Part shown: one piece after another, positions 1-64,000 of the stretch
Layout of the letters: every line of letters begins with the position of its first letter
How positions within the stretch are numbered: the stretch's first letter is position 1
Assembly (NCBI GenBank): GCA_900469625.1
Contig: UBXV01000002.1
Location: 124,001-188,000, forward strand
Reading direction: 5' to 3'
DNA length: 64,000 nt
DNA from: Hyphomicrobiales bacterium
GTDB taxonomy: Bacteria; Pseudomonadota; Alphaproteobacteria; Rhizobiales; Rhizobiaceae
Made by a program: the position numbers and the translations under genes
Notes under the pieces: model-generated
What the model was told of the DNA's origin: nothing
Databases searched by the model: none
What the model saw: the letters and a program-made list of their open reading frames with translations, nothing else

Positions 1-570
1 GCGCAACCGTTCGACGATGTTCCCGGCGGGCAGATGCTCTATTCGACAGCTTCCACGCACCTGCTCTCGGCAATCCTGACCAAGGTCAGCGGCCGCTCGA
101 CGCTGGCCCTTGCCCGCGAATGGTTGGGCCCGGTCAACGGCTTTCGCATCAATGCCTGGGACCGTGATCCGCAAGGCATCTATCTCGGCGGCAACCAGAT
201 GGCGATGAGCGCGCGATCGCTGCTTGCCTTCGGCGAGGTCTACCGCAATGGCGGCAAGACAGCCGACGGAAAGCAGGTGGTCTCGGCGCAATGGGTGGCA
301 CAGTCCTGGCAACCGCGCACCAATTCGCGCTTCTCCGGCGACATCTATAGCTATGGCTGGTTTCAGCGCGAGATCGCCGGCGAGACCGTGCACTTCGCCT
401 GGGGCTATGGCGGCCAGATGCTGTACATCGTGCCGGCGCTGGAGCTCACCGTGGTGATGACCTCGCAGGAGAGCGGCCCGTCGGCACGCACTGGCTACCG
501 CGACGCCCTGCACCTTCTGCTCGGCGACATCATCGACACGGTAAAGGCGGCGCCGCGCCTCGGCGAGTGA
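1..570 (+). CDS. Serine hydrolase, beta-lactamase/class C esterase family (C-terminal part)
   Basis: The reading frame is open from the first base of the window, so the N-terminus with the SxxK nucleophile motif is missing. About 189 residues remain. A Tyr-Ser-Thr near the start of the fragment sits where the family's YxN motif is expected. Near residue 130 the run H-F-A-W-G-Y-G-G-Q resembles the HxG / GHGGQ element of class C-type serine hydrolases. Such proteins hydrolyse esters, peptides or beta-lactams, and the substrate cannot be told from this fragment. It ends 33 bp before the convergent LacI-type gene. A resistance role should not be assumed, because most members of this family in soil bacteria are esterases or peptidases. 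Confidence 0.75.
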   Translation, partial: AQPFDDVPGGQMLYSTASTHLLSAILTKVSGRSTLALAREWLGPVNGFRINAWDRDPQGIYLGGNQMAMSARSLLAFGEVYRNGGKTADGKQVVSAQWVAQSWQPRTNSRFSGDIYSYGWFQREIAGETVHFAWGYGGQMLYIVPALELTVVMTSQESGPSARTGYRDALHLLLGDIIDTVKAAPRLGE

Positions 571-603
571 GGCGAGAGCCCGGAGCGTTGGGCCGGCGTA
601 AAC

Positions 604-1641
604 CTAGGCCGAGCCGCGCAGCATGATCTCGGCGCTGAGCAGGATGCGCTCGTCGGCCGGAAAGGCCTGGCCGTCATTGTCCGTTTCGCCGAGCTTGTAG
701 AGCAGGAGTTCGATCGCCAGCCGGCCGATCTCGTTGTAGTTCTGCGCCACCGTCGTCAACGGTGGGCAGGTGTAGCGCGACAGCGGATGATCGTCGTGGC
801 CGGCGACCCGCAGGTCGCTGTCGGCCTCCCGGCCGACCTTGACACCCGACTGGAAGGCGGCCGCGATGACGCCGAAGGCGACGCGATCGTTGGCGCACAG
901 CACCGTCTTCGTCGGAAAGCCGCCTTGGCCGAGAATGCGCAGCGTTTCGTCGTAGCCGAATTTTTCGAAGTCCCAGGAAGCATTGGGCGCGGTCGGCACG
1001 ATGGCTGGATCCATCTTCAGCTGCTGCATCGCCTCCTGGTAGGCGTTCAGTCGGGCGAGCGCATTGTTGTTGACCGGCGGCATGCCGAAGTAGCAGGGCG
1101 GCTCGCCGGAGCGGCAGAGATAGTCGACCATCAGCTTGAAGCTCTGCCGGTTGTCGGTACCGACGAAGGAGGAACTGCCGTCGAGCGGCGAGTCCACATA
1201 GACGAGCGGAATGCTCTCGCCGAGCGAGGTCAGCTTCTGGTGATGCGACTGGACGCCGAGCGGCGCGATGATCGCGCCCGCGACGTTCATCGACTTGAAG
1301 GTCTCGATCGCACGTTCTTCCATCTCCGGCTTGCCGTCGGAGGACAGCACGAAGGCGAGAAAGCCTGCCTGGTTGGCGATATGCTCGATCCGCCTCGTCA
1401 GCGCCATGTAGAAAGGGTCGGTCGAGTTGGGAACGATGACGCCAAGAATATTGGTTCGCCGCCGGTTGAGATTGACGGCGAAGATATTCGGCCGGAAGCC
1501 CGATTGCTTGATCGCAGCCTCGATGGCGTCACGGGTCTTCTTGCGAACCGAAGTCGGATCGTTGAAGTATTTGGAGACCGTGGGGCGCGACAAACCGACG
1601 AACTCCGAAAAATCCTCCATCGTCTTGATTTGTCTGTCCAC
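604..1641 (-). CDS. LacI-family transcriptional regulator
   Basis: 345 residues, normal LacI length. An N-terminal helix-turn-helix at about residues 8-30 (FVGLSRPTVSKYF) is followed by a hinge and a periplasmic-binding-protein-like effector domain (ILGVIVPNSTDPFY from about residue 65). I place the start at the GTG at 1641, because the next in-frame ATG (1620) would cut into the first DNA-binding helix: T-M-E-D-F aligns with the T-I-K-D-V that opens LacI proteins. A G-rich tract lies upstream of the GTG. The gene follows the GatZ-like gene by 101 bp on the same strand, so it is probably the local repressor of the ABC/kinase operon at 1743-7527, perhaps partly from its own promoter. The recognition helix (RPTVSKYFND) differs from the usual ATVSRALN, which suggests a non-canonical operator. 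Confidence 0.9.
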   Translation of the reverse strand: MDRQIKTMEDFSEFVGLSRPTVSKYFNDPTSVRKKTRDAIEAAIKQSGFRPNIFAVNLNRRRTNILGVIVPNSTDPFYMALTRRIEHIANQAGFLAFVLSSDGKPEMEERAIETFKSMNVAGAIIAPLGVQSHHQKLTSLGESIPLVYVDSPLDGSSSFVGTDNRQSFKLMVDYLCRSGEPPCYFGMPPVNNNALARLNAYQEAMQQLKMDPAIVPTAPNASWDFEKFGYDETLRILGQGGFPTKTVLCANDRVAFGVIAAAFQSGVKVGREADSDLRVAGHDDHPLSRYTCPPLTTVAQNYNEIGRLAIELLLYKLGETDNDGQAFPADERILLSAEIMLRGSA

Positions 1642-1742
1642 GGTCGAAGCGCCCCCATTCTTCTTTTGGGTTTCGTTTATAGATTTATTTCCGAGGGATA
1701 GGCAGTGTCGACTGCGAAATATTCACGGGATCAACGGCCGGC

Positions 1743-3023
1743 CTATCCTTTGCAGGCGGCGAAGTAATCCTCCAGAACCGCGTCGACGGCGGCGATCGCC
1801 AGCGCCTTTGCTTGCGGCGCGACCCGCCCGTCCCGGACGCGCTCATAACTGCCTGCGAGATACTGGCTGATCAGTGTCTCCGGGATGGTGACGCCATCGA
1901 GCAACCGCAAGAGCTCGTCGACCGCTGTCGCGACCTTCGGATGCGGCCAGTAGTAGCGGATGCGGTCGCTATAGGAGAAATGGCGCTGGAGGCGCAAAGC
2001 CTCCGGCGAGCCGTGATAATACTTACCCCAGTTGGCCGGTTCCTCGCGCATCACCTCTTCGGTGATTTCAGCCAGGCTCTTTGCGCGTGCACCCGGAAAC
2101 AGGAACGCGGCGATCTGGTCGAGGCCGTATAGCGCTTCCCGCAGGGCGAAGGTCAGGCCTGGGCCGACCTTGAGGATGGCGAAGCCATCGGCGACGAGCG
2201 CGCGAAGCGCATCCTGGGTCTGGTAGTCGGTGGAATGCGCCTCGAAGACGAGGCCGTCGAGCTTCGTCAGGCTCTCGCTCAATGCGGCGGCCTTCGGTCG
2301 GTCATAGGGGATGACGTTCTCGTTGCCGAATTCGACACCCGGCTGAACCACAGCTCCGACGACCCGCGAAAATGCAGCCTCGGCACCCGCGTCGCCGAAG
2401 GCCTTGCGATGGATATCGACGGTTTCGACGGCCGCGTCGGGTGCGGTGACCTCGAGCTCGTCCAGTTCCTCCAGCGCGCCGCCGGGGACCGGAACCTCGG
2501 TGCCGATAATATAGACCGGAGCGGTGCCGTCGCGTCCGCGGATCGCGTCTTCGGCGGCTGCGGCAAGCCGTGCCGCGCGTAATGCCGTGATCGCATCGGG
2601 AAGGGCGACAGGCTCGCCCGCGCAGCCCATGCTGGTGTCGAGATGCAATTTCGTGAAGCCGGCCTGCGCATAGGCGCGGATCATCGCCTCGGCCTTCGCC
2701 ATCGCCTCATCGGCCGGCAGGTTCTTCCAAGGGTTTGGGCCGAGATGGTCGCCGCCGAGGATGATGTTTTCGACCGGAAAGCCGGTCTTTCCCGCAATTT
2801 CCCCGACGAAGCCGGTGAAGTCGGCCGGCGTCATGCCGGTGTAGCCGCCGTCCTGATTGACCTGGTTGCAGGTCGCCTCGATCAGGAGATGGGTGCCTTC
2901 CTTCAGCGCGCGCAGCATCGCCGCCTCGATGACCAGCGGATGTGCAGAGCAGATCGAGGGAATGCCGCGCAGGCCCGGCCGGTCGCGCCACTTGGCGATG
3001 TCGATCAGATAATTCGGCTTCAT
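1743..3023 (-). CDS. GatZ/KbaZ-like protein, putative D-tagatose-6-phosphate 4-epimerase or aldolase subunit
   Basis: 426 residues. The N-terminal signature (GIPSICSAHPLVIEAA, then LLIEATCNQVNQDGGYTGMTP) is that of the GatZ/KbaZ family. Family knowledge: in enterobacteria GatZ/KbaZ stabilises the class II tagatose-bisphosphate aldolase GatY/KbaY, whereas homologues in Agrobacterium have been reported to act alone as D-tagatose-6-phosphate 4-epimerases, giving fructose-6-phosphate. No GatY/KbaY gene lies nearby, and the gene is 5 bp downstream of a PfkB sugar kinase, so I favour the epimerase role. Start: the ATG at 3023 has an AAAGGA Shine-Dalgarno sequence at good distance; a TTG at 3032 would overlap the kinase stop but is less likely. 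It is the last catabolic gene of the operon. Confidence 0.85.
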   Translation of the reverse strand: MKPNYLIDIAKWRDRPGLRGIPSICSAHPLVIEAAMLRALKEGTHLLIEATCNQVNQDGGYTGMTPADFTGFVGEIAGKTGFPVENIILGGDHLGPNPWKNLPADEAMAKAEAMIRAYAQAGFTKLHLDTSMGCAGEPVALPDAITALRAARLAAAAEDAIRGRDGTAPVYIIGTEVPVPGGALEELDELEVTAPDAAVETVDIHRKAFGDAGAEAAFSRVVGAVVQPGVEFGNENVIPYDRPKAAALSESLTKLDGLVFEAHSTDYQTQDALRALVADGFAILKVGPGLTFALREALYGLDQIAAFLFPGARAKSLAEITEEVMREEPANWGKYYHGSPEALRLQRHFSYSDRIRYYWPHPKVATAVDELLRLLDGVTIPETLISQYLAGSYERVRDGRVAPQAKALAIAAVDAVLEDYFAACKG

Positions 3024-3028
3024 GGGCT

Positions 3029-3970
3029 TCAATCCTTTCGCGCACTGATGAAGGCTTCGAGCTCCACCCTCGTGGATGCCCCCTCCATCGGGCCTGAGAT
3101 CATCACGGCGCGGGCGCCGGAGGCGTTAGCGAGCTCGAGGGCTTCGCGAGGAGACGCACCGTTCAGCCATGAGGTGACGAAGGTGGCGCCGAAGCAGTCG
3201 CCTGCTCCGGTCGGATCGACCTCCTCAACAGCAAAGCCGGGCAGCGTGAAGGACGTTTGCGCATCGAAGTAGCTGGCGCCCTCGGCGCCGCGCTTGACGA
3301 CGATCACGCGGATGCCGGAGGCGAGTAGTTCGGCAACGGCGTCCGGTTCGGTTCTGGCCGCGGTGAACAGGAAGAGTTCGGCGCCGCTCGGCAGGAAGAC
3401 GTCAGTCTTGGCGAGCACCGTCCTTAGCGCTTCGCGCATTCCCGGGCTTTCAAGGATTTCGGCGCGCAGATTGGGGTCGAAGGACACGGTGCCGCCGGCG
3501 GCCTTGACGATGTCGATCGCCGAAAGAATGCTCTCGACCACGCTCGGCGCGTAGAGCGAAGATCCCATCACATGCAGGTGACTGCAGCCGCGAACGAGCG
3601 CCATCGCCTTGTCGTCGAGGCGAATGGTGCCGCAGGCGCTGTCGCGGATGTTGAAGACGAAGGCGCGGCTGCCGTCTTCGCGGTAGCGCACGAAGGCGCT
3701 GCCGGTGGTGGCCAGCGGATCGACGGCGATGCCGGAAATATCGACGCCGTCGGCCTCAAGTCGGGCGAGGTTGACATGGCCGAAATCGTCGCTGCCGACA
3801 CGCGAAATGATCGCGCTTGCCTGGCCGAGTTTGCCGACCTGGTCGATGAAGATGGCAGGCGCCCCGGATGGGAATGGGCCGACCAGCGGTGTCGCCTGGC
3901 GGAAGCCGTCGCCCTTTTCGGTGGCGATGATTTCGACGAGGATCTCGCCGATCGTGAGTATCTTGTGCAT
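3029..3970 (-). CDS. PfkB-family carbohydrate kinase, probable tagatose/ketose kinase
   Basis: 313 residues from the ATG at 3970 (MHKILTIGEILVEI). It has the ribokinase fold signatures: an N-terminal glycine-rich sugar-binding segment (about residues 25-50) and a C-terminal DPTGAGDCFGATF near residue 245 that holds the catalytic Asp and anion hole. PfkB kinases phosphorylate a sugar hydroxyl with ATP in the cytoplasm. The placement between a sugar ABC permease (19 bp upstream) and the GatZ-like gene (5 bp downstream) points to phosphorylation of an imported ketose, with D-tagatose to tagatose-6-phosphate the best guess by analogy with Agrobacterium. Substrate assignment is inference; fold and kinase class are clear from the sequence. 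Confidence 0.88.
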   Translation of the reverse strand: MHKILTIGEILVEIIATEKGDGFRQATPLVGPFPSGAPAIFIDQVGKLGQASAIISRVGSDDFGHVNLARLEADGVDISGIAVDPLATTGSAFVRYREDGSRAFVFNIRDSACGTIRLDDKAMALVRGCSHLHVMGSSLYAPSVVESILSAIDIVKAAGGTVSFDPNLRAEILESPGMREALRTVLAKTDVFLPSGAELFLFTAARTEPDAVAELLASGIRVIVVKRGAEGASYFDAQTSFTLPGFAVEEVDPTGAGDCFGATFVTSWLNGASPREALELANASGARAVMISGPMEGASTRVELEAFISARKD

Positions 3971-3989
3971 GGATGTCACTCGTGTCGGC

Positions 3990-4952
3990 TCAGCGCTTTG
4001 CCTGCTTGGCGCGCACGTCGAGCCAAACGGCGACAAGGATCACGAGGCCCTTGACGATGAGCTGGTAGAAATAGGGGACGGACAGCATGTTCATGCCGTT
4101 GTTCATCACGCCGATGATGAGCGCGCCGATGAGCGTGCCGACCATGGTGCCGACGCCGCCGGCAAGCGAGGTTCCGCCAAGCACGGCTGCGGCGATGGCG
4201 TCGAGCTCGTAGCTCATGCCGGCATTGGTCTGGGCGGAGAAGAGCCGGGAGGAGAGAAGCACGCCGCTGATCGCCGCCATCACGCCCGAAATCATGAAGA
4301 TGATGATCTTGATGCGATCGACCTTGATGCCCGAATAGATGGCCGCTTCGCGGTTGCCGCCGGTGAGGTAAGCACGGCGCCCGAAGCTGGTCTTGCTGAG
4401 CACAATCTGATTGATGACGAAGAGCACGGCAACGACCCAGATGATGATCGGCAGGCCGAGGAAACCTTCGGTGCCAATGGCGGTCCATGTCGAATTGTCG
4501 ATCATCGCCGGCGCGCCGTTGGTCGGCAGGCTGACGAGGCCACGATAGATGCCCATGGTGGCAACGGTGACGATGAAACTCGGTAGCAGCAGCTTTGCCG
4601 TCAGGACGCCGTTGAGCATGCCCATCAGCGCGCCCGCCAGGATCGTTACAGCAAGCGCCGGGCCGAATCCGAGCCCGAAGGCGAAACATTGTGCCCCGAC
4701 CATGCCCGCGACCGCGATGATCGAGCCGACTGAAAGATCGATCTCGCCGAGCAGGATCACCCAGGTCATGCCGAAGGCGGCAATCGCGATCACAGCCACC
4801 TGCTGCAGGATGTTCATGAAGTTGACGACCGACATGAAGCGGGGATTGAGGAAGGAAAAGATGACGCAGAGCATCACCAGCGAAAGAAGGATGCCGCCAT
4901 ATTGCTTCATTGCCCTGACGAGGGCGGCCTGGGCTGCAGTTTGCTGGGTCAT
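3990..4952 (-). CDS. Sugar ABC transporter permease (RbsC family)
   Basis: 320 residues with about 8-10 hydrophobic segments. It carries the family motif for this permease class (GMTWVILLGEIDLSVGSI, about residues 60-77) and the late AAVLGGTSLAGGVGT loop near residue 245. It forms the transmembrane channel of a carbohydrate-uptake (CUT2) ABC transporter, presumably as a homodimer because only one permease gene is present. Its ATG overlaps the stop codon of the ATPase gene by 4 bp (ATGA at 4949-4952), indicating translational coupling. Confidence 0.93.
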   Translation of the reverse strand: MTQQTAAQAALVRAMKQYGGILLSLVMLCVIFSFLNPRFMSVVNFMNILQQVAVIAIAAFGMTWVILLGEIDLSVGSIIAVAGMVGAQCFAFGLGFGPALAVTILAGALMGMLNGVLTAKLLLPSFIVTVATMGIYRGLVSLPTNGAPAMIDNSTWTAIGTEGFLGLPIIIWVVAVLFVINQIVLSKTSFGRRAYLTGGNREAAIYSGIKVDRIKIIIFMISGVMAAISGVLLSSRLFSAQTNAGMSYELDAIAAAVLGGTSLAGGVGTMVGTLIGALIIGVMNNGMNMLSVPYFYQLIVKGLVILVAVWLDVRAKQAKR

Positions 4953-6460
4953 GATTGGAAACCTGTCGCGTGCGCCATGATCGTTTCGGGAGTGAGGTCG
5001 GTGCCTGAGAGGGTCGCGCCGATGACGCCCTCATGCATGACGACGACGCGGTCGCTCATGCCGAGCACTTCCGGCAGCTCGGAAGAGATGAGAAGGATCG
5101 CCGTGCCTTCGGCCGCCAGCTGGCGGATGATCTTGTAGATTTCGAATTTCGCGCCGACATCGACGCCACGGGTCGGCTCGTCGAGGATCAGCACCTTCGG
5201 CCGGGTCAAAAGCCATTTGGCGAGCACGATCTTTTGCTGGTTGCCGCCGCTGAGGGCGCCGGCCGGCGTATCGAGCGAGTGCGTCTTGATCGCTAACCGG
5301 CCGACTTCGGCAGCGGCCGCCTTGCGCTCGGCGCTACCGCGGGTAAAGCCGAAGGGGCCGGTGAAATCGGGAAGGGCAGCCATGGAGATGTTCCACTCGA
5401 CGCTGTGGCCGAGCACCAGGCCCTCTTCCTTGCGGTTCTCGGTGACGAAGCCGATGCCGCGGGCAATCGCTTCGGCCGGCGAGCGGAAGCGCACGTCCTT
5501 GCCGTCGAGCCGCACGGTTCCATCGGCATTCTTCATGCCAAACAGCGCATTCATGACCTCCGAGCGGCCGGAACCGACCAGGCCGAAGAAGCCGAGGATT
5601 TCGCCCGGGCCGACCGCAAAGGAAATATCGGCGAATTCGCCTTGGCGTGTCAGGTTCTCAACGGCGAGCATTGGCGCGCCCTGCGTCGAGCGTTCATGGC
5701 TCGGCGGTGGATAGATCTCCTCCATCCGGCGTCCGACCATGAGCGCGATCAGCGCCTCGATGGTGACGTCGTTGCGGTCATGGGTGGAGACATATTCGCC
5801 GTCGCGGATGACGGTAATGTCGTCGCTGAGCCGCATGATCTCTTCCATGCGGTGGGAAATGTAGATAACGGCAACGCCACGGCTTTTCAGCCGGCCGATG
5901 ATATCGAACAGGATCTCGGCCTCGCTGTCGCTGAGCGACGAGGTCGGCTCGTCGAGAATGACGACCTTGGCGTCGTGGCTGAGGCCCTTGGCGATCTCGA
6001 CCAGCTGTCGCTGCGCGATCGAGAGATTGCCGACCTTCTCGGTGACGTCGATGGGCAGGCCGAGGTCGGCGACGATCGCCTTTGCCCTGCTCACGAGCGC
6101 CTTGTCGTTGATGAAGCCGAATGAGCGCGGCTCGCGGGTCGCAAGGATGTTCTCCGCCACCGTCAGGTTGTTGCAGAGGCTCAGTTCCTGAAAGACGATC
6201 GCAAGGCCGAGCGCCGACGCCTGCTGCGGGTTTGCTGGGCGGTAGGGCTGGCCGTCGAGGGTAATCTCGCCTGACGTCGCGTTGTGTACGCCGGCAAGGA
6301 TTTTCATCAGTGTCGATTTGCCGGCGCCGTTTTCACCGAGCAGCGTGTGCACGCGTCCACGGCGCACATCGAGCCGCATGCTCTTCAGCGCCGCGACCTG
6401 CCCGAAGGATTTGGTGACATTGCTGATCTTGAGAACGGTGTCCGTGGTCGAACCATGCAT
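4949..6460 (-). CDS. Sugar ABC transporter ATP-binding protein (RbsA/CUT2 family)
   Basis: 503 residues, two tandem nucleotide-binding domains as in RbsA. NBD1 has Walker [10 protein letters not shown], a signature-like LSIAQRQLVEIAKGL and Walker B VVILDEPTSSLS. NBD2 has the degenerate Walker A typical of the family (GLVGSGRSEVM), LSGGNQQK and [12 protein letters not shown]. It energises import of the sugar bound by the product of 6637-7527. Start chosen at the ATG at 6460 because AAGGAGG lies 5 bases upstream; the frame stays open further but without a Shine-Dalgarno sequence. The gene is separated from the binding-protein gene by 176 bp that include a strong stem-loop. Confidence 0.94.
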   Translation of the reverse strand: MHGSTTDTVLKISNVTKSFGQVAALKSMRLDVRRGRVHTLLGENGAGKSTLMKILAGVHNATSGEITLDGQPYRPANPQQASALGLAIVFQELSLCNNLTVAENILATREPRSFGFINDKALVSRAKAIVADLGLPIDVTEKVGNLSIAQRQLVEIAKGLSHDAKVVILDEPTSSLSDSEAEILFDIIGRLKSRGVAVIYISHRMEEIMRLSDDITVIRDGEYVSTHDRNDVTIEALIALMVGRRMEEIYPPPSHERSTQGAPMLAVENLTRQGEFADISFAVGPGEILGFFGLVGSGRSEVMNALFGMKNADGTVRLDGKDVRFRSPAEAIARGIGFVTENRKEEGLVLGHSVEWNISMAALPDFTGPFGFTRGSAERKAAAAEVGRLAIKTHSLDTPAGALSGGNQQKIVLAKWLLTRPKVLILDEPTRGVDVGAKFEIYKIIRQLAAEGTAILLISSELPEVLGMSDRVVVMHEGVIGATLSGTDLTPETIMAHATGFQS

Positions 6461-6598
6461 GGCGGCCTCCTTGGATCGCGCCGAAAAGCATCTCCGGCGT
6501 TGCCGCGCCTTGGCGTCTCGCAAGACGGACAAAGCTGCAGCGACACTCTGGATTGCCGCATGTTTCATGCCGCAGGCCGGAGACGTTCGCGTAGGGGT

Positions 6599-6621
6599 GC
6601 CGCCGCCTTTCGGGCGGCGGC
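6599..6621 (-). other. Intercistronic stem-loop between binding protein and ATPase genes
   Basis: A 9-bp all-GC perfect stem (6599-6607 with 6613-6621) and a 5-nt loop, just downstream of the binding-protein stop codon. There is no U-run on the minus strand, so it is more likely an mRNA-stabilising or attenuating element than a full terminator. It would raise binding-protein mRNA over that of the membrane components. Confidence 0.6.
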
Positions 6622-6636
6622 TGTCCTTGGGAGGAC

Positions 6637-7527
6637 TTACTTCGCGGTGTAGACGCCGGGAACGATCGGCTGTTCGGCCGGAACCTGTTCGCCGGCGGCG
6701 ACCTTGACGGCGGTGTCGACCGCCTGCTTGCCCATCTGGTCCGGGAACTGCTGGATCACGCCGACCATGACAGGGTTTGTATCAACCGCGTCGCGGGCTT
6801 CCTTCATGCCGTCGAAGCCGATGACCTTGACCTGGGCTTCGAGGCCTGCGGCCTTGACGGCAACGGCTGCGGCGAGTGCTGCGTCATCGCCGAAACCGAA
6901 AATGCCGGTGATGTCGGGGTTGGCCTGCAGCATGTTCTGCGCGGCCGCAAGGGCTTCCGCGCGTGTGATGCCGGTCTGGATCGCGACGATTTCCATGTCG
7001 GGATGCTTGGCGATCGCTTCCTTGAAGCCGTTGACGCGGTTCACCACCGACTGGACCGTCGGATAATCGATGACGGCGACCTTGCCCTTGTTGTCGAGGA
7101 CCTTGGCCATCAGTTCGCCGGCCTTGACGCCGCCGGTGAAGTTGTCGGTGCCGATATGCGAGGTGACGGTCGCGCCGTTGGCCGGCACGTCGACGGTGAT
7201 CACCTTGATGCCGGCCTTCTCGGCCTTTTCGATCGCGGCGCGCACGCCCTGGCTATCGACCGGCGAGATGACGATGACGTCGACGCCCTTGACGATGAAG
7301 TCTTCCACGTCGGCGAGCTGCTTGTTGAGGTCCTGGTTGGCGATCGCAACTTCAAGCGCGACGTTCTTTTCCTTGGCTTCGGCTTTCATGGCGTCGGCAA
7401 GCTCGATGTAGAACGGGTGCTGCTGGGTGAGAAGCGATGCGCCGATGCCTTCGGCAGATGCTGCCGATGCGAGCAGGGTCAGTGCGGTGCCGGCGACGAG
7501 CGCTTTCAGAATACGGGGCATGTTCAT
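6637..7527 (-). CDS. Sugar ABC transporter substrate-binding protein (RbsB family)
   Basis: 296 residues from the ATG at 7527, preceded by GGGAGGAAACCC. A Sec signal peptide (NMPRILKALVAGTALTLLASAASA, cleavage after about residue 25) exports it to the periplasm. The mature protein has the type I periplasmic-binding fold, with the characteristic IVKGVDVIVISPVDSQGV and AGIKVITVDVP segments. It delivers a pentose/hexose-type sugar to the ATPase and permease encoded downstream. It is the first gene of the operon that runs through to the GatZ-like gene. The exact ligand cannot be read from the sequence; the downstream PfkB kinase and GatZ-like protein suggest tagatose or a related ketose. Confidence 0.93.
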   Translation of the reverse strand: MNMPRILKALVAGTALTLLASAASAEGIGASLLTQQHPFYIELADAMKAEAKEKNVALEVAIANQDLNKQLADVEDFIVKGVDVIVISPVDSQGVRAAIEKAEKAGIKVITVDVPANGATVTSHIGTDNFTGGVKAGELMAKVLDNKGKVAVIDYPTVQSVVNRVNGFKEAIAKHPDMEIVAIQTGITRAEALAAAQNMLQANPDITGIFGFGDDAALAAAVAVKAAGLEAQVKVIGFDGMKEARDAVDTNPVMVGVIQQFPDQMGKQAVDTAVKVAAGEQVPAEQPIVPGVYTAK

Positions 7528-7870
7528 GGGTTTCCTCCCTGGAAACGACGTGGGCCTTTGGTCGTGGCGGCCAAGCAGGAGGGCCCTCCCATCACCGTCT
7601 TGGCGATGGTGTAAAAACCACAAAACTTTTCGCGCGTCAATTTTTAAAATTACGCGATATAATTACTAACAGCGCAGCGCGAAAAGTATTTCACTTCCCG
7701 TCTGAGTAGCTGGCGGGAGTTCGGTGGTCGGGCGTGGCACTGAAACCTGCTACAATGAGGCGACGGATCACCGGCACACACCGTCAAGAAGCGGGCGCCG
7801 TTGCCGGCAACAGAAAAGAAGCGGGAACGTTTGGCGGAAACGTGCATCCAATGCTGCGGGAGGGCCAATC
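7528..7870. promoter_or_regulatory. Divergent intergenic region with nested inverted repeats
   Basis: 343 bp without a gene, between the ABC operon (minus) and the sigma-factor gene (plus). An AT-rich core at about 7610-7690 holds a perfect 11-bp inverted repeat (7625-7635 with 7677-7687, spacing 41 bp). Just inside lies an imperfect 24-bp palindrome (7633-7656, arms CGCGT and ACGCG around an A/T centre). A TTGACG (7640 to 7635, minus strand) could be a -35 element for the ABC operon, but I find no good -10 at the right distance. These repeats are candidate operators for the LacI-type regulator at 604-1641. Confidence 0.45.
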
Positions 7871-8566
7871 ATGGCGGCAATTCGAGCAAGTGCGCGGGTG
7901 ATCACGGATCCGGCTGCGGACATGGAACTGGCGCAACGGGCGCTGGCCGGTGACGGGCAGGCCTTCCTGACAATCATGCAGGCTCATAACCAGCGCCTCT
8001 ACCGCATGGCCAGGGGGATCGTTCGAAACGACGGCGAAGCCGAAGATGTGGTGCAGGAGGCCTATGTGCTGGCCTTTGCGCATCTTGGCAGTTTTCGTGG
8101 CGGCTCGTCTCTTGGCACATGGCTGTCTCGCATCGTCATCAATGAGGCACTCGGACGGGTGCGACGGGGCCGCCGTAGAACGCAGGTGCTGGGTTCAATC
8201 AACGGCGGGCAAAACGCGACCATCATTCAGTTTCCCGTGCCGGCAGGCGTCGAGGATCCCGAGCGCGCGATGGCTCAGCGGCAGATCCTGCATCTGGTCG
8301 AGCACGCAACGGACAATCTGCCCGACATCTACAGAACCGTTTTTATCGCGCGGGTGATCGAGGGGCTGAGCGTGGAGGAAACGGCGGATCTGCTGTGCTT
8401 GCGCCCCGAGACAGTCAAGACCCGGTTGCATCGGGCGAGGCATCTCGTGCGCAAGCAGCTGAACGAGCAGATCGGCCCGGTTTTGCTCGATGCGTTCCCC
8501 TTTGCCGGGCGCCGCTGCGCCCGGCTGACCGCCGCCGTGATGGAGCGCCTCGCTCTTTCCATTTGA
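7871..8566 (+). CDS. ECF-type RNA polymerase sigma factor
   Basis: 231 residues from the ATG at 7871, preceded by GGGAGGG. Region 2 is clear (residues about 38-105: YRMARGIVRNDGEAEDVVQEAYVLAF, with GTWLSRIVINEAL), and region 4 has the helix-turn-helix LSVEETADLLCLRPETVKTRLHRAR (about 175-200). It directs RNA polymerase to a stress-type regulon. No anti-sigma factor is recognisable next to it; instead genes for two secreted proteins (DUF4142 and a cupredoxin) follow in the same direction. I find no convincing GGAAC-type autoregulated promoter upstream. The sub-group cannot be fixed without alignment. The C-terminal tail (about residues 205-231) continues past region 4 and may be a regulatory extension. 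Confidence 0.92.
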   Translation: MAAIRASARVITDPAADMELAQRALAGDGQAFLTIMQAHNQRLYRMARGIVRNDGEAEDVVQEAYVLAFAHLGSFRGGSSLGTWLSRIVINEALGRVRRGRRRTQVLGSINGGQNATIIQFPVPAGVEDPERAMAQRQILHLVEHATDNLPDIYRTVFIARVIEGLSVEETADLLCLRPETVKTRLHRARHLVRKQLNEQIGPVLLDAFPFAGRRCARLTAAVMERLALSI

Positions 8567-8653
8567 TCTGCAGGAACCTTTGCGAGCAGGCGACATCCAA
8601 TGGGTGTCAAAAGCAAACAGCTTCCACGCCATGCGTGGAAGGAGGAGGTTACC

Positions 8654-9178
8654 GTGAACATTCGGCCCATGACTGCGCTCGTCACGCTATGCATGCTCGC
8701 CTTTTCGCCGCCGGTGCAGGCGGCGGACAAGCCGACCGATCCGCAGATTGCCCATATCGCCTATACGGCCGGGGTGATCGACGTGGAAAACGCCAGGCTT
8801 GCTATCTCGAAATCCGGCAACAAGGCCGTCGTCTCCTTTGCCGAGGACATGGTGCGCGACCATGAGGCGGTGAACACACAGGCGCTCGACCTCGTCAAGA
8901 AGCTCAAGGTGACACCGGAGGATAACGACACCAGCAAGGCGCTTGCCAGGGCGGCCGACGACGAGCGCGCCAAGCTTGCCAAGCTCGATGGCGCCAGCTT
9001 CGACAAGGCCTATGTCGACAATGAGGTCGCCTACCACAAGCAGGTAAACGGCGCACTCGAGACCTTGCTCATCCCCTCGGCCAGCAACGCCGAACTCAAG
9101 GCGTTGCTTGAGACCGGTCTGAAGATTTTTCAGGGTCATCAGCAGCATGCCGAGCATGTCGCCGCAACGTTGAAATAG
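8654..9178 (+). CDS. Secreted DUF4142 (ferritin-like fold) protein
   Basis: 174 residues. Start at the GTG 8654, 5 bases after GGAGGAGG; an upstream ATG (8600) lacks this. A signal peptide ends at about residue 23 (PPVQAA). The mature part is an all-alpha DUF4142 domain with the family pattern FAEDMVRDHEAVNTQAL near residue 75, a central FDKAYVDNEVAYHKQV, and a C-terminal H-x2-H-x2-H cluster (HQQHAEH) near the end. DUF4142 proteins are periplasmic, often stress-induced in rhizobia, and have no established biochemical role. It lies 87 bp downstream of the sigma factor and 9 bp upstream of the cupredoxin, so the two secreted proteins are probably co-expressed. The His-rich C-terminus hints at metal contact, which is inference only. 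Confidence 0.85.
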   Translation: MNIRPMTALVTLCMLAFSPPVQAADKPTDPQIAHIAYTAGVIDVENARLAISKSGNKAVVSFAEDMVRDHEAVNTQALDLVKKLKVTPEDNDTSKALARAADDERAKLAKLDGASFDKAYVDNEVAYHKQVNGALETLLIPSASNAELKALLETGLKIFQGHQQHAEHVAATLK

Positions 9179-9187
9179 GGCGCGGCC

Positions 9188-9508
9188 ATGCGAGCCGGCT
9201 TCTATCTCGTTGCCATTACCGGGCTCATGCTCGGCAATGGCGCAATGCTTGCGGAGGCTAGGACCATTCGCGTGACCATCGATAAGATGGCGTTCGTCCC
9301 CGCGGAGATCGAGGCACAGGTGGGCGACACGATCGAGTGGGTCAACAATGACATCCTCGTCCATACCGCAACCGTCAAGGGAGGCTGGGAGGTCATGATC
9401 CCGGCGAAAGGTACGGCAAGTCGTGCCGTGGTGGAGGCAGGGCAGGTGGACTTTTACTGTCGCTTTCATCCGAACATGAAGGGGCGGATATCCGTGGCGG
9501 CGCCATAA
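9188..9508 (+). CDS. Small periplasmic cupredoxin (plastocyanin/amicyanin-like)
   Basis: 106 residues with an N-terminal signal peptide (to about residue 24, AEA). The rest is a single cupredoxin domain. All four type-1 copper ligands are visible: His in NNDILVHTAT (about residue 60), then Cys, His and Met in FYCRFHPNMKG (about residues 88-98). It would carry one electron in the periplasm. It is unusually short because the C-terminus ends soon after the ligand loop, as in amicyanin-like minimal cupredoxins. Context, behind an ECF sigma factor and a DUF4142 gene, suggests an envelope oxidative or metal stress role rather than a respiratory one; this is inference. Confidence 0.9.
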   Translation: MRAGFYLVAITGLMLGNGAMLAEARTIRVTIDKMAFVPAEIEAQVGDTIEWVNNDILVHTATVKGGWEVMIPAKGTASRAVVEAGQVDFYCRFHPNMKGRISVAAP

Positions 9509-9562
9509 TCACTTCCGGCTCGTCAGTGAAGCTTCGGGGGATGCGTCGAACATAGGGGTGGT

Positions 9563-9590
9563 GCGCGTCAGGGGCCGGGCCCCGATGCGC
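9563..9590 (+). terminator. Stem-loop after the cupredoxin gene
   Basis: Two stacked helices (9563-9569 with 9584-9590, one G-U pair; 9571-9575 with 9579-9583) separated by a single bulged A, loop of 3. No U-run follows, so it is a weak or Rho-assisted terminator, or a stability element separating the acylphosphatase gene. Confidence 0.4.
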
Positions 9591-9683
9591 AAGCAGGCTC
9601 ATATTGCAAGCGACCCCGCTGTCGGGCGGCTTGCCTTTGCCGGTCTTTGCCCCAGTTTCTCCTGTACAGCGAGAGGTGCCAAC

Positions 9684-9968
9684 ATGAACGCAGAGCGCAA
9701 GGCGATGCTGGTTCGCGTCAGCGGCAGGGTGCAGGGCGTCAGCTTCCGCCTCTGGACCCGCCGCGAGGCGGAGCGCCTTGGCGTGGCGGGCTGGGTGCGC
9801 AACGAGCGCGACGGATCGGTGGCAGCGATGATCGTCGGCAGCGACCGGGTGCTCGCCCATATGGTGGAACGGCTATGGATGGGGCCGGCGGCAGCCTCGG
9901 TCGTGAGTGTCGAAACCGAACCGGTCGCAGTGCCCGATCCCGTAGAGGGGTTTCAGATCACGGGCTAA
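9684..9968 (+). CDS. acyP: Acylphosphatase
   Basis: 94 residues, the full length of the family, starting at the ATG 9684 behind a GAGAGGT. The conserved N-terminal pattern VSGRVQGVSFRLWTRREAERLG holds the phosphate-binding loop with its catalytic Arg (about residue 23), and GWVRNERDGSV carries the catalytic Asn (about residue 42). The enzyme hydrolyses acyl phosphates such as acetyl phosphate and carbamoyl phosphate in the cytoplasm. It lies 175 bp downstream of the cupredoxin, beyond a stem-loop, so it may be a separate unit. It is convergent with rtcB. Confidence 0.95.
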   Translation: MNAERKAMLVRVSGRVQGVSFRLWTRREAERLGVAGWVRNERDGSVAAMIVGSDRVLAHMVERLWMGPAAASVVSVETEPVAVPDPVEGFQITG

Positions 9969-10044
9969 CGGGCGGACATGGCCCTGTGCGCGCCGGTCGG
10001 CGCTTGGCGAGGAATGCGACAAAACCGGAGAGTGCGGCAGAAAA

Positions 10045-10073
10045 CACCGGGGAGGCGTTTTTCCTCCCCGGTG
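10045..10073 (-). terminator. Rho-independent terminator of rtcB
   Basis: Perfect 11-bp GC-rich stem (10045-10055 with 10063-10073) with a 7-nt loop. On the minus strand it is followed by UUUU (10041-10044), giving an intrinsic terminator just after the rtcB stop. It also lies downstream of the acylphosphatase gene and may block read-through from both sides. Confidence 0.8.
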
Positions 10074-10090
10074 CCTAGTCTTGAGTGGCC

Positions 10091-11533
10091 CTATCCCTTG
10101 ACGGTCAGGACCGGTCTGATGCGGGCGACGGGGGCGACCAGGCCGGTCGCCACCATCGGATCGACCACCTGATCGATCGGCCGGTAGGCTGCCGGAGCCT
10201 CCTCCTTCATCCGGCCCTGGATCTCCGCGAGGATATCCGGCCGGCCGCGGATCGCCGCGCTCGCGGCGTCGACCGGGCCGACCACGCGCAGGCCGGCAAG
10301 CGTCGTTTTCGCGGCGCGTGCCTCCTGGCGCGAGAGCCGCCGACCGGCGCCATGGGCCGACGATTCCATGCCGTCGGCTGCGCCCAGTCCACGTAGCAAC
10401 CAGGTGCCATCGCCCATCGAGCCCGGCAGGATCACCGGTTCACCGGACCATTCGTAAGGCGAACCCTTGAGCGTGCCCGGGCCGCGCGCCGGACAGGCGC
10501 CCTTACGATGGCGAACCGTATTGCCGGCCTGCCAAACGGTGTTGTGCGGCGCGTCGTAGACCAGCCGGTGTGCGACCGGCCGGCCGATCGTTCGCGTGAG
10601 CGCTTCCACCGCCGCCAGGCCAATCAGGAAACGATTGACGAAGGCGGCATTCGCGGCGTTGGCATGGCCGTTCATGTACCGCCCGTAACGGTCGGCGTCC
10701 CGGGTTTTCGAGACGATACCATCGCGCGGTCCGGTCGCGCCGCCTTGCTGCGCGCGCTCCCTCGCCGCCGTTCCGATGCGCTGGCCGAAGTCGAGCGAAC
10801 CGGAATGCACCACGATCACAACGCCTGCCCGCTTCAGCCCGGCGATGCGGGCGAACCCGCCGTCGACGATGCGCTCGACCACGCCGAACTCGACGAAGTG
10901 ATTGCCGCCACCGATGGTGCCGAGAATGGCATCATGCCGGTGCCGGTCATCGGGTGCCGCGTAGTCGGCAAAGTCCGGATCGATGCCGTCCGAGCGGAAG
11001 CAGCCATCGTCGGACATGCGCGCGACATCCGCCCAGGCTGATGCCAGATCGACGCGGCCAAGCAGCCCCTGACGCTTGCCGGAAAGGTTTTCGAGCAGGC
11101 CCGGTACGCCGTCCCTGAGGACTGCGTGACGATCCCTGCCGGTCAGGGCGATATCGCGCCCTCCCTGGAAGAAGACATGCCGCAGCTGTCCCTCGAGGTC
11201 AGGCGCGAGCTCGTCCTCGCGGATGTCGTCGAGCACGATCATGCGCATGCCGCATCCGATATCGTTGCCGATCAGATGCGGAATAACGGCATTGTCGATG
11301 TCGGCGACCAGCCCGACCGGAACCGGCTTGCCCGGATGGAAATCCGGGGTCGTGACGATGCGTCCGGCGACCGCACCACGGATCGCCAGCGCTTCCGGCG
11401 ATGGAAGGGCCGAGGCGAGATCGTTGAGTGCGCGCGCGCGTTGATGCTCAGGCTCGTCGATCGCGACGACGGACCTGATCGCATGCCCGGAAACGACATC
11501 GTTCCGGACGATAGGATTATGTTGGTTGGACAT
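10091..11533 (-). CDS. rtcB: RtcB-family RNA ligase
   Basis: 480 residues from the ATG at 11533. RtcB joins 2',3'-cyclic phosphate or 3'-phosphate RNA ends to 5'-OH ends, using GTP and Mn2+. The metal and nucleotide motifs are all visible: HPGKPVPVG, GNDIGCGM (Asp and Cys ligands), GGGNHFVEFG, VVHSGSLDFG, DAPHN, PGSMGDGTW and the guanylylated-His motif AHGAGRRLSR. No archease or RtcA gene is adjacent, and no tRNA splicing is expected here, so a role in RNA repair is likely. The spacing of some motifs and the HSGSLDFG (instead of the common HxGSRGxG) mark it as a divergent bacterial paralogue. It is monocistronic, with its own terminator, and convergent with acyP. Confidence 0.9.
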   Translation of the reverse strand: MSNQHNPIVRNDVVSGHAIRSVVAIDEPEHQRARALNDLASALPSPEALAIRGAVAGRIVTTPDFHPGKPVPVGLVADIDNAVIPHLIGNDIGCGMRMIVLDDIREDELAPDLEGQLRHVFFQGGRDIALTGRDRHAVLRDGVPGLLENLSGKRQGLLGRVDLASAWADVARMSDDGCFRSDGIDPDFADYAAPDDRHRHDAILGTIGGGNHFVEFGVVERIVDGGFARIAGLKRAGVVIVVHSGSLDFGQRIGTAARERAQQGGATGPRDGIVSKTRDADRYGRYMNGHANAANAAFVNRFLIGLAAVEALTRTIGRPVAHRLVYDAPHNTVWQAGNTVRHRKGACPARGPGTLKGSPYEWSGEPVILPGSMGDGTWLLRGLGAADGMESSAHGAGRRLSRQEARAAKTTLAGLRVVGPVDAASAAIRGRPDILAEIQGRMKEEAPAAYRPIDQVVDPMVATGLVAPVARIRPVLTVKG

Positions 11534-11668
11534 TTGGATTCTCCGTTGCCTTGGGGTCAGCAGCCGCGGCAATACGGATTGGCGCACTCACTAGTTGAAA
11601 GCGGGCCGGCAGTCAATCCTGCGGCCGACATGGGCCGGCAGCACGGTCAAGCCGCTCAAGGCTTTCAG

Positions 11669-11691
11669 CCCCGGACCGGTTTGGTCCGGGG
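11669..11691 (-). terminator. Stem-loop after nrdF
   Basis: Perfect 9-bp stem (11669-11677 with 11683-11691), 5-nt loop, 35 bp past the nrdF stop codon. No clear U-run on the minus strand. Probable 3' end of the nrdHIEF transcript. Confidence 0.5.
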
Positions 11692-11725
11692 AAGAATGCT
11701 GGGGCGCCGGAAGACGTCCTTGCGC

Positions 11726-14885
<3,160 letters not shown>

Positions 14886-15288
14886 AATCGTTCCATCCCG
14901 TCCTTGACATTGGCGACGTCCTCGTCGGTGCCCAGAAGCTCGAACCGGTAGAGATAGGGCACCTGGCACTTGGCCGAAATCACGTCGCCGGCGATCCCGT
15001 AGGTCGCGCCGAAATTGCTGTTGCCCGCGGCAATCACGCCGCGGATGTGGGAGCGGTTGTCCGCATCGTTCAGGAAGCGGATGACCTGTTTGGGCACGGC
15101 GCCCCGGCCGTCGTTGCCGCAATAGGTCGGCACGACCAGCACATAGGGTTCCTTGATCTCAAGCGGCCCGTCGGCCGCGCTCACCGGAATGCGGATGGCG
15201 CGAAGGCCGAGCTTGCCGACGAAGCGATGGGTGTTTTCCGAGCGCGTGGAGAAGTAGACGATCAGGCCCATCGCCCGGCACCTCAAGC

Positions 15289-15510
15289 TTACGAGAGCGC
15301 GCTGATCTTGTCGGGGCGGAAGCCTGCCCAATGTTCCGGGCCGGCAACGACGACGGGAAGCTGCATGTAGCCGAGGCCCTTGACCGTCTGGAGCGCGTCC
15401 TCGTCGTTCGAGATGTCGATCACCTCGTAGTTGACGCCCTTGCGGTCGAGCGCGCGGTAGGTGGCGGTGCATTGGACGCAGGCGGGCTTGCTGTAGACGG
15501 TGACGTTCAT
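15289..15510 (-). CDS. nrdH: Glutaredoxin-like NrdH
   Basis: 73 residues from the ATG at 15510, behind AGGAAG. The redox motif CVQC sits at residues 11-14 of a thioredoxin/glutaredoxin fold ([10 protein letters not shown]), and the C-terminal GFRPDKI matches NrdH proteins, which take electrons from thioredoxin reductase and pass them to NrdE. It is the first gene of the class Ib operon, about 310 bp downstream of the cobalamin riboswitch. Confidence 0.96.
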
Positions 15511-15822
15511 TTCTTCCTCGTTGGGTCGGCTGGATCTGGACATGAAAAGGCATGCGGGCGCGCGAGCGCGTTCCGGCGAAAGGGCAGGGCTGGCAGAATG
15601 GCGACGGGCTCGGATAAGGACCGAGCACGGGTCTTCGTCAGATGCGCGGGAGCCCGCGCCTCTTCAGTGGCGAATGATAGGAATTCGATGACGCGGACAT
15701 GACTTCACCCCGAAGTTGAAGACGGCGCTTCCGGGGAGACGTCGAGACGTTCAGGCAGGTTTCATCCTGCCTCAAGCATACCTCTGACCTCTCCGGACAC
15801 CCCGCCCGTGGACGTTTATCGA

Positions 15823-16020
15823 TCGAGGCAGGTCTCCTGGCTCACGGGTCGCTGCTTCTGCCCGGACCTTCCCGAAGCCTCATGCTTCAGTGGCCGAATG
15901 CTGGACAGTCGCTCGCCGTTTACAGTTGCGGGGGCAGCCACGGCTTGACCGGACGAAATCGCCACGGGGCACCGTATTCCCATCTTCGCTCCCAATCCTT
16001 GCGAATCGGAAGAACCTCGA
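15823..16020 (-). ncRNA. Cobalamin (AdoCbl) riboswitch upstream of nrdHIEF
   Basis: On the minus strand this region carries the hallmarks of the cobalamin aptamer: the GCUGCCCCCGCAACUGU core (15922-15938), the B12 box GCCACUG (15888-15894), and the closing AGCCAGGAGACCUGCC (about 15826-15842). It lies just after a good promoter and ahead of nrdH. Family knowledge: such elements shut off expression when adenosylcobalamin is present. Here it would turn off the B12-independent reductase when B12 allows another, B12-dependent enzyme to work. The roughly 310 nt between it and nrdH hold no gene. Confidence 0.95.
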
Positions 16021-16029
16021 ACACTAGAT

Positions 16030-16057
16030 ATAGTATATGGTCGGAAAATCGCGTCAA
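16030..16057 (-). promoter_or_regulatory. Sigma-70-type promoter of nrdHIEF
   Basis: On the minus strand TTGACG (16057-16052) and TACTAT (16035-16030) are separated by 16 bp. Transcription would start near 16023, right at the 5' edge of the riboswitch, which supports the assignment. Confidence 0.6.
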
Positions 16058-16154
16058 TAGGTTCGATGGCGCGGATGCCCGATGGAGTGTGCAATATTTT
16101 CCCGGGTGTGGATAACGGGGAGTAAATGCGCGGTTCCAACAAGCCTGTGGATGA

Positions 16155-16175
16155 AGAGCCGTCGTCGACGGCTCT
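16155..16175 (-). terminator. Stem-loop after the metE-thioesterase operon
   Basis: Perfect 9-bp stem (16155-16163 with 16167-16175), 3-nt loop, 14 bp after the thioesterase stop codon. Only a short UU follows, so termination may be partial. It separates this operon from the nrdHIEF promoter. Confidence 0.55.
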
Positions 16176-16189
16176 CCAAGTCGAACACG

Positions 16190-16990
16190 TCAGGCAGCGA
16201 AGGCCGGAGCCGGGCGGTTGTCGCGGTCGACGGCCACCATGACGAAGACGCCACGGGCCGTCAGCGCCGGTTTTGCGCCCTTGAGATCTTCCGACCACAA
16301 CTCCACCTCTACGGTCGTCGAGCTCCGGCCGGTGCGCACGATCCTTGCAACAATCTCGATGATCGAACCAAGGGTGATGCGGTGCTTGAAGTCGATGCGC
16401 TGGCAGGAGGCAAGCACCGTCGTCTTGCGGCTTGCCCGTGTCGCCACGACGAAGGCCGCCTTGGTCATCTGCGACAGCGCGTCGCCACCGAACATGGCGC
16501 CGAAGCTGTTGGCCTGGTCGGGAAAGACGATGTCGACCATGCGCACCGCATCGTCTTTCGGCGGACCGATCGCGGCAGGGGCGAGCGCAGGCAGCGACCA
16601 GCCTCCTTCCTTGCCTTCGGGCATCGCCACCATGGTGAACTGGCCGCGGGTGCAAAGATCGCTTGTGCCCTCGATCAGGTCCTCGGCGATCATGTCCACC
16701 TCCACCACCATCGAGCGCCGGCCAACCTTCATCGGGCGCCCGGAAAAGCTGACGATCTGGCCGATACGGACAGGGGCGCGGAAATCGACCCGGTCGCAGG
16801 ACGCGGTGACGAAGGGGACCCGGCCGTGGCGGGTGGCGACGATGAAGGCGATCCGGTCCATCAGCGCCAGTCCGGCACCGCCGAACAGCGTGCCGTGGTG
16901 GTTGGTGTCGCCGGGAAAGACGATGTCGATCAGCGTGGCAGGCGCCGGGGTTTCCCCCGGTGCCATCCAGATATTCCCGTCGTCCGTCAT
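16190..16990 (-). CDS. Double-hotdog acyl-CoA thioesterase
   Basis: 266 residues with two hotdog repeats (about residues 18-115 and 148-250). Each begins with the family's active-site helix pattern: FPGDTNHHGTLFGG in repeat 1 and FPDQANSFGAMFGG in repeat 2, followed by RVDF / RIDF core strands. The enzyme class hydrolyses acyl-CoA to free acid and CoA. Repeat 2 lacks the His that follows Asn in repeat 1, so the two sites may not be equivalent. The ATG overlaps the metE stop codon by 4 bp (ATGA at 16987-16990), so it is co-translated with metE and falls under the same cobalamin riboswitch. The physiological reason for that link is not obvious. Confidence 0.88.
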   Translation of the reverse strand: MTDDGNIWMAPGETPAPATLIDIVFPGDTNHHGTLFGGAGLALMDRIAFIVATRHGRVPFVTASCDRVDFRAPVRIGQIVSFSGRPMKVGRRSMVVEVDMIAEDLIEGTSDLCTRGQFTMVAMPEGKEGGWSLPALAPAAIGPPKDDAVRMVDIVFPDQANSFGAMFGGDALSQMTKAAFVVATRASRKTTVLASCQRIDFKHRITLGSIIEIVARIVRTGRSSTTVEVELWSEDLKGAKPALTARGVFVMVAVDRDNRPAPAFAA

Positions 16991-19341
16991 GCGCTTGCCG
17001 CATCCCGGCCGGAGGCGGCGAAAGATTGCCGCAACGCCTGTGCCGCCTGCACCATGTTGACGAGGGCGGGGCGAACCTCCTCCCAGGCCCTCGTTTTCAG
17101 GCCGCAATCCGGGTTGACCCAGATCTGCGTCGGCGTCAGGCCGTCGGTCGCCTTTTCGATCAGGGCCACCATCTCGTCGACCGAGGGCACCCGTGGCGAG
17201 TGGATGTCGTAGACGCCCGGGCCGATCTCGTTCGGATAGGCCTGATCGGTGAAGGCGCCGAGCAATTCCATCTTCGAGCGCGAGGTTTCGATGGAGATGA
17301 CGTCGGCATCCATCGCCGCGATCGCCGCCATGATGTCGTTGAACTCCGAGTAGCACATGTGCGTGTGGATCTGCGTTTCGTCACCCACACCCGAAGCGCT
17401 GATCCGGAAGCACTCGACGGCCCAGTCGAGATAGGTCTTTCGATCGGACCGCCTCAGCGGCAGTCCCTCGCGCAGCGCCGGTTCGTCGATCTGGATCACG
17501 GCGATGCCGGCAGCCTCCAGGTCGGTGACCTCGTCGCGCAGCGCCAGCGCGATCTGCCGGCACACGATCGAGCGGGGCAGGTCGTCACGCACGAACGACC
17601 ATTGCAGCATCGTCACCGGGCCGGTGAGCATGCCCTTCATCGGCCTTGACGTCAGCGACTGCGCATAGGATGCCCAATCCACCGTCATCGGGTTTGGCCG
17701 CGAGACATCGCCGAAGATGATCGGCGGGCGCACGTAGCGCGAGCCGTAGCTCTGCACCCAGCCGCTCTGGGTGAAGGCATAGCCGGAAAGCTGCTCGCCG
17801 AAATATTGCACCATGTCGTTGCGCTCGAACTCGCCATGCACCAGCACCTCGATGCCGATGTCCTCCTGCCAGCGCACGGCCTTCTCCGTCTCCTGGCGCA
17901 GATATGCAAGATAGTCGACATAGCTGAGCTCGCCCTTGGCATGCAGCGATCGCGCCTGGCGCACCTGCGGTGTCTGCGGGAAGGAGCCGATCGTCGTCGT
18001 CGGGAAAAGCGGCAGCGCCAACCTCTCTTCCTGCAGCCGCCGGCGCGTTGCAAAGCCCGACTGGCGGCGGCTTTCGGCAGCCGTCAGGCCTTTCAGGCGT
18101 CCGGCGACCAGCGGGTCATGGACCTTGAGCGAGGTCAGACGCGCCGCTGCCGCCACGATCGATTTCTCGAATACCTGTTCCGGATTGGCGAGGCCGGGCT
18201 CGAAGGCGCGGGCAAGCAGGCTGAGCTCGTCCAGTTTCTGCAGGGCGAAAGCAAGCCATGAGGCGAGCTCCGGGTCGAGCGCTTTTTCGAGGTTGAGATC
18301 AACAGGCACGTGCAGCAGCGAGCAGGACGGCGCAAGCTCGATGCGCTCACGGCCATGCGCCTCGATCAGCGGCTGCAGGCGGCGGAACAGGCCGGCGAGG
18401 TCTGTTCGCCACACATTGCGGCCATCGATGACGCCAAGCGACAGCACCAGATGCGCCGGTGCCGTCTGGATGAGGGCTTCCAGCTGCAGCGGTGCACGGA
18501 CCAGATCGAGGTGCAGGCCCGCGATCGGCAGCGAAAGCGCCGTCGGCAGGTTGTCGCCAATCGCGCCGAAATAGGTCGCAAGCATGATCTTCAGCTGCGG
18601 GATTTCCGAGGCGAATGTCTTGTAGGTGAGCGTCAGCGCCCGGCGCTCCCGCTCGTTGAGATCGAGCACAAAGCAGGGCTCGTCGATCTGCACCCACTCG
18701 ACGCCGGCATTGGCAAGCTCGGCGAGAAGCTGGACATAGACGGGAAGCAGCCGCTCGATCAGATCGATCGGTTCGAACCCGCCGGCAAGCGCCTTGCCGA
18801 GCTTCAGGAAGGTGACGGGGCCAAGCAGGACAGGCCGGGTGACATGCCCGAGCGCCTTGGCTTCCATGAAGGCCTCAAGCGGTGCGTTGCGCGTCAGCTC
18901 GAAGCGCTGGTCTTTGGTAAACTCGGGGACCATGTAGTGGTAATTGGTGTCGAACCACTTGGTCATCTCCTGCGCCGGGTTGCCGCTGTCATCGACTCCA
19001 TGGCTGCAACCGGAAGCGCACGTGGCAGCCGTCGAACCCCGCGCCATGGCAAAGTAAGTGTCGAGATCGACCGGGCCGCCCTTCCAGCCATAGGCCGCAG
19101 GCACCGCGCCGACGAGCACGGATGTGTCAAGAACCTGATCGTAGAGCGAGAAGTCGTTCGATGGAATGATCCGGATTCCCCGCGCCTTCTGCGCGGCCCA
19201 GTTTTCCGCCCGCAGCGTCGCTGCGACGTTCAGCAGGTCGTGCCGGTCGATCTTGCCGGCCCAGTAGCGCTCCAGCGCGAATTTCAGTTCGCGGTGGCGG
19301 CCGATACGTGGAAAGCCGAGATTGGCTGTCTTGATGGTCAT
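16987..19341 (-). CDS. metE: Cobalamin-independent methionine synthase MetE
   Basis: 784 residues, full length. It transfers a methyl group from 5-methyltetrahydropteroyl-triglutamate to homocysteine in the cytoplasm. The N-terminal barrel begins LGFPRIGRHRELKFALERYW. The C-terminal barrel carries the zinc site: His and Cys in THMCYSEFNDI (about residue 680) and Cys in WVNPDCGLKTR (about 760). Start at the ATG 19341. Preceded by a cobalamin riboswitch, in line with its role as the B12-free alternative to MetH. Confidence 0.97.
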   Translation of the reverse strand: MTIKTANLGFPRIGRHRELKFALERYWAGKIDRHDLLNVAATLRAENWAAQKARGIRIIPSNDFSLYDQVLDTSVLVGAVPAAYGWKGGPVDLDTYFAMARGSTAATCASGCSHGVDDSGNPAQEMTKWFDTNYHYMVPEFTKDQRFELTRNAPLEAFMEAKALGHVTRPVLLGPVTFLKLGKALAGGFEPIDLIERLLPVYVQLLAELANAGVEWVQIDEPCFVLDLNERERRALTLTYKTFASEIPQLKIMLATYFGAIGDNLPTALSLPIAGLHLDLVRAPLQLEALIQTAPAHLVLSLGVIDGRNVWRTDLAGLFRRLQPLIEAHGRERIELAPSCSLLHVPVDLNLEKALDPELASWLAFALQKLDELSLLARAFEPGLANPEQVFEKSIVAAAARLTSLKVHDPLVAGRLKGLTAAESRRQSGFATRRRLQEERLALPLFPTTTIGSFPQTPQVRQARSLHAKGELSYVDYLAYLRQETEKAVRWQEDIGIEVLVHGEFERNDMVQYFGEQLSGYAFTQSGWVQSYGSRYVRPPIIFGDVSRPNPMTVDWASYAQSLTSRPMKGMLTGPVTMLQWSFVRDDLPRSIVCRQIALALRDEVTDLEAAGIAVIQIDEPALREGLPLRRSDRKTYLDWAVECFRISASGVGDETQIHTHMCYSEFNDIMAAIAAMDADVISIETSRSKMELLGAFTDQAYPNEIGPGVYDIHSPRVPSVDEMVALIEKATDGLTPTQIWVNPDCGLKTRAWEEVRPALVNMVQAAQALRQSFAASGRDAASA

Positions 19342-19452
19342 TTCCTTACCCCGAGGTTGTGGGCAAGGCTTTGAACGCGACGCATCCACGACCGAGGCAG
19401 GCTCGCTCGTCAAGGCGGCACATCGGACACCCCGCCCGTGGACGTTATCGAT

Positions 19453-19645
19453 CGCGGCAGGTCTCCTGGCTTGCGGGTCAACACGAACCGTCCCGTCTTC
19501 CCGAGGCGTCTCCCTCAGTGACATCATTGGACGGCCGCTCGCCGCTTACAGTTGCGGGGGCAGCTCCGGCATGAGCACCTCACGGTGCCGCACCGAATTC
19601 CCTCTTAGCTCCGGCCCGTCGCAAGACGAGCCGCAGAACCACGAC
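19453..19645 (-). ncRNA. Cobalamin (AdoCbl) riboswitch upstream of metE
   Basis: On the minus strand: core GCUGCCCCCGCAACUGU (19548-19564), B12-box variant GUCACUG (19516-19522) and AGCCAGGAGACCUGCC near 19456-19472. The 3' flank is almost identical to that of the nrd riboswitch (compare 19425-19472 with 15795-15843). It ends about 110 nt before the metE start codon. Confidence 0.94.
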
Positions 19646-19651
19646 TGCACG

Positions 19652-19680
19652 ACAATGCCCTTCCAAGTCGGCAAGGTCAA
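19652..19680 (-). promoter_or_regulatory. Possible metE promoter
   Basis: Minus strand TTGACC (19680-19675), 17-bp spacer, CATTGT (19657-19652); the start would be about 19645, at the 5' edge of the riboswitch. The -10 matches only half of the consensus. The -35 overlaps the last codons of the upstream small gene. Confidence 0.4.
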
Positions 19681-20021
19681 CCGCATAAAGAAATGTTTAT
19701 GTCTTTATTTTCCTCCGTCCGCGGGCGGGCGGCGCTCGTTGCCTCGGGTCGCGGCGCGGCATCGACATTCACGACCTGTGTGGAAGCGGAGGCGTTATCG
19801 GGTGCGGGCGCCAGAGGCGCTTGGAAGGGCTTGGCATCCACCACGTGCTGCCAAGGCGCGGCTATGTCGCCCGCCCGGGCACGGATGCTGTCATTGTCGC
19901 GCGTCAGGCCGATGTCCCTCAGCTGGAATTCGTTGAATGTATCGACCGACGTCGTGACGTCCGCGGCTCTTCTCGCGAAAGTCCAGACATGACGGATGAT
20001 CGATCGCAGTGCGCTCGGCAT
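19677..20021 (-). CDS. DUF1127-like small protein with a long tail
   Basis: 114 residues from the ATG at 20021, behind GAAGGGG. Residues about 30-50 (FNEFQLRDIGLTRDND) match the DUF1127 (YjiS-like) core, whose hallmark is L-R-D-I-G-L-T-R. Small DUF1127 proteins in Alphaproteobacteria have been linked to RNA binding and to phosphate or stress control. This one has an extra Ala/Pro-rich, presumably disordered C-terminal tail of about 60 residues. It is divergent from the LysR gene at 20134 across a 112-bp gap. Function unknown. Confidence 0.7.
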   Translation of the reverse strand: MPSALRSIIRHVWTFARRAADVTTSVDTFNEFQLRDIGLTRDNDSIRARAGDIAAPWQHVVDAKPFQAPLAPAPDNASASTQVVNVDAAPRPEATSAARPRTEENKDINISLCG

Positions 20022-20133
20022 TGCTAACCCCTTCAATTCTGCGGTGATGTGTTCGCGACAAAATTGAGGATTTTCGTGGATTCGCGCAAAGCGGTTTCTC
20101 GCATGCTGCCATAAAGAATGCTTATCTCAACGC

Positions 20134-21039
20134 ATGAGCAAATTGCCCCCCATGAGCGCGGTGCGTGCCTTCGAGGCCGCCGCCCGACACCTGAGTTTCA
20201 CCCGCGCGGCGCAGGAACTTGGCATGACCCAGGCCGCCGTCAGCTATCAGATCCGGTTGCTCGAGGAGCGCACCGGCACAGCCCTCTTCGTCCGTATGCC
20301 GCGGGAAGTGCGGCTCACGGCCGCCGGCCGGCAACTCGCGCCGAAAGTGACGGAAGCCATCGACCTCCTGGGCAACGCCTTTTCGGAGATCGCCGACAAG
20401 ACCGAGCATCACCTGCACATCTCCGTCCTTCCGACGGTGGTCTCGAGCTGGCTCGGCTCGAGGCTCGCCTCGTTCCAGGCGGCCCATCCGAACATCAGCA
20501 TCCGGGTGCACATGTCGACCGAGCTCATCGACTTCAAGCGTGATGCCATCGACCTGGTGGTGCGCAGCGGCAACGGCGACTGGCCGGGCCATGACGTCTT
20601 TCCGCTTTTCCCGATCGAGTACCTGCCGGTCTGCACGCCGACATTCCTGGAAAAGCATCAGCTCAAGCACCCCGCAGACGTTCTCAATGTCAGGCGATTC
20701 GGCAATGCCAGCTGGTGGCGTCGCTGGATGGTCGAGACCCGTGTGGAACCGCCGGCCAGCAACGGCACGGAGCTGATCTTCGACGTCCAGGCAATGGATG
20801 TCGCCACCACATTGCTCGACCACGGCATCGCCATGGCGGTCTCCACCTTCCTGATCGAGGAGCTTCGCAGCGGAAAGTTGATCCGGCCGTTCAACCATGT
20901 GGTCCGGGACGGCCGCGCCTATTGGCTGGTCTATCCGCAAAGCCACCGGCGGCAGAAGAAGATCCAGGCGTTTCGGGAGTGGATCATTGCAGAGGCCAAG
21001 GCATCGAACCTGATGCTGGCGCAGGCGATGGGGGAATAA
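20134..21039 (+). CDS. LysR-family regulator (GcvA-like)
   Basis: 301 residues. The N-terminal winged helix-turn-helix (LPPMSAVRAFEAAARHLSFTRAAQELGMTQAAVSYQIRLLEERTG) is of the GcvA subgroup, followed by a substrate-binding domain (about 90-295, with the GcvA-type RSGNGDWPGHDVFPLFP loop). GcvA-type regulators bind a small-molecule co-inducer and usually act on a divergent or downstream gene. The divergent DUF1127-like gene is one candidate target. The sugar operon downstream has its own SorC regulator. Confidence 0.92.
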   Translation: MSKLPPMSAVRAFEAAARHLSFTRAAQELGMTQAAVSYQIRLLEERTGTALFVRMPREVRLTAAGRQLAPKVTEAIDLLGNAFSEIADKTEHHLHISVLPTVVSSWLGSRLASFQAAHPNISIRVHMSTELIDFKRDAIDLVVRSGNGDWPGHDVFPLFPIEYLPVCTPTFLEKHQLKHPADVLNVRRFGNASWWRRWMVETRVEPPASNGTELIFDVQAMDVATTLLDHGIAMAVSTFLIEELRSGKLIRPFNHVVRDGRAYWLVYPQSHRRQKKIQAFREWIIAEAKASNLMLAQAMGE

Positions 21040-21069
21040 GGGCCATATCGGTCTGAAATACAGGCGGGT

Positions 21070-21085
21070 ATGAATTATTATTCAT
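21070..21085. promoter_or_regulatory. Candidate operator of the sugar operon
   Basis: Perfect inverted repeat ATGAAT-TATT-ATTCAT, with a third ATGAAT half-site at 21089-21094. It lies just upstream of the -35 element at 21099. The layout resembles binding sites of SorC/DeoR-type sugar regulators, and a SorC gene is the fourth gene of this operon. Confidence 0.5.
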
Positions 21086-21098
21086 GCCATGAATTATA

Positions 21099-21127
21099 TT
21101 GACAGATGCCTTGGCCATAGTTTTAAT
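21099..21127 (+). promoter_or_regulatory. Sigma-70-type promoter of the 21.2-31.1 kb operon
   Basis: TTGACA (21099-21104), 17-bp spacer, TTTAAT (21122-21127). This is a near-consensus promoter about 105 bp upstream of the binding-protein start codon. Confidence 0.65.
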
Positions 21128-21233
21128 CGTGACAGTCGGAAGTCGAGGAGGAGTTCCGGCAAACTCACACATCAGCGGTCATTTCTGACGGCAGTTTTGG
21201 TTTTGGGAGGGGCTTCGGCCTCGAGGAGGACGC

Positions 21234-22262
21234 GTGCGCACTTTTTTGAGCACGACCGCGCTGGCGGTCATTGCAACGACGTTTCTGGCTGGCCCCGCCA
21301 GCGCGGAGACGGCCAATCCGTTTCGCTGCGAACCCGGCGAAAAATACGTGATGAACGTCATGGTATCGGGCGTCGAATACTGGTTCCCGGTCTATGAAAT
21401 GTTCAAGCAGGCCGGCCAGCAGTTCGGCTGCGAGACCGAATACACCGGCACGCCGGAATATGACGTCAACAAGCAGATCGCCACCTTCGACCAGGCGCTG
21501 GCGCAGAACCCGGCAGGCATCCTCGTTCACCCGATGAACTCGGATCCCTTCATCGAGCCGATCAACCGCGCCATCGACCAAGGCACGGCAGTCGTCACCT
21601 TTGCGGCCGACTCGCCGCTCTCCAAGCGCATCTCGTTCATCACGTCGGATAACACACGCGAAGGCGTCTATGCCGCCGATGCGATCGCCGAGAAGATGGG
21701 TGGCAAGGGCGAATACGCCGTTCTGGAAAACCCCGGCCAGGACAACCACGACAAGCGCATCACGGCCTTCGTCGGCCGCATGGCTGAAAAATGGCCCGAC
21801 ATGAAGCTCGTCGGCCGTGCCGCCTCCAACCAGGATCCGAACAAGGCCTACCAGGGCCTGATGAGCCTGATCCAGGCAAACCCTAACCTCGGCGCGGTCT
21901 TCATGCCTGAAGCCAACTCGGCGATCGGTGCAGCCCAGGCCAGCAAGGAAAGCGGCGGCAAGGTTCTCGTCATGTGCGCCGACGTCAACGCCAACATTCT
22001 CGACATGATCAAGGCCGGCGAAGTGTTCGGCTCGATCAACCCGAACCAGGGCATGCAGGGTTACATGGGCTTCATGCTGCTGTGGCTTGCCAAGCATCCC
22101 GAACTCATCGATCCGATGAACGACGCCAAGCGTTCCGGCTTCAATCCGATGAGCATTCCCTTCGTCGACAACGGTCTGTCGATCGTCACCGCCGCCAATG
22201 CGGACGACTTCTACTGGGACAAGTACCTGAAGCGCCGCGGCACCAAGGGTATTGACGAGTAA
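21234..22262 (+). CDS. Sugar ABC transporter substrate-binding protein
   Basis: 342 residues. Start at the GTG 21234, directly after a GAGGAGGA Shine-Dalgarno sequence. A signal peptide ends at AGPASA (about residue 24). The mature part has the RbsB-type fold: VNKQIATFDQALAQNPAGILVHPMN, then the hinge-proximal MPEANSAIGAAQA. It opens a nine-gene operon that also encodes ATPase, permease, SorC regulator and four enzymes. Compared with LsrB (AI-2 binding) the equivalent positions hold AADS, GQDN and PEAN, so some ligand residues differ. The ligand is unknown; a polyol or short sugar is likely from the enzymes downstream. Confidence 0.92.
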   Translation: MRTFLSTTALAVIATTFLAGPASAETANPFRCEPGEKYVMNVMVSGVEYWFPVYEMFKQAGQQFGCETEYTGTPEYDVNKQIATFDQALAQNPAGILVHPMNSDPFIEPINRAIDQGTAVVTFAADSPLSKRISFITSDNTREGVYAADAIAEKMGGKGEYAVLENPGQDNHDKRITAFVGRMAEKWPDMKLVGRAASNQDPNKAYQGLMSLIQANPNLGAVFMPEANSAIGAAQASKESGGKVLVMCADVNANILDMIKAGEVFGSINPNQGMQGYMGFMLLWLAKHPELIDPMNDAKRSGFNPMSIPFVDNGLSIVTAANADDFYWDKYLKRRGTKGIDE

Positions 22263-22275
22263 GGGTCTTTGACAT

Positions 22276-22299
22276 GGCTATCCGGATGTCCGGATAGCC
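22276..22299 (+). other. Intercistronic stem-loop after the binding-protein gene
   Basis: Perfect 10-bp stem (22276-22285 with 22290-22299) and a 4-nt loop, 14 bp after the stop codon. No U-run. Equivalent in position to the hairpins at 6599, 38002 and 57667. Confidence 0.65.
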
Positions 22300-22327
22300 C
22301 GTCGAACGCATGAGAGTGGAGAAGGCG

Positions 22328-23875
22328 ATGATATCGCAGCCGGTCCTTCAGGTCCGCAACGTCACCAAGCACTTCGGGGCTGTGAAGGCGTTGACCAATG
22401 TGGATTTCAACCTTGAAAAAGGCGAGATCCACGCGCTTTGCGGCGAGAACGGCGCCGGAAAATCCACCCTTATGAACATCATCGCCGGCGTGCTGCAGCC
22501 GAACGAGGGCGAGATCCTCGTCGACGGCACGCCGACGAAAATCGCATCGCCCGCCGCGGCCCAGACGCTCGGCATCGGTCTCGTGCACCAGGAGATTGCG
22601 CTCTGCCCGGATGCGACGGTGGCGGAAAACATGTTCATGGCGGCGACCAACCGGCGGCGCTCGCCGCTGATGAACTACGCCGCGCTTGCCCGCGACGCGC
22701 AAAAGGTAATGAACCGGCTGGCGCCGATCGACGTGCGCTGCAAGGTTGCTGACCTCACCATTTCCAGCCAGCAGCTGGTCGAGATCGCCAAGGCGCTGAC
22801 GCTCGACTGCCGCGTGCTGATCCTCGACGAGCCGACAGCGGCACTGACGGAGGCCGAGGCGCAGGCGCTGTTCGGCATCATCCGCGACCTGAAGGCGGCG
22901 GGCATTTCGATCATCTACATCAGCCATCGCATGGCCGAGATTTTCAGCCTTTGCGACCGTGTCACCGTCTTTCGCGACGGTCGCCATGTCTCGACGGAGC
23001 GCATCGCCGATGTGACGCCCGATGACGTCGTGCGCCGCATGGTCGGCCGCGAGATCACCCAGCTCTATCCGCCGAAGCAGGCAGAGGGCGAAAAGTCCGG
23101 CGAGGTCATCCTGTCGGTACGCGGTCTTGGCGACGGCGAGCGTATCGCCGATGTCGGCTTCGAGCTGCGCAAGGGCGAAATCCTCGGGATCGGCGGGCTG
23201 ATCGGCTCCGGCCGAACCGAGATCGCGGAAGCCATCTGCGGCCTGCGCCCCAAGGTGCGCGGCGACGTGAAACTGCACGGCAAGACGCAGGCGATCGGCA
23301 ATTACCGAGACGCTGTCGATGCCGGCATCGTGTATCTCTCCGAGGATCGCAAGGGATCCGGTGTGTTCGTCGACATGTCGATCGCCCAGAACATTTCGGT
23401 ACTGGACCTGAAGACGCTGACCGGGCCGCTTGGGCTGATGAACGCGAAGGCGGAAGCGGACCTCGCCAGCGAGTTTACCCGGCGGCTCGGCGTGCGCATG
23501 GGCGGCATCGCCATGCCGGTGTCGTCGCTGTCGGGCGGCAACCAGCAGAAGGTGGCGATCGCCAAGCAGCTTGCGGTGCGGCCGAAGGTCATTCTCATGG
23601 ACGAGCCGACGCGCGGCATCGACGTGGGCGCAAAATCGGAAATTCACCGGCTGCTGCGCGACCTCGCGCGCTCCGGCATCGGCATCGTCGTCATCTCGTC
23701 GGAACTGCCTGAGCTTCTGGGGCTTTGCGACCGGGTTCTGGTCGTTCGCGAAGGCGGCATTGCCGGCGAACTCGGAGAAGCCGAGATGTCGGAGGAGGCG
23801 GTCATCCGCCTGGCATCCGGGGTCGGGTCACGGGACGAACGACAAGAAATAAGGGCGGCCGAGCATGTTGCCTGA
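22328..23875 (+). CDS. Sugar ABC transporter ATP-binding protein (RbsA/CUT2 family)
   Basis: 515 residues from the ATG at 22328, preceded by GGAGAAGG. Two NBDs: NBD1 with GENGAGKST, signature-like [15 protein letters not shown] and [15 protein letters not shown]2 with the degenerate Walker [29 protein letters not shown] and [14 protein letters not shown]. It powers the importer formed with the adjacent permease. The last residues (about 500-515) run past the family core. The permease gene starts 28 bp downstream. Confidence 0.94.
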
Positions 23876-23903
23876 GACAAGCAGAGTGAATGGGGAGGCG
23901 GAA

Positions 23904-24893
23904 ATGGCAGTCGATACGGTGGTTGCAACGCAGGTGCAGGTTCCGGCCTGGCGGCGGATCGGCACGATGCGCGAGGCAGGGCTCATTGCCATCATCCTCG
24001 CGCTCGGCGTCATCATGACCTTCGCGTCGCCGCACTTTCTCACCTTCGGCAACATGCGCGCCATGCTGATGAGCTTCTCGGTCGAAGGCATCGTCGTCGT
24101 CGGCATGACGATCCTTTTGATCGTCGGCGGCATCGATCTGGCGGTCGGCTCTGTCGTCTGCTTCGCCATGGTGCTGGCCGGGTCGCTGTTTCTTGCCGGC
24201 GTCGATCCCTGGACGGCTTCGCTCGTCGGGATCCTTGCAAGCAGCCTTATCGGCGCCATCATGGGTTTCTTCGTCACCGTGGTCGGGCTCAACCATTTCA
24301 TCACGTCGCTTGCGGCCATGGTGATCGTGCGTGGGCTCTGCCTGGTCATTACCAAGGGCACGCCGCTGTCGCTCTTCACCCTGCCGGCATCGTTCAAGGC
24401 GGTCGGCCAGGGCACGTTCAACGGCATCCCCTACGTCATCCTGATCTTCATCGCCGTCGTCGTCCTGTTCGACTTCCTGCTGCGCCGGGCGACCGCTTTT
24501 CGCAAGGTGTTCTATACCGGCAGCAACGAGAAGGCGGCGCTTTATTCCGGCATCAAGACCAAGCAGGTGAAGTTCTGGGTGACGGTGCTCTGCTCGACGC
24601 TCGCCGGTGTCGCCGGCGTCATCTACATGTCGCGCTTCGGCGCCGCCACCCCCACGTTCGGCGTCGGCATGGAGCTCAACATCATCGCCGCTGCCGTCAT
24701 TGGCGGGGCGTCGCTGAACGGCGGTTCGGGCACGATCCTCGGCGCCATCCTCGGCATCGCGCTGCTTTCGGTGGTGACCAGCTCGTTGATCCTGCTCGAT
24801 GTGTCCGTCTATTGGCAGGACATGATCAAGGGCTGCATTCTGCTCGCCGCCGTCTCCATCGACCATTTCCTGCATACGCGGAAGGCCAGCTGA
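23904..24893 (+). CDS. Sugar ABC transporter permease (RbsC family)
   Basis: 329 residues. Start at the ATG 23904 behind GGGGAGG; an ATG at 23865 would overlap the ATPase gene and has no better ribosome site. About nine hydrophobic segments, with the family motifs GMTILLIVGGIDLAVGSVV (about residue 67) and AAAVIGGASLNGGSGT (about 262). It is the only permease gene in the operon, so it probably works as a homodimer. The regulator gene follows after 2 bp. Confidence 0.93.
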   Translation: MAVDTVVATQVQVPAWRRIGTMREAGLIAIILALGVIMTFASPHFLTFGNMRAMLMSFSVEGIVVVGMTILLIVGGIDLAVGSVVCFAMVLAGSLFLAGVDPWTASLVGILASSLIGAIMGFFVTVVGLNHFITSLAAMVIVRGLCLVITKGTPLSLFTLPASFKAVGQGTFNGIPYVILIFIAVVVLFDFLLRRATAFRKVFYTGSNEKAALYSGIKTKQVKFWVTVLCSTLAGVAGVIYMSRFGAATPTFGVGMELNIIAAAVIGGASLNGGSGTILGAILGIALLSVVTSSLILLDVSVYWQDMIKGCILLAAVSIDHFLHTRKAS

Positions 24894-24895
24894 CC

Positions 24896-25906
24896 ATGCC
24901 GATCGCCAATCCCAGTCAGAACATCCTCTCCAGCGCTCGCGAGGAACTCGTGGTCGCCCGGCAGATGCACCAGGCGCTGGTTCTGCACTTCCTCGAAGGC
25001 CTGACCCAGTCGCAGATTGCCGACCGGCTCGGAATTTCCCAGCCGACCGTCAACCGCCTGATCAAGCGTGGCCGCCAGCTCGGCCTCGTCGAGATCAAGA
25101 TCAAGTCGCCGATCGAACCGCTCGTCGACATGGAAGAGCAATTGCTGGCGCTCGGCGGCATCAGCCGTGCGGTCGTCGTGCCGACCGTGTCGGACAATCA
25201 GCAGACGGCGCTGCAGGCGGTGGGCGAGGCAGCAGCCCGCCTGTTGATGGAGGAGATCGCCGACGGCGACACCATCTGCATCACCGGCGGCAAGGGCGTC
25301 AGCGCCGTCGTTGCCGGCCTGCATGCCTCGCGGCGCCTCGATATCGAGGTTATCCCGGCAACGGGCTGCGTCCAGGGCAAGCACTATACCGACGTCAATC
25401 ATGTCTCGACACTGATGGCCGAGCGGCTCGGCGGCAGGTCCTACCAGATCCATGCGCCGCTCTTTGCCGACAGCGCTGCCGAGCGCGCCATGCTGATCAA
25501 CATGCGCTCGGTGGCGGACGTCTTCAAACGGGCGCGTGAAGCCAAGGTGGCGATCGTCGGCATCGGCTCGATCCTTTCCGACGATTCGAGCTACTACGAC
25601 TTGCACCCGTCATCGAGCACCGACCGCGCCGCGATAGAGCGCTCGGGCGCGAGCTGCGAACTGCTGGCACATCTGCTCGATGACCAGGGCCGCGTCTGCG
25701 ACTACAGCCTCAACCGTTCGCTCGTGTCGCTGACACTCGACGAATTCGCGTCGATCCCGACCAAGATCGGCGTTGCTAGCGGACCGAACAAGGCCGGGCC
25801 GATCCTCAGCGTCCTGCGCGGCAGGCATCTCGATACACTCGTGACCGACGAGGCGACCGGCGAGCGCATCCTTGCCATGGCAAGCGAAAAGGGACTTTCG
25901 GCATGA
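24896..25906 (+). CDS. SorC/DeoR-type sugar-responsive regulator (EryD/LsrR-like)
   Basis: 336 residues. The N-terminal helix-turn-helix (GLTQSQIADRLGISQPTVNRLIKRGRQLGLVEI, about residues 38-70) is of the SorC family. A phosphosugar-binding domain with the NagB-like fold follows (about 85-330; ICITGGKGVSAVVAGL, IVGIGSILSDDSS). Family members (SorC, LsrR, EryD) release DNA when they bind a phosphorylated sugar or polyol made by the operon's own kinase. This one is embedded in the operon and probably binds the repeat at 21070-21094. It starts 2 bp after the permease gene and overlaps the next gene by 4 bp. Confidence 0.93.
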   Translation: MPIANPSQNILSSAREELVVARQMHQALVLHFLEGLTQSQIADRLGISQPTVNRLIKRGRQLGLVEIKIKSPIEPLVDMEEQLLALGGISRAVVVPTVSDNQQTALQAVGEAAARLLMEEIADGDTICITGGKGVSAVVAGLHASRRLDIEVIPATGCVQGKHYTDVNHVSTLMAERLGGRSYQIHAPLFADSAAERAMLINMRSVADVFKRAREAKVAIVGIGSILSDDSSYYDLHPSSSTDRAAIERSGASCELLAHLLDDQGRVCDYSLNRSLVSLTLDEFASIPTKIGVASGPNKAGPILSVLRGRHLDTLVTDEATGERILAMASEKGLSA

Positions 25907-26898
25907 GCAGTGAACAGTTGACGCGCGAGATCGGCCGCTCCGGTGTCAAGGCATCCGCCGTCGGGCTCGGCACCTGGGCGATCGGTGGCTGGATGTGGGG
26001 CGGAACGGACGAAGGAGAGTCCATTGCCGCCATCCAGGCCTCGCTCGATGCCGGTGTGACCCTGATCGACACGGCGCCCGCCTATGGCCTCGGGCGCTCC
26101 GAGGAAATCGTCGGCAAGGCGCTTGCCGGTCGCCGCGACAAGGCCGTCATCGCCACCAAATGCGGCCTCGTCTGGCACACGACGAAGGGCAAGCATTTCT
26201 TCGACCAGGACGGCAAGCCCGTTCATCGCTACCTCGGTCGCGACGCCATCATGCACGAGGTGGAACAGAGCCTGAAGCGGCTCGGGACCGACTATATCGA
26301 TCTCTATATCACCCATTGGCAGGACCCGACGACACCGATCGAAGAGACAGTGCGCGCACTCGAAGACCTGAAGAATGCCGGCAAGATCCGCGCGATCGGC
26401 GCCAGCAATGTCGACCGATCCGAGCTGGAGGCCTACATCGCCACCGGCCGCCTCGATGCGATCCAGGAACGCTTCAGCATGATGGACCGCGAGATCGAGG
26501 CGGAGCTTCTGCCGCTGACCACGAAAAACGGCGTGGCGACGCTCAGCTATTCCTCGCTCGCCCTTGGTCTGCTGTCCGGCACCGTCGGTCCGGACCGGGT
26601 GTTTTCAGGCGACGATCAGCGCCGCGACAATCCGCGCTTCTCGGTTGGCAACCGCGAAAAGGCGACGGCCTTTGCCGGAGCGATCCGGCCGATTGCCGAA
26701 AAGCACGGCGCCAGTATTGCGCAGACGGTCATTGCCTGGACGCTGGCGCAACCCGGTGTGACGTTCGCGCTTTGCGGTGCGCGCAATCCGGCGCAGGCGC
26801 TCGACAACGCTCGCGCCGGAACCATCCGGCTCGACGGCCAGGATCTCGCGGCGATCGACGAAGCGATAGCGGCGAAACTCGCCCAAATGGATAGGTAA
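25903..26898 (+). CDS. Aldo/keto reductase
   Basis: 331 residues. NADPH-dependent (beta/alpha)8-barrel oxidoreductase. The AKR catalytic tetrad can be placed: Asp in LIDTAPAYGLGRSEE, with Tyr four residues on, Lys in ATKCGL, and His in DLYITHWQDP. It would interconvert an aldehyde or ketone with an alcohol in the cytoplasm. It overlaps the SorC gene by ATGA. In the proposed pathway it reduces the aldehyde left after aldol cleavage, or oxidises the imported polyol; the direction is inference. Confidence 0.92.
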   Translation: MSSEQLTREIGRSGVKASAVGLGTWAIGGWMWGGTDEGESIAAIQASLDAGVTLIDTAPAYGLGRSEEIVGKALAGRRDKAVIATKCGLVWHTTKGKHFFDQDGKPVHRYLGRDAIMHEVEQSLKRLGTDYIDLYITHWQDPTTPIEETVRALEDLKNAGKIRAIGASNVDRSELEAYIATGRLDAIQERFSMMDREIEAELLPLTTKNGVATLSYSSLALGLLSGTVGPDRVFSGDDQRRDNPRFSVGNREKATAFAGAIRPIAEKHGASIAQTVIAWTLAQPGVTFALCGARNPAQALDNARAGTIRLDGQDLAAIDEAIAAKLAQMDR

Positions 26899-26910
26899 CG
26901 GACCGCCATC

Positions 26911-28659
26911 ATGAACCGAGAAGAGATCTTTGACGGGCTCCGCCAGAGCCCGAAGGTGGACGTCTGCGTGCTGGGCGGCGGCATCAACGGCCTCAGCGTC
27001 TTTCGCGAGCTGGCGCTGCAGGGCGTCAATGTCGTGCTCGTCGAGAAACACGATTTCTGTTCCGGCGCCAGCGCCGCATTGTCTCGCATGGTTCATGGCG
27101 GGCTGCGCTATCTCGAAAACGGTGAATTCAGTCTGGTGCGGGAATCCCTCGTCGAGCGCGACCGGCTGCTGCGCAACGCGCCGCACTATGTCGGTCCGCT
27201 GCCGACCACGGTCCCGGTCTTCGATTTCTTTTCCGGTATCGCCAACGGCGCCGTCCGCTTCCTCGGTCTTTCCCGTCGGCCGAGCCGCCGCGGCGCGGTT
27301 GTCATCAAGGCGGGGCTCGCCATCTACGATTTCCTGACGCGCAAGCGCGCCCTGATGCCGCGCCACGAATTCCGCGGGCGGCGCTCGACGCTTGGCCGGT
27401 GGCCGGCGCTCAATCCCGCAATCAAGAGTTCGGCGACCTATTACGACGCCTGGGTGAGCCAACCCGAGCGGCTCGGCGTCGAGCTGCTCGAGGACGCGCT
27501 GTCCGCCGGTGCCGGTGTGCGTGCTGTCAACTATGCCGAACTCAGGCTCACAGCGCCGGGACGCTACGCGGTCAGGGACACGATCAGCGGCGCGGAGGTT
27601 TCGATCGAGCCGACCCTGATCGTCAACGCCACCGGCGGCTGGATCGACATCGCCAACCAGGGCCTGTTTTCCGAGCCCGCCCGTCCGGCACCGTTGATGG
27701 GCGGCACCAAGGGGTCGCATCTGATTGTCGACAACGACGACCTTACGCGGGCGCTCGACGGGCACATGATCTACTACGAGAACGAGGACGGGCGCATCTG
27801 CATCCTGTTTCCCTATCTCGGCAAGGTTCTGGTCGGCTCCACCGACATTCGCGTCGACGACCCGGAAACCGTACGCTGCGAGACGGAGGAGCGCGACTAC
27901 ATCCTGCAGTCGCTCGCCTTCGTCCTTCCGGCGATAAAGATCAGAACCGAGGAGATCGTCTTCCAGTTCTCAGGGGTCCGGCCGCTGCCGGCTAGCAAGG
28001 ACAGTTTTACTGGCCGCATACCGCGTGATCACTATTGCACCTTCGTCGAGACCGCCGACGGCGGTCCGCCAGTGCTGTGCATGATCGGCGGCAAGTGGAC
28101 CACGTTCCGCTCCTTCGGCGAGTTGGCGGCCGACCAGGTGCTGGAGCGGCTGGCGCGGGCGCGGCGCATCTCGACATCAGAGCGTCCGATCGGCGGTGGG
28201 CGTGATTTTCCGGCCGATCGCGAAGCCTGGATCGCCCGGGTCGCCGCGGCGAGCGGCCTTTCGTCGGAGCGCGTCGAAACACTGTTCAAGCGCTACGGGA
28301 CGGATGCAGAGCGCATTGCGGCCTTCACGGCGGCAGCACCCGATACACCGCTTCCGCATGCCGGTTACTCGAGCCGCGAAATCCAGCTGCTGATCCGCAG
28401 CGAGAAGGTCGAGCATCTCGACGACCTGCTGCTACGTCGCACCACGTTGGCAATCACCGGCGAACTGTCTCTCGACATGGCGGATGCCGTGCTGGCGCTG
28501 CTCGCGGCCGAAAAACGCTGGTCTGCGGCACGTCAGGCGCAGGAGCGCGCCCGTTTTCTCACCCTTCTCCTCGAACGCCACGGCGTCGACGAAGACACGC
28601 TTTCCGCACGGAACGAACAAAGGAGTGCATTATGCGAAACAACCGCAAGGTCCGGATGA
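26911..28659 (+). CDS. FAD-dependent glycerol-3-phosphate dehydrogenase-like protein (GlpD/EryB family)
   Basis: 582 residues. The N-terminal Rossmann motif VCVLGGGINGLSVFRELALQG (about 17-37) binds FAD. The GlpD family segments SRMVHGGLRYLENGEFSLVRE, GTKGSHLI, and the C-terminal cap domain are present. These enzymes oxidise a sn-glycerol-3-phosphate-like polyol phosphate and pass electrons to quinones at the inner membrane. With an FGGY kinase and a SorC regulator in the same operon it resembles EryB, which oxidises L-erythritol phosphate. The last 28 bp overlap the following gene. No general glycerol genes (glpF/K) are nearby, so glycerol itself is not the likely substrate. Confidence 0.9.
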   Translation: MNREEIFDGLRQSPKVDVCVLGGGINGLSVFRELALQGVNVVLVEKHDFCSGASAALSRMVHGGLRYLENGEFSLVRESLVERDRLLRNAPHYVGPLPTTVPVFDFFSGIANGAVRFLGLSRRPSRRGAVVIKAGLAIYDFLTRKRALMPRHEFRGRRSTLGRWPALNPAIKSSATYYDAWVSQPERLGVELLEDALSAGAGVRAVNYAELRLTAPGRYAVRDTISGAEVSIEPTLIVNATGGWIDIANQGLFSEPARPAPLMGGTKGSHLIVDNDDLTRALDGHMIYYENEDGRICILFPYLGKVLVGSTDIRVDDPETVRCETEERDYILQSLAFVLPAIKIRTEEIVFQFSGVRPLPASKDSFTGRIPRDHYCTFVETADGGPPVLCMIGGKWTTFRSFGELAADQVLERLARARRISTSERPIGGGRDFPADREAWIARVAAASGLSSERVETLFKRYGTDAERIAAFTAAAPDTPLPHAGYSSREIQLLIRSEKVEHLDDLLLRRTTLAITGELSLDMADAVLALLAAEKRWSAARQAQERARFLTLLLERHGVDEDTLSARNEQRSALCETTARSG

Positions 28660-29474
28660 ACCGTCTTTTTGGCACGGGGCGCTGCCTGGACGTGGCGATC
28701 GATCATGGCGTCTGCAACGAGCCGTCCTTCCTCGACGGTCTCGAGAATATGGAGGCTGTCGTCAAGGCGCTGGTCGATGCACGGCCGGACGCGATCCAGA
28801 TGAACTATGGCCAGGCCGATCTGCTGCAGGATATCCCCGGCAAGGACAAGCCGGCCCTGGTCATGCGCATCGACATGGGCAACCCGTACAACCGCATTCG
28901 TCACCGCGATATGTGGGCGGTGCTGCAGAACGAGGCCGAGCCGCTGATCGGCGCGCTGGAGATGGATGCCGCCTGCGTGGTCGTCAATCTGTTCATGCTG
29001 CCGGACGAACCGGATCTGTTCCGCCAGTGTGTTGCCAACATTTCCCGCGTGCGCGCCGACTGCGAAAAATACGGCATGCCGCTGATGATCGAGCCGCTTG
29101 TCATGCAGCCGGTCACCGAGCGCGGCGGCTACATGGTCGACGGCGATGCGGAAAAGATCGTGACGCTGACGCGGCTCGCCCGCGAGATGGGCGCCGACAT
29201 CGTCAAGGCCGATCCGACGACCAATGCGGAGGATTTCCACCGCGTTGTCGAGGCGGCGCGCTGCCCGGTTCTGGTGCGTGGCGGCGGCAAGGAAGACCTG
29301 CGCGCCGTGTTCGACAAGTCCGCGGCCTTGATGCGACAGGGCGCTGTCGGCATGGTCTACGGGCGCAACATCTACCAGCATGCAAACCCGAGCGCCGTCG
29401 TCCGGGGCTTGATGGCCATCGTGCACGACGACGCCGATGGTGCGGCCGCCTTCGCATTGTACCAGCAGGGCTGA
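28632..29474 (+). CDS. DhnA/LsrF-type class I aldolase (DeoC/LacD superfamily)
   Basis: 280 residues from the ATG at 28632, preceded by AAAGGAG within the end of the upstream gene. It has the TIM-barrel features of the DhnA/LsrF group: LDVAIDHGV at the N-terminus, a Lys in ADIVKADPTTN (about residue 195) at the place of the Schiff-base Lys, and VLVRGGGKED (about 215) plus GMVYGRNIYQH (about 240) forming the phosphate-binding end. Known members cleave or thiolyse phosphorylated ketoses. Here it is predicted to split the ketose phosphate made by the GlpD-like enzyme, giving DHAP and a short aldehyde. Substrate is inference. Confidence 0.88.
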   Translation: MRNNRKVRMNRLFGTGRCLDVAIDHGVCNEPSFLDGLENMEAVVKALVDARPDAIQMNYGQADLLQDIPGKDKPALVMRIDMGNPYNRIRHRDMWAVLQNEAEPLIGALEMDAACVVVNLFMLPDEPDLFRQCVANISRVRADCEKYGMPLMIEPLVMQPVTERGGYMVDGDAEKIVTLTRLAREMGADIVKADPTTNAEDFHRVVEAARCPVLVRGGGKEDLRAVFDKSAALMRQGAVGMVYGRNIYQHANPSAVVRGLMAIVHDDADGAAAFALYQQG

Positions 29475-29528
29475 TTGCAGCCGAAGCTGGTACAAGGACG
29501 ACGATCCGAACCTTGGGAGGGGTTCTTT

Positions 29529-31061
29529 ATGGCAGACTATCTTCTGGGACTCGACGCCGGAAACACCGTGATCAAGGCGGTGATTTTCGACCTCGAGGGC
29601 AACGAGATCGCGGCGGCCGCGCAGGAGGGGCACAGTCGTGTGCCGCGGCCGGGGCACGTCGAGCGCGGGCTCGAGGAACTGTGGACCCATGCCCGCGCCG
29701 TCATCCGCCAATGCGTCGAACGCGCCGGCATCCGCGCCGAAGAGATCGTCGCGATCGGTTGCGCCGGTCATGGCAACGGTCTCTATGCTCTCGACGCGCA
29801 GGGAGAGCCGCTGCTTGGCATCCAGTCGCTCGATACGCGCGCTGCCGGATTGGTGGAAGAATGGAAGGCGCAAGGGGTCGGCGACCGGACCTATGCCATC
29901 GGTCGCCAGCGACCCTGGCCATCGCAGACGCCGACGCTTCTTGCCTGGCTCAAGCGCTACCAGCCGGAGACCTTCGCCAGGATCGGCACGGTGTTCCTGT
30001 GCAAGGATTTCATCGTCAACCGCCTGACCGGGCGACGTGTCAGCGACGTCTCCGACATGACCGGCTGCGGTCTGCTCAACGTCGTCAACCGGCGTTACGA
30101 TCGCGACCTGATGGCTGCCTTCGATCTCGGGGAAGCAACCGGCCTCTTGCCGGATCTGGCCGAGAGTGCAGATGTCGTCGGCACGGTCACGCCGGAGGCA
30201 GCAGAACAGACCGGGCTTGCCGCTGGCACACCGGTGGTCGGCGGTCTCTTCGACGTCATCGCCTCTGCCGTCGGCTCGGGCGTGACGCGAACCGGCGCGG
30301 CCTCCATCATCGCCGGAACCTGGAGCATCAACCAGGTGATCATCGACGGCCCGGATCTTTCCGGCCCGGTCTTCATGTCGTCCACCTTCGATCGCGGCCG
30401 TTACATGGCCATCGAGTCGAGCGCGACCTCGGCTGCCAATCTCGAATGGCTGGTGCGTGAGTTCTTTGCCGAAAGCGGCATCGAGGACGGGCGCTCGCCC
30501 TACGATGTCTGCTGCGCGCTTGCAGCCGAAATCGAGCCTGCCGCCAACGACCCGATCTATCATCCGTTTCTCTATGGCGCGCAGCAGGACGGCAATGCCC
30601 GGGCCGGTTTCTACGGGGTTGCCGGCTGGCACACGAAGGGGCATCTCGTGCGCGCGGTTCTGGAAGGTGTCGCCTTCGGCCATCGCCAGCACATCGCCAC
30701 CATGCGCGCGGCAGGCGCGAGTTTCGACGAAGCTGTGCTTTCAGGCGGCGGGTCGCGCAGCCTGATCTGGCCCCAAATCTTTGCCGACGTGCTCGGCGTT
30801 CCGGTGTCTGTCGCCCGCTCGCGCGAAACCGGCGCGCTCGGGGCCGCGATTGCCGCCGGCACCGGAGCTGGCATCTTTGCCGATTTTTCTGAGGGTGCGG
30901 CTGCGATGGTCAGGACGGAACGGCATTACCGGCCAGATCCGGCAATGACGCGCCATTACGAGAGACGCTACGGCGTTTACCGCGATATCGCCGATGCGAT
31001 GGGCCCGATCTGGCGACGGCTTTCGAACGCCGGCGCCGAGGTCCAGGAGGCGGCAGCCTAG
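29529..31061 (+). CDS. FGGY-family carbohydrate kinase (LyxK/EryA/LsrK-like)
   Basis: 510 residues from the ATG at 29529, behind GGGAGGGG. N-terminal phosphate-binding loop LGLDAGNTVIKAVIFD; then GCAGHGNGLYALDAQGEPL, TPVVGGLFDVIASAVGSG and C-terminal LSGGGSRSLIWPQIFADVLG, all typical of FGGY kinases. The pattern around GHGNGLY and the SFDV-like GGLFDV is closest in my memory to L-xylulose kinase (LyxK) and erythritol kinase (EryA). It phosphorylates the imported polyol or ketose in the cytoplasm and probably makes the ligand sensed by the SorC regulator. Last gene of the operon. Confidence 0.9.
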   Translation: MADYLLGLDAGNTVIKAVIFDLEGNEIAAAAQEGHSRVPRPGHVERGLEELWTHARAVIRQCVERAGIRAEEIVAIGCAGHGNGLYALDAQGEPLLGIQSLDTRAAGLVEEWKAQGVGDRTYAIGRQRPWPSQTPTLLAWLKRYQPETFARIGTVFLCKDFIVNRLTGRRVSDVSDMTGCGLLNVVNRRYDRDLMAAFDLGEATGLLPDLAESADVVGTVTPEAAEQTGLAAGTPVVGGLFDVIASAVGSGVTRTGAASIIAGTWSINQVIIDGPDLSGPVFMSSTFDRGRYMAIESSATSAANLEWLVREFFAESGIEDGRSPYDVCCALAAEIEPAANDPIYHPFLYGAQQDGNARAGFYGVAGWHTKGHLVRAVLEGVAFGHRQHIATMRAAGASFDEAVLSGGGSRSLIWPQIFADVLGVPVSVARSRETGALGAAIAAGTGAGIFADFSEGAAAMVRTERHYRPDPAMTRHYERRYGVYRDIADAMGPIWRRLSNAGAEVQEAAA

Positions 31062-31148
31062 CCACAAAAGGCGCGCTGAGAGGGAAGTCCCTGCTGCCGC
31101 GGGTCGCTGAAACCGTGAAGCCGAGGGCGGGGAGGCGGCCATCGGCTT

Positions 31149-31171
31149 GTTCGTTCCATCTCGAAACGAAC
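31149..31171. terminator. Stem-loop between convergent operon ends
   Basis: 7-bp stem (31149-31155 with 31165-31171), 9-nt loop, in the 162-bp gap between the kinase gene (plus) and the porin gene (minus). No U-run on either side; a modest termination candidate. Confidence 0.3.
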
Positions 31172-31223
31172 GCCGCCGCCTTGGGAGGGAATGGGCAACG
31201 GCGCTGCAATCGCGTGGAAGAAA

Positions 31224-31862
31224 TCAGAACCGCATGTTCACGCCGGCCTTGATGACGTGGCTGTTGATGTCCTTTTCGGTCGTGCCGAAGGCCGTGCTCG
31301 TGCGGACATCCGGCGTGGCGATGTAGTTGTACTCGAGCTTGGCCGAGAGGCCGCCGCCGAAGCCCTGCTCGACGCCGGCGCCGACCAGATAACCGCCCTT
31401 GAAGCCGACGTCGTTCTGGACGCCGCCGCCCTTCTTGTAGCTGGTCATGGCATAACCGGCGGTGCCGTAGACGAGCGTCTGGTCGAAGGACAGGCCGGCC
31501 TTCGCCTTGATCGCACCGCGCCATTTTTCCTTGAGCTTGCCGCCACGGACATTGTGTTCGGTGTCGCCGAGGTAGGATCCCTCGATTTCCGTGCCGACGA
31601 TGCCCGGCCCCATCTGCATGTTGTAGCCGGCCTGCGCGCCGAAGGCGACGCCGTTGCGATCGGAAAACGGGTTGGGGCTGCCGGAAAAGCCGATGCCGCC
31701 ATGGGCGCCGACATAGGCACCGGTCCAGTTGAAGGCCGGCGGATCCTGGTAGGTGGACGCCGGCTCCGGCGAATAGGGATCGGCGGCCTGAGCCTGCTGG
31801 GTGCCGGCTGCGGCCAGAAGGGCGAGGCCGAGCGAGAGGCAGAGTGCGTGACGTTGCTGCAT
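31224..31862 (-). CDS. Outer-membrane beta-barrel protein (Omp25/Omp31 family)
   Basis: 212 residues from the ATG at 31862. A signal peptide (MQQRHALCLSLGLALLAAAGTQQAQAA) is followed by a short Pro-rich stretch and then NWTGAYVGAHGGIGFSG, the entry of the rhizobial/Brucella Omp25-like barrel. Alternating strands follow (YNMQMGPGIVGTEIEGSYLGD, WRGAIKAKAGLSFDQTLVYGTAGYA, LSAKLEYNYI), and the chain ends in VNMRF with the C-terminal Phe expected for BamA insertion. Eight strands are likely. A structural or stress-linked envelope protein. Confidence 0.9.
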   Translation of the reverse strand: MQQRHALCLSLGLALLAAAGTQQAQAADPYSPEPASTYQDPPAFNWTGAYVGAHGGIGFSGSPNPFSDRNGVAFGAQAGYNMQMGPGIVGTEIEGSYLGDTEHNVRGGKLKEKWRGAIKAKAGLSFDQTLVYGTAGYAMTSYKKGGGVQNDVGFKGGYLVGAGVEQGFGGGLSAKLEYNYIATPDVRTSTAFGTTEKDINSHVIKAGVNMRF

Positions 31863-32077
31863 GGCGTTACTCCGTGGATTGGACTTGGCGCCGGTCGCGG
31901 CGCTCAGATCCTGCCGCCTCGTTCGCGCCGGACTGGCGCGATGATCGACGCTGCAAGATGGGTGCACTTGTGCGCCGCACGGATTGCATCAACATTGCAA
32001 ATGTCGATTAAATTGCTGATTTTATTATTAATAACCTGTTAGGACCTGTGGCGTTGGCCGGGCAACCTTCACGGATC
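31863..32077 (-). promoter_or_regulatory. AT-rich upstream region of the porin gene
   Basis: 215 bp without a gene. The stretch 31985-32045 is markedly AT-rich and holds a short inverted repeat ACATT-GCA-AATGT (31992-32004). A porin promoter is expected here, but I cannot fix a -35/-10 pair. Whether the neighbouring two-component system acts on it is open. Confidence 0.35.
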
Positions 32078-33415
32078 TCAGGCTGCGGGCAGCGTGATGC
32101 GGAAACAGGCACCGCCTGATGGCGCGCAGACCACCGAGATGTGGCCCTTGTGACGGCTGACGATTTCGCTGACGAGATGCAGGCCGAGGCCGGTGCCGTG
32201 ATCGCGCGGCAACAGCCGGTGAAAAGGCTCGAAGATCCGTTCCCTTTCACTTTCGGGCACACCGGGTCCTTCGTCGCTGACTTCAATGATGCCGCCACGG
32301 TCCACATGGATGGAAATAAGGCCACCGGCGTGCTCGATGGCGTTTCGCACCAGGTTGGTGACGGCGCGCTCGAGGGCGCCAGCGTCTCCGCGCGCATTGA
32401 CCTGGTCGGGGCCATGGCTGAAGGAGATGTCGCAACCGGCCGACAGCGCCAGCGGCGCGAGATCCGCGGCCACGTCGCGGCAGAGCGAGACAAGATCGAG
32501 TGGCGCGAAATGGGATCCGTCGCGGTCGATGCGCTCGAGATCGAGCAACTGCTCGGCAAGTCCGGCGATGCGGGCGGCATCGACCAGGAGACGGCTGCGC
32601 AGCGGGCCGAAATCCATGCCCTCAAGCCGCGTCTGCAGGATCGCGACCGGGGTTCGAAGTTCATGGGCGGCATCGAGAATGAAACGCTGGCGCCGTTCGT
32701 AGCCTTCGTCGAGGCGCTGCAGCGCACCGTTGACGGCCTCCACGAGCGGCCGCACCTCACCGGGCACGCGGCCATCGGGCAGGCGGGCGCCACGGCGGTC
32801 GACGTCGATGCTCCGCGCGTGGTCAGCCACCTCGGCAAGGCTCGAAAAGGCGCGGCGCACGATGATCGGAATGGCGAAGGCCGGAATGAGCACCAGGATC
32901 AGCACGATCGGCAACAGCAGCAGGTTCGTCAGGAAGAACACCGCGAACGAGGCGCTCCACAGTCGTCCGCCGCCGGTCAGAACGGTGTAGGGGCCGCCTT
33001 CGGCCTCGATCACGCGGACGACGGCTGACAGCACATAGGGTTCGACGCCATCGCGGATGTCGCCGAAGGTGACCCTGTCGAGATGGCTGCCGATGCCGCG
33101 ATAGGCATCGGGCACCGGTCCGCTCTCGACAGTCTCGCCGCGGGCGTTTCGGACGATGAACCAGAAACCGGGGCTCTCGGCGCGCATCGCGCCGAGCTCG
33201 GGCGTATCCTTCAGTCGCAGCCTCTGGTCGGGCCCGACCTCGACGGCGCCGGCCGCGATCGACGCAGAGCCGGCGTCGAGGATCATGCCGCCGAGATCGG
33301 CACGGATCAGGAGCGCCATGAAGCCGGCAATGACGGTGACGAGCAACAGCACCTGAAACGTGAGGATATGCCAGATCAGCCGCTTCTTCAGCGAGTGGTT
33401 GGCGCTGGCCGTCAC
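32078..33415 (-). CDS. Sensor histidine kinase
   Basis: 445 residues. TM1 about 13-37, periplasmic sensor loop about 38-155, TM2 about 158-186, HAMP linker about 187-240. The HisKA domain holds the phospho-accepting His in FILDAAHELRTPVAIL (about 250). The ATPase domain has N-box NLVRNAIEH, G1 DEGPGVP and G2 GTGLGLHLV. It phosphorylates the response regulator encoded just upstream in the transcript, and its start overlaps that gene by 4 bp (ATGA). The periplasmic loop has no domain I recognise, so the signal is unknown. Confidence 0.94.
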   Translation of the reverse strand: MTASANHSLKKRLIWHILTFQVLLLVTVIAGFMALLIRADLGGMILDAGSASIAAGAVEVGPDQRLRLKDTPELGAMRAESPGFWFIVRNARGETVESGPVPDAYRGIGSHLDRVTFGDIRDGVEPYVLSAVVRVIEAEGGPYTVLTGGGRLWSASFAVFFLTNLLLLPIVLILVLIPAFAIPIIVRRAFSSLAEVADHARSIDVDRRGARLPDGRVPGEVRPLVEAVNGALQRLDEGYERRQRFILDAAHELRTPVAILQTRLEGMDFGPLRSRLLVDAARIAGLAEQLLDLERIDRDGSHFAPLDLVSLCRDVAADLAPLALSAGCDISFSHGPDQVNARGDAGALERAVTNLVRNAIEHAGGLISIHVDRGGIIEVSDEGPGVPESERERIFEPFHRLLPRDHGTGLGLHLVSEIVSRHKGHISVVCAPSGGACFRITLPAA

Positions 33416-34086
33416 GTCGCCGTCCTCAGAAGATATCCGACGCCGCGAATGCCGTGGATCTCGACGCCGGAGCCCGATTCCAGCAGCTTGCGGCGCAATC
33501 GCGAGACATGGGCGTCGAGCGAATTGGACTGGATCTCGTCGTCATAGCCATAGACCGATTCCTCCAGCGTCGAGCGTTGCACCGTCCGACCCTGCCGGCG
33601 TACCAGCGCCTCGAGCACGAGAAGCTCACGACGGGGAAGTTCGAACACGCGGCCGTCGATGCGCGCTTCCCGACCGTCGAAGTCGAAGACGAGATTGCCG
33701 ATGCGGGCCGTCATCGGGGCGAGATCGGGCGCGCGACGCATCAATGCGCGCAGTCTGGCCAGCAATTCCTCGACTGAGAAAGGCTTGGCCAGATAGTCGT
33801 CCGCCCCCATGTCCAGCCCCTTGATCCGTTCGTCGACGCTGCCCCGCGCCGTCAGCACGATGACGGGAATGCCAGCCTTCAGCGCACGCACGCGCGGGAT
33901 GAGCGTCAGGCCGTCGCCATCGGGCAGTTGCCGGTCGAGAATGACTGCGTCATGCACCTGGCTCGCCATTGCCGCGATCGCGTGATCGAGCGACGGGGCG
34001 TGGTCGAGGATCATGTCGTAGCGGCCGAGGGCAACGCTGAGCGCTGCCGCCATCTCCAACTCGTCCTCTACAAGCAGCAGGCGCAT
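33412..34086 (-). CDS. OmpR/PhoB-type response regulator
   Basis: 224 residues. Receiver domain 1-120 with acidic pocket E8/D9, phospho-acceptor Asp in VILDRQLPDGDG (about residue 51), Thr in VLTARG and Lys in YLAKPF. Winged-helix output domain about 128-222 with SNSLDAHVSRLRRKL as recognition helix. It acts as a transcription factor under the adjacent histidine kinase. No obvious direct target is marked; the porin gene downstream of the kinase is one candidate. Confidence 0.95.
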   Translation of the reverse strand: MRLLLVEDELEMAAALSVALGRYDMILDHAPSLDHAIAAMASQVHDAVILDRQLPDGDGLTLIPRVRALKAGIPVIVLTARGSVDERIKGLDMGADDYLAKPFSVEELLARLRALMRRAPDLAPMTARIGNLVFDFDGREARIDGRVFELPRRELLVLEALVRRQGRTVQRSTLEESVYGYDDEIQSNSLDAHVSRLRRKLLESGSGVEIHGIRGVGYLLRTAT

Positions 34087-34460
34087 GTCTCGTTACTCCG
34101 GCGTCGTTTCGTGGTTGCCGCACCTTTGATCGACGCGCATTGCCGCAAAGTTGCGGTGTGTGCGGGCACCGGACGGATCATTTGTGGATCCACGCGCAAG
34201 GCAACCGCAACCCTTCCGCGACGGCATTTACGGTATCCGACGGCACGACGAAGCAGGCAGCGATCGATACAATCGTCGCGGGGACATCAAAAGAATGCGA
34301 GGGGGCTTGGTCGCAACGACCGGGCTCGGCCGCGTCCTGGCCGCAGGCGGGCAGAGCGGAACGTTGGACGGGCGTGATGGGTGCCGGCCTGACTGTCGCC
34401 GAGACGAGCGGCAGCGGCGGTCCTTCGGGCCCGCCGCGTTTTCGCTGGAAATTCCGGTCG
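34087..34460. other. Gap without a recognisable gene
   Basis: 374 bp between the response-regulator start and the M14 peptidase stop. Several frames are open but their translations show no family resemblance. One stem-loop (34414-34437, 7 bp plus 2 bp with a mismatch) lies 24 bp past the peptidase stop codon and could end that transcript. The promoter of the two-component system must lie near 34090-34250, but no strong boxes are visible. Confidence 0.5.
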
Positions 34461-36200
34461 CTATGCGACCGCCATCATCGTCTGGAACGCCTCGTAGGCG
34501 GCCAGGACCGTCTCGCGCTGCGCCTCATGGCCGGCAACGAACGCGTCGCCATAGATGGTTTCGTCCGGATATTCCGTGATCAGCGTCAACGGTGCCTTGT
34601 GGCGATCGTCGACGGAGATGAGGCAGGGGAAGCCGTTGATGATGCGGAAACCGGTTTCGCCCGCATGGGTTTCATAAAGCGCGATCTGCCGGTCGTTGTA
34701 GGCGAGCAGGCCGGGAACCGCTGCCAGGCGTGCCGTCACCGCCTCGATCAGTTGTTCGGCGCGCTGCTCCCAATCGGCATGATGGCGCATGATCAGGAAG
34801 AAGCCCTTGGGCAGGGTCCACATGGCAAAGCCGCGCGGCACGTAACCCGACAGCGGCCGCGTCCACTCATGCGATGGGTAGCCGTGCAAATTGACGTGAA
34901 GTTCGGCGCCTGACAGCGCATCGGCCTCGTTGCGGATCGCCCGCTCGTTGAGCGCGGTGCCGGTGCGGTATTCCAGGTCGTCGCCAAGCGCCGTATAGCG
35001 GGCGGCATGGTGCATGTGCAGCGGGTTGTCGGCGCGCAGCCGCTGGTGAACGGCGTAACCATCCGGATTTTCGAGGGGCGAGATCGTGAAGTGCGTACCC
35101 GGGAGCGCCGCGAGCGTCTGGGCGGCCCTGAGCGCGCCGACGATGCCGGTGGTTTCGTTGGGATGCTGGCCGCCGCTGATCATCACCGCGGCGTCGCTGC
35201 CCTGGCGATAGCGCGCCTTGACCGGCCGACCGGCGCGAGAATGTGCTTCGAACGGCTGTCCGCCGACCTTTTCCAGTTCGGCGTGGATCTGGACCACGGC
35301 AAGCGGCGCCTTTGCCGTGTCGATCGGCTGGCTCTCGCCTTCGGCGTCGGATGTGGCGAGCGGCCGGGTCTCGACGCGCACCGACGGCTTGCCGTCGGCA
35401 AGGACGATTTCCGGTACGATCTGGCCGGGCTTCAGGCCACGGTCGCCGAGCGGGCGGCCGGACTTCTTCTGGAACACTTCGAGCAGCGAGAAGTAGAAGT
35501 CCTCGTGCAGCGCTTCGCGCAGGCTGACGACCTCTTCGCCGACAGGCAGTCTGAGGTCGCTGATCGGCAAGGTCACGTGGATGTTGAGTTCGTCGAAATA
35601 GGGTTCTGCGTCGCCCCAGCCATGCTCGGCGATCGCGCGCATCGCGCCGGCGAACAGCCGTTCGTAATCGGTTTCGAGGTGGCACTCGCGCCTTTTGCTG
35701 CTGGTGTCGTCGAGACGGACCCAGCCGGTCGGCGACAGCAGCGTTTCGCCGACGAAATCCGTGTGCTGGCGGTTGGGTGCAAAGACCGCATGGGTTTCCG
35801 TGCGGCCGTCGGCAAAGGTCAGCGCGACATCGTAGGTCAGGGCCCGGTCGCTGCCACCGACAAAGGTAATTTGCGCGTTGCCGATGAGCGCCGCCAGCGG
35901 ATAGGCCTCGAGCAGGAAGCGGTTTGCCGGGCAGCCTTCCGGCTGCGGATAGCGGATGTCGACACGCTTCAGCGCCTTTAGGTCGACGTCCTCGAGGAAG
36001 AAATGCAGGAGCGGCTTGTAGGCGCTCCTGAACTTCGCCTCGACGCCGAAGGCGGCGAGCTTCTGCTCGGCCGCCTCTCGGCTTTTACGGTCATCGAAGA
36101 GCCATGCCTCCAGCCGGGTGCCGCGGGCAGCCTCCTTGCCGTAGGTTGCGAGCATGGTGTCGAGCGTGCGCTCGAAGGTCCCTTCGAATATCGTGGTCAT
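34461..36200 (-). CDS. M14-family zinc metallopeptidase with a large N-terminal region
   Basis: 579 residues from the ATG at 36200. The C-terminal part is an M14 carboxypeptidase-like domain: zinc ligands His and Glu in GGQHPNETTG (about residue 343), third ligand His in NLHGYPSHEW (about 445), and TEYPDETIYGD (near 550) as the probable catalytic Glu. The first 300 or so residues belong to no domain I recognise. No signal peptide is seen, so it should be cytoplasmic. It overlaps the upstream permease gene by 4 bp and closes a peptide-uptake operon, so it probably trims imported peptides. Such proteins may cleave C-terminal residues or amide-linked derivatives. Confidence 0.88.
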   Translation of the reverse strand: MTTIFEGTFERTLDTMLATYGKEAARGTRLEAWLFDDRKSREAAEQKLAAFGVEAKFRSAYKPLLHFFLEDVDLKALKRVDIRYPQPEGCPANRFLLEAYPLAALIGNAQITFVGGSDRALTYDVALTFADGRTETHAVFAPNRQHTDFVGETLLSPTGWVRLDDTSSKRRECHLETDYERLFAGAMRAIAEHGWGDAEPYFDELNIHVTLPISDLRLPVGEEVVSLREALHEDFYFSLLEVFQKKSGRPLGDRGLKPGQIVPEIVLADGKPSVRVETRPLATSDAEGESQPIDTAKAPLAVVQIHAELEKVGGQPFEAHSRAGRPVKARYRQGSDAAVMISGGQHPNETTGIVGALRAAQTLAALPGTHFTISPLENPDGYAVHQRLRADNPLHMHHAARYTALGDDLEYRTGTALNERAIRNEADALSGAELHVNLHGYPSHEWTRPLSGYVPRGFAMWTLPKGFFLIMRHHADWEQRAEQLIEAVTARLAAVPGLLAYNDRQIALYETHAGETGFRIINGFPCLISVDDRHKAPLTLITEYPDETIYGDAFVAGHEAQRETVLAAYEAFQTMMAVA

Positions 36201-37051
36201 CGTGAAGTTCTGCCTGTTGGGTCGAGACTGTCGCGCAGCCAGTCGCCGAGAAGGTTGAGGCCAAGGACGGTGAGAAGGATTGCAAGGCCCGGGAAGACGC
36301 TGACCCACCAGGCGTTCTGCAGGTAGGTGCGGCCGTCGGCCAGCATGCCACCCCAGCTCGGGATCAACGGGTCGACGCCGAGGCCGAGGAAGGTCAGGCT
36401 GCTTTCGAGCAGGATGTTGTTGGCGACATTGAGCGTCATCAACACGATGACCGGCCCGATCAGGTTCGGCAGCAGATGCTGGAACAGGATCTTGTAGTCG
36501 CGAACGCCGATGGCACGGGCCGACTGGATGAACTCGCGCTCGCGCAGCGACAGCACCGAGCCGCGCACCAGGCGGGCATATTGCACCCATTGCGACACGA
36601 TCAGCAGGATGATGGTGTTACCGAGCCCGCCGCCGACGATGGCGATGAAGGTGATGGCAAGCAGGATGAACGGAAGCGCCAGCTGAACGTCGGCAAAACG
36701 CATGACCACCATGTCCCAGAAGCCACGGTAATAGCCGGAGACGAGACCCATCACCACGCCCACGACGACGGCGCCGGCAACCGAGGTAAAGCCGACCAGC
36801 AGCGAAATCTTGCCGCCGGCAACCACGCGCGCCAGCACGTCGCGGCCGAGCGGATCGGTGCCGAACGGATGCGCCCAGTTGACGAACGGCGCAGTCAGCC
36901 GCGCCATCAGATCGATCTTGTCGGCGCCGCCTGGAAATAGCACGCCGGAGAGCAGAACGGCGAGGCACATGCCGCCGGCAAGCAGCGTGCCGAGGATGAA
37001 TTCGAGATTGCGGAAACGGGCGAAGCGGCTGTTTGCGGCCTTGGTGGTCAT
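36197..37051 (-). CDS. Peptide ABC transporter permease (DppC family)
   Basis: 284 residues from the ATG at 37051. Six hydrophobic segments; the N-terminal domain ends in NWAHPFGTDPLGRDVLARVVAGGKISLLVG, a DppC/OppC hallmark, and the EAA loop is ARAIGVRDYKILFQHLLPN (about 195). It forms the inner-membrane channel with the DppB-like protein encoded 4 bp upstream. Confidence 0.94.
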   Translation of the reverse strand: MTTKAANSRFARFRNLEFILGTLLAGGMCLAVLLSGVLFPGGADKIDLMARLTAPFVNWAHPFGTDPLGRDVLARVVAGGKISLLVGFTSVAGAVVVGVVMGLVSGYYRGFWDMVVMRFADVQLALPFILLAITFIAIVGGGLGNTIILLIVSQWVQYARLVRGSVLSLREREFIQSARAIGVRDYKILFQHLLPNLIGPVIVLMTLNVANNILLESSLTFLGLGVDPLIPSWGGMLADGRTYLQNAWWVSVFPGLAILLTVLGLNLLGDWLRDSLDPTGRTSR

Positions 37052-37055
37052 CGGC

Positions 37056-37979
37056 TCACTCCGTCCGGATGCGCGGGTCGACGAGGCCATAGGCGATGTC
37101 GACGATGAGGTTGACGCCGACAATCATCAGCGAAAGCACGGTGATGCAGGCCTGCAGAACGGGATAGTCGCGGGCGCCGACAGCGTCGAAGGCAAGCGTG
37201 CCCATGCCCGGCCAGTTGAACACGCGCTCGACGACGACGATACCGCCGAGAAGACCGCCGAACTGAAGGCCGAAATAGGTGATGAGTGGGATCGCGCAGT
37301 TGCGAAGGGCGTGCTTGTAGAGCACCTTGCTTTCGCTAAGCCCCTTGGCGCGGGCGACCATGATGTATTGCGACTGCAGCGTTTCGAGCATCGCCGTGCG
37401 CACCAGGCGCACATTGGTCGCCGTCAGGATGATGCCCATGGTGACGGCCGGCATGATGAAGCTGGCAAAGCCGTCCATGCCGCTTGGCGGCAGCCATTTC
37501 AGGGTGATCGAGAACAACAGCACCAGCATGATCGCGAGCCAGAAGTTCGGGAAGGACAGGCCGACGAGCGAGAGGATGCGGATCGCCTGATCGGCCCACT
37601 TGCCGCGGGCGACCGCAGCCTTGATGCCGAGCGGGATCGAAATGACGATCGAAACGATGAGCGACGCGAAGGCGAGCATCATCGTGGCGGGCAGGGCGGC
37701 GGAAATCAGCTGCGACACCGGGGTTCCGCCCATGAACGAGCGGCCGAAATCGAAGACGAACATGCCTTTGATGAAGGCGAAATACTGCGCCAGGAAAGGC
37801 TGGTTGAGGCCGAGCGCCTCACGGATGCGCGCAAGGTCTTCTTCGGTGATGCTGCCGGCACCCTGGGCGAGCATCAGTGCCGGGTCGCCGGTCAGGCGGA
37901 TGGCAAATGAGACGGTGAGCGTTACGACGAAAACGACGAACACCGCCTGCAGAACACGTTTGATCAAAAATCCGGCCAA
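37056..37979 (-). CDS. Peptide ABC transporter permease (DppB family)
   Basis: 307 residues. N-terminal LIKRVLQAVFVVFVVTLTVSF and the EAA motif MVARAKGLSESKVLYKHALRNCAIP (about 205-230) are typical of DppB/GsiC. Six transmembrane segments. Together with the DppC-like protein it would import di- or oligopeptides. It is separated from the binding-protein gene by 61 bp containing a 12-bp perfect stem-loop. Confidence 0.94.
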   Translation of the reverse strand: MAGFLIKRVLQAVFVVFVVTLTVSFAIRLTGDPALMLAQGAGSITEEDLARIREALGLNQPFLAQYFAFIKGMFVFDFGRSFMGGTPVSQLISAALPATMMLAFASLIVSIVISIPLGIKAAVARGKWADQAIRILSLVGLSFPNFWLAIMLVLLFSITLKWLPPSGMDGFASFIMPAVTMGIILTATNVRLVRTAMLETLQSQYIMVARAKGLSESKVLYKHALRNCAIPLITYFGLQFGGLLGGIVVVERVFNWPGMGTLAFDAVGARDYPVLQACITVLSLMIVGVNLIVDIAYGLVDPRIRTE

Positions 37980-38001
37980 CTTACCCGCCCTTCATGAAGA
38001 G

Positions 38002-38034
38002 GATCCGCCGCTCGACGTCGAGGAGCGGCGGATC
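38002..38034 (-). other. Intercistronic stem-loop between binding-protein and permease genes
   Basis: Perfect 12-bp stem (38002-38013 with 38023-38034), 9-nt loop, 6 bp after the binding-protein stop. No U-run. It matches in position the hairpins at 6599, 22276 and 57667. Confidence 0.7.
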
Positions 38035-38040
38035 TGATTG

Positions 38041-39573
38041 TTATTCGACCGTGACGTCCGTCAGCCGCAGGCGGCTGTCGGGAACGGGCGTGAAGTTCTT
38101 GACGCGCTTGCTCACGCCGTAGATGGCGTTGAGGTTGTAGAGCGGCATTTCCAGCGCACGGTCGGCTGCGTAGTTGGCGATCTGCTTGAGGATTTCCTCA
38201 CGCTTGGGCTGGTCGATGATCGAGCGCTGGGATTCCAGCAGCTTGTCGAGATCGGCGTCCTTGTCGTAGGGGTTCCACTTTTCGCCCGAGTGGTACATCG
38301 AGTAGGCGGTGTTGTCGTAGTCGAGCGTCCAGCCGCCCCAGGCCTGCTGGAACATCGCGCCGGTCTTGCCGGCCGGGATGATGTCGTTCAGCAGAACGTT
38401 GGTCTCGTAAGGCTTGATGGTCGCGTTGATGCCGACGAGCTGCAGGTAGCTGGCAACAGCCTGCACCACTTCGTTGAACGTCGCGTCGTTGCCGCGCACG
38501 TCGATCTGGACGGAGGCGCCCGGTGCGACGCCCGCTTCCTTCAGCAGAGCCTTCGCCTGCTCGGGGTCGTAGGGCAGCGGCTTCATCGTCGGGTCGAAGC
38601 CGAACGACAGTTCGCCCTGGAAGCTGGCGATCGGCGCCGCTTGGCCACCGAGGATCGACTGGATGATGGTGTCGCGGTCGACGCCGAGGATCAGGGCCTT
38701 GCGAACCTTCGGGTCCTTGGTGATGCCGTCGCGGGTGTTGAAGCGCAGAGCATAGACCGTCGGGCCGGGGGTGGAGACGATCTCGAGCTTGTCGTCGCCC
38801 TGGATCGTCGGGATCATGCCGATCGGAATGGTCGGCGGGATGACGAGGTCGACGCGGCCGGCCTGCAGTTCGGCAACGGCGGTTGCCGGCTCGGCGATGA
38901 AGCGGAAGTCGAGGTTGGAAAGCTTCGGTGCGCCGCCCCAATGGTCGGCAAAGGCTTCGAGCTTGATCGCGACCTTCGGCTCATAGGAGACGAACTTGAA
39001 CGGACCGGTGCCGACCGGATGGGTGTTGAAATAGTCTTCACCCTTTTCCTGGATGTACTTCGGCGGCACGATCATCGCGCCGTAGCCGGCGAGCTTGGTC
39101 AACAAAACCGGATCCGGCGCCTTCAGGTGCAGATCGACGGTCTTGTCGTCGATGATCTCGACTTTTTCGATCGCGGCATAGTTCGACTTCTGCGGACCCT
39201 TGGAACCTTCTTCGCCGAGCAGGCGGTCGAAGGTGTACTTCACGGCTTCGGCGTTGAAGGGTTCGCCGTTGTGGAACTTGACGCCTTCGCGTAGCGTGAA
39301 GCGCAGGCGCTTGCCGCCGTCGAGCTCTTCCCAGGCGGTTGCAAGGCCGGGGACCAGCTTGCGGTCAGGACCGCGATAGGTCAGGCCGTCGAAAATGTTG
39401 GTGGAGACAGACGCCCAGTTGACGAGGAAGGTGTCGACGGGATCCCAGCTGCCCGGATCCTGCGGCGACGAAACCGTCAATGTGCCGGCGGCAAAGGCCG
39501 GCCCGGTCGTCAGAAGGCTGCCAGTCAGCGCAAGCGCGATGAAGGCGGCGTGGATCCCCTTTTTGTTGATCAT
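38041..39573 (-). CDS. Peptide ABC transporter substrate-binding protein (SBP family 5)
   Basis: 510 residues from the ATG at 39573, with AGGAGTG upstream. Signal peptide to AFA (about residue 28). The mature part has the SBP_bac_5 pattern: DPVDTFLVNWASVSTNIFDGLTYRG, WEELDGGKRLRFTLREGVKFHNGEPFNAEAVKYTFDRL. It binds dipeptides, oligopeptides or glutathione-like ligands in the periplasm. Its operon also encodes an M14 peptidase and lies opposite a 5-oxoprolinase gene, so a ligand containing pyroglutamate or gamma-glutamate is an attractive guess. Confidence 0.94.
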   Translation of the reverse strand: MINKKGIHAAFIALALTGSLLTTGPAFAAGTLTVSSPQDPGSWDPVDTFLVNWASVSTNIFDGLTYRGPDRKLVPGLATAWEELDGGKRLRFTLREGVKFHNGEPFNAEAVKYTFDRLLGEEGSKGPQKSNYAAIEKVEIIDDKTVDLHLKAPDPVLLTKLAGYGAMIVPPKYIQEKGEDYFNTHPVGTGPFKFVSYEPKVAIKLEAFADHWGGAPKLSNLDFRFIAEPATAVAELQAGRVDLVIPPTIPIGMIPTIQGDDKLEIVSTPGPTVYALRFNTRDGITKDPKVRKALILGVDRDTIIQSILGGQAAPIASFQGELSFGFDPTMKPLPYDPEQAKALLKEAGVAPGASVQIDVRGNDATFNEVVQAVASYLQLVGINATIKPYETNVLLNDIIPAGKTGAMFQQAWGGWTLDYDNTAYSMYHSGEKWNPYDKDADLDKLLESQRSIIDQPKREEILKQIANYAADRALEMPLYNLNAIYGVSKRVKNFTPVPDSRLRLTDVTVE

Positions 39574-39623
39574 TTTTTACTCACTCCTGTTTCGACTGCC
39601 TTCCCCTCACGGAGAAAGCGGCT

Positions 39624-41456
<1,833 letters not shown>

Positions 41457-41469
41457 GCGATCTTCCTTG

Positions 41470-42054
41470 TCACAATGTGGTCGCGGCGCGCGCGGACTGT
41501 TCATAGGCGCCCGACATGAAGCGCAGCACGGCGGCGATTTCCGAGAGCGTTTCCTCGGAGGGCCGTGCATTGGCCGTCGACGTCACGAGCAGGCGCTCGC
41601 GGATCTGCGCATAGCGGGTGCAGGCGTCGGCACCCTTGTCGGTAATCTGGATGGTCTTTTCCTTGCCCGCCTTGCCAGTGGTGACAAGTCCGGCCGCCTC
41701 CAGCTTGCGGATGGCGTAGGTGGCGACATGGGTGTCTTCGATATCGAGCACGAGGCAGATGTCGGCGAGCTTCTTGCCGCGGTCGCGGTGGCGGATGGTA
41801 TGCAGGATCAAGATTTCTGTGGAGGAAAGACCGGGCACCCCGGCAGCGGCCATGCAACGCACCATCCAGCGGTGGAAGGCGTGCGAGGCGAGAATCAGGC
41901 CGTACTCGACTTCGGAGAGGCCCGGGGAGCCGCCTTCGGCCAGATGTGCGGAGGAGACGATCGGCCCGATGGCCGCCACGGGCTTCATATGGCCGGGTAG
42001 AGCGTCCTGCGCCCACTCCCTGCCGTCAAAGCTCTCCTCAGACTTCTTTGTCAT
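41470..42054 (-). CDS. MarR-like winged-helix regulator
   Basis: 194 residues from the ATG at 42054, behind AGGAAG. The central part (about residues 75-140) is a MarR-type winged helix: GLSSTEILILHTI, KLADICLVLDIEDTHVATYAIRKLEAAGLV, then a wing with TGKAGKEKTIQITDKG. It heads the peptide-uptake operon and is divergent from the 5-oxoprolinase gene across a 121-bp region rich in short inverted repeats. It therefore probably controls both transcripts, possibly with the peptide or 5-oxoproline as effector; the effector is inference. Confidence 0.88.
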   Translation of the reverse strand: MTKKSEESFDGREWAQDALPGHMKPVAAIGPIVSSAHLAEGGSPGLSEVEYGLILASHAFHRWMVRCMAAAGVPGLSSTEILILHTIRHRDRGKKLADICLVLDIEDTHVATYAIRKLEAAGLVTTGKAGKEKTIQITDKGADACTRYAQIRERLLVTSTANARPSEETLSEIAAVLRFMSGAYEQSARAATTL

Positions 42055-42070
42055 TCAGCACTTCCTCATC

Positions 42071-42110
42071 TTGACGATTTTATGTCATCATTTTATCGAC
42101 ATTTTGTCAA
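42071..42110. promoter_or_regulatory. Candidate operator region between MarR-like and 5-oxoprolinase genes
   Basis: AT-rich stretch framed by TTGAC (42071-42075) and GTCAA (42106-42110), with internal ATGTC and GACAT arms (42082-42086 with 42098-42102). Overlapping inverted repeats of this sort fit a MarR-type dimer site acting on both divergent genes. Confidence 0.5.
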
Positions 42111-42175
42111 CGAACTGCTTTGATGAATTTCGGAGCCGACCCGAGATGGCGGCATACGAGTGAGAGGGATGGACG

Positions 42176-45100
42176 ATGAGCGCACGCGACACCGGCAGCT
42201 GGGACTTCTGGATCGACCGTGGCGGCACCTTCACCGACGTGATCGGCAGGGACCCGCAGGGCGTTCTGCATGCGCGCAAGGTGCTGTCGGAAAATCCGGA
42301 AGCCTACCGCGATGCGGCCGTGCAGGGCATCCGCCTGCATCTGGGTCTGCCGACCGGCGCGCCCATTCCGGCCGGCCTCATCGGCGAAGTGCGCATGGGC
42401 ACCACGGTCGCGACCAATGCGCTGCTCGAGCGCAAGGGTGAACCGCTGGCGCTTCTGACGACGCGTGGCTTCCGCGATGCGCTTCGTATCGGCTACCAGG
42501 AACGCAAGAACATCTTCGCGACCGAGATCATCAAGCCTGAAGCGCTCTATAAGGACATCGTCGAACTCGGCGAACGGGTGCTGGCCGACGGCACGGTCGA
42601 GCAGGCGCTCGATGAGGCCGAGGCGCGCCAGGCGCTGACGGCGCTGCGCGACAAGGGCTACGACACCGTCGCGATCGTCTTCATGCATGCCTACAAATAT
42701 CCCGAGCACGAGGCGATGGTTGCCCGGATCGCCCGCGAAATGGGCTTCGAGCAGGTCTCGGTCAGCCACGAAGTCTCGCCGCTGATCAAATATGTCGGCC
42801 GCGGCGACACCACCGTCATCGACGCCTATCTCTCGCCAGTGCTGCGTCGCTACGTGGCGCAGGTCTCGAGCGAACTCGACGTCGAGCGCTCCGGCGCGCG
42901 CGTCATGTTCATGATGTCGTCGGGCGGGCTAACGGCCGCCGACATGTTCCAGGGCAAGGATGCGATCCTCTCCGGCCCGGCCGGCGGCGTCGTCGGCCTT
43001 GCCAAGACCGGGGAAGCGGCCGGCTTCGACCGGGTCATCGGCTTCGATATGGGCGGCACGTCCACCGACGTTGCGCATTTCGATGGCGAATATGAGCGTG
43101 CCTTCGAGACGGAAGTGGCCGGCGTGCGCGTGCGCGCGCCGATGATGCTGATCCACACGGTCGCCGCCGGTGGTGGCTCGATCCTGCATTTCGACGGCGA
43201 GCGCTTCCGCGTCGGCCCGGATTCGGCCGGCGCCAATCCCGGTCCCGCCTGTTACCGCAACGGCGGCCCGCTGGCCGTCACCGACGCCAATGTCATGCTC
43301 GGCAAGTTGATGCCGGACTTCTTTCCGGCGCTGTTCGGGCCTGAGCAGAACGAGCGGCTCGATGTCGAGACGGTGCGCACGCGTTTTAAGGCGATGGCCG
43401 ATGAAATCGGCGACGGCCGCAGCCCCGAGGACGTCGCCGACGGCTTCATCCGCATTGCGGTCGCCAACATGGTCGAGGCGATCAAGAAGATCTCCGTCCA
43501 GCGCGGCTACGACGTGACGCGTTATGCGCTCAGCTGCTTCGGCGGCGCCGGCGGCCAGCACGCCTGCCTGGTTGCCGACCAGCTCGGAATGAAGAGCATC
43601 CTGGTGCATCCGATGTCCGGCCTGCTTTCGGCTTATGGCATGGGCCTTGCCGATATCCGCGCGACCCGCCAGAAGGCGCTCGGCGTCGCTCTCGACGACA
43701 AGGCGCCGGCGGCACTGGCAGCGCTTGGCGCGGACCTGCAGGTCGAATGCCTCGGTGAACTCGAAGCGCAAGGGATCGCCCGCGACGAGATCCGCACCCA
43801 CCTTCGCGCCCATGTTCGCTACTCCGGCACCGACACGGTCCTGGCGGTCGATGCGCGCTTCCCCGACCATGACGATATCGCCCGCCTGCGCGCCGAATTC
43901 GAGACGCTGCACAAGCGCCGCTTCGGCTTCGTCGCCGAAAACAAGGCGCTGGTGATCGATGCGGTCGAAGTCGAGACCGTCGGCGGCGGCGCTGCACAGA
44001 TGGAAGGCGAGGGTCTCGCGACCACGGAAGGCGCGCCTGCCCTCAGCCGCAGCACCCGCTTCTATTCGCAGGGCCAGTTCCACGAGGCGCCGGTCGCGCT
44101 TCGCTCCGACATCAAGCCCGGCCAGCGTCTCGACGGTCCCGCGATCATCATCGAGCCGAACCAGACCGTCATCGTCGAGGACGGCTGGCAGGCGGAACTG
44201 ACGGCCAAGGACCATATCGTGCTTCGCCGGGTCAAGGCGCTGCCCGAGCGCAGCGCGATCGGCACCAAGGCCGATCCGGTGATGCTCGAGATCTTCAACA
44301 ATCTCTTCATGTCGATCGCCGAACAGATGGGCGTGACGCTGCAGAACACCGCCTATTCGGTCAACATCAAGGAGCGGCTCGACTTCTCCTGCGCGGTCTT
44401 CGACACCAGGGGCAACCTCGTCGCCAACGCGCCGCACATGCCGGTGCACCTCGGCTCCATGGACGCTTCAGTCGCAACCGCGATCCGCGAGAACCCGGTC
44501 ATTCATCCCGGCGACGTCTTCCTGATCAATGCGCCCTATAACGGCGGCACGCATCTGCCCGACCTGACGGTCTGCACGCCCGTCTTCGACGACGAGGGTC
44601 GTGAGATCCGCTTCTGGGTCGCCAGCCGCGGCCACCATGCCGATATCGGCGGTATTTCGCCCGGCTCCATGTCGCCGCTTGCGACCAACATCGAAGAGGA
44701 AGGCGTCTATATCGACAACTTCAAGCTCATCGATGCCGGCCGGTTCTGCGAGACCGAGCTCGAGGCACTGCTCAACGGTGCGCGTTATCCGGTGCGCAAC
44801 ATCGTCCAGAACGTCAACGACCTGAAGGCGCAGGTCGCCGCCAACGAAAAGGGCGTGGCCGAGCTGAAGAAGATGATCGCGCAGTTCGGCGAAGATGTCG
44901 TGGAGGCCTATATGGGCCACGTCCAGGACAATGCCGCCGAAAGCGTGCGCCGCGTACTCGACCAATTGCCGGACGGCGAATTCTCCTACGAGATGGACCA
45001 GGGCTGCAAGATCGTGGTGAAGATCACCGTCGATCGCGACAAGCGCGAGGCGACCGTCGATTTCACGGGCACGTCGCAGCAGCGCGCAGACAACTTCAAT

Positions 45101-45796
45101 GCGCCGGCACCGGTCACCCGTGCGGCCGTTCTCTATGTTTTCCGCGTGCTCGTCGAAGCCGACATCCCGATGAATGCCGGCTGCCTCAGGCCGATCCGCA
45201 TCGTCATCCCGGAAGGCACGATGCTGACCCCAAGCTATCCGGCCGCCGTCGTTGCCGGCAATGTCGAGGTCAGCCAGGCCGTGACCAACTGCCTGTTCGG
45301 CGCCGTCCAGAGCCAGGCGGGCGCGCAGGGCACGATGAACAACCTGACCTTCGGCAATGCGCATTACCAGTATTACGAGACGATCTGCTCGGGTGCGCCG
45401 GCCGGACCAGGATATAACGGCGCCGATGCGGTCCACACCCACATGACCAACTCGCGCCTGACCGATCCCGAGATCCTCGAGACCCGCTTCCCGGTGGTGC
45501 TGGAAGATTTCCACATCCGCCGCGGTTCCGGCGGCAAGGGCAAGTGGTCGGCAGGCGACGGCACCAAGCGCACCATCCGCGCCCGCGAAAAGCTCGACTT
45601 CGCCATTCTCTCCGGCCACCGCCGTGTTGCCCCCTTCGGCATCAAGGGCGGCGAGGCGGGCAATCTCGGCCAGAACCTCGTGCGCCGCAACGACGGCCGC
45701 ACCGAGGAGCTGTCGGGTTGCGCCCACACGGTTCTGGAGGCCGGCGAGGCCTTCACCGTGGTCACGCCGACGGGCGGCGGCTACGGCCGGGACTGA
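42176..45796 (+). CDS. ATP-dependent 5-oxoprolinase, fused HyuA-HyuB type
   Basis: 1206 residues. Residues about 1-690 are a HyuA domain: [19 protein letters not shown] at the N-terminus and the nucleotide-binding [11 protein letters not shown] near 285. Residues about 700-1206 are a HyuB domain, beginning [20 protein letters not shown] and containing [14 protein letters not shown] and GGGYGRD at the end. The fused architecture and length match eukaryotic-type 5-oxoprolinase, which opens 5-oxoproline to glutamate with ATP. N-methylhydantoinase or acetophenone carboxylase relatives usually have separate subunits, so 5-oxoprolinase is preferred. It is divergent from a peptide importer operon with which it probably shares a regulator. 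Confidence 0.92.
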
Positions 45797-46080
45797 TCTC
45801 CCAAGACTGCTGCGGTGGTCTGCGGGCGGGCGAGCAATCGCCCGCCCGCTTTGCGTTTGGAGCATGCACGCGCCGTTTGCGTGTCCTGGTCGGGGCGAAC
45901 CTGATGTTGCTGTTTTAACTTTAATTTAAATTCGCAATTACTAAGGATAACGCGGTCGGTGCGCTCAGGACCTCCGCCTCCTCCCACGGAGCGCGCGCAA
46001 CATCCCGGATCTCCTCCCGCCGGTTTGGCCGACCATGTCCAGCAAACCAGCGCGATCGCGGCATCACAGGAGTCACGGCA

Positions 46081-47982
46081 GTGGCGTTCAAGAATTTATC
46101 GATATTGACTAAGGTCGGCCTCGTGGTCGTGGTCATGGGCCTATCCTCAACCCTGATCGCGCTCGCCGGCGCCCGCGGGCTGTCTTCGCTCGGAACGACG
46201 ATCGTCGAAGTCGGCGCCCGCGAGGAAGCAGCTCGCGAGGCGATGGATCTCCGGGTCGACATCATCGCCATCAGCCGCATGACCTATCAGTTGGCGGCAA
46301 CGCCCGCGAAGGCTTCCGAGTTCGGCGCCGAGACCGAAACGCGCGCCACCGAAATGCTCGCTCGCGTCACCAAGATCGAGGCGGTTGCCGACGATGCCGA
46401 GGATAAGCTGCTCAACGACATCCGCACGACGCTCAACAGCTACTTCGACGAAATCCGGGCGATGGTTGCCGTTGCCGGCTCCAATGGCGCGGATGCCGCT
46501 GCTGTCAAGACAGCACTCGACAAGGCGCTCGACGCCCAGAAGATCGTCACCTCCACGGTCAAGGCCTATACCACCTATTCCGGCGAGGCGCTTGCAACGG
46601 CCCGTGCCGAGGCGCTGTCCTCCTCTTCCGTCGCGATGACGATCCTTCTGGGGGCAGCTGGCGCCTGTATCGTGTTCGGCATGGGGGTCAGCCTCGTCGT
46701 CGCCCGCCGCGGCATCGTGGTTCCGGTGCAGTCGCTGACCGCGATCATGAGCGAACTCGCAGACGGCAAGCTCGATGGCGATGGCGCCGACGTTGGCCGC
46801 CGCGACGAGATCGGCGAGATGGCCCGTGCGGTCGAGGTTTTCCGCCGGAACGCCATCAGCATGCGCGACATGAAGGCCCAGGAGGCGGTGCTGCACGCCC
46901 GCAGCAGCGACCTCCAGTCCAACATCAGCATCGTGGTCGCTTCCGCCGTTGCCGGTGATTTCACCGGCCGGATCACCAAGGACTACGACAACGAGGACCT
47001 CAACCGCTTCGCCGCCAGCGTCAACGAGCTGGTGTCGAGCGTCGACCTGACGGTCAACGAGGTCCGCCGGGTCGTGGCAGCACTTGCGGACGCCGACCTG
47101 ACGCAGACCATGCGCGGCGAATTCCACGGTGCGTTTGCCGAGCTTCAGACCAACGTCAACGCCACGATGGTCACCCTGCGCTCGACCATGCAGAACGTGC
47201 GCACGGCGGCCGGAACGATCAACGACAATTCCGCCGAGTTGAGCTCGGCCGCCAACGACCTGTCGAAGCGCACTGAGCAGCAGGCGGCAGCGCTTGAAGA
47301 GACGGCGGCAGCCCTCGACGAAATCACCTCGACGGTCAGGACCGCTTCCGAGCGGGCGAACGAGGCGCATGACATGGTGCGCGCCACCAAGGACAGCGCC
47401 GGCCGCTCGGGCCAGATCGTGCGCAGCGCGATCGACGCCATGGGCCGTATCGAGGATTCGTCCAACCGGATCAACCAGATCATTTCCGTGATCGACGAGA
47501 TCGCCTTCCAGACCAACCTGCTGGCACTGAATGCCGGTGTCGAGGCGGCGCGCGCCGGAGAAGCGGGACGCGGCTTTGCCGTCGTCGCCCAGGAAGTGCG
47601 TGAACTGGCCCAGCGCTCGGCAAACGCCGCCAAGGAGATCAAGACGCTGATCAACAGCTCGGCCAGCGAAGTCGAAAACGGCGTGTCGCTGGTGCGCTCG
47701 ACCGGCGAGGCGCTGCTGGAGATCGAGACGCTGGTCAACAGTGTCAGCGGTCACGTCAACACGATTGCAACGGCCGCACGCGAGCAGGCAACCGCGCTGC
47801 AGGAGATCAACACCTCCGTCAACCACATGGACCAGATGACCCAGCAGAACGCTGCGATGGTCGAGGAAACGACGGCTGCGAGCGGCACGCTTGCCGAAGA
47901 AAGCCGCCAGCTGCGCACGATGTTGGCGAAGTTCAAGCTCGAAGGTGCCGCAACACGCGAAAGCTGGAGCCGCGCCGCCTGA
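46081..47982 (+). CDS. Methyl-accepting chemotaxis protein
   Basis: 633 residues. Start at the GTG 46081, 8 bases after AGGAG. TM1 about 11-31, a helical periplasmic sensor (about 32-185, 4-helix-bundle type), TM2 about 186-208, HAMP about 210-262, a second HAMP-like segment about 285-370, and a cytoplasmic signalling domain with the conserved hairpin tip [43 protein letters not shown] (about 470-515). It carries chemoeffector signals to CheA/CheW. No CheR/CheB-tethering pentapeptide is present at the C-terminus. The 284-bp region upstream is AT-rich at 45915-45950; I find no clear promoter boxes. The gene is followed by a strong terminator. Confidence 0.96.
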
Positions 47983-48010
47983 CGCTGAAACGCGAGCGGA
48001 AGCAAATGCG

Positions 48011-48036
48011 AAGGGCCGGCAATTGCCGGCCCTTTT
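48011..48036 (+). terminator. Rho-independent terminator of the chemoreceptor gene
   Basis: Perfect 10-bp stem (48011-48020 with 48025-48034) with AATT loop, followed by T's to 48036 (TTTTGTT). A symmetrical intrinsic terminator that can also serve the convergent aldehyde dehydrogenase gene. Confidence 0.88.
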
Positions 48037-48071
48037 GTTATCTTGCCTTCACGTCGCCGCCTTGGACGTCG

Positions 48072-49616
48072 TCACGCTTCCGGCGAATAGCCGAAGACCA
48101 CGGCCGGGTTCTCGGCCGTTTCGACCCAGACGCTTTTCGTCTGCGTGTAGGCGAGCAGCGCATCGCGGCCGCTGGAGCGACCATAACCCGACCGGCCAAA
48201 GCCGCCGAAGGGCGACATGACGCTGATCGTCTTGTAGCCGTTGATCCAGAACGTACCGGCCCGCACGCGGCCGGCCATGCGGTGGGCGCGCCCGACATCC
48301 TTCGTCCAGACAGCGCCGGCAAGGCCATAGGGGTTGTCGTTGGCAAGGGCGACCGCCTCGTCTTCATCGTCGAATACGGTGACGCCGACGACCGGGCCGA
48401 AGACTTCCTCGCGCGCGATCGTCATGTCGGGCTTGACGTTGTCGAGAATGGTCGGGGCGAAGAAGAAGCCGCCGGAGGAGGCAAGCGCTTCAGGCTTGGC
48501 GCCGCCCGTTGCAAGTGTTGCGCCTTCGGCGACGCCGTGGCGCACCATCGCTTCGATCTTTGCCCATTGACGCTGATTGTTGATCGGGCCGATCTGGGTC
48601 GTGTCCTGATAGGGATCGCCGACGGGGATGCGCTCGGCAGCGCGGGCATAGCGCTCGACGAATTGCTGATGCACCGAACGGTGGATCAGGAGGCGAGATC
48701 CGGCGACGCAGCTCTGGCCCGCGCCCGAAAAGATCGCCGACTGCGCGCCGACGATGGCGCGGTCGAGATCGGCGTCGGCAAAGACGATGTTGCCGGATTT
48801 GCCGCCGAGTTCGAGAATGCAGGGCACGACGTTTTTCGCAGCCGCAGCCGCAATCGCCGACCCGGCCTCGGCCGAGCCGACGAAGACGACCAGTGCCGTC
48901 TTTCGGTGCGCGACCATGGCGGCACCCGCCGTCAGGCCGGCCCCGGCGATGACGTTGACGAGGCCGCGCGGCGCGCCGCCAGCCTCGCAAAGTGCGCCGA
49001 GCACGAGCGTGCTGAGCGGCGTCAGCTCCGACGGCTTGATGACGACGCCGTTGCCGGCGCAGATCGCCGGCGCGATCTGCCAGCCGCCGGTAAAGAGCGG
49101 CGCATTCCAGGGCGTGATCTGGGCGACGACGCCGACCGGCTCGTGCCTGACATAGTTCAGGTGCGAGGTCGGTACGGGGATGACCTCGCCATGCAGCTTG
49201 TCGCACCAGCCGGCATAGTATTCGAACATCTCGGCGACACGCAGCGCTTCGCCCCGGATGTCGCGGATCGGCCGGCCGGCGGACCGGCTTTCAAGCTCGG
49301 CCAGTTCGAGTGCGCGCTCGCGGATCTTGCGTGCGATCTCGTTCATCACCCGGCCGCGGGCGGATGCCGTCAAGGCCATCCATTCGCGCTGGGCGCGCGA
49401 GGCCGCTTCCATCGCCGCATCGATGACGGCGGCATCGGCGTCCTTGAACGTCGCGAAAACGGCGCCGGTTGCCGGGTCGGTCAGATCCTGCTCAGGTCCG
49501 GAGCCTGCCATCAGAGCGCCGTCGACATAGCTGCCGATCTCGGCTCCGGGCAGGAAGCCATGGAAGAGTTCGTGGATGCGCTCGGCCTTAGCGGCCGGCA
49601 TAGTCATGTCGTTCAT
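48072..49616 (-). CDS. NAD(P)-dependent aldehyde dehydrogenase
   Basis: 514 residues from the ATG at 49616, with GGGGAAG upstream. ALDH motifs: ITPWNAPLF (about 167), ELGGKSGN with the general-base Glu (about 268), FSGAGQSCVAGSR with the nucleophilic Cys (about 302), and EEVFGPVV (about 400). It oxidises an aldehyde to a carboxylate. It lies 15 bp downstream of a beta-hydroxyacid dehydrogenase gene, so the pair may convert a hydroxyacid through a semialdehyde. MmsA-type CoA-acylating activity is unlikely because the sequence is of the classical ALDH class. Confidence 0.94.
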   Translation of the reverse strand: MNDMTMPAAKAERIHELFHGFLPGAEIGSYVDGALMAGSGPEQDLTDPATGAVFATFKDADAAVIDAAMEAASRAQREWMALTASARGRVMNEIARKIRERALELAELESRSAGRPIRDIRGEALRVAEMFEYYAGWCDKLHGEVIPVPTSHLNYVRHEPVGVVAQITPWNAPLFTGGWQIAPAICAGNGVVIKPSELTPLSTLVLGALCEAGGAPRGLVNVIAGAGLTAGAAMVAHRKTALVVFVGSAEAGSAIAAAAAKNVVPCILELGGKSGNIVFADADLDRAIVGAQSAIFSGAGQSCVAGSRLLIHRSVHQQFVERYARAAERIPVGDPYQDTTQIGPINNQRQWAKIEAMVRHGVAEGATLATGGAKPEALASSGGFFFAPTILDNVKPDMTIAREEVFGPVVGVTVFDDEDEAVALANDNPYGLAGAVWTKDVGRAHRMAGRVRAGTFWINGYKTISVMSPFGGFGRSGYGRSSGRDALLAYTQTKSVWVETAENPAVVFGYSPEA

Positions 49617-49631
49617 CGTCTTCCCCTGGTT

Positions 49632-50519
49632 CTATCGGTTGTCGTTGGCTGCCGCGCGAAAAGCGCCCATGCGGGTGAAATCGTCGGCATTGTCGAGCGG
49701 GCTTTCAGCCCAGAGGCGGGCGACTTCCGACGAAAGCGGCAATGTGGCGCCGGTCCGGGCGGCAAGCTCGCCTGCGAGCCGGACATCCTTGCGCATCAGC
49801 CCCATGGTGAAGCCGCTGTCGAAGCGGTCGTTCATCACCCAGGTCGGAAAATGCACCTCGCTGATCATGGATTTTCCGGAAGCCGCGTTCAGCACCTTCA
49901 GCGCCTGCTCTGGCTCGAGCCCGGCGGCAAGGGCGAGCTTCAGGCCTTCGCCCGTCGTCACCATGTGGGCTGCCGCCAGCAGGTTGTTGACGAGCTTGGC
50001 GACATTGCCGGCGCCGCTCGGACCCACATGCAGGGCTTTTGCCGCCATCGCGTCGATCACCATCTTGGCGCGTTCAACGTCGGCGTCGCTGCCTCCGATC
50101 ATCATCGTCAAGGTGCCGCCGGCCGCGCCCGCAGGTCCGCCGGAGACCGGCGCGTCGATAAAGCCGTGGCCAAGCGCGTTGAGCCCGGCTGCAAGGTCGC
50201 GCGAAACGTCGGGTTCCGACGTCGAGGTATCGATGATGATCACCCGATCGGCAGCGCCCTTCAGGGCGTCGAGATTGGCCTCGACGACCGCTGCCACATC
50301 CTTGGCGGTCGGCAGCGAGAAGACGATGAATTCAGCGCCGGAAAAGACATCAGCAAGCGTTTCGCACGGCGTCACCCCACCGTCGGCGGCGAGTGTCCGC
50401 CTGATGTCGGAAAGGTCGAAACCCCTGACGGCAAAACCGTTGCTTGCAAGCGTGGTCGCCATGCCGAGCCCCATGGCTCCAAGCCCGACCACGCCTATGG
50501 CTGTCTGTTTCGTCGTCAT
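49632..50519 (-). CDS. Beta-hydroxyacid dehydrogenase (3-hydroxyisobutyrate dehydrogenase family)
   Basis: 295 residues from the ATG at 50519; an ATG at 50540 is possible. NAD(P)-binding GVVGLGAMGLGMATTL at the N-terminus, substrate loop FIDAPVSGGPAGAAGGTLTMMIGG (about residue 110-135) and the catalytic Lys helix GAGNVAKLVNNLL (about 160-172). Members oxidise 3-hydroxyisobutyrate, tartronate semialdehyde, threonate or gamma-hydroxybutyrate. It sits in one transcript with the aldehyde dehydrogenase. Which substrate it uses cannot be told here. Confidence 0.9.
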   Translation of the reverse strand: MTTKQTAIGVVGLGAMGLGMATTLASNGFAVRGFDLSDIRRTLAADGGVTPCETLADVFSGAEFIVFSLPTAKDVAAVVEANLDALKGAADRVIIIDTSTSEPDVSRDLAAGLNALGHGFIDAPVSGGPAGAAGGTLTMMIGGSDADVERAKMVIDAMAAKALHVGPSGAGNVAKLVNNLLAAAHMVTTGEGLKLALAAGLEPEQALKVLNAASGKSMISEVHFPTWVMNDRFDSGFTMGLMRKDVRLAGELAARTGATLPLSSEVARLWAESPLDNADDFTRMGAFRAAANDNR

Positions 50520-50674
50520 ATCCGATGTCACCCTCACCATTTGTCTTGATCGCGAGAAGGTGGCATGGGCTCCCGGGAGCCGGTAGACGGCGGCGCCGGT
50601 ACACTGCGTTGCTGGCGCCGCAACGTCTGTTTGCGATGGGAGAACGGCCGGTTGTTGACGGCTCTCTGCGGGCG

Positions 50675-51664
50675 TCAGACGGTCACGACGATCTTGCCGA
50701 ATTGCTCGTTCGTTTCGAGATAGCGGTGTGCTTCGACGATCTGTTCAAACGGGAAAGTCCTGGCGATCACCGGTTTCAGCGCTCCAGCGGCAAGGCCATC
50801 GAGAATGAAGGCCTTGGCCGCTTCCAGTCGACGGGCGTCGCCCGTGATCTCGTGAACGAGGTAGCCGCGCAAGGTCAGCGATTTGCCGAGGACCGCGGGC
50901 AACGGAAAGGGCGTGGGATCGCGGCTGAGGCCGCCATACTCGATCAGGATGCCCCCCCGCGCCATGGCCGCGGTCAGCGGTTCGAAGATCGGCCCGCCGA
51001 TGGGGTCGAACATCACACGGATGCCCCGGGGGCCGCCGATCTGCTGTAGACGCGCGGTCAGGTCTTCTTCGGCCGAGGCAACGACATGGGTGGCGCCGGC
51101 ATCGAGCAGGGCCTGCTTCTTGGCAGAGGTGCGCGTGACGGCAATCGCCTTGGCGCCGACCCGGTTGGCGATCTGGATTGCCGCAAGGCCCACACTGCTC
51201 GAGGCGGCGGTGATGACGACTGTCTCTCCCTTCTCCAGTCCGGCGATGTCGATCAGGCCACCATAGGCGGTGAGATACGGCATCCAGAGTGATGCGGCTT
51301 CTTCGAAGCCAAGCGACGGTGGGTGCCTGACGACGCGAGCGGCGGGCCAGGTGATGACGTCGCCATAGGTCGGCCAGCGGACCATTGATATCGGCGGAAT
51401 GACGCTGACGGCGTCGCCGGCAATGAGGCCTTCGATCCCTTCGCCAACCGCATCGACCACGCCTGCTGCCTCAAGGCCGAGGCCGGATGGGAAAGCCGGT
51501 GTTTCGATGTAGTGACCCGAACGCAGCAACGCCTCCGCGCGATTGAGACCGAGTGCCTTGACGCGAATGCGGACCTCGCCCGGCCCGGGGATCGGCACCT
51601 CCTGATGCTCGACGCGCAGAACGTCGGGGCCACCATGTTCATGAAAACGAACGACACGTGCCAT
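50675..51664 (-). CDS. Zinc-independent quinone/alcohol dehydrogenase (MDR superfamily)
   Basis: 329 residues. Start at the ATG 51664 with GGAG 8 bases upstream; an ATG at 51679 is also in frame. GroES-like N-terminal domain (VRFHEHGGPDVLRVE, PSGLGLEAAGVVDAVGEG) and a Rossmann domain with AASSSVGLAAIQIANRVGA. The catalytic-zinc Cys of alcohol dehydrogenases is absent, so it belongs to the QOR-like branch, which reduces quinones or enones with NADPH. It is divergent from a LysR gene across 103 bp, a typical regulator-target arrangement. Confidence 0.91.
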   Translation of the reverse strand: MARVVRFHEHGGPDVLRVEHQEVPIPGPGEVRIRVKALGLNRAEALLRSGHYIETPAFPSGLGLEAAGVVDAVGEGIEGLIAGDAVSVIPPISMVRWPTYGDVITWPAARVVRHPPSLGFEEAASLWMPYLTAYGGLIDIAGLEKGETVVITAASSSVGLAAIQIANRVGAKAIAVTRTSAKKQALLDAGATHVVASAEEDLTARLQQIGGPRGIRVMFDPIGGPIFEPLTAAMARGGILIEYGGLSRDPTPFPLPAVLGKSLTLRGYLVHEITGDARRLEAAKAFILDGLAAGALKPVIARTFPFEQIVEAHRYLETNEQFGKIVVTV

Positions 51665-51767
51665 CGGCTGTAACTCCATAATGATTGAACTGAATAAGCT
51701 ATGCCTTTCGTTATCGTTGGGATAAATCACGGTTTTGGCAGAGCAGTAGAAACCAGGAGTTTCGAAT

Positions 51768-52667
51768 ATGGATCGCCTCACGAGCATGACGGTATTCGTA
51801 AAAACCGTTGATCTGGGCTCGTTTGCCGCAGCGGCGGAAGCACTCGACATCTCAGGGCCGATGGTCGGAAAGCATGTCCGGTTTCTGGAAGAGCGGCTCG
51901 GCGTGCGGCTCCTCAACAGGACCACGCGCCGACAGAGCCTGACCGACTTCGGACGCGCCTATTACGACCGGTGCCGCATTGTACTCGCCGAGGCGGAGGC
52001 TGCGGATGCGCTTGCAGCCGACCAGCTTGCCGAGCCGCGCGGCCGGCTGCGGGTCACCATGCCGGCGCTACTCGGTCGGCGCTGCGTCGCGCCGATCCTT
52101 CTGGCGTTTTCCGAGAGATACCCGAGGCTCGAACTGGAGTTGTCCTTCGGCGATCGCATCGTCGATCTGGTGGAAGACGGATATGATCTTGCCATTCGAA
52201 CCGGCACTCTGGAGGACCGGGCAGGCCTCATCGCGCGCCGGCTGGCGAGCCACAAGATGGTCGTTTGCGCGGCGCCGTCCTATGTGGAGCGCCATGGTTC
52301 ACCGCACCAGGTGGCGGACCTTGGTGCCCACCAGGCGATCACCTACAGCCGGCCCGGATGGGTGCATCCCTGGCTCTTCCCGCGTGATGGCCAGCGGGCG
52401 CTTGAGGTGACGCCGGCCAGCCGGGTGCGGCTCGACGACCTCGAGGCGATCGCGGATGCGGCTGTCTCCGGGATCGGGCTGGCGTGGTTGCCATCCTGGC
52501 TCGTTCGCCAGCGCATCGACAGCGGTGCGCTCGTCGAAGTGCTCCAGGAAGAGCCGGGATATCGCTTCGACAATTACGCCCTGTGGCTGCGCACGCCGCA
52601 TCTGTCGCTGAAGGTGCGGCTTGCTGTCGATGCCTTGGCGGCCGCCTTGCCGAAGGCAATGATCTGA
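51768..52667 (+). CDS. LysR-family regulator
   Basis: 299 residues. Winged helix-turn-helix (TVFVKTVDLGSFAAAAEALDISGPMVGKHVRFLEERLGVRLLNRTTR, about 8-55) and effector domain (about 92-295; LLGRRCVAPILLAFSERYPRLELELSFGDR). Of the DsdC/AaeR-like subgroup that often controls a divergent oxidoreductase. It lies opposite the quinone oxidoreductase gene, which is probably its target. The intergenic region is AT-rich with no clear palindrome. Confidence 0.93.
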   Translation: MDRLTSMTVFVKTVDLGSFAAAAEALDISGPMVGKHVRFLEERLGVRLLNRTTRRQSLTDFGRAYYDRCRIVLAEAEAADALAADQLAEPRGRLRVTMPALLGRRCVAPILLAFSERYPRLELELSFGDRIVDLVEDGYDLAIRTGTLEDRAGLIARRLASHKMVVCAAPSYVERHGSPHQVADLGAHQAITYSRPGWVHPWLFPRDGQRALEVTPASRVRLDDLEAIADAAVSGIGLAWLPSWLVRQRIDSGALVEVLQEEPGYRFDNYALWLRTPHLSLKVRLAVDALAAALPKAMI

Positions 52668-52683
52668 GCGGGCGCGGTCGCGT

Positions 52684-53601
52684 TCAGCTGCGGAAGGACT
52701 GCATTTCGAGCGCCAGATGCTGACCGAGCTTTTCCACCGAAAGTGGCAGACGCCGGTGGGCGCGCACCATGAGATGGGCGCTTGCCTCGCGCAGCAGCGG
52801 ATCCTGTAGGTCGATCGCCCGCATGGCCCCGCGCGTGATCTCGCCGGAAACCGCGGCGCGTGGCAGGAAGGTGACGCCGAGGCCGGAGGCAACGAAGCGG
52901 CGCAGCACTTCGATAGAGTGGGTTTCGAGCAGTGGCGCCAGCGCCATGCCGGCATCGGCGGCGACACGGGCGACGATCTGGGTGACGCCATTGCCCTTGC
53001 CGAGCAGGGCGCAGGGCGTGGCCAGACAGTCCGCCAGCCTCAGGTCGGTGCGGTCGGACAGGGCATGCCCGTTCGGCACGATGACGCAGAGCGGCTGGCG
53101 GGCGATCGCCAGCGCCCGGATGCGCGGGTCCGTCAGCGGCGTGTAGGCGATGCCGATATCCGCATCGCTGTTGGCGATGGCGTCGACCACATCCTCCGTG
53201 CTTCCCAGTTCAACGATGTAGCGCACATACGAATGTGCCCTGGAGAAGGACGATAGTCCGTGTTCGACGAGATCGGCCATGAAGCCTTCGCCGCAGCGGA
53301 TACGGATACGCGTCTGCTGCACACCGCGGATCTGGTCGAGCTGTTCGGCCAGGAGGCCGTTGTCCTCGAGGACACGCTTTCCATGTTCGAGGACGAGTTC
53401 GCCGGCATCCGTCAGCACGGTGCCGCGCGCGGTACGCTCGAACAGGGCAAGGCCGATCTCGCGTTCGGTGTCGGCGATCTGGCGGCTGACGATCGATGGC
53501 GCCAGCCCCATATGTTCCGCAGCGCCGCGGATCGAGCCGATGCGGGCAACTGCCATAAAGATTTTCAGCGCTTTCGCGTCGAGCACGTCCATAGGGGGCA
53601 T
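52684..53601 (-). CDS. LysR-family regulator
   Basis: 305 residues; the ATG at 53592 (MDVLDAKALKIF) may be the true start, as neither candidate has a good Shine-Dalgarno sequence. Helix-turn-helix IGSIRGAAEHMGLAPSIVSRQIADTEREIG (about 23-52), then effector domain (about 95-300). It is 24 bp downstream of the M20 amidohydrolase gene on the same strand, so it probably belongs to that operon and regulates it. Confidence 0.92.
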   Translation of the reverse strand: MPPMDVLDAKALKIFMAVARIGSIRGAAEHMGLAPSIVSRQIADTEREIGLALFERTARGTVLTDAGELVLEHGKRVLEDNGLLAEQLDQIRGVQQTRIRIRCGEGFMADLVEHGLSSFSRAHSYVRYIVELGSTEDVVDAIANSDADIGIAYTPLTDPRIRALAIARQPLCVIVPNGHALSDRTDLRLADCLATPCALLGKGNGVTQIVARVAADAGMALAPLLETHSIEVLRRFVASGLGVTFLPRAAVSGEITRGAMRAIDLQDPLLREASAHLMVRAHRRLPLSVEKLGQHLALEMQSFRS

Positions 53602-53625
53602 GGATGCGACGGAAACCGTTTGAGG

Positions 53626-54783
53626 TCAACGACCAAGAGACGTGGCGATCAGCCTTGTCCAGAGGTCAACGCCCTGGGCAATGATGGCGTCGTTGAAATC
53701 GTAGTGTGGCGAATGCAGGCCGGGATTGACGCCGTCGCGGCGTGCGCCGAGCCAGAGGTAGCAGCCGGGGCGTTCTTCGAGCATGAAGGCGAAGTCTTCA
53801 GCCGCCATGCTCGGCGCGGCGTCGACGACGGAAAGAGCGCCGCCCTGCGCTGCCACCGAACGGGCGAATGCAGCCGATGCCGCATCGTTGATGGTGGCGG
53901 GATAGCGGCGCTGATAGTCGAGTTCGGCTGCGCAGCCGAGACCCTCGGCGACGGAGGCAACGAGCGTGCGCACGCGCTGTTCGAGGATGTCGCCGACATC
54001 CTTCTTGAACCAGCGGGTGGTGCCGCGAATGATCGCCTCCTGCGGGATGACGTTCCAGGCGTCGCCGCCATGGATCTGGGTCACCGAGAGAACGGCTGCA
54101 TCGAGCGGCGAGACGTTGCGGCTGGCAATCGTCTGCAATGCGGTGACGACCTGGGCTGCCGCAACCAGCGGATCGGCGCCCTCATGCGGCATGGCGCCGT
54201 GCGCGCCCCGGCCGGTGATCTTGATTTCGAAGACGCCGAAGGCGGCCATCATCGCATCGTCGCGGGCAACGCAGGTGCCGACGTCGAGCGCCGGCCAGTT
54301 GTGCATCGCGTAGACGGCGTCAGCCGGAAAGTCGCGAAACAGACCGTCGGCGACCATGGCGCGGGCGCCGCCTTCGGCCTCTTCTGCCGGCTGGAAGAGA
54401 AAGTGCACCGTGCCGTCGAAATCCAGCTCCGAGGCCTGACGCGCGGCGGCGAGCAGCATCGCGACATGGCCGTCATGGCCGCAGGCGTGCATCTTGCCGG
54501 AGGTTTTGGACGCATAGGCAACGCCGCTCGCCTCGACGATCGGCAGCGCATCCATGTCGGCGCGGATGGCGATGGTGCGCGGCGAGGTGCCGCGCGAAAG
54601 CGTGCCGACGAGGCCGGTGCCGCCATAGCCGCCTTTGACGGCGATACCCCATTCCGTGAGCTTGCCGGCGATGAAGGCCGCCGTTTCCCGTTCCTCGAAG
54701 GCGAGTTCCGGGTGGGCGTGCAGGTGATGGCGCCAGGCGATCGTTTCCGCGATGCGGCCGGGGGTGATGTCGTGGCGGCTCAT
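53626..54783 (-). CDS. M20-family amidohydrolase (M20D, hippurate hydrolase-like)
   Basis: 385 residues. The ATG at 54783 has AGGATG at a good distance; an ATG at 54792 is also in frame. M20D motifs: WRHHLHAHPELAFEE, the metal-binding KMHACGHDGHVAMLL (about 95-110), FQPAEEAEGGA with catalytic Glu (about 130), and AMHNWP. Members cleave N-acyl amino acids (hippurate, IAA-amino acid conjugates) or N-acetyl-diaminopimelate. Here it is grouped with two membrane proteins (54845-56193) that may import its substrate. Confidence 0.93.
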   Translation of the reverse strand: MSRHDITPGRIAETIAWRHHLHAHPELAFEERETAAFIAGKLTEWGIAVKGGYGGTGLVGTLSRGTSPRTIAIRADMDALPIVEASGVAYASKTSGKMHACGHDGHVAMLLAAARQASELDFDGTVHFLFQPAEEAEGGARAMVADGLFRDFPADAVYAMHNWPALDVGTCVARDDAMMAAFGVFEIKITGRGAHGAMPHEGADPLVAAAQVVTALQTIASRNVSPLDAAVLSVTQIHGGDAWNVIPQEAIIRGTTRWFKKDVGDILEQRVRTLVASVAEGLGCAAELDYQRRYPATINDAASAAFARSVAAQGGALSVVDAAPSMAAEDFAFMLEERPGCYLWLGARRDGVNPGLHSPHYDFNDAIIAQGVDLWTRLIATSLGR

Positions 54784-54844
54784 CTCGTCCATCCTGTCTC
54801 GTTAAATCGGACCCGGCCGCGAAACGGCCGGGTCCAGCTCTATT

Positions 54845-55360
54845 CTACTGGCCGAGCCTGAGGAACAGGTCGGCGACGACGACGGAGCCCATATAGGTGC
54901 CGACCATGACGCAGATCGCCACGATGACGATCTTCCAGCCCGAGCGGCGGGCGATCGCGAACTCACTGGCCGTCAGTGCAAGACCGCCATAGGCGAGCGC
55001 CGGGGTTGCGAGCGCCAGGAAGTTCAGGTGCTCGACCTGTTCGCTGACCCAGGCCGCACCCGGCACGCCGGGGATGGTGATGAGGATCGCGATCAGCGAG
55101 ACCCAGGCGACGCTCGGCAGGTAGAAGGGCACGAAGCGGGCAAAGCCGAGGCCGATGATGCAGGCGACATAGAGCACTGCCATGCCCGGCAGGGCTACGA
55201 GCGGCGACGTGCCGGTTCCGACCCAGTTGGCGATGAGGCCGATGGCGCAGGCGATCAAAAGCAGCCCGGCGTGCTTGACGACATCGATCTTGCGTTCGTC
55301 TTCCGGGTTGAGCGGCAGGTCGTCTGCGAGATTGGCGGTGGTGTTGGTTTGGTTGGCCAT
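54845..55360 (-). CDS. Small membrane protein, partner of DUF3100 protein
   Basis: 171 residues from the ATG at 55360, with AGGAACA upstream. After a polar N-terminus of about 30 residues there are about five hydrophobic segments (HAGLLLIACAIGLIANWVG; ALPGMAVLYVACIIGLGF; VAWVSLIAILITIPG; FLALATPALAYGGLAL; WKIVIVAICVMVGTYMGSVVVADLFL). I do not recognise a named family. It lies 17 bp after the DUF3100 gene and 61 bp before the M20 gene. A role as the second subunit of an uncharacterised transporter is plausible. Confidence 0.8.
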   Translation of the reverse strand: MANQTNTTANLADDLPLNPEDERKIDVVKHAGLLLIACAIGLIANWVGTGTSPLVALPGMAVLYVACIIGLGFARFVPFYLPSVAWVSLIAILITIPGVPGAAWVSEQVEHLNFLALATPALAYGGLALTASEFAIARRSGWKIVIVAICVMVGTYMGSVVVADLFLRLGQ

Positions 55361-55377
55361 TGTTCCTGTCTCCCCGA

Positions 55378-56193
55378 TCAGGCTGTTTTGCGTTCGGACG
55401 GGCGGGCCTTGTTGTAAAGCCATTCCGTCAGCGGCAGGGCGACGAACATGCCGACGTAAAGGCCGGTCGCGTAGGTCAGGATGTTGCTGGCGGCTGCGAG
55501 TGCCAGGATGATGTCCTTCTGGTCGGGAACCACGGCGACGAGGCCGCCGGTGCAGGCAGCAAGCATCGAGCCGGAGCCGACGCCGCAGGACATGGCAAGC
55601 GCGCGCACGTCGAAGATGCCGAGCCCATGGATGAGCGGCGGCATGATGGCGAAGACGAAGGTGCCGATCAGTGTGCCCGTTGCATAGACGCCCATGGCGC
55701 CAGCACCCTCAGGCGAGTTCAGGCCGTACTTGTCGGCGATCAGCGCCAGGTTCGGCTCGCGGTCGATCGAATAGGTGGCGCCGACGGCTTCACGACCCAT
55801 CTTGAGCAGGAAGACGGCGACCGGGAAGGCGAAAAGGATCGTGCCGAGATTGCCCAGCTCCTGCAGCACGAGCGCCGGACCGGCCTCGATGATCTTGGAG
55901 ATCTGCGGTCCGACCGTCGTGCCGAACTTGGCGATGAACGGCATGATCGCGACGGTGATCATGGCGCCGGACAGCTTGACTGCATCCTTGGAAAGGAACT
56001 TGGCGCTCGCCTTGAAAATGGCGGGATTGAGCATGATGCCGAGTGCGAAGGCGTAAAGGATCGGCAGGAAGATCACGGTGCCGAGGCCGATCGAAAGGCG
56101 TTGAATGCCGATCAGCTCGGAGACGATGACGATCGCAAGCACAAGGATGTGCAGATAGAGCCCGCCCGCGGCGGCTCCGGGTTTTCCGGTCAT
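55378..56193 (-). CDS. DUF3100 membrane protein, putative transporter
   Basis: 271 residues from the ATG at 56193, behind GAGGAG. About seven to eight hydrophobic segments with conserved glycines (GIQRLSIGLGTVIFLPILYAFALGIML; GVYATGTLIGTFVFAIMPPLIHGLGIF; SCGVGSGSMLAACTGGLVAVV). It resembles DUF3100 proteins, a family of unknown function found mostly beside M20 amidohydrolases. First gene of an operon with a small membrane protein, the amidohydrolase and a LysR regulator, which suggests uptake of an N-acyl amino acid or a similar substrate. Confidence 0.82.
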   Translation of the reverse strand: MTGKPGAAAGGLYLHILVLAIVIVSELIGIQRLSIGLGTVIFLPILYAFALGIMLNPAIFKASAKFLSKDAVKLSGAMITVAIMPFIAKFGTTVGPQISKIIEAGPALVLQELGNLGTILFAFPVAVFLLKMGREAVGATYSIDREPNLALIADKYGLNSPEGAGAMGVYATGTLIGTFVFAIMPPLIHGLGIFDVRALAMSCGVGSGSMLAACTGGLVAVVPDQKDIILALAAASNILTYATGLYVGMFVALPLTEWLYNKARPSERKTA

Positions 56194-56631
56194 GATGTTC
56201 TCCTCTGGTTGGGGACCAGTTGTTGTTCTTTGCCCAGATTTCACACTATGGGGTGCGGGCAAATTGCGGCTAGCCGGTCGGCGAGCAACGAAGTGTTGCC
56301 GTTCCAGCAACAGCTACAGCGCTGAACGCGGCACTTGCAGCGCCGCACGTCGCATCTCTTCAATTCATGGTCGCAGTCCTGTCCTTGGGTCCGTGCGGCG
56401 TCGCATGCTCACGCGAATCTGCCGCCTTGCCGGCCCTCGCTGTTGCACGGGACGGCACGCGGGTCAAAGGCGACGGTGGATCGCGGAGACGTCGCCAAAG
56501 CTTCCGCCGCCGGTTCACCGCGGTCCTCAACGAAAATTCTGCGAAAAATCACCAAAAATGGCTGAAAACCCCCATTGAAATCGATTACATTTTCTGGCTT
56601 CATGGTTCTCGCAAGATTTTGGGAGGATCTT
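56194..56631. promoter_or_regulatory. Divergent intergenic region between the DUF3100 and third sugar operons
   Basis: 438 bp without a gene. The part near 56520-56630 is AT-rich and carries the LacI-type operator at 56576-56589; the rest is GC-rich and shows no recognisable element. Promoters for both operons must lie here, but I find no confident -35/-10 pair. Confidence 0.6.
56576..56589. promoter_or_regulatory. LacI-family operator
   Basis: TGAAATCGATTACA matches the LacI-family consensus TGNAANCGNTTNCA at every fixed position, with the central CG. It is 43 bp upstream of the binding-protein start codon. The operon encodes its own LacI-type regulator (61173-62195). Confidence 0.7.
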
Positions 56632-57657
56632 ATGAAGAAGTTTATCGCCGTAGCACTCGGCACCGTCGCATCCATTGCCATCTCCGCTTCGCTCGCCAAT
56701 GCCGAGACCTTAAAGATTGGTCTGTCCAATGGTTGGGTCGGCAGCGAGTGGCGCACGCAGATGATCGACGAGGCCAAGGCGGCTGCGGAAAAATGGAAGG
56801 AAAAGGGCGTCGACGTCGAAGTCAGCGTCCAGAGCGCCAATGTCGACGTTCCCGGGCAGATCGCCCATGTGCGCAACTTCATTGCCGAAGGCGTCAACGC
56901 CATCATCATCAACCCCAACAGCCCGACCGCTTTTGATCCGATCTTCGCGCAGGCGAAGGAAGCCGGCATCCTGGTGATCGCCACCGACGCCGAGGTCTCG
57001 TCTCCGGATGCAACCTATGTCGGCATCGACCAGACGGCCTGGGGAGCCTCCGGCGCCAAGTGGCTGGCCGAAACGCTCGGCGGCAAGGGCAAGGTCGTCG
57101 CCATCAACGGCGTTGCCGGCCATCCGGCAAACGAGATGCGCGTCGCTGGCTACAAGAGCGTCTTCAAGGACTATCCGGATATCCAGGTGGTCAACGAGGT
57201 CAACGCCAACTGGGACCAGGCACAGGGCCAGCAGGCCATGCAGAACATCCTTGCCACCTATCCTGACGTCAACGGCGTCGTGGTGCAGGACGGCATGGCG
57301 GCCGGCGCCTGGAAGTCGATCATGGATGCCGGCAAGGCAAGCCAGATCGCCGCGACCGGTGAGATCCGCAAGGACTTCATCGATCTCTGGAGCAAGGACA
57401 AGCTGAACTCCGGCGCGACCGTCAATCCGCCCGGCGTCATGGCAAGCGCGCTCAACGTCGCCGTGCTCATGCTGCAGGGCAAGGAGCTGAAGGAACCGGC
57501 AACGGCCGGCCAGTACAAGAACGCCATGTACCTGCCGATCCCGTTCATCGACTCAAAGAACCTGGCGGACGCCGCCAAGCAGGTCGACGGCAAGCCGGGC
57601 TACTACTCCTACACCAGCGCTCTGTCGATCGCAGACGCCGAAGCGCTCTTCAAGTAA
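56632..57657 (+). CDS. Sugar ABC transporter substrate-binding protein
   Basis: 341 residues from the ATG at 56632, behind GGGAGGATC. Signal peptide MKKFIAVALGTVASIAISASLANA, cleaved at about residue 24. The mature part is RbsB-like: SNGWVGSEWRTQM, FIAEGVNAIIINPNSPTAFDP, AGILVIATDAEV, and VVQDGMAAGAWKSIMDAGK. First gene of a six-gene operon. The ligand is unknown; the Gfo/Idh/MocA dehydrogenase at the end suggests a sugar, inositol-like compound or sugar acid. Confidence 0.93.
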   Translation: MKKFIAVALGTVASIAISASLANAETLKIGLSNGWVGSEWRTQMIDEAKAAAEKWKEKGVDVEVSVQSANVDVPGQIAHVRNFIAEGVNAIIINPNSPTAFDPIFAQAKEAGILVIATDAEVSSPDATYVGIDQTAWGASGAKWLAETLGGKGKVVAINGVAGHPANEMRVAGYKSVFKDYPDIQVVNEVNANWDQAQGQQAMQNILATYPDVNGVVVQDGMAAGAWKSIMDAGKASQIAATGEIRKDFIDLWSKDKLNSGATVNPPGVMASALNVAVLMLQGKELKEPATAGQYKNAMYLPIPFIDSKNLADAAKQVDGKPGYYSYTSALSIADAEALFK

Positions 57658-57666
57658 GCGCCTGAA

Positions 57667-57694
57667 GCCGGGCGGATCGCCTGATCCGCCCGGC
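57667..57694 (+). other. Intercistronic stem-loop after the binding-protein gene
   Basis: Perfect 12-bp stem (57667-57678 with 57683-57694), 4-nt loop, 9 bp after the stop codon and 31 bp before the ATPase gene. No U-run. Same position as the hairpins at 6599, 22276 and 38002. Confidence 0.7.
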
Positions 57695-57725
57695 GCCCCG
57701 GACCCGACTTTACGGACCAAACCCC

Positions 57726-59231
57726 ATGTCGAAACTGAAGTTGAACGGCGTAAGCAAGGCTTACGGCGCCACCCTGGCTTTGCGCCGCGGTGACCTCGAA
57801 ATCGCCGCCGGCGAAGTGCATGTGCTGATGGGCTCGAACGGCTCGGGCAAGAGCACGCTGTGCAAGATCATTGCCGGAAGCGTGCGGCCCGATCGCGGCG
57901 AAATCCTCATCGACGGCCACCCGGTGACGATTTCCGGTCCGCAGTCGGCGCGTGAACAGGGCATCGGCATCTTCTACCAGGAGCTCAGCCTTGCCGCGAA
58001 CCGCTCGGTTGAGGAGAACATCTGCCTGGCAATGCTGCCGACAAAGGCCGGGATCTTCGTCGATCGCGCAGCGCTGAAGGCGCGGGCGGCGCGCTACATA
58101 GCGCTGTTTTCCGGTGTGTCCGGCGATGGGTTTGCGGCCACGACATTGGTCGGCAATCTTCGTGCCGACCAGCGGCAGCTGGTCGAGATCATGAAGGCGC
58201 TCGCGAGCGAAGCGCCGATCCTGATCTTCGACGAGCCGACCTCGGCGCTCGATCGTGCCCAGGTCGACCGCTTCTTCGACATCCTGCGCGGGCTGAAGCG
58301 CGACGGCCGCGGCATCATCTTCATTTCGCACCGCATGGACGAGATCACTGCCATAGGAGATCGGGTGACGATCATCCGCGACGGCGAGACCATCCAGACG
58401 CTCAACCTTTCCGAGACCGATCCCGCCGCCGTCATCCGGCTGATGGTCGGCGGTGCCGGCGACATGCCGGCCTCGCAATCCTCGGCGCCTGCCGCCGCGC
58501 GCTTTTCGGCTGGCGCCGCCATGACGGTCGACGGCCTTTCCGGCGCCGGTTTCCGCAATGTCAGTTTCGAGGTCGCCAAGGGCGAGATTCTCGGGCTCGG
58601 CGGGCTGCACGGCCAGGGACAGTCGGCCCTGCTGCGCGCGATCTTCGGCGCAGGCTCTATAACCTCTGGCGAGATCCGCATTGGCGGCGACCGTTTCGAC
58701 GCCAAGAGCCCGCGCGATGCCATCCGGCGCGGCTGCGCCTATGTCTCGGGAGACCGTGGCCGCGACGGCGTCATCGCCGGCCGGCCGATCATCGAGAACG
58801 TCACGCCCATCCATTACCTGCGCGATCGGCTGATGGTCGCGCGTCCGTCCAGCCTGAAGGCCAAGGCGATGCCGGCACTCGAGGCCATGCACACCAAGTT
58901 TGCGAGCCTGATGTACCCGATCAATTCTCTCTCCGGCGGCAACCAGCAGAAGGTGATCATCGCCCGCTGGCTGATCGACCGGCCGGACGTGCTGCTGCTC
59001 GACGATCCGACCAAGGGTATCGACCTCTCGGCCAAGGCCGATCTCTTCGCCCTCATTCGCCAACTGGCGGGCGAGGGGCTCGGGATCCTGCTCTATTCCT
59101 CCGAAGATGCCGAGCTGCTGGGCAACGCCAACCGCATCCTGGTCTTCAACGGCGGATCGGTGACGCGCGAACTCACCGGCGAGGATCGCACCCGCTACAA
59201 TCTCTACCAGGCTGCATACGAGGCCGCGTGA
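57726..59231 (+). CDS. Sugar ABC transporter ATP-binding protein (RbsA/CUT2 family)
   Basis: 501 residues. NBD1: Walker A GSNGSGKST, a degenerate signature (LRADQRQLVEIMKAL instead of LSGGQ), Walker B ILIFDEPTSALD. NBD2: GLHGQGQSALLRAIFG as degenerate Walker A, intact LSGGNQQK, and Walker B LLLDDPTKGIDLSAK, in which the usual catalytic Glu is Asp. So NBD1 keeps the ATP-binding Walker motifs while NBD2 keeps the signature; hydrolysis is probably asymmetric. The start follows the stem-loop region. Confidence 0.92.
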   Translation: MSKLKLNGVSKAYGATLALRRGDLEIAAGEVHVLMGSNGSGKSTLCKIIAGSVRPDRGEILIDGHPVTISGPQSAREQGIGIFYQELSLAANRSVEENICLAMLPTKAGIFVDRAALKARAARYIALFSGVSGDGFAATTLVGNLRADQRQLVEIMKALASEAPILIFDEPTSALDRAQVDRFFDILRGLKRDGRGIIFISHRMDEITAIGDRVTIIRDGETIQTLNLSETDPAAVIRLMVGGAGDMPASQSSAPAAARFSAGAAMTVDGLSGAGFRNVSFEVAKGEILGLGGLHGQGQSALLRAIFGAGSITSGEIRIGGDRFDAKSPRDAIRRGCAYVSGDRGRDGVIAGRPIIENVTPIHYLRDRLMVARPSSLKAKAMPALEAMHTKFASLMYPINSLSGGNQQKVIIARWLIDRPDVLLLDDPTKGIDLSAKADLFALIRQLAGEGLGILLYSSEDAELLGNANRILVFNGGSVTRELTGEDRTRYNLYQAAYEAA

Positions 59232-60223
59232 TGACACCGACCACGATAGAAACCCGACCCATCCGTCCCGGCGGCCTCAAGCTCTGGCTCGAACGCTATC
59301 CGTTCCTGCCGGCATTGATCATCGTCGTCGCCCTTCTGGCGCTCAATGGCGCGTTCTCGCCCAACAGCCTCAGCTACCGCTCGCTGACGGGGCTGCTGAG
59401 CACCTACATGGCGCTGATCATGCTGGCGATCGCCCAGACCTATGTGGTTTCCGCAGGGGATATCGACCTTTCCGCCGGCGCGACGTTGTCGCTCGTCAAT
59501 GTCGTGATCGTCGTGCTGATGGAGAAATGGGGCGGTGGCGCCAGCGCCGTCATCGGCGCGATGCTGGCGGGCATCCTGCTCGGGCTTGCCTGCGGCGTGA
59601 TCAACGGCATCGTCGTTGCAGCGCTGAGATTGCAGGCGATCGTCGCCACCTTCGCCACCAGCATCTTCTTCACTGGGCTCGCGCTCTATGTGATGCCCGT
59701 TGCCGGCACGCCGGCGCCGGCATTGTTCTGGCGCAGCTATGGCGGCAGGCTGCTCGGCCTACCCTTCGTCTTCTATGTGCTTGCGGTACTGGCGCTTCTG
59801 CTCTTCGTCCTGTCGCGCACCCGCCTCGTCACCCAGCTCCTGGCCGTCGGTGACGACCAGCAGGCAGCCTACCAGACTGGTCTTCCCGTGGTCCTTGTGC
59901 GCATCAAGGGCTATGCGCTCTGCGGCCTGTTTTCGGCGCTGGCTGCCTTCTGCCTCACCGGCGATACGGCGAGCGGCGATCCGCTCGTCGGCAGCAAGAT
60001 GACGCTCTACAGCGTCGCAGCCGTCGTGCTCGGCGGCAGTGCGCTTGCCGGCGGTTGGACAACCGTCGTCGGCTCGCTGCTCGGGGCGCTGACCATCGGC
60101 CTCGTCAATTCGCTGGTCTTCTTCATGGGCACGCCTTCCGAGTGGCAGAACTTCGTCCAGGGCCTCGCCATCCTTCTCGTCTTGATGGCCGGCGTGCTTG
60201 CCGGCCGGAGGGCACGCGCATGA
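59231..60223 (+). CDS. Sugar ABC transporter permease 1 (RbsC family)
   Basis: 330 residues from the ATG at 59231, sharing one base with the ATPase stop codon (TGATG); a GTG at 59228 is also in frame. About nine hydrophobic segments and the family motif AQTYVVSAGDIDLSAGATLSLVN (about 68-90), then AAVVLGGSALAGGWTT (about 258). Forms a heterodimer with the second permease. Confidence 0.93.
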   Translation: MTPTTIETRPIRPGGLKLWLERYPFLPALIIVVALLALNGAFSPNSLSYRSLTGLLSTYMALIMLAIAQTYVVSAGDIDLSAGATLSLVNVVIVVLMEKWGGGASAVIGAMLAGILLGLACGVINGIVVAALRLQAIVATFATSIFFTGLALYVMPVAGTPAPALFWRSYGGRLLGLPFVFYVLAVLALLLFVLSRTRLVTQLLAVGDDQQAAYQTGLPVVLVRIKGYALCGLFSALAAFCLTGDTASGDPLVGSKMTLYSVAAVVLGGSALAGGWTTVVGSLLGALTIGLVNSLVFFMGTPSEWQNFVQGLAILLVLMAGVLAGRRARA

Positions 60224-61176
60224 CCACCGTCGTTTCGTTCATCAAACAGCCGCTGGTGATCGCGCTGCTCCTGATCGTGGCACTGCTCGCTCTCGGCGAA
60301 AGCCTCTCGCCGGGCTTTGCCTCGGCCGACCAGATCCTGCGGCTTCTGATCGTCGCCTCCCTTCTCGGCATTGTCGCCGCCGGCCAGAATGTCGTCATTC
60401 TCGGCGGCCGCGAAGGCATCGACCTCTCCGTCGGCGGCGTGGTCTCGCTCTCGGCGATCATCGCCGGCAACGTCATGAACGGCGCCGATGGCGGCATCCT
60501 GCCGGCGATCCTCGCCTGCCTTGCGGCAGGCGCCTTCTTCGGGCTCCTCAACGGCCTCGGCGTGACGCTGCTGCGCATCCCGCCGCTGGTCATGACGCTC
60601 GGCATGCTCGGCGTGCTCCAGGGCCTGCTCGTCGTGATCCGCAACGGCATTCCCTCCGGCCGCGCCGCCCCCGGCCTTTCCGCTTTCGTCACCCAGCCGC
60701 TGGCGCTCGGCATTCCCGGCATCATCTGGCTGTGGATCGCCATTGGCCTTTTCATGGCGTTCATGCTCAACCGCACGGTTTTCGGCCATCGCATCTATGC
60801 GATCGGTTCCAACGAGCATGCGGCTTATATGGCCGGCGTGCCGGTCCGCCGCATGCGCATCGGCCCCTTCATGATATCAGGCATGTTCGCGGCCATCGCC
60901 GGCCTCTGCCTGCTCGGCTATTCCGGCTCGTCCTTTGCCAATGTCGGCGAGCAATACATGCTGTCCTCGATCATTGCCGTCGTCTTCGGCGGCACGTCGC
61001 TTGCCGGCGGCAAGGGTGGCTACACCGGCACCATGGCCGGAGCCTTGCTGCTGGTCATCCTCCAGGGCATCCTCACCACCGTCAACATCGACGAATCCGG
61101 CCGCCAGATGGTGTTCGGCGCAACGCTGTTGCTGCTGATGCTGTTCTATGGCCGGGGAAGGGCGATGCGCGCATGA
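60220..61176 (+). CDS. Sugar ABC transporter permease 2 (RbsC family)
   Basis: 318 residues. ATG at 60220 overlaps the previous stop codon by ATGA. Permease motif AAGQNVVILGGREGIDLSVGGVVSL (about 53-77) and the later AVVFGGTSLAGGKGGYTGTMAG. Together with permease 1 it gives a two-permease CUT2 transporter, unlike the single-permease operons at 3990 and 23904. Confidence 0.93.
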   Translation: MTTVVSFIKQPLVIALLLIVALLALGESLSPGFASADQILRLLIVASLLGIVAAGQNVVILGGREGIDLSVGGVVSLSAIIAGNVMNGADGGILPAILACLAAGAFFGLLNGLGVTLLRIPPLVMTLGMLGVLQGLLVVIRNGIPSGRAAPGLSAFVTQPLALGIPGIIWLWIAIGLFMAFMLNRTVFGHRIYAIGSNEHAAYMAGVPVRRMRIGPFMISGMFAAIAGLCLLGYSGSSFANVGEQYMLSSIIAVVFGGTSLAGGKGGYTGTMAGALLLVILQGILTTVNIDESGRQMVFGATLLLLMLFYGRGRAMRA

Positions 61177-62195
61177 GCGACCACCGGCCCAAGATCAAGG
61201 ATATCGCCGAGCGCGCCGGCGTCTCCGTCGCGACCGTGTCGCGGGCGCTCAGCGATTCTGGCCTGGTGACGGCCGAAACGCGCCAGCGCATCCATGCGCT
61301 TGCCCGCGAGCTCAACTACCGTCCGAATGTCAGCGCCCGCAACCTGCGCACCCGCAAGTCGATGTCGGTGCTGCTGGTCGTGCGCGACGTCGGCAACCCG
61401 TTCTATCTCGACATCCTGAAGGGCGTCGAGGCAACGGCGCGCGAGGCTGGCTACTCCGTCCTGATGGGCAACACCGAAAACGACCCGGATCGCGAGACGG
61501 AGTATTTCAACATGCTGCGTGACGGTCATGCCGATGGCATGATCCTGATGACGGGCAAGCTGCCGCCGGCAGGACAAGACGTCGGGGGCGACCTTGCGCA
61601 ACTGCCTGTCGTCGTCGCGCTGGAAATGATCGAGGCTTCCGGGCTGCCGCATGTGCAGGTCGACAATGTCGCGGCGGCAAGAGCCGCGGTCGAACACCTG
61701 ATCGCGCTCGGCCACCGCAAGATCGCCCATATCGCCGGTCCTCTGCCCGAGGTCATGGCCGTTCACCGGCGCGACGGTTATCGCGCCGCCATGCGGGAGG
61801 CCGGCCTTGCCATCCCCGAGGGCTATGAGGTTCGCGGCGACTATCTGCTCGAAACCGGCCAGCTCTGCTGCGGACAGCTGTTTGCCCTGTCCGAACCGCC
61901 GACGGCACTTTTCGCCGCCAACGACGAAATGGCCTACGGCGCCATCCATGAGCTGCGCCGCCTTGGCCGCGACATACCGGGCGATGTCTCGGTCGTCGGC
62001 TTCGATGATCTCTACCTGAGTAAGGCCTTCTATCCGCCGCTGACGACCGTGACCCAGCCGCGCGCCGACATCGGCCGGACGGCGATGTCGCTGCTGCTGC
62101 GCATGCTTTCCGGCGAGGAGGTGGGCCTTGCCCCGCCCATCGTGCTGCCGACGGCGCTGAGCGTTCGAGCCAGCACCGCTTCGCCACGGCAATAA
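61173..62195 (+). CDS. LacI-family transcriptional regulator
   Basis: 340 residues, ATG overlapping the permease stop codon by ATGA. Classical LacI helix-turn-helix (KIKDIAERAGVSVATVSRALSDSGLVTAETRQRI, residues 7-40) and the hinge LNYRPNVSARNLRT. The effector domain (about 63-335) ends with FDDLYLSKAFYPPLTTVTQPR as expected. It is encoded within the sugar operon and probably represses it through the operator at 56576-56589; the canonical recognition helix fits that canonical site. Confidence 0.95.
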   Translation: MSDHRPKIKDIAERAGVSVATVSRALSDSGLVTAETRQRIHALARELNYRPNVSARNLRTRKSMSVLLVVRDVGNPFYLDILKGVEATAREAGYSVLMGNTENDPDRETEYFNMLRDGHADGMILMTGKLPPAGQDVGGDLAQLPVVVALEMIEASGLPHVQVDNVAAARAAVEHLIALGHRKIAHIAGPLPEVMAVHRRDGYRAAMREAGLAIPEGYEVRGDYLLETGQLCCGQLFALSEPPTALFAANDEMAYGAIHELRRLGRDIPGDVSVVGFDDLYLSKAFYPPLTTVTQPRADIGRTAMSLLLRMLSGEEVGLAPPIVLPTALSVRASTASPRQ

Positions 62196-62217
62196 CCTGA
62201 CAATCTGGGAGAAGAGA

Positions 62218-63462
62218 ATGACACAGCTACCGAAGCAGACGCTGCGCGTGGGTTTCGTCGGAACCGGCTTCATCGCCCACTTCCACCTGAAGTCGATGAT
62301 CGGCGTGCGCAACGTCGAAGTGACCGGTGTCTTCAGCCGCAAGGCGGAAAACCGCGAGAAATTTGCGCGCGAAGTCGAAGCACTCGGGCTCGGCACCTGC
62401 CGCACGCATGAGAGCCTTGAAGCGCTGCTGTCGGCTGACGACGTCGATGCGATCTGGATCCTGTCGCCGAACTACACGCGCCTCGATGTGATGCGCTCGT
62501 TGCACGGGGCGATAAAGTCGGGCCGCAGCAAGGTGTTTGCGGTCGCCTGCGAGAAGCCGTTGGCGCGCACGGTGGCGGAAGCTCGCGAGATGCTGACGCT
62601 TGCCGAAGATGCCGGCCTCAACCACGGCTATCTCGAAAACCAGGTGTTCTGCACGCCGGTGCTGCGGGGCAAGGAAATCATCTGGCGCCGGGCCGCCTCC
62701 ACCACCGGCAGGCCCTATCTGGCGCGCGCGGCAGAGGAGCATTCCGGACCGCACGAACCCTGGTTCTGGCAGGGCGACAAGCAGGGCGGCGGGGTGCTCT
62801 CCGACATGATGTGCCACAGCGTCGAGGTGGCGCGTTATCTGCTGACGGCACCCGGCGCGCCGCGCAATTCGCTGAAGATCAAGGCGGTCAACGGCACGGT
62901 CGCCAATCTGAAATGGACGCGGCCCAATTATGCCGAACAGCTGCGCAAGCGCTTCGGCAACGATGTCGACTATCGCAACCGCCCGTCGGAGGATTTTGCC
63001 CGCGCCACGGTGACGCTCGAAGATGAGGACGGCAACGAACTGATGATCGAGGCGACGACCTCCTGGGCCTATGTCGGCGCAGGGCTGCGCATCCAGCTCG
63101 AACTGCTCGGGCCGGAATACGCGCTCGAATACAACTCGTTGAGCACGGGCCTGAAGATCTTCATGTCCCGCGAGGTCACGGGTTCGGAAGGCGAGGATCT
63201 GGTCGAGAAGCAGAATGCCGAGCAGGGGCTGATGCCGGTGCTCGAGGACGAGGCGGGCGTCTACGGCTATACGGACGAGAACCGCCACATGGTCGAGTGC
63301 TTCCGCAAGGGCCAGAAGCCGCTCGAGACCTTTGAGGACGGGCTGGCTGTGGTCGAGATGCTGATGGGCCTTTATCGCTCCGCCGAGATCAATGCGACCT
63401 TGCAGTTCCCGGCTCCGGAGCTTGAACATTACGTACCGGTCGTAGCCCGCAAGGGCGCCTGA
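62218..63462 (+). CDS. Gfo/Idh/MocA-family oxidoreductase
   Basis: 414 residues. N-terminal Rossmann fold (LRVGFVGTGFIAHFHLKSM), the catalytic Lys in CEKPLART (about residue 108), and Asp/His in SDMMCHSVEVARYL (about 200). NAD(P)-dependent oxidation of a sugar, inositol or related substrate is the family role. The C-terminal domain is longer than in many members. It is 22 bp downstream of the LacI gene and closes the operon; it probably makes the first catabolic step on the imported compound. No further catabolic genes follow. Confidence 0.92.
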   Translation: MTQLPKQTLRVGFVGTGFIAHFHLKSMIGVRNVEVTGVFSRKAENREKFAREVEALGLGTCRTHESLEALLSADDVDAIWILSPNYTRLDVMRSLHGAIKSGRSKVFAVACEKPLARTVAEAREMLTLAEDAGLNHGYLENQVFCTPVLRGKEIIWRRAASTTGRPYLARAAEEHSGPHEPWFWQGDKQGGGVLSDMMCHSVEVARYLLTAPGAPRNSLKIKAVNGTVANLKWTRPNYAEQLRKRFGNDVDYRNRPSEDFARATVTLEDEDGNELMIEATTSWAYVGAGLRIQLELLGPEYALEYNSLSTGLKIFMSREVTGSEGEDLVEKQNAEQGLMPVLEDEAGVYGYTDENRHMVECFRKGQKPLETFEDGLAVVEMLMGLYRSAEINATLQFPAPELEHYVPVVARKGA

Positions 63463-63475
63463 TCGCGACTGTTGG

Positions 63476-63504
63476 AGACTGGCGGCGAGAAGCGCCGCCA
63501 GTCT
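63476..63504 (+). terminator. Stem-loop between convergent operon and PNPOx gene
   Basis: Perfect 12-bp stem (63476-63487 with 63493-63504), 5-nt loop, 13 bp past the dehydrogenase stop codon. No U-run. A likely transcript end for the operon, and possibly also for the convergent gene at 63530-64000. Confidence 0.6.
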
Positions 63505-63529
63505 CGCCGGACCAATTCGGGTCTGCGTG

Positions 63530-64000
63530 TCAATGCGATGCGAGGTCCACCCGGTCTTCGCCGGCGGCGCGCCCGGTCATCTCGTCGATATCGATGACAA
63601 AGAAGAGGTGATGCGACGCAGCCGCAACGCCCTCTTCGACCGGCTTCAGGCCGCCCGGTTCCCACCAGTTGGTGCGTTTTTCCAGCAGAGACCAGGCGTG
63701 CATGTGTTCATCGTGCCCTTCTCTGGTGTCGGCCAGTTCGCGATATCTGCCGTAGATCACGGCGCTCTTCCAGCTTTCCCGTCCTGCCAATTCGTCGACC
63801 TCGACGCAGACGCGCGGGTTCGTGCGCATCCAGTCGACCTTCCGGCCGGGCATCGAGAAGCCATAGAGCCGGTTGGTGCTGTAGGCATATTGAATGGGAA
63901 CGACATAGGGCTGGTCGTTTCTGGCGCAGGCCAGCCGGCCGATGTGATTGGAGGAGACGAGGCCGATACACTCCTCACGCGACAATTCCCTGACGAACAT
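63530..64000 (-). CDS. Pyridoxamine 5'-phosphate oxidase-fold flavin protein
   Basis: 156 residues. The start codon is the last three bases of the window (64000), so the true start could lie further out. Split-barrel FMN-binding fold: RLACARNDQPYVVPIQYAYSTNRLYGF and KVDWMRTNPRVCVEVDEL, typical of the NimA/heme-utilisation/F420-type PNPOx superfamily. Function unknown; many members are stress-associated reductases. Convergent with the sugar operon. Confidence 0.85.
   Translation of the reverse strand: MFVRELSREECIGLVSSNHIGRLACARNDQPYVVPIQYAYSTNRLYGFSMPGRKVDWMRTNPRVCVEVDELAGRESWKSAVIYGRYRELADTREGHDEHMHAWSLLEKRTNWWEPGGLKPVEEGVAAASHHLFFVIDIDEMTGRAAGEDRVDLASH

Follow-up and report, generated by a model that had tools for sequence, protein, structure and literature searches.

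The question raised by this locus is which compound is taken up and broken down by a run of sugar-catabolic genes in the window, i.e. the whole 64,000-nucleotide stretch of contig UBXV01000002.1 of a Hyphomicrobiales bacterium that was analysed. The operon consists of eight intact genes (21234-31061), all on the + strand (Table 1). The first-pass annotation spoke of nine genes in its title, yet it listed eight, and it is these eight that are present, in the order and on the strand given there. The tight spacing described at that stage is likewise seen, the successive intergenic gaps being 47, -11, 2, -4, 12, -28 and 54 bases. In the case of the kinase gene, the ATG at 29529 is the likely start, rather than the TTG at 29475. 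As a whole, the locus is an ordinary-looking catabolic operon that plausibly encodes a testable variant pathway.

Table 1. Features of the operon and its upstream region (positions are those of the window).
Feature	Position	Strand	Remarks
Operator/promoter (predicted)	21071..21127	+	upstream of binding-protein gene; near-palindrome and promoter hexamers
Substrate-binding protein (Peripla_BP_4)	21234..22262	+	GTG start; nearest solved relative AraP
Sugar ABC transporter ATPase (RbsA/XylG type)	22310..23875	+	profile match
Sugar ABC transporter permease (BPD_transp_2)	23865..24893	+	profile match
SorC/DeoR-type sugar-binding regulator	24896..25906	+	PF04198; below LsrR cut-off
Aldo/keto reductase	25903..26898	+	closest NCBIfam model YdjG methylglyoxal reductase, whose cut-off is not reached
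GlpD-like FAD dehydrogenase	26911..28659	+	clade distinct from those of GlpD and EryB; PF01266 and PF16901
DhnA/LsrF-fold class I aldolase (DeoC/LacD fold)	28632..29474	+	PF01791; Schiff-base lysine K192
FGGY carbohydrate kinase	29529..31061	+	groups with E. coli LyxK

The gene block is not a chance arrangement: in 77 of the 80 related loci all eight genes recur with order and strand unchanged, two of these loci having a shortened match (GlpD in L022 and SorC in L050); the remaining three (L034, L057 and L073) are interrupted by contig ends. A GMC oxidoreductase is found 3′ of the kinase as a ninth gene in 64 of the 80 loci. It is absent from this position in the lineage of the window, and may represent an extra oxidation step with which this lineage has dispensed. 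Orthologues of the operon occur in Rhizobium, Sinorhizobium, Shinella and environmental Brucella species, S. meliloti 1021 included, and the aldolase gene was detected in all 16 examined genomes of the genus. The kinase, the GlpD-like enzyme and the aldolase also co-occur in every one of 26 further operon loci, and this trio is kept even where the reductase, the GMC oxidoreductase or the importer differ or have been lost. The kinase match of L169 reaches 30% only and its gene order is changed, no importer or SorC gene of the operon type was seen in the 19.5 kb covered for L171, and some relatives have an alternative binding protein (L129, L131 and L132), the L132 copy having no solved relative at E 1e-10 and no NCBIfam match. 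The reductase is missing from three of the 26 further operons (L135, L176 and L177), hence it is uncertain where in the route it acts.

Upstream of the operon lie the near-palindrome TGAATTATTATTCA (21071-21084) and TGAATTATATTGACA (21090-21104). The hexamer TTGACA (21099-21104) belongs to the latter and is separated by 17 bases from TTTAAT (21122-21127). Allowing for small changes, the element is conserved across the window and 17 hand-picked loci. A genome-wide search returned the mismatch-free palindrome only upstream of the operon, and among 199 sampled genomes of the family, taken irrespective of operon carriage, the second site TGAAWTATATTGACA occurs once each in 14; it lies directly 5′ of the binding-protein gene in 13 of these matches, the exception being L198, where the operon is not adjacent. 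No convincing further members of a regulon emerged from the genome-wide operator search, which yielded three other sites with a single mismatch; beside these lie, by eye, unrelated ORFs and the genes of a polysaccharide-type set. A generic promoter/terminator scan did not list the operon promoter, and the promoters and terminators that it reported were no more numerous than in shuffled sequences. The SorC protein would be expected to bind the predicted operator and to control the operon through this single promoter.

In the dehydrogenase, all 16 operon sequences compared share H50, R54, Y55, H233, R317, R332 and K354 with both E. coli GlpD and EryB. We take these seven positions to be the phosphate-site residues, which makes a substrate of the type R-CHOH-CH2-OPO3 likely. 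Together with the FAD fold (PF01266, PF16901), they identify the enzyme as a phosphopolyol dehydrogenase of the GlpD/EryB type. It stands apart from both: it shares 28-32% amino acid sequence identity with both, forms a separate clade in the tree (support 100/100), and misses the NCBIfam equivalog cut-off for GlpD (271 versus 360 bits).

The aldolase is assigned to the DhnA/DeoC-LacD class I enzymes by its PF01791 fold and by K192, which aligns with the Schiff-base lysine of MJ0400, wild-type LsrF and the T. tenax aldolase. The best structural match of its model is MJ0400 with bound DHAP (Z 31.6, 262 aligned residues, rmsd 2.6), and LsrF scores Z 30.6. Fold and conserved lysine make the protein a candidate DHAP-forming 2-ketose-1-phosphate aldolase. 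In the tree it forms a clade of its own, with 30% identity to LsrF; a sister group nearer than LsrF comes from clusters that, in the loci read, lie beside sugar-catabolic genes, including those for a PfkB kinase and a D-lyxose-isomerase-fold protein. The position of the general acid/base tyrosine of the T. tenax aldolase, presumably Y146 (the aligned chain is apparently a mutant with F), is occupied by leucine in the operon enzyme, suggesting that the cleavage chemistry may differ.

On these grounds, the likeliest reading, to which we give about an even chance, is that the operon catabolises a five- or six-carbon polyol, or a deoxy-polyol, via a 2-ketose-1-phosphate to DHAP and an aldehyde. 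The polyol would be taken up by the ABC importer and phosphorylated at a terminal CH2OH by the FGGY kinase. The GlpD-like flavoprotein, judging by its phosphate site, would then oxidise the CHOH beside the phosphate to give the 2-ketose-1-phosphate, passing electrons to the quinone pool, and the class I aldolase would cleave this product through a Schiff base into DHAP and a short aldehyde. The aldo/keto reductase could reduce the short aldehyde, or else make the polyol from an aldose. A similar route had been proposed in the first-pass annotation. Its import, phosphorylation, oxidation and aldol cleavage steps agree with the kept residues and with the match to DHAP-bound aldolase folds, whereas the reductase, which was to convert the aldehyde, is a secondary part, being absent from three of the 26 further operons. 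If correct, this is possibly a new pathway.

The importer and the reductase can also be read another way, namely that an aldose such as a pentose is imported and reduced to the alditol inside the cell, the later steps being unchanged. A pentose would then reach DHAP and glycolaldehyde by reduction and renewed oxidation, with no isomerase involved. The nearest solved relative of the binding protein is the arabinose binder AraP (Z 37.0, rmsd 1.8, 289 aligned residues), its nearest solved relatives being sugar binders, not polyol binders, which counts against the polyol reading, and the operon holds a reductase of a fitting family, with the stretches DTAPAYG, TKCG and THWQ, which presumably hold the Asp-Tyr-Lys-His tetrad. 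However, within the operon loci, the three that have no reductase retain the binding protein (64% identity in L135, 67% in L176 and 67% in L177). We consider the aldose route unlikely. As for the binding protein itself, it had been claimed to keep only part of the LsrB-like ligand positions, and of the seven compared (K35, D116, D166, Q167, P220, A222 and D267, which we take to be the LsrB ligand residues, and all of which E. coli LsrB fits) only P220 and A222 are indeed kept. All 13 binding proteins aligned keep these same two. The alignment is distant and gapped at D267, which leaves single columns uncertain. LsrB is not among the 50 fold matches listed for this protein, which is uninformative either way.

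The kinase shares 34% identity with E. coli LyxK, 32% with LsrK and 28% with EryA. In the tree it groups with LyxK, itself a long branch, apart from XylB, LsrK, EryA and GlpK (fork support 98/96), and the operon kinases form one group with weak support (71/92). In keeping with the polyol reading, a LyxK-like kinase would presumably leave the phosphate on an L-type end, the form accepted by GlpD. By GlpD stereochemistry, the alditol would have to offer such an end, which would favour xylitol, ribitol, L-arabitol, sorbitol and galactitol over D-arabitol and D-mannitol. LyxK, the nearest characterised kinase, is annotated for a ketose, not a polyol, which counts against the polyol reading and brings up a further scheme: a ketose would receive its phosphate at the far end, and oxidation of the adjacent carbon by the GlpD-like enzyme would give a 2,4- or 2,5-diulose phosphate. 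From this the aldolase would release DHAP together with either an acyl unit or a 2-oxoaldehyde, and the YdjG-like reductase would remove the oxoaldehyde. The grouping with a ketose kinase, the nearness of the aldolase to MJ0400 and LsrF, the resemblance of the reductase to YdjG methylglyoxal reductase and the lack of the FBP aldolase tyrosine all speak for it. MJ0400 and LsrF act on oxo-ketose phosphates, of whose substrates a diulose phosphate is an analogue. Yet two unusual steps are needed instead of one. No enzyme known to us turns a ketose phosphate into a diulose phosphate in this manner, and, to our knowledge, no carbohydrate catabolism of this type has been described. The scheme is more doubtful than the aldose route.

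The operon had also been described as a mosaic of ery and lsr parts. This description is not supported, the kinase being nearer to LyxK and the dehydrogenase and aldolase belonging to their own clades; a recent mosaic was rejected in view of these two clades, the fixed gene order and the one promoter element. A variant erythritol operon is very improbable, and the erythritol operon was rejected. EryA-like, EryB-like and SorC-like genes do stand together in the window, where the matches to EryA (28%), EryB (32%) and EryD span 28-32% identity, but the isomerases are absent, as noted earlier (at E 1e-3 the window matches none of EryC, TpiA2 and RpiB), a full ery-type set is located elsewhere in the same genome, on contig C60 (identities with the annotated ery operon: EryA 54%, EryB 66%, EryC 69%, TpiA2 69% and RpiB 61%), and a four-carbon ketose-1-phosphate would yield formaldehyde. 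An operon for uptake and breakdown of AI-2 is remoter still and was likewise rejected, because the homologues of LsrB, LsrK, LsrF and LsrR (23-32% identity) all miss their NCBIfam equivalog cut-offs (53 versus 384, 238 versus 528, 108 versus 297 and 139 versus 486 bits, respectively), only two of seven LsrB positions are kept, LsrG, already stated to be absent, is not matched anywhere in the window at E 1e-2, and the dehydrogenase would have no place in AI-2 breakdown, where we know of no role for such an enzyme.

The orthologous operon of S. meliloti appears to be SMb20496-SMb20504. A search of open-licence papers found no substrate or function assigned to these genes, nor a description of the gene combination. 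According to an excerpt of PMC12542648, the binding protein SMb20504 stands at -3.81 in module 6, which is enriched in proteins lowered on phaR deletion. The available part of PMC4961836 reports that the pSymB deletion dB163 fails on psicose, dulcitol and D-glucosamine, and assigns the psicose genes as SMb20484-88. By tag number, the latter are near neighbours of SMb20496-SMb20504. Galactitol has a tagatose route, as given in a portion of PMC10433430, and of the nearby tags SMb20495 alone is named in the excerpted text of PMC10127613. Should the polyol reading be true, a polyol from plants or soil would enter glycolysis via DHAP without the help of an isomerase, and eight or nine genes now known by family name only would gain a function; the block spans soil and plant-associated bacteria, and its parts are relatives of known enzymes.

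Compared with known systems, the operon shares with the ery operon of Alphaproteobacteria an FGGY kinase, a dehydrogenase of the GlpD family whose phosphate-site residues agree, a SorC-family regulator and an ABC importer, but it has an aldolase in place of EryC, TpiA2 and RpiB, and its kinase and dehydrogenase are distant (28% and 32%). With E. coli lsr, whose LsrF route ends in DHAP, it has in common an RbsABC-type importer, a SorC-family regulator, an FGGY kinase and an LsrF-fold enzyme, whereas it adds the GlpD-like dehydrogenase and the reductase and is without LsrG. In E. coli ydjG-ydjH-ydjI, a YdjG-family reductase likewise adjoins a kinase and a ketose-1-phosphate aldolase, a likeness of pathway logic, drawn from annotation, that speaks for the polyol reading; there, however, the kinase and aldolase are annotated for another substrate (octuluronate-1-phosphate aldolase route), and the stretch shown contains neither a GlpD-like step nor a binding-protein importer. 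Finally, the galactitol and sorbitol routes of S. meliloti (SmoS, smoEFGK importer), as far as covered by the portion of PMC10433430 at hand, represent polyol catabolism in the same bacterial family, but in the SmoS route an NAD dehydrogenase oxidises the polyol first.

The block consists of eight genes, the title of the first-pass annotation having miscounted them as nine, and all eight reading frames are intact, with intergenic distances of 47, -11, 2, -4, 12, -28 and 54 bases in gene order. The kinase most likely starts at the ATG listed below rather than at TTG 29475; a purine-rich stretch precedes the former. In G+C content (0.61-0.66 per 2 kb), the operon resembles the remaining window, which belongs to a 6.54 Mb genome. 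In the genome-contig scan, the nearest named relatives were Ensifer and Sinorhizobium strains (aldolase identity 97-99%). Elsewhere in the window, the genes of a second sugar importer (Peripla_BP_4 binding protein, ATPase, permease) and then a Gfo/Idh/MocA oxidoreductase gene (56575-63462) probably form another catabolic operon. At 42176-45796, hydantoinase/oxoprolinase A and B are fused in one protein 1206 residues long, and the gene of a chemotaxis receptor comes next, at 46081.

Genes of the operon, as assigned by family search
Product	Position	Strand
Substrate-binding protein, sugar type	first gene, from 21234	+
ATPase, ABC importer	second gene	+
Permease, ABC importer	third gene	+
SorC-family regulator	fourth gene	+
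Aldo/keto reductase	fifth gene	+
GlpD-like flavoprotein	sixth gene	+
DeoC/LacD-fold aldolase	seventh gene	+
FGGY kinase	eighth gene, likely ATG 29529; operon end 31061	+

The predicted route, which we consider to have about an even chance of being correct, would start with the import of a polyol, to the end of which phosphate would be added; oxidation at the carbon beside the phosphate and aldolase cleavage would then yield DHAP and an aldehyde, and the latter would finally be reduced. The order of steps is derived from the substrate needs of each enzyme family: GlpD enzymes convert R-CHOH-CH2-OPO3 to R-CO-CH2-OPO3, and a DHAP-forming class I aldolase splits R-CO-CH2-OPO3. The size of the substrate was inferred from the consideration that a four-carbon compound would yield formaldehyde.

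The GlpD-like proteins of the operon form a single clade (100/100) and are 28-32% identical to GlpD and EryB. Residues H50, R54, Y55, H233, R317, R332 and K354 of E. coli GlpD, which we take to make up the phosphate site, are identical in the window, 15 operon relatives, EryB and GlpD. At T270, the window and 14 of these relatives have serine and the fifteenth has alanine. K192 of the aldolase aligns with the lysine that forms the Schiff base in MJ0400, in wild-type LsrF and in the aldolase of T. tenax; tyrosine 146 of the last is not conserved in the alignment. The closest fold match of the aldolase model (pLDDT 86.5) is MJ0400 with DHAP (Z 31.6, rmsd 2.6, 262 aligned), followed by LsrF (Z 30.6) and the FBP aldolases of Slackia (28.8) and T. 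tenax (27.8), with Z about 22 for the LacD and YihT types. A sister clade at 48-53% identity (L137-L141, L170) apparently serves another sugar route: in the loci assessed by family search (L140, L170) or by eye (L138, L139, L141), it adjoins Gfo/Idh-type genes and, varying by locus, PfkB kinase, D-lyxose-isomerase-fold or sugar importer genes. A third type (L143, L144; 43-44% identity) neighbours, as judged by eye, an ORF resembling D-lyxose isomerase and genes that look like those of amine oxidases and transporters.

One genome-contig scan, from which 80 loci out of a larger number were retained, revealed all eight genes in the window's order in 77 loci, the other three being interrupted by contig ends; shortened matches were GlpD in L022 and SorC in L050. 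A GMC oxidoreductase gene lies immediately 3' of the kinase in 64/80 loci, and no match to it was obtained in 16, including the Ensifer adhaerens-type loci closest to the window. The best GMC copies in the window's genome (64% and 60% identity) are both on other contigs and are therefore probably paralogues. The aldolase gene was detected in 16/16 genomes of the genus (E 1e-100), 30/297 sampled genomes of the order (E 1e-30; identity was at least 70% in 23, and seven had only the 44-53% sister types) and, own genome counted, 9/385 of the class (E 1e-80) and 10/398 of the phylum (E 1e-50).

Variants were compared in 26 further loci, most from other families, which leave out eight further operon-type matches of the order, class and phylum searches (the window's genome among them). 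The complete set is present in 17 loci, SorC in 24, the reductase in 23 and a window-type binding protein in 21. GMC adjoins the kinase in 16 loci; of the 10 in which it does not, one (L133) has a contig end there. Kinase, GlpD-like enzyme and aldolase co-occur in 26/26, the kinase match of L169 being only 30%; these three enzymes are therefore the constant core, and importer, SorC, reductase and GMC are variable. Outside the class, L169 was the sole operon-type member detected; its genes for the GlpD-like enzyme and the kinase lie on the other strand. In L171, importer and SorC of the window type were not found within the fetched stretch. In four loci (L125, L129, L131, L132) the importer is of another kind and has two permeases; in three of the four, a zinc-type alcohol dehydrogenase (56-100% identity to that of L132) stands between kinase and GMC.

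Upstream of the binding-protein gene, the palindrome TGAAATATATTTCA (window version TGAATTATTATTCA, 21071-21084) and a second element, TGAATTATATTGACA (21090-21104), are common to the window and 17 selected loci with small changes; the second element contains TTGACA, located 17 bases upstream of TTTAAT. The exact palindrome is unique to this site in the window's genome. With up to one mismatch, both strands of this single site matched in the window (chance mean 0.03), two matches being reached in 1/100 shuffles. TGAAWTATATTGACA occurs in 14/199 family genomes, once per genome, and 13 of the 14 copies adjoin the binding-protein gene. A generic promoter scan did not list the operon promoter, and its promoters and terminators showed no clear excess over shuffles. 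We infer that the SorC protein may act at this candidate operator.

In S. meliloti 1021, the operon copy maps to pSymB, at about 515-527 kb. Excerpts of published work describe SMb20495 as a large TPR protein, Clr-regulated and with reported control of secondary infection of Medicago roots (PMC5498481), and SMb20504 as a sugar-binding protein (PMC12542648); SMb20505 served as the third anchor (PMC4053727). Given these anchors and the nine genes between, the operon would correspond to SMb20496 (GMC) to SMb20504 (binding protein). Excerpts of open-licence papers yielded no functional assignment for these tags; subscription journals may hold one. In L091/L092, the S. meliloti copy adjoins the gene that is SMb20495 by position.

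Two other routes suit part of the evidence better than the polyol route. It is rather unlikely that the imported compound is an aldose, reduced first and then processed in the same way, as might be suggested by the binding-protein model (pLDDT 79.3), whose closest fold match is AraP (Z 37.0), with a Bacillus halodurans protein next (36.7). Conversion of a ketose to a diketose phosphate, still less probable, is in keeping with an aldolase close to MJ0400 and LsrF and a kinase that clusters with LyxK (98/96; 34% identity, versus 32% to LsrK, 28% to EryA and 27% to XylB). The erythritol operon was rejected, as the genome's own set with EryA, EryB, EryC, TpiA2 and RpiB homologues (L146) sits on another contig, C60. 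So was the AI-2 lsr operon: Lsr cut-offs were missed, LsrG gave no match in the window and two of seven LsrB ligand positions are kept, the last two results bearing out the first-pass annotation. A further LsrA/LsrC-like importer is encoded on the - strand at 3976-6568 (39% identity to LsrA, versus 37% for the operon ATPase). The best family of the reductase is YdjG (284 bits versus 550 needed). By annotation, the E. coli ydjG-ydjH-ydjI trio follows the same logic as the polyol route, with other enzymes.
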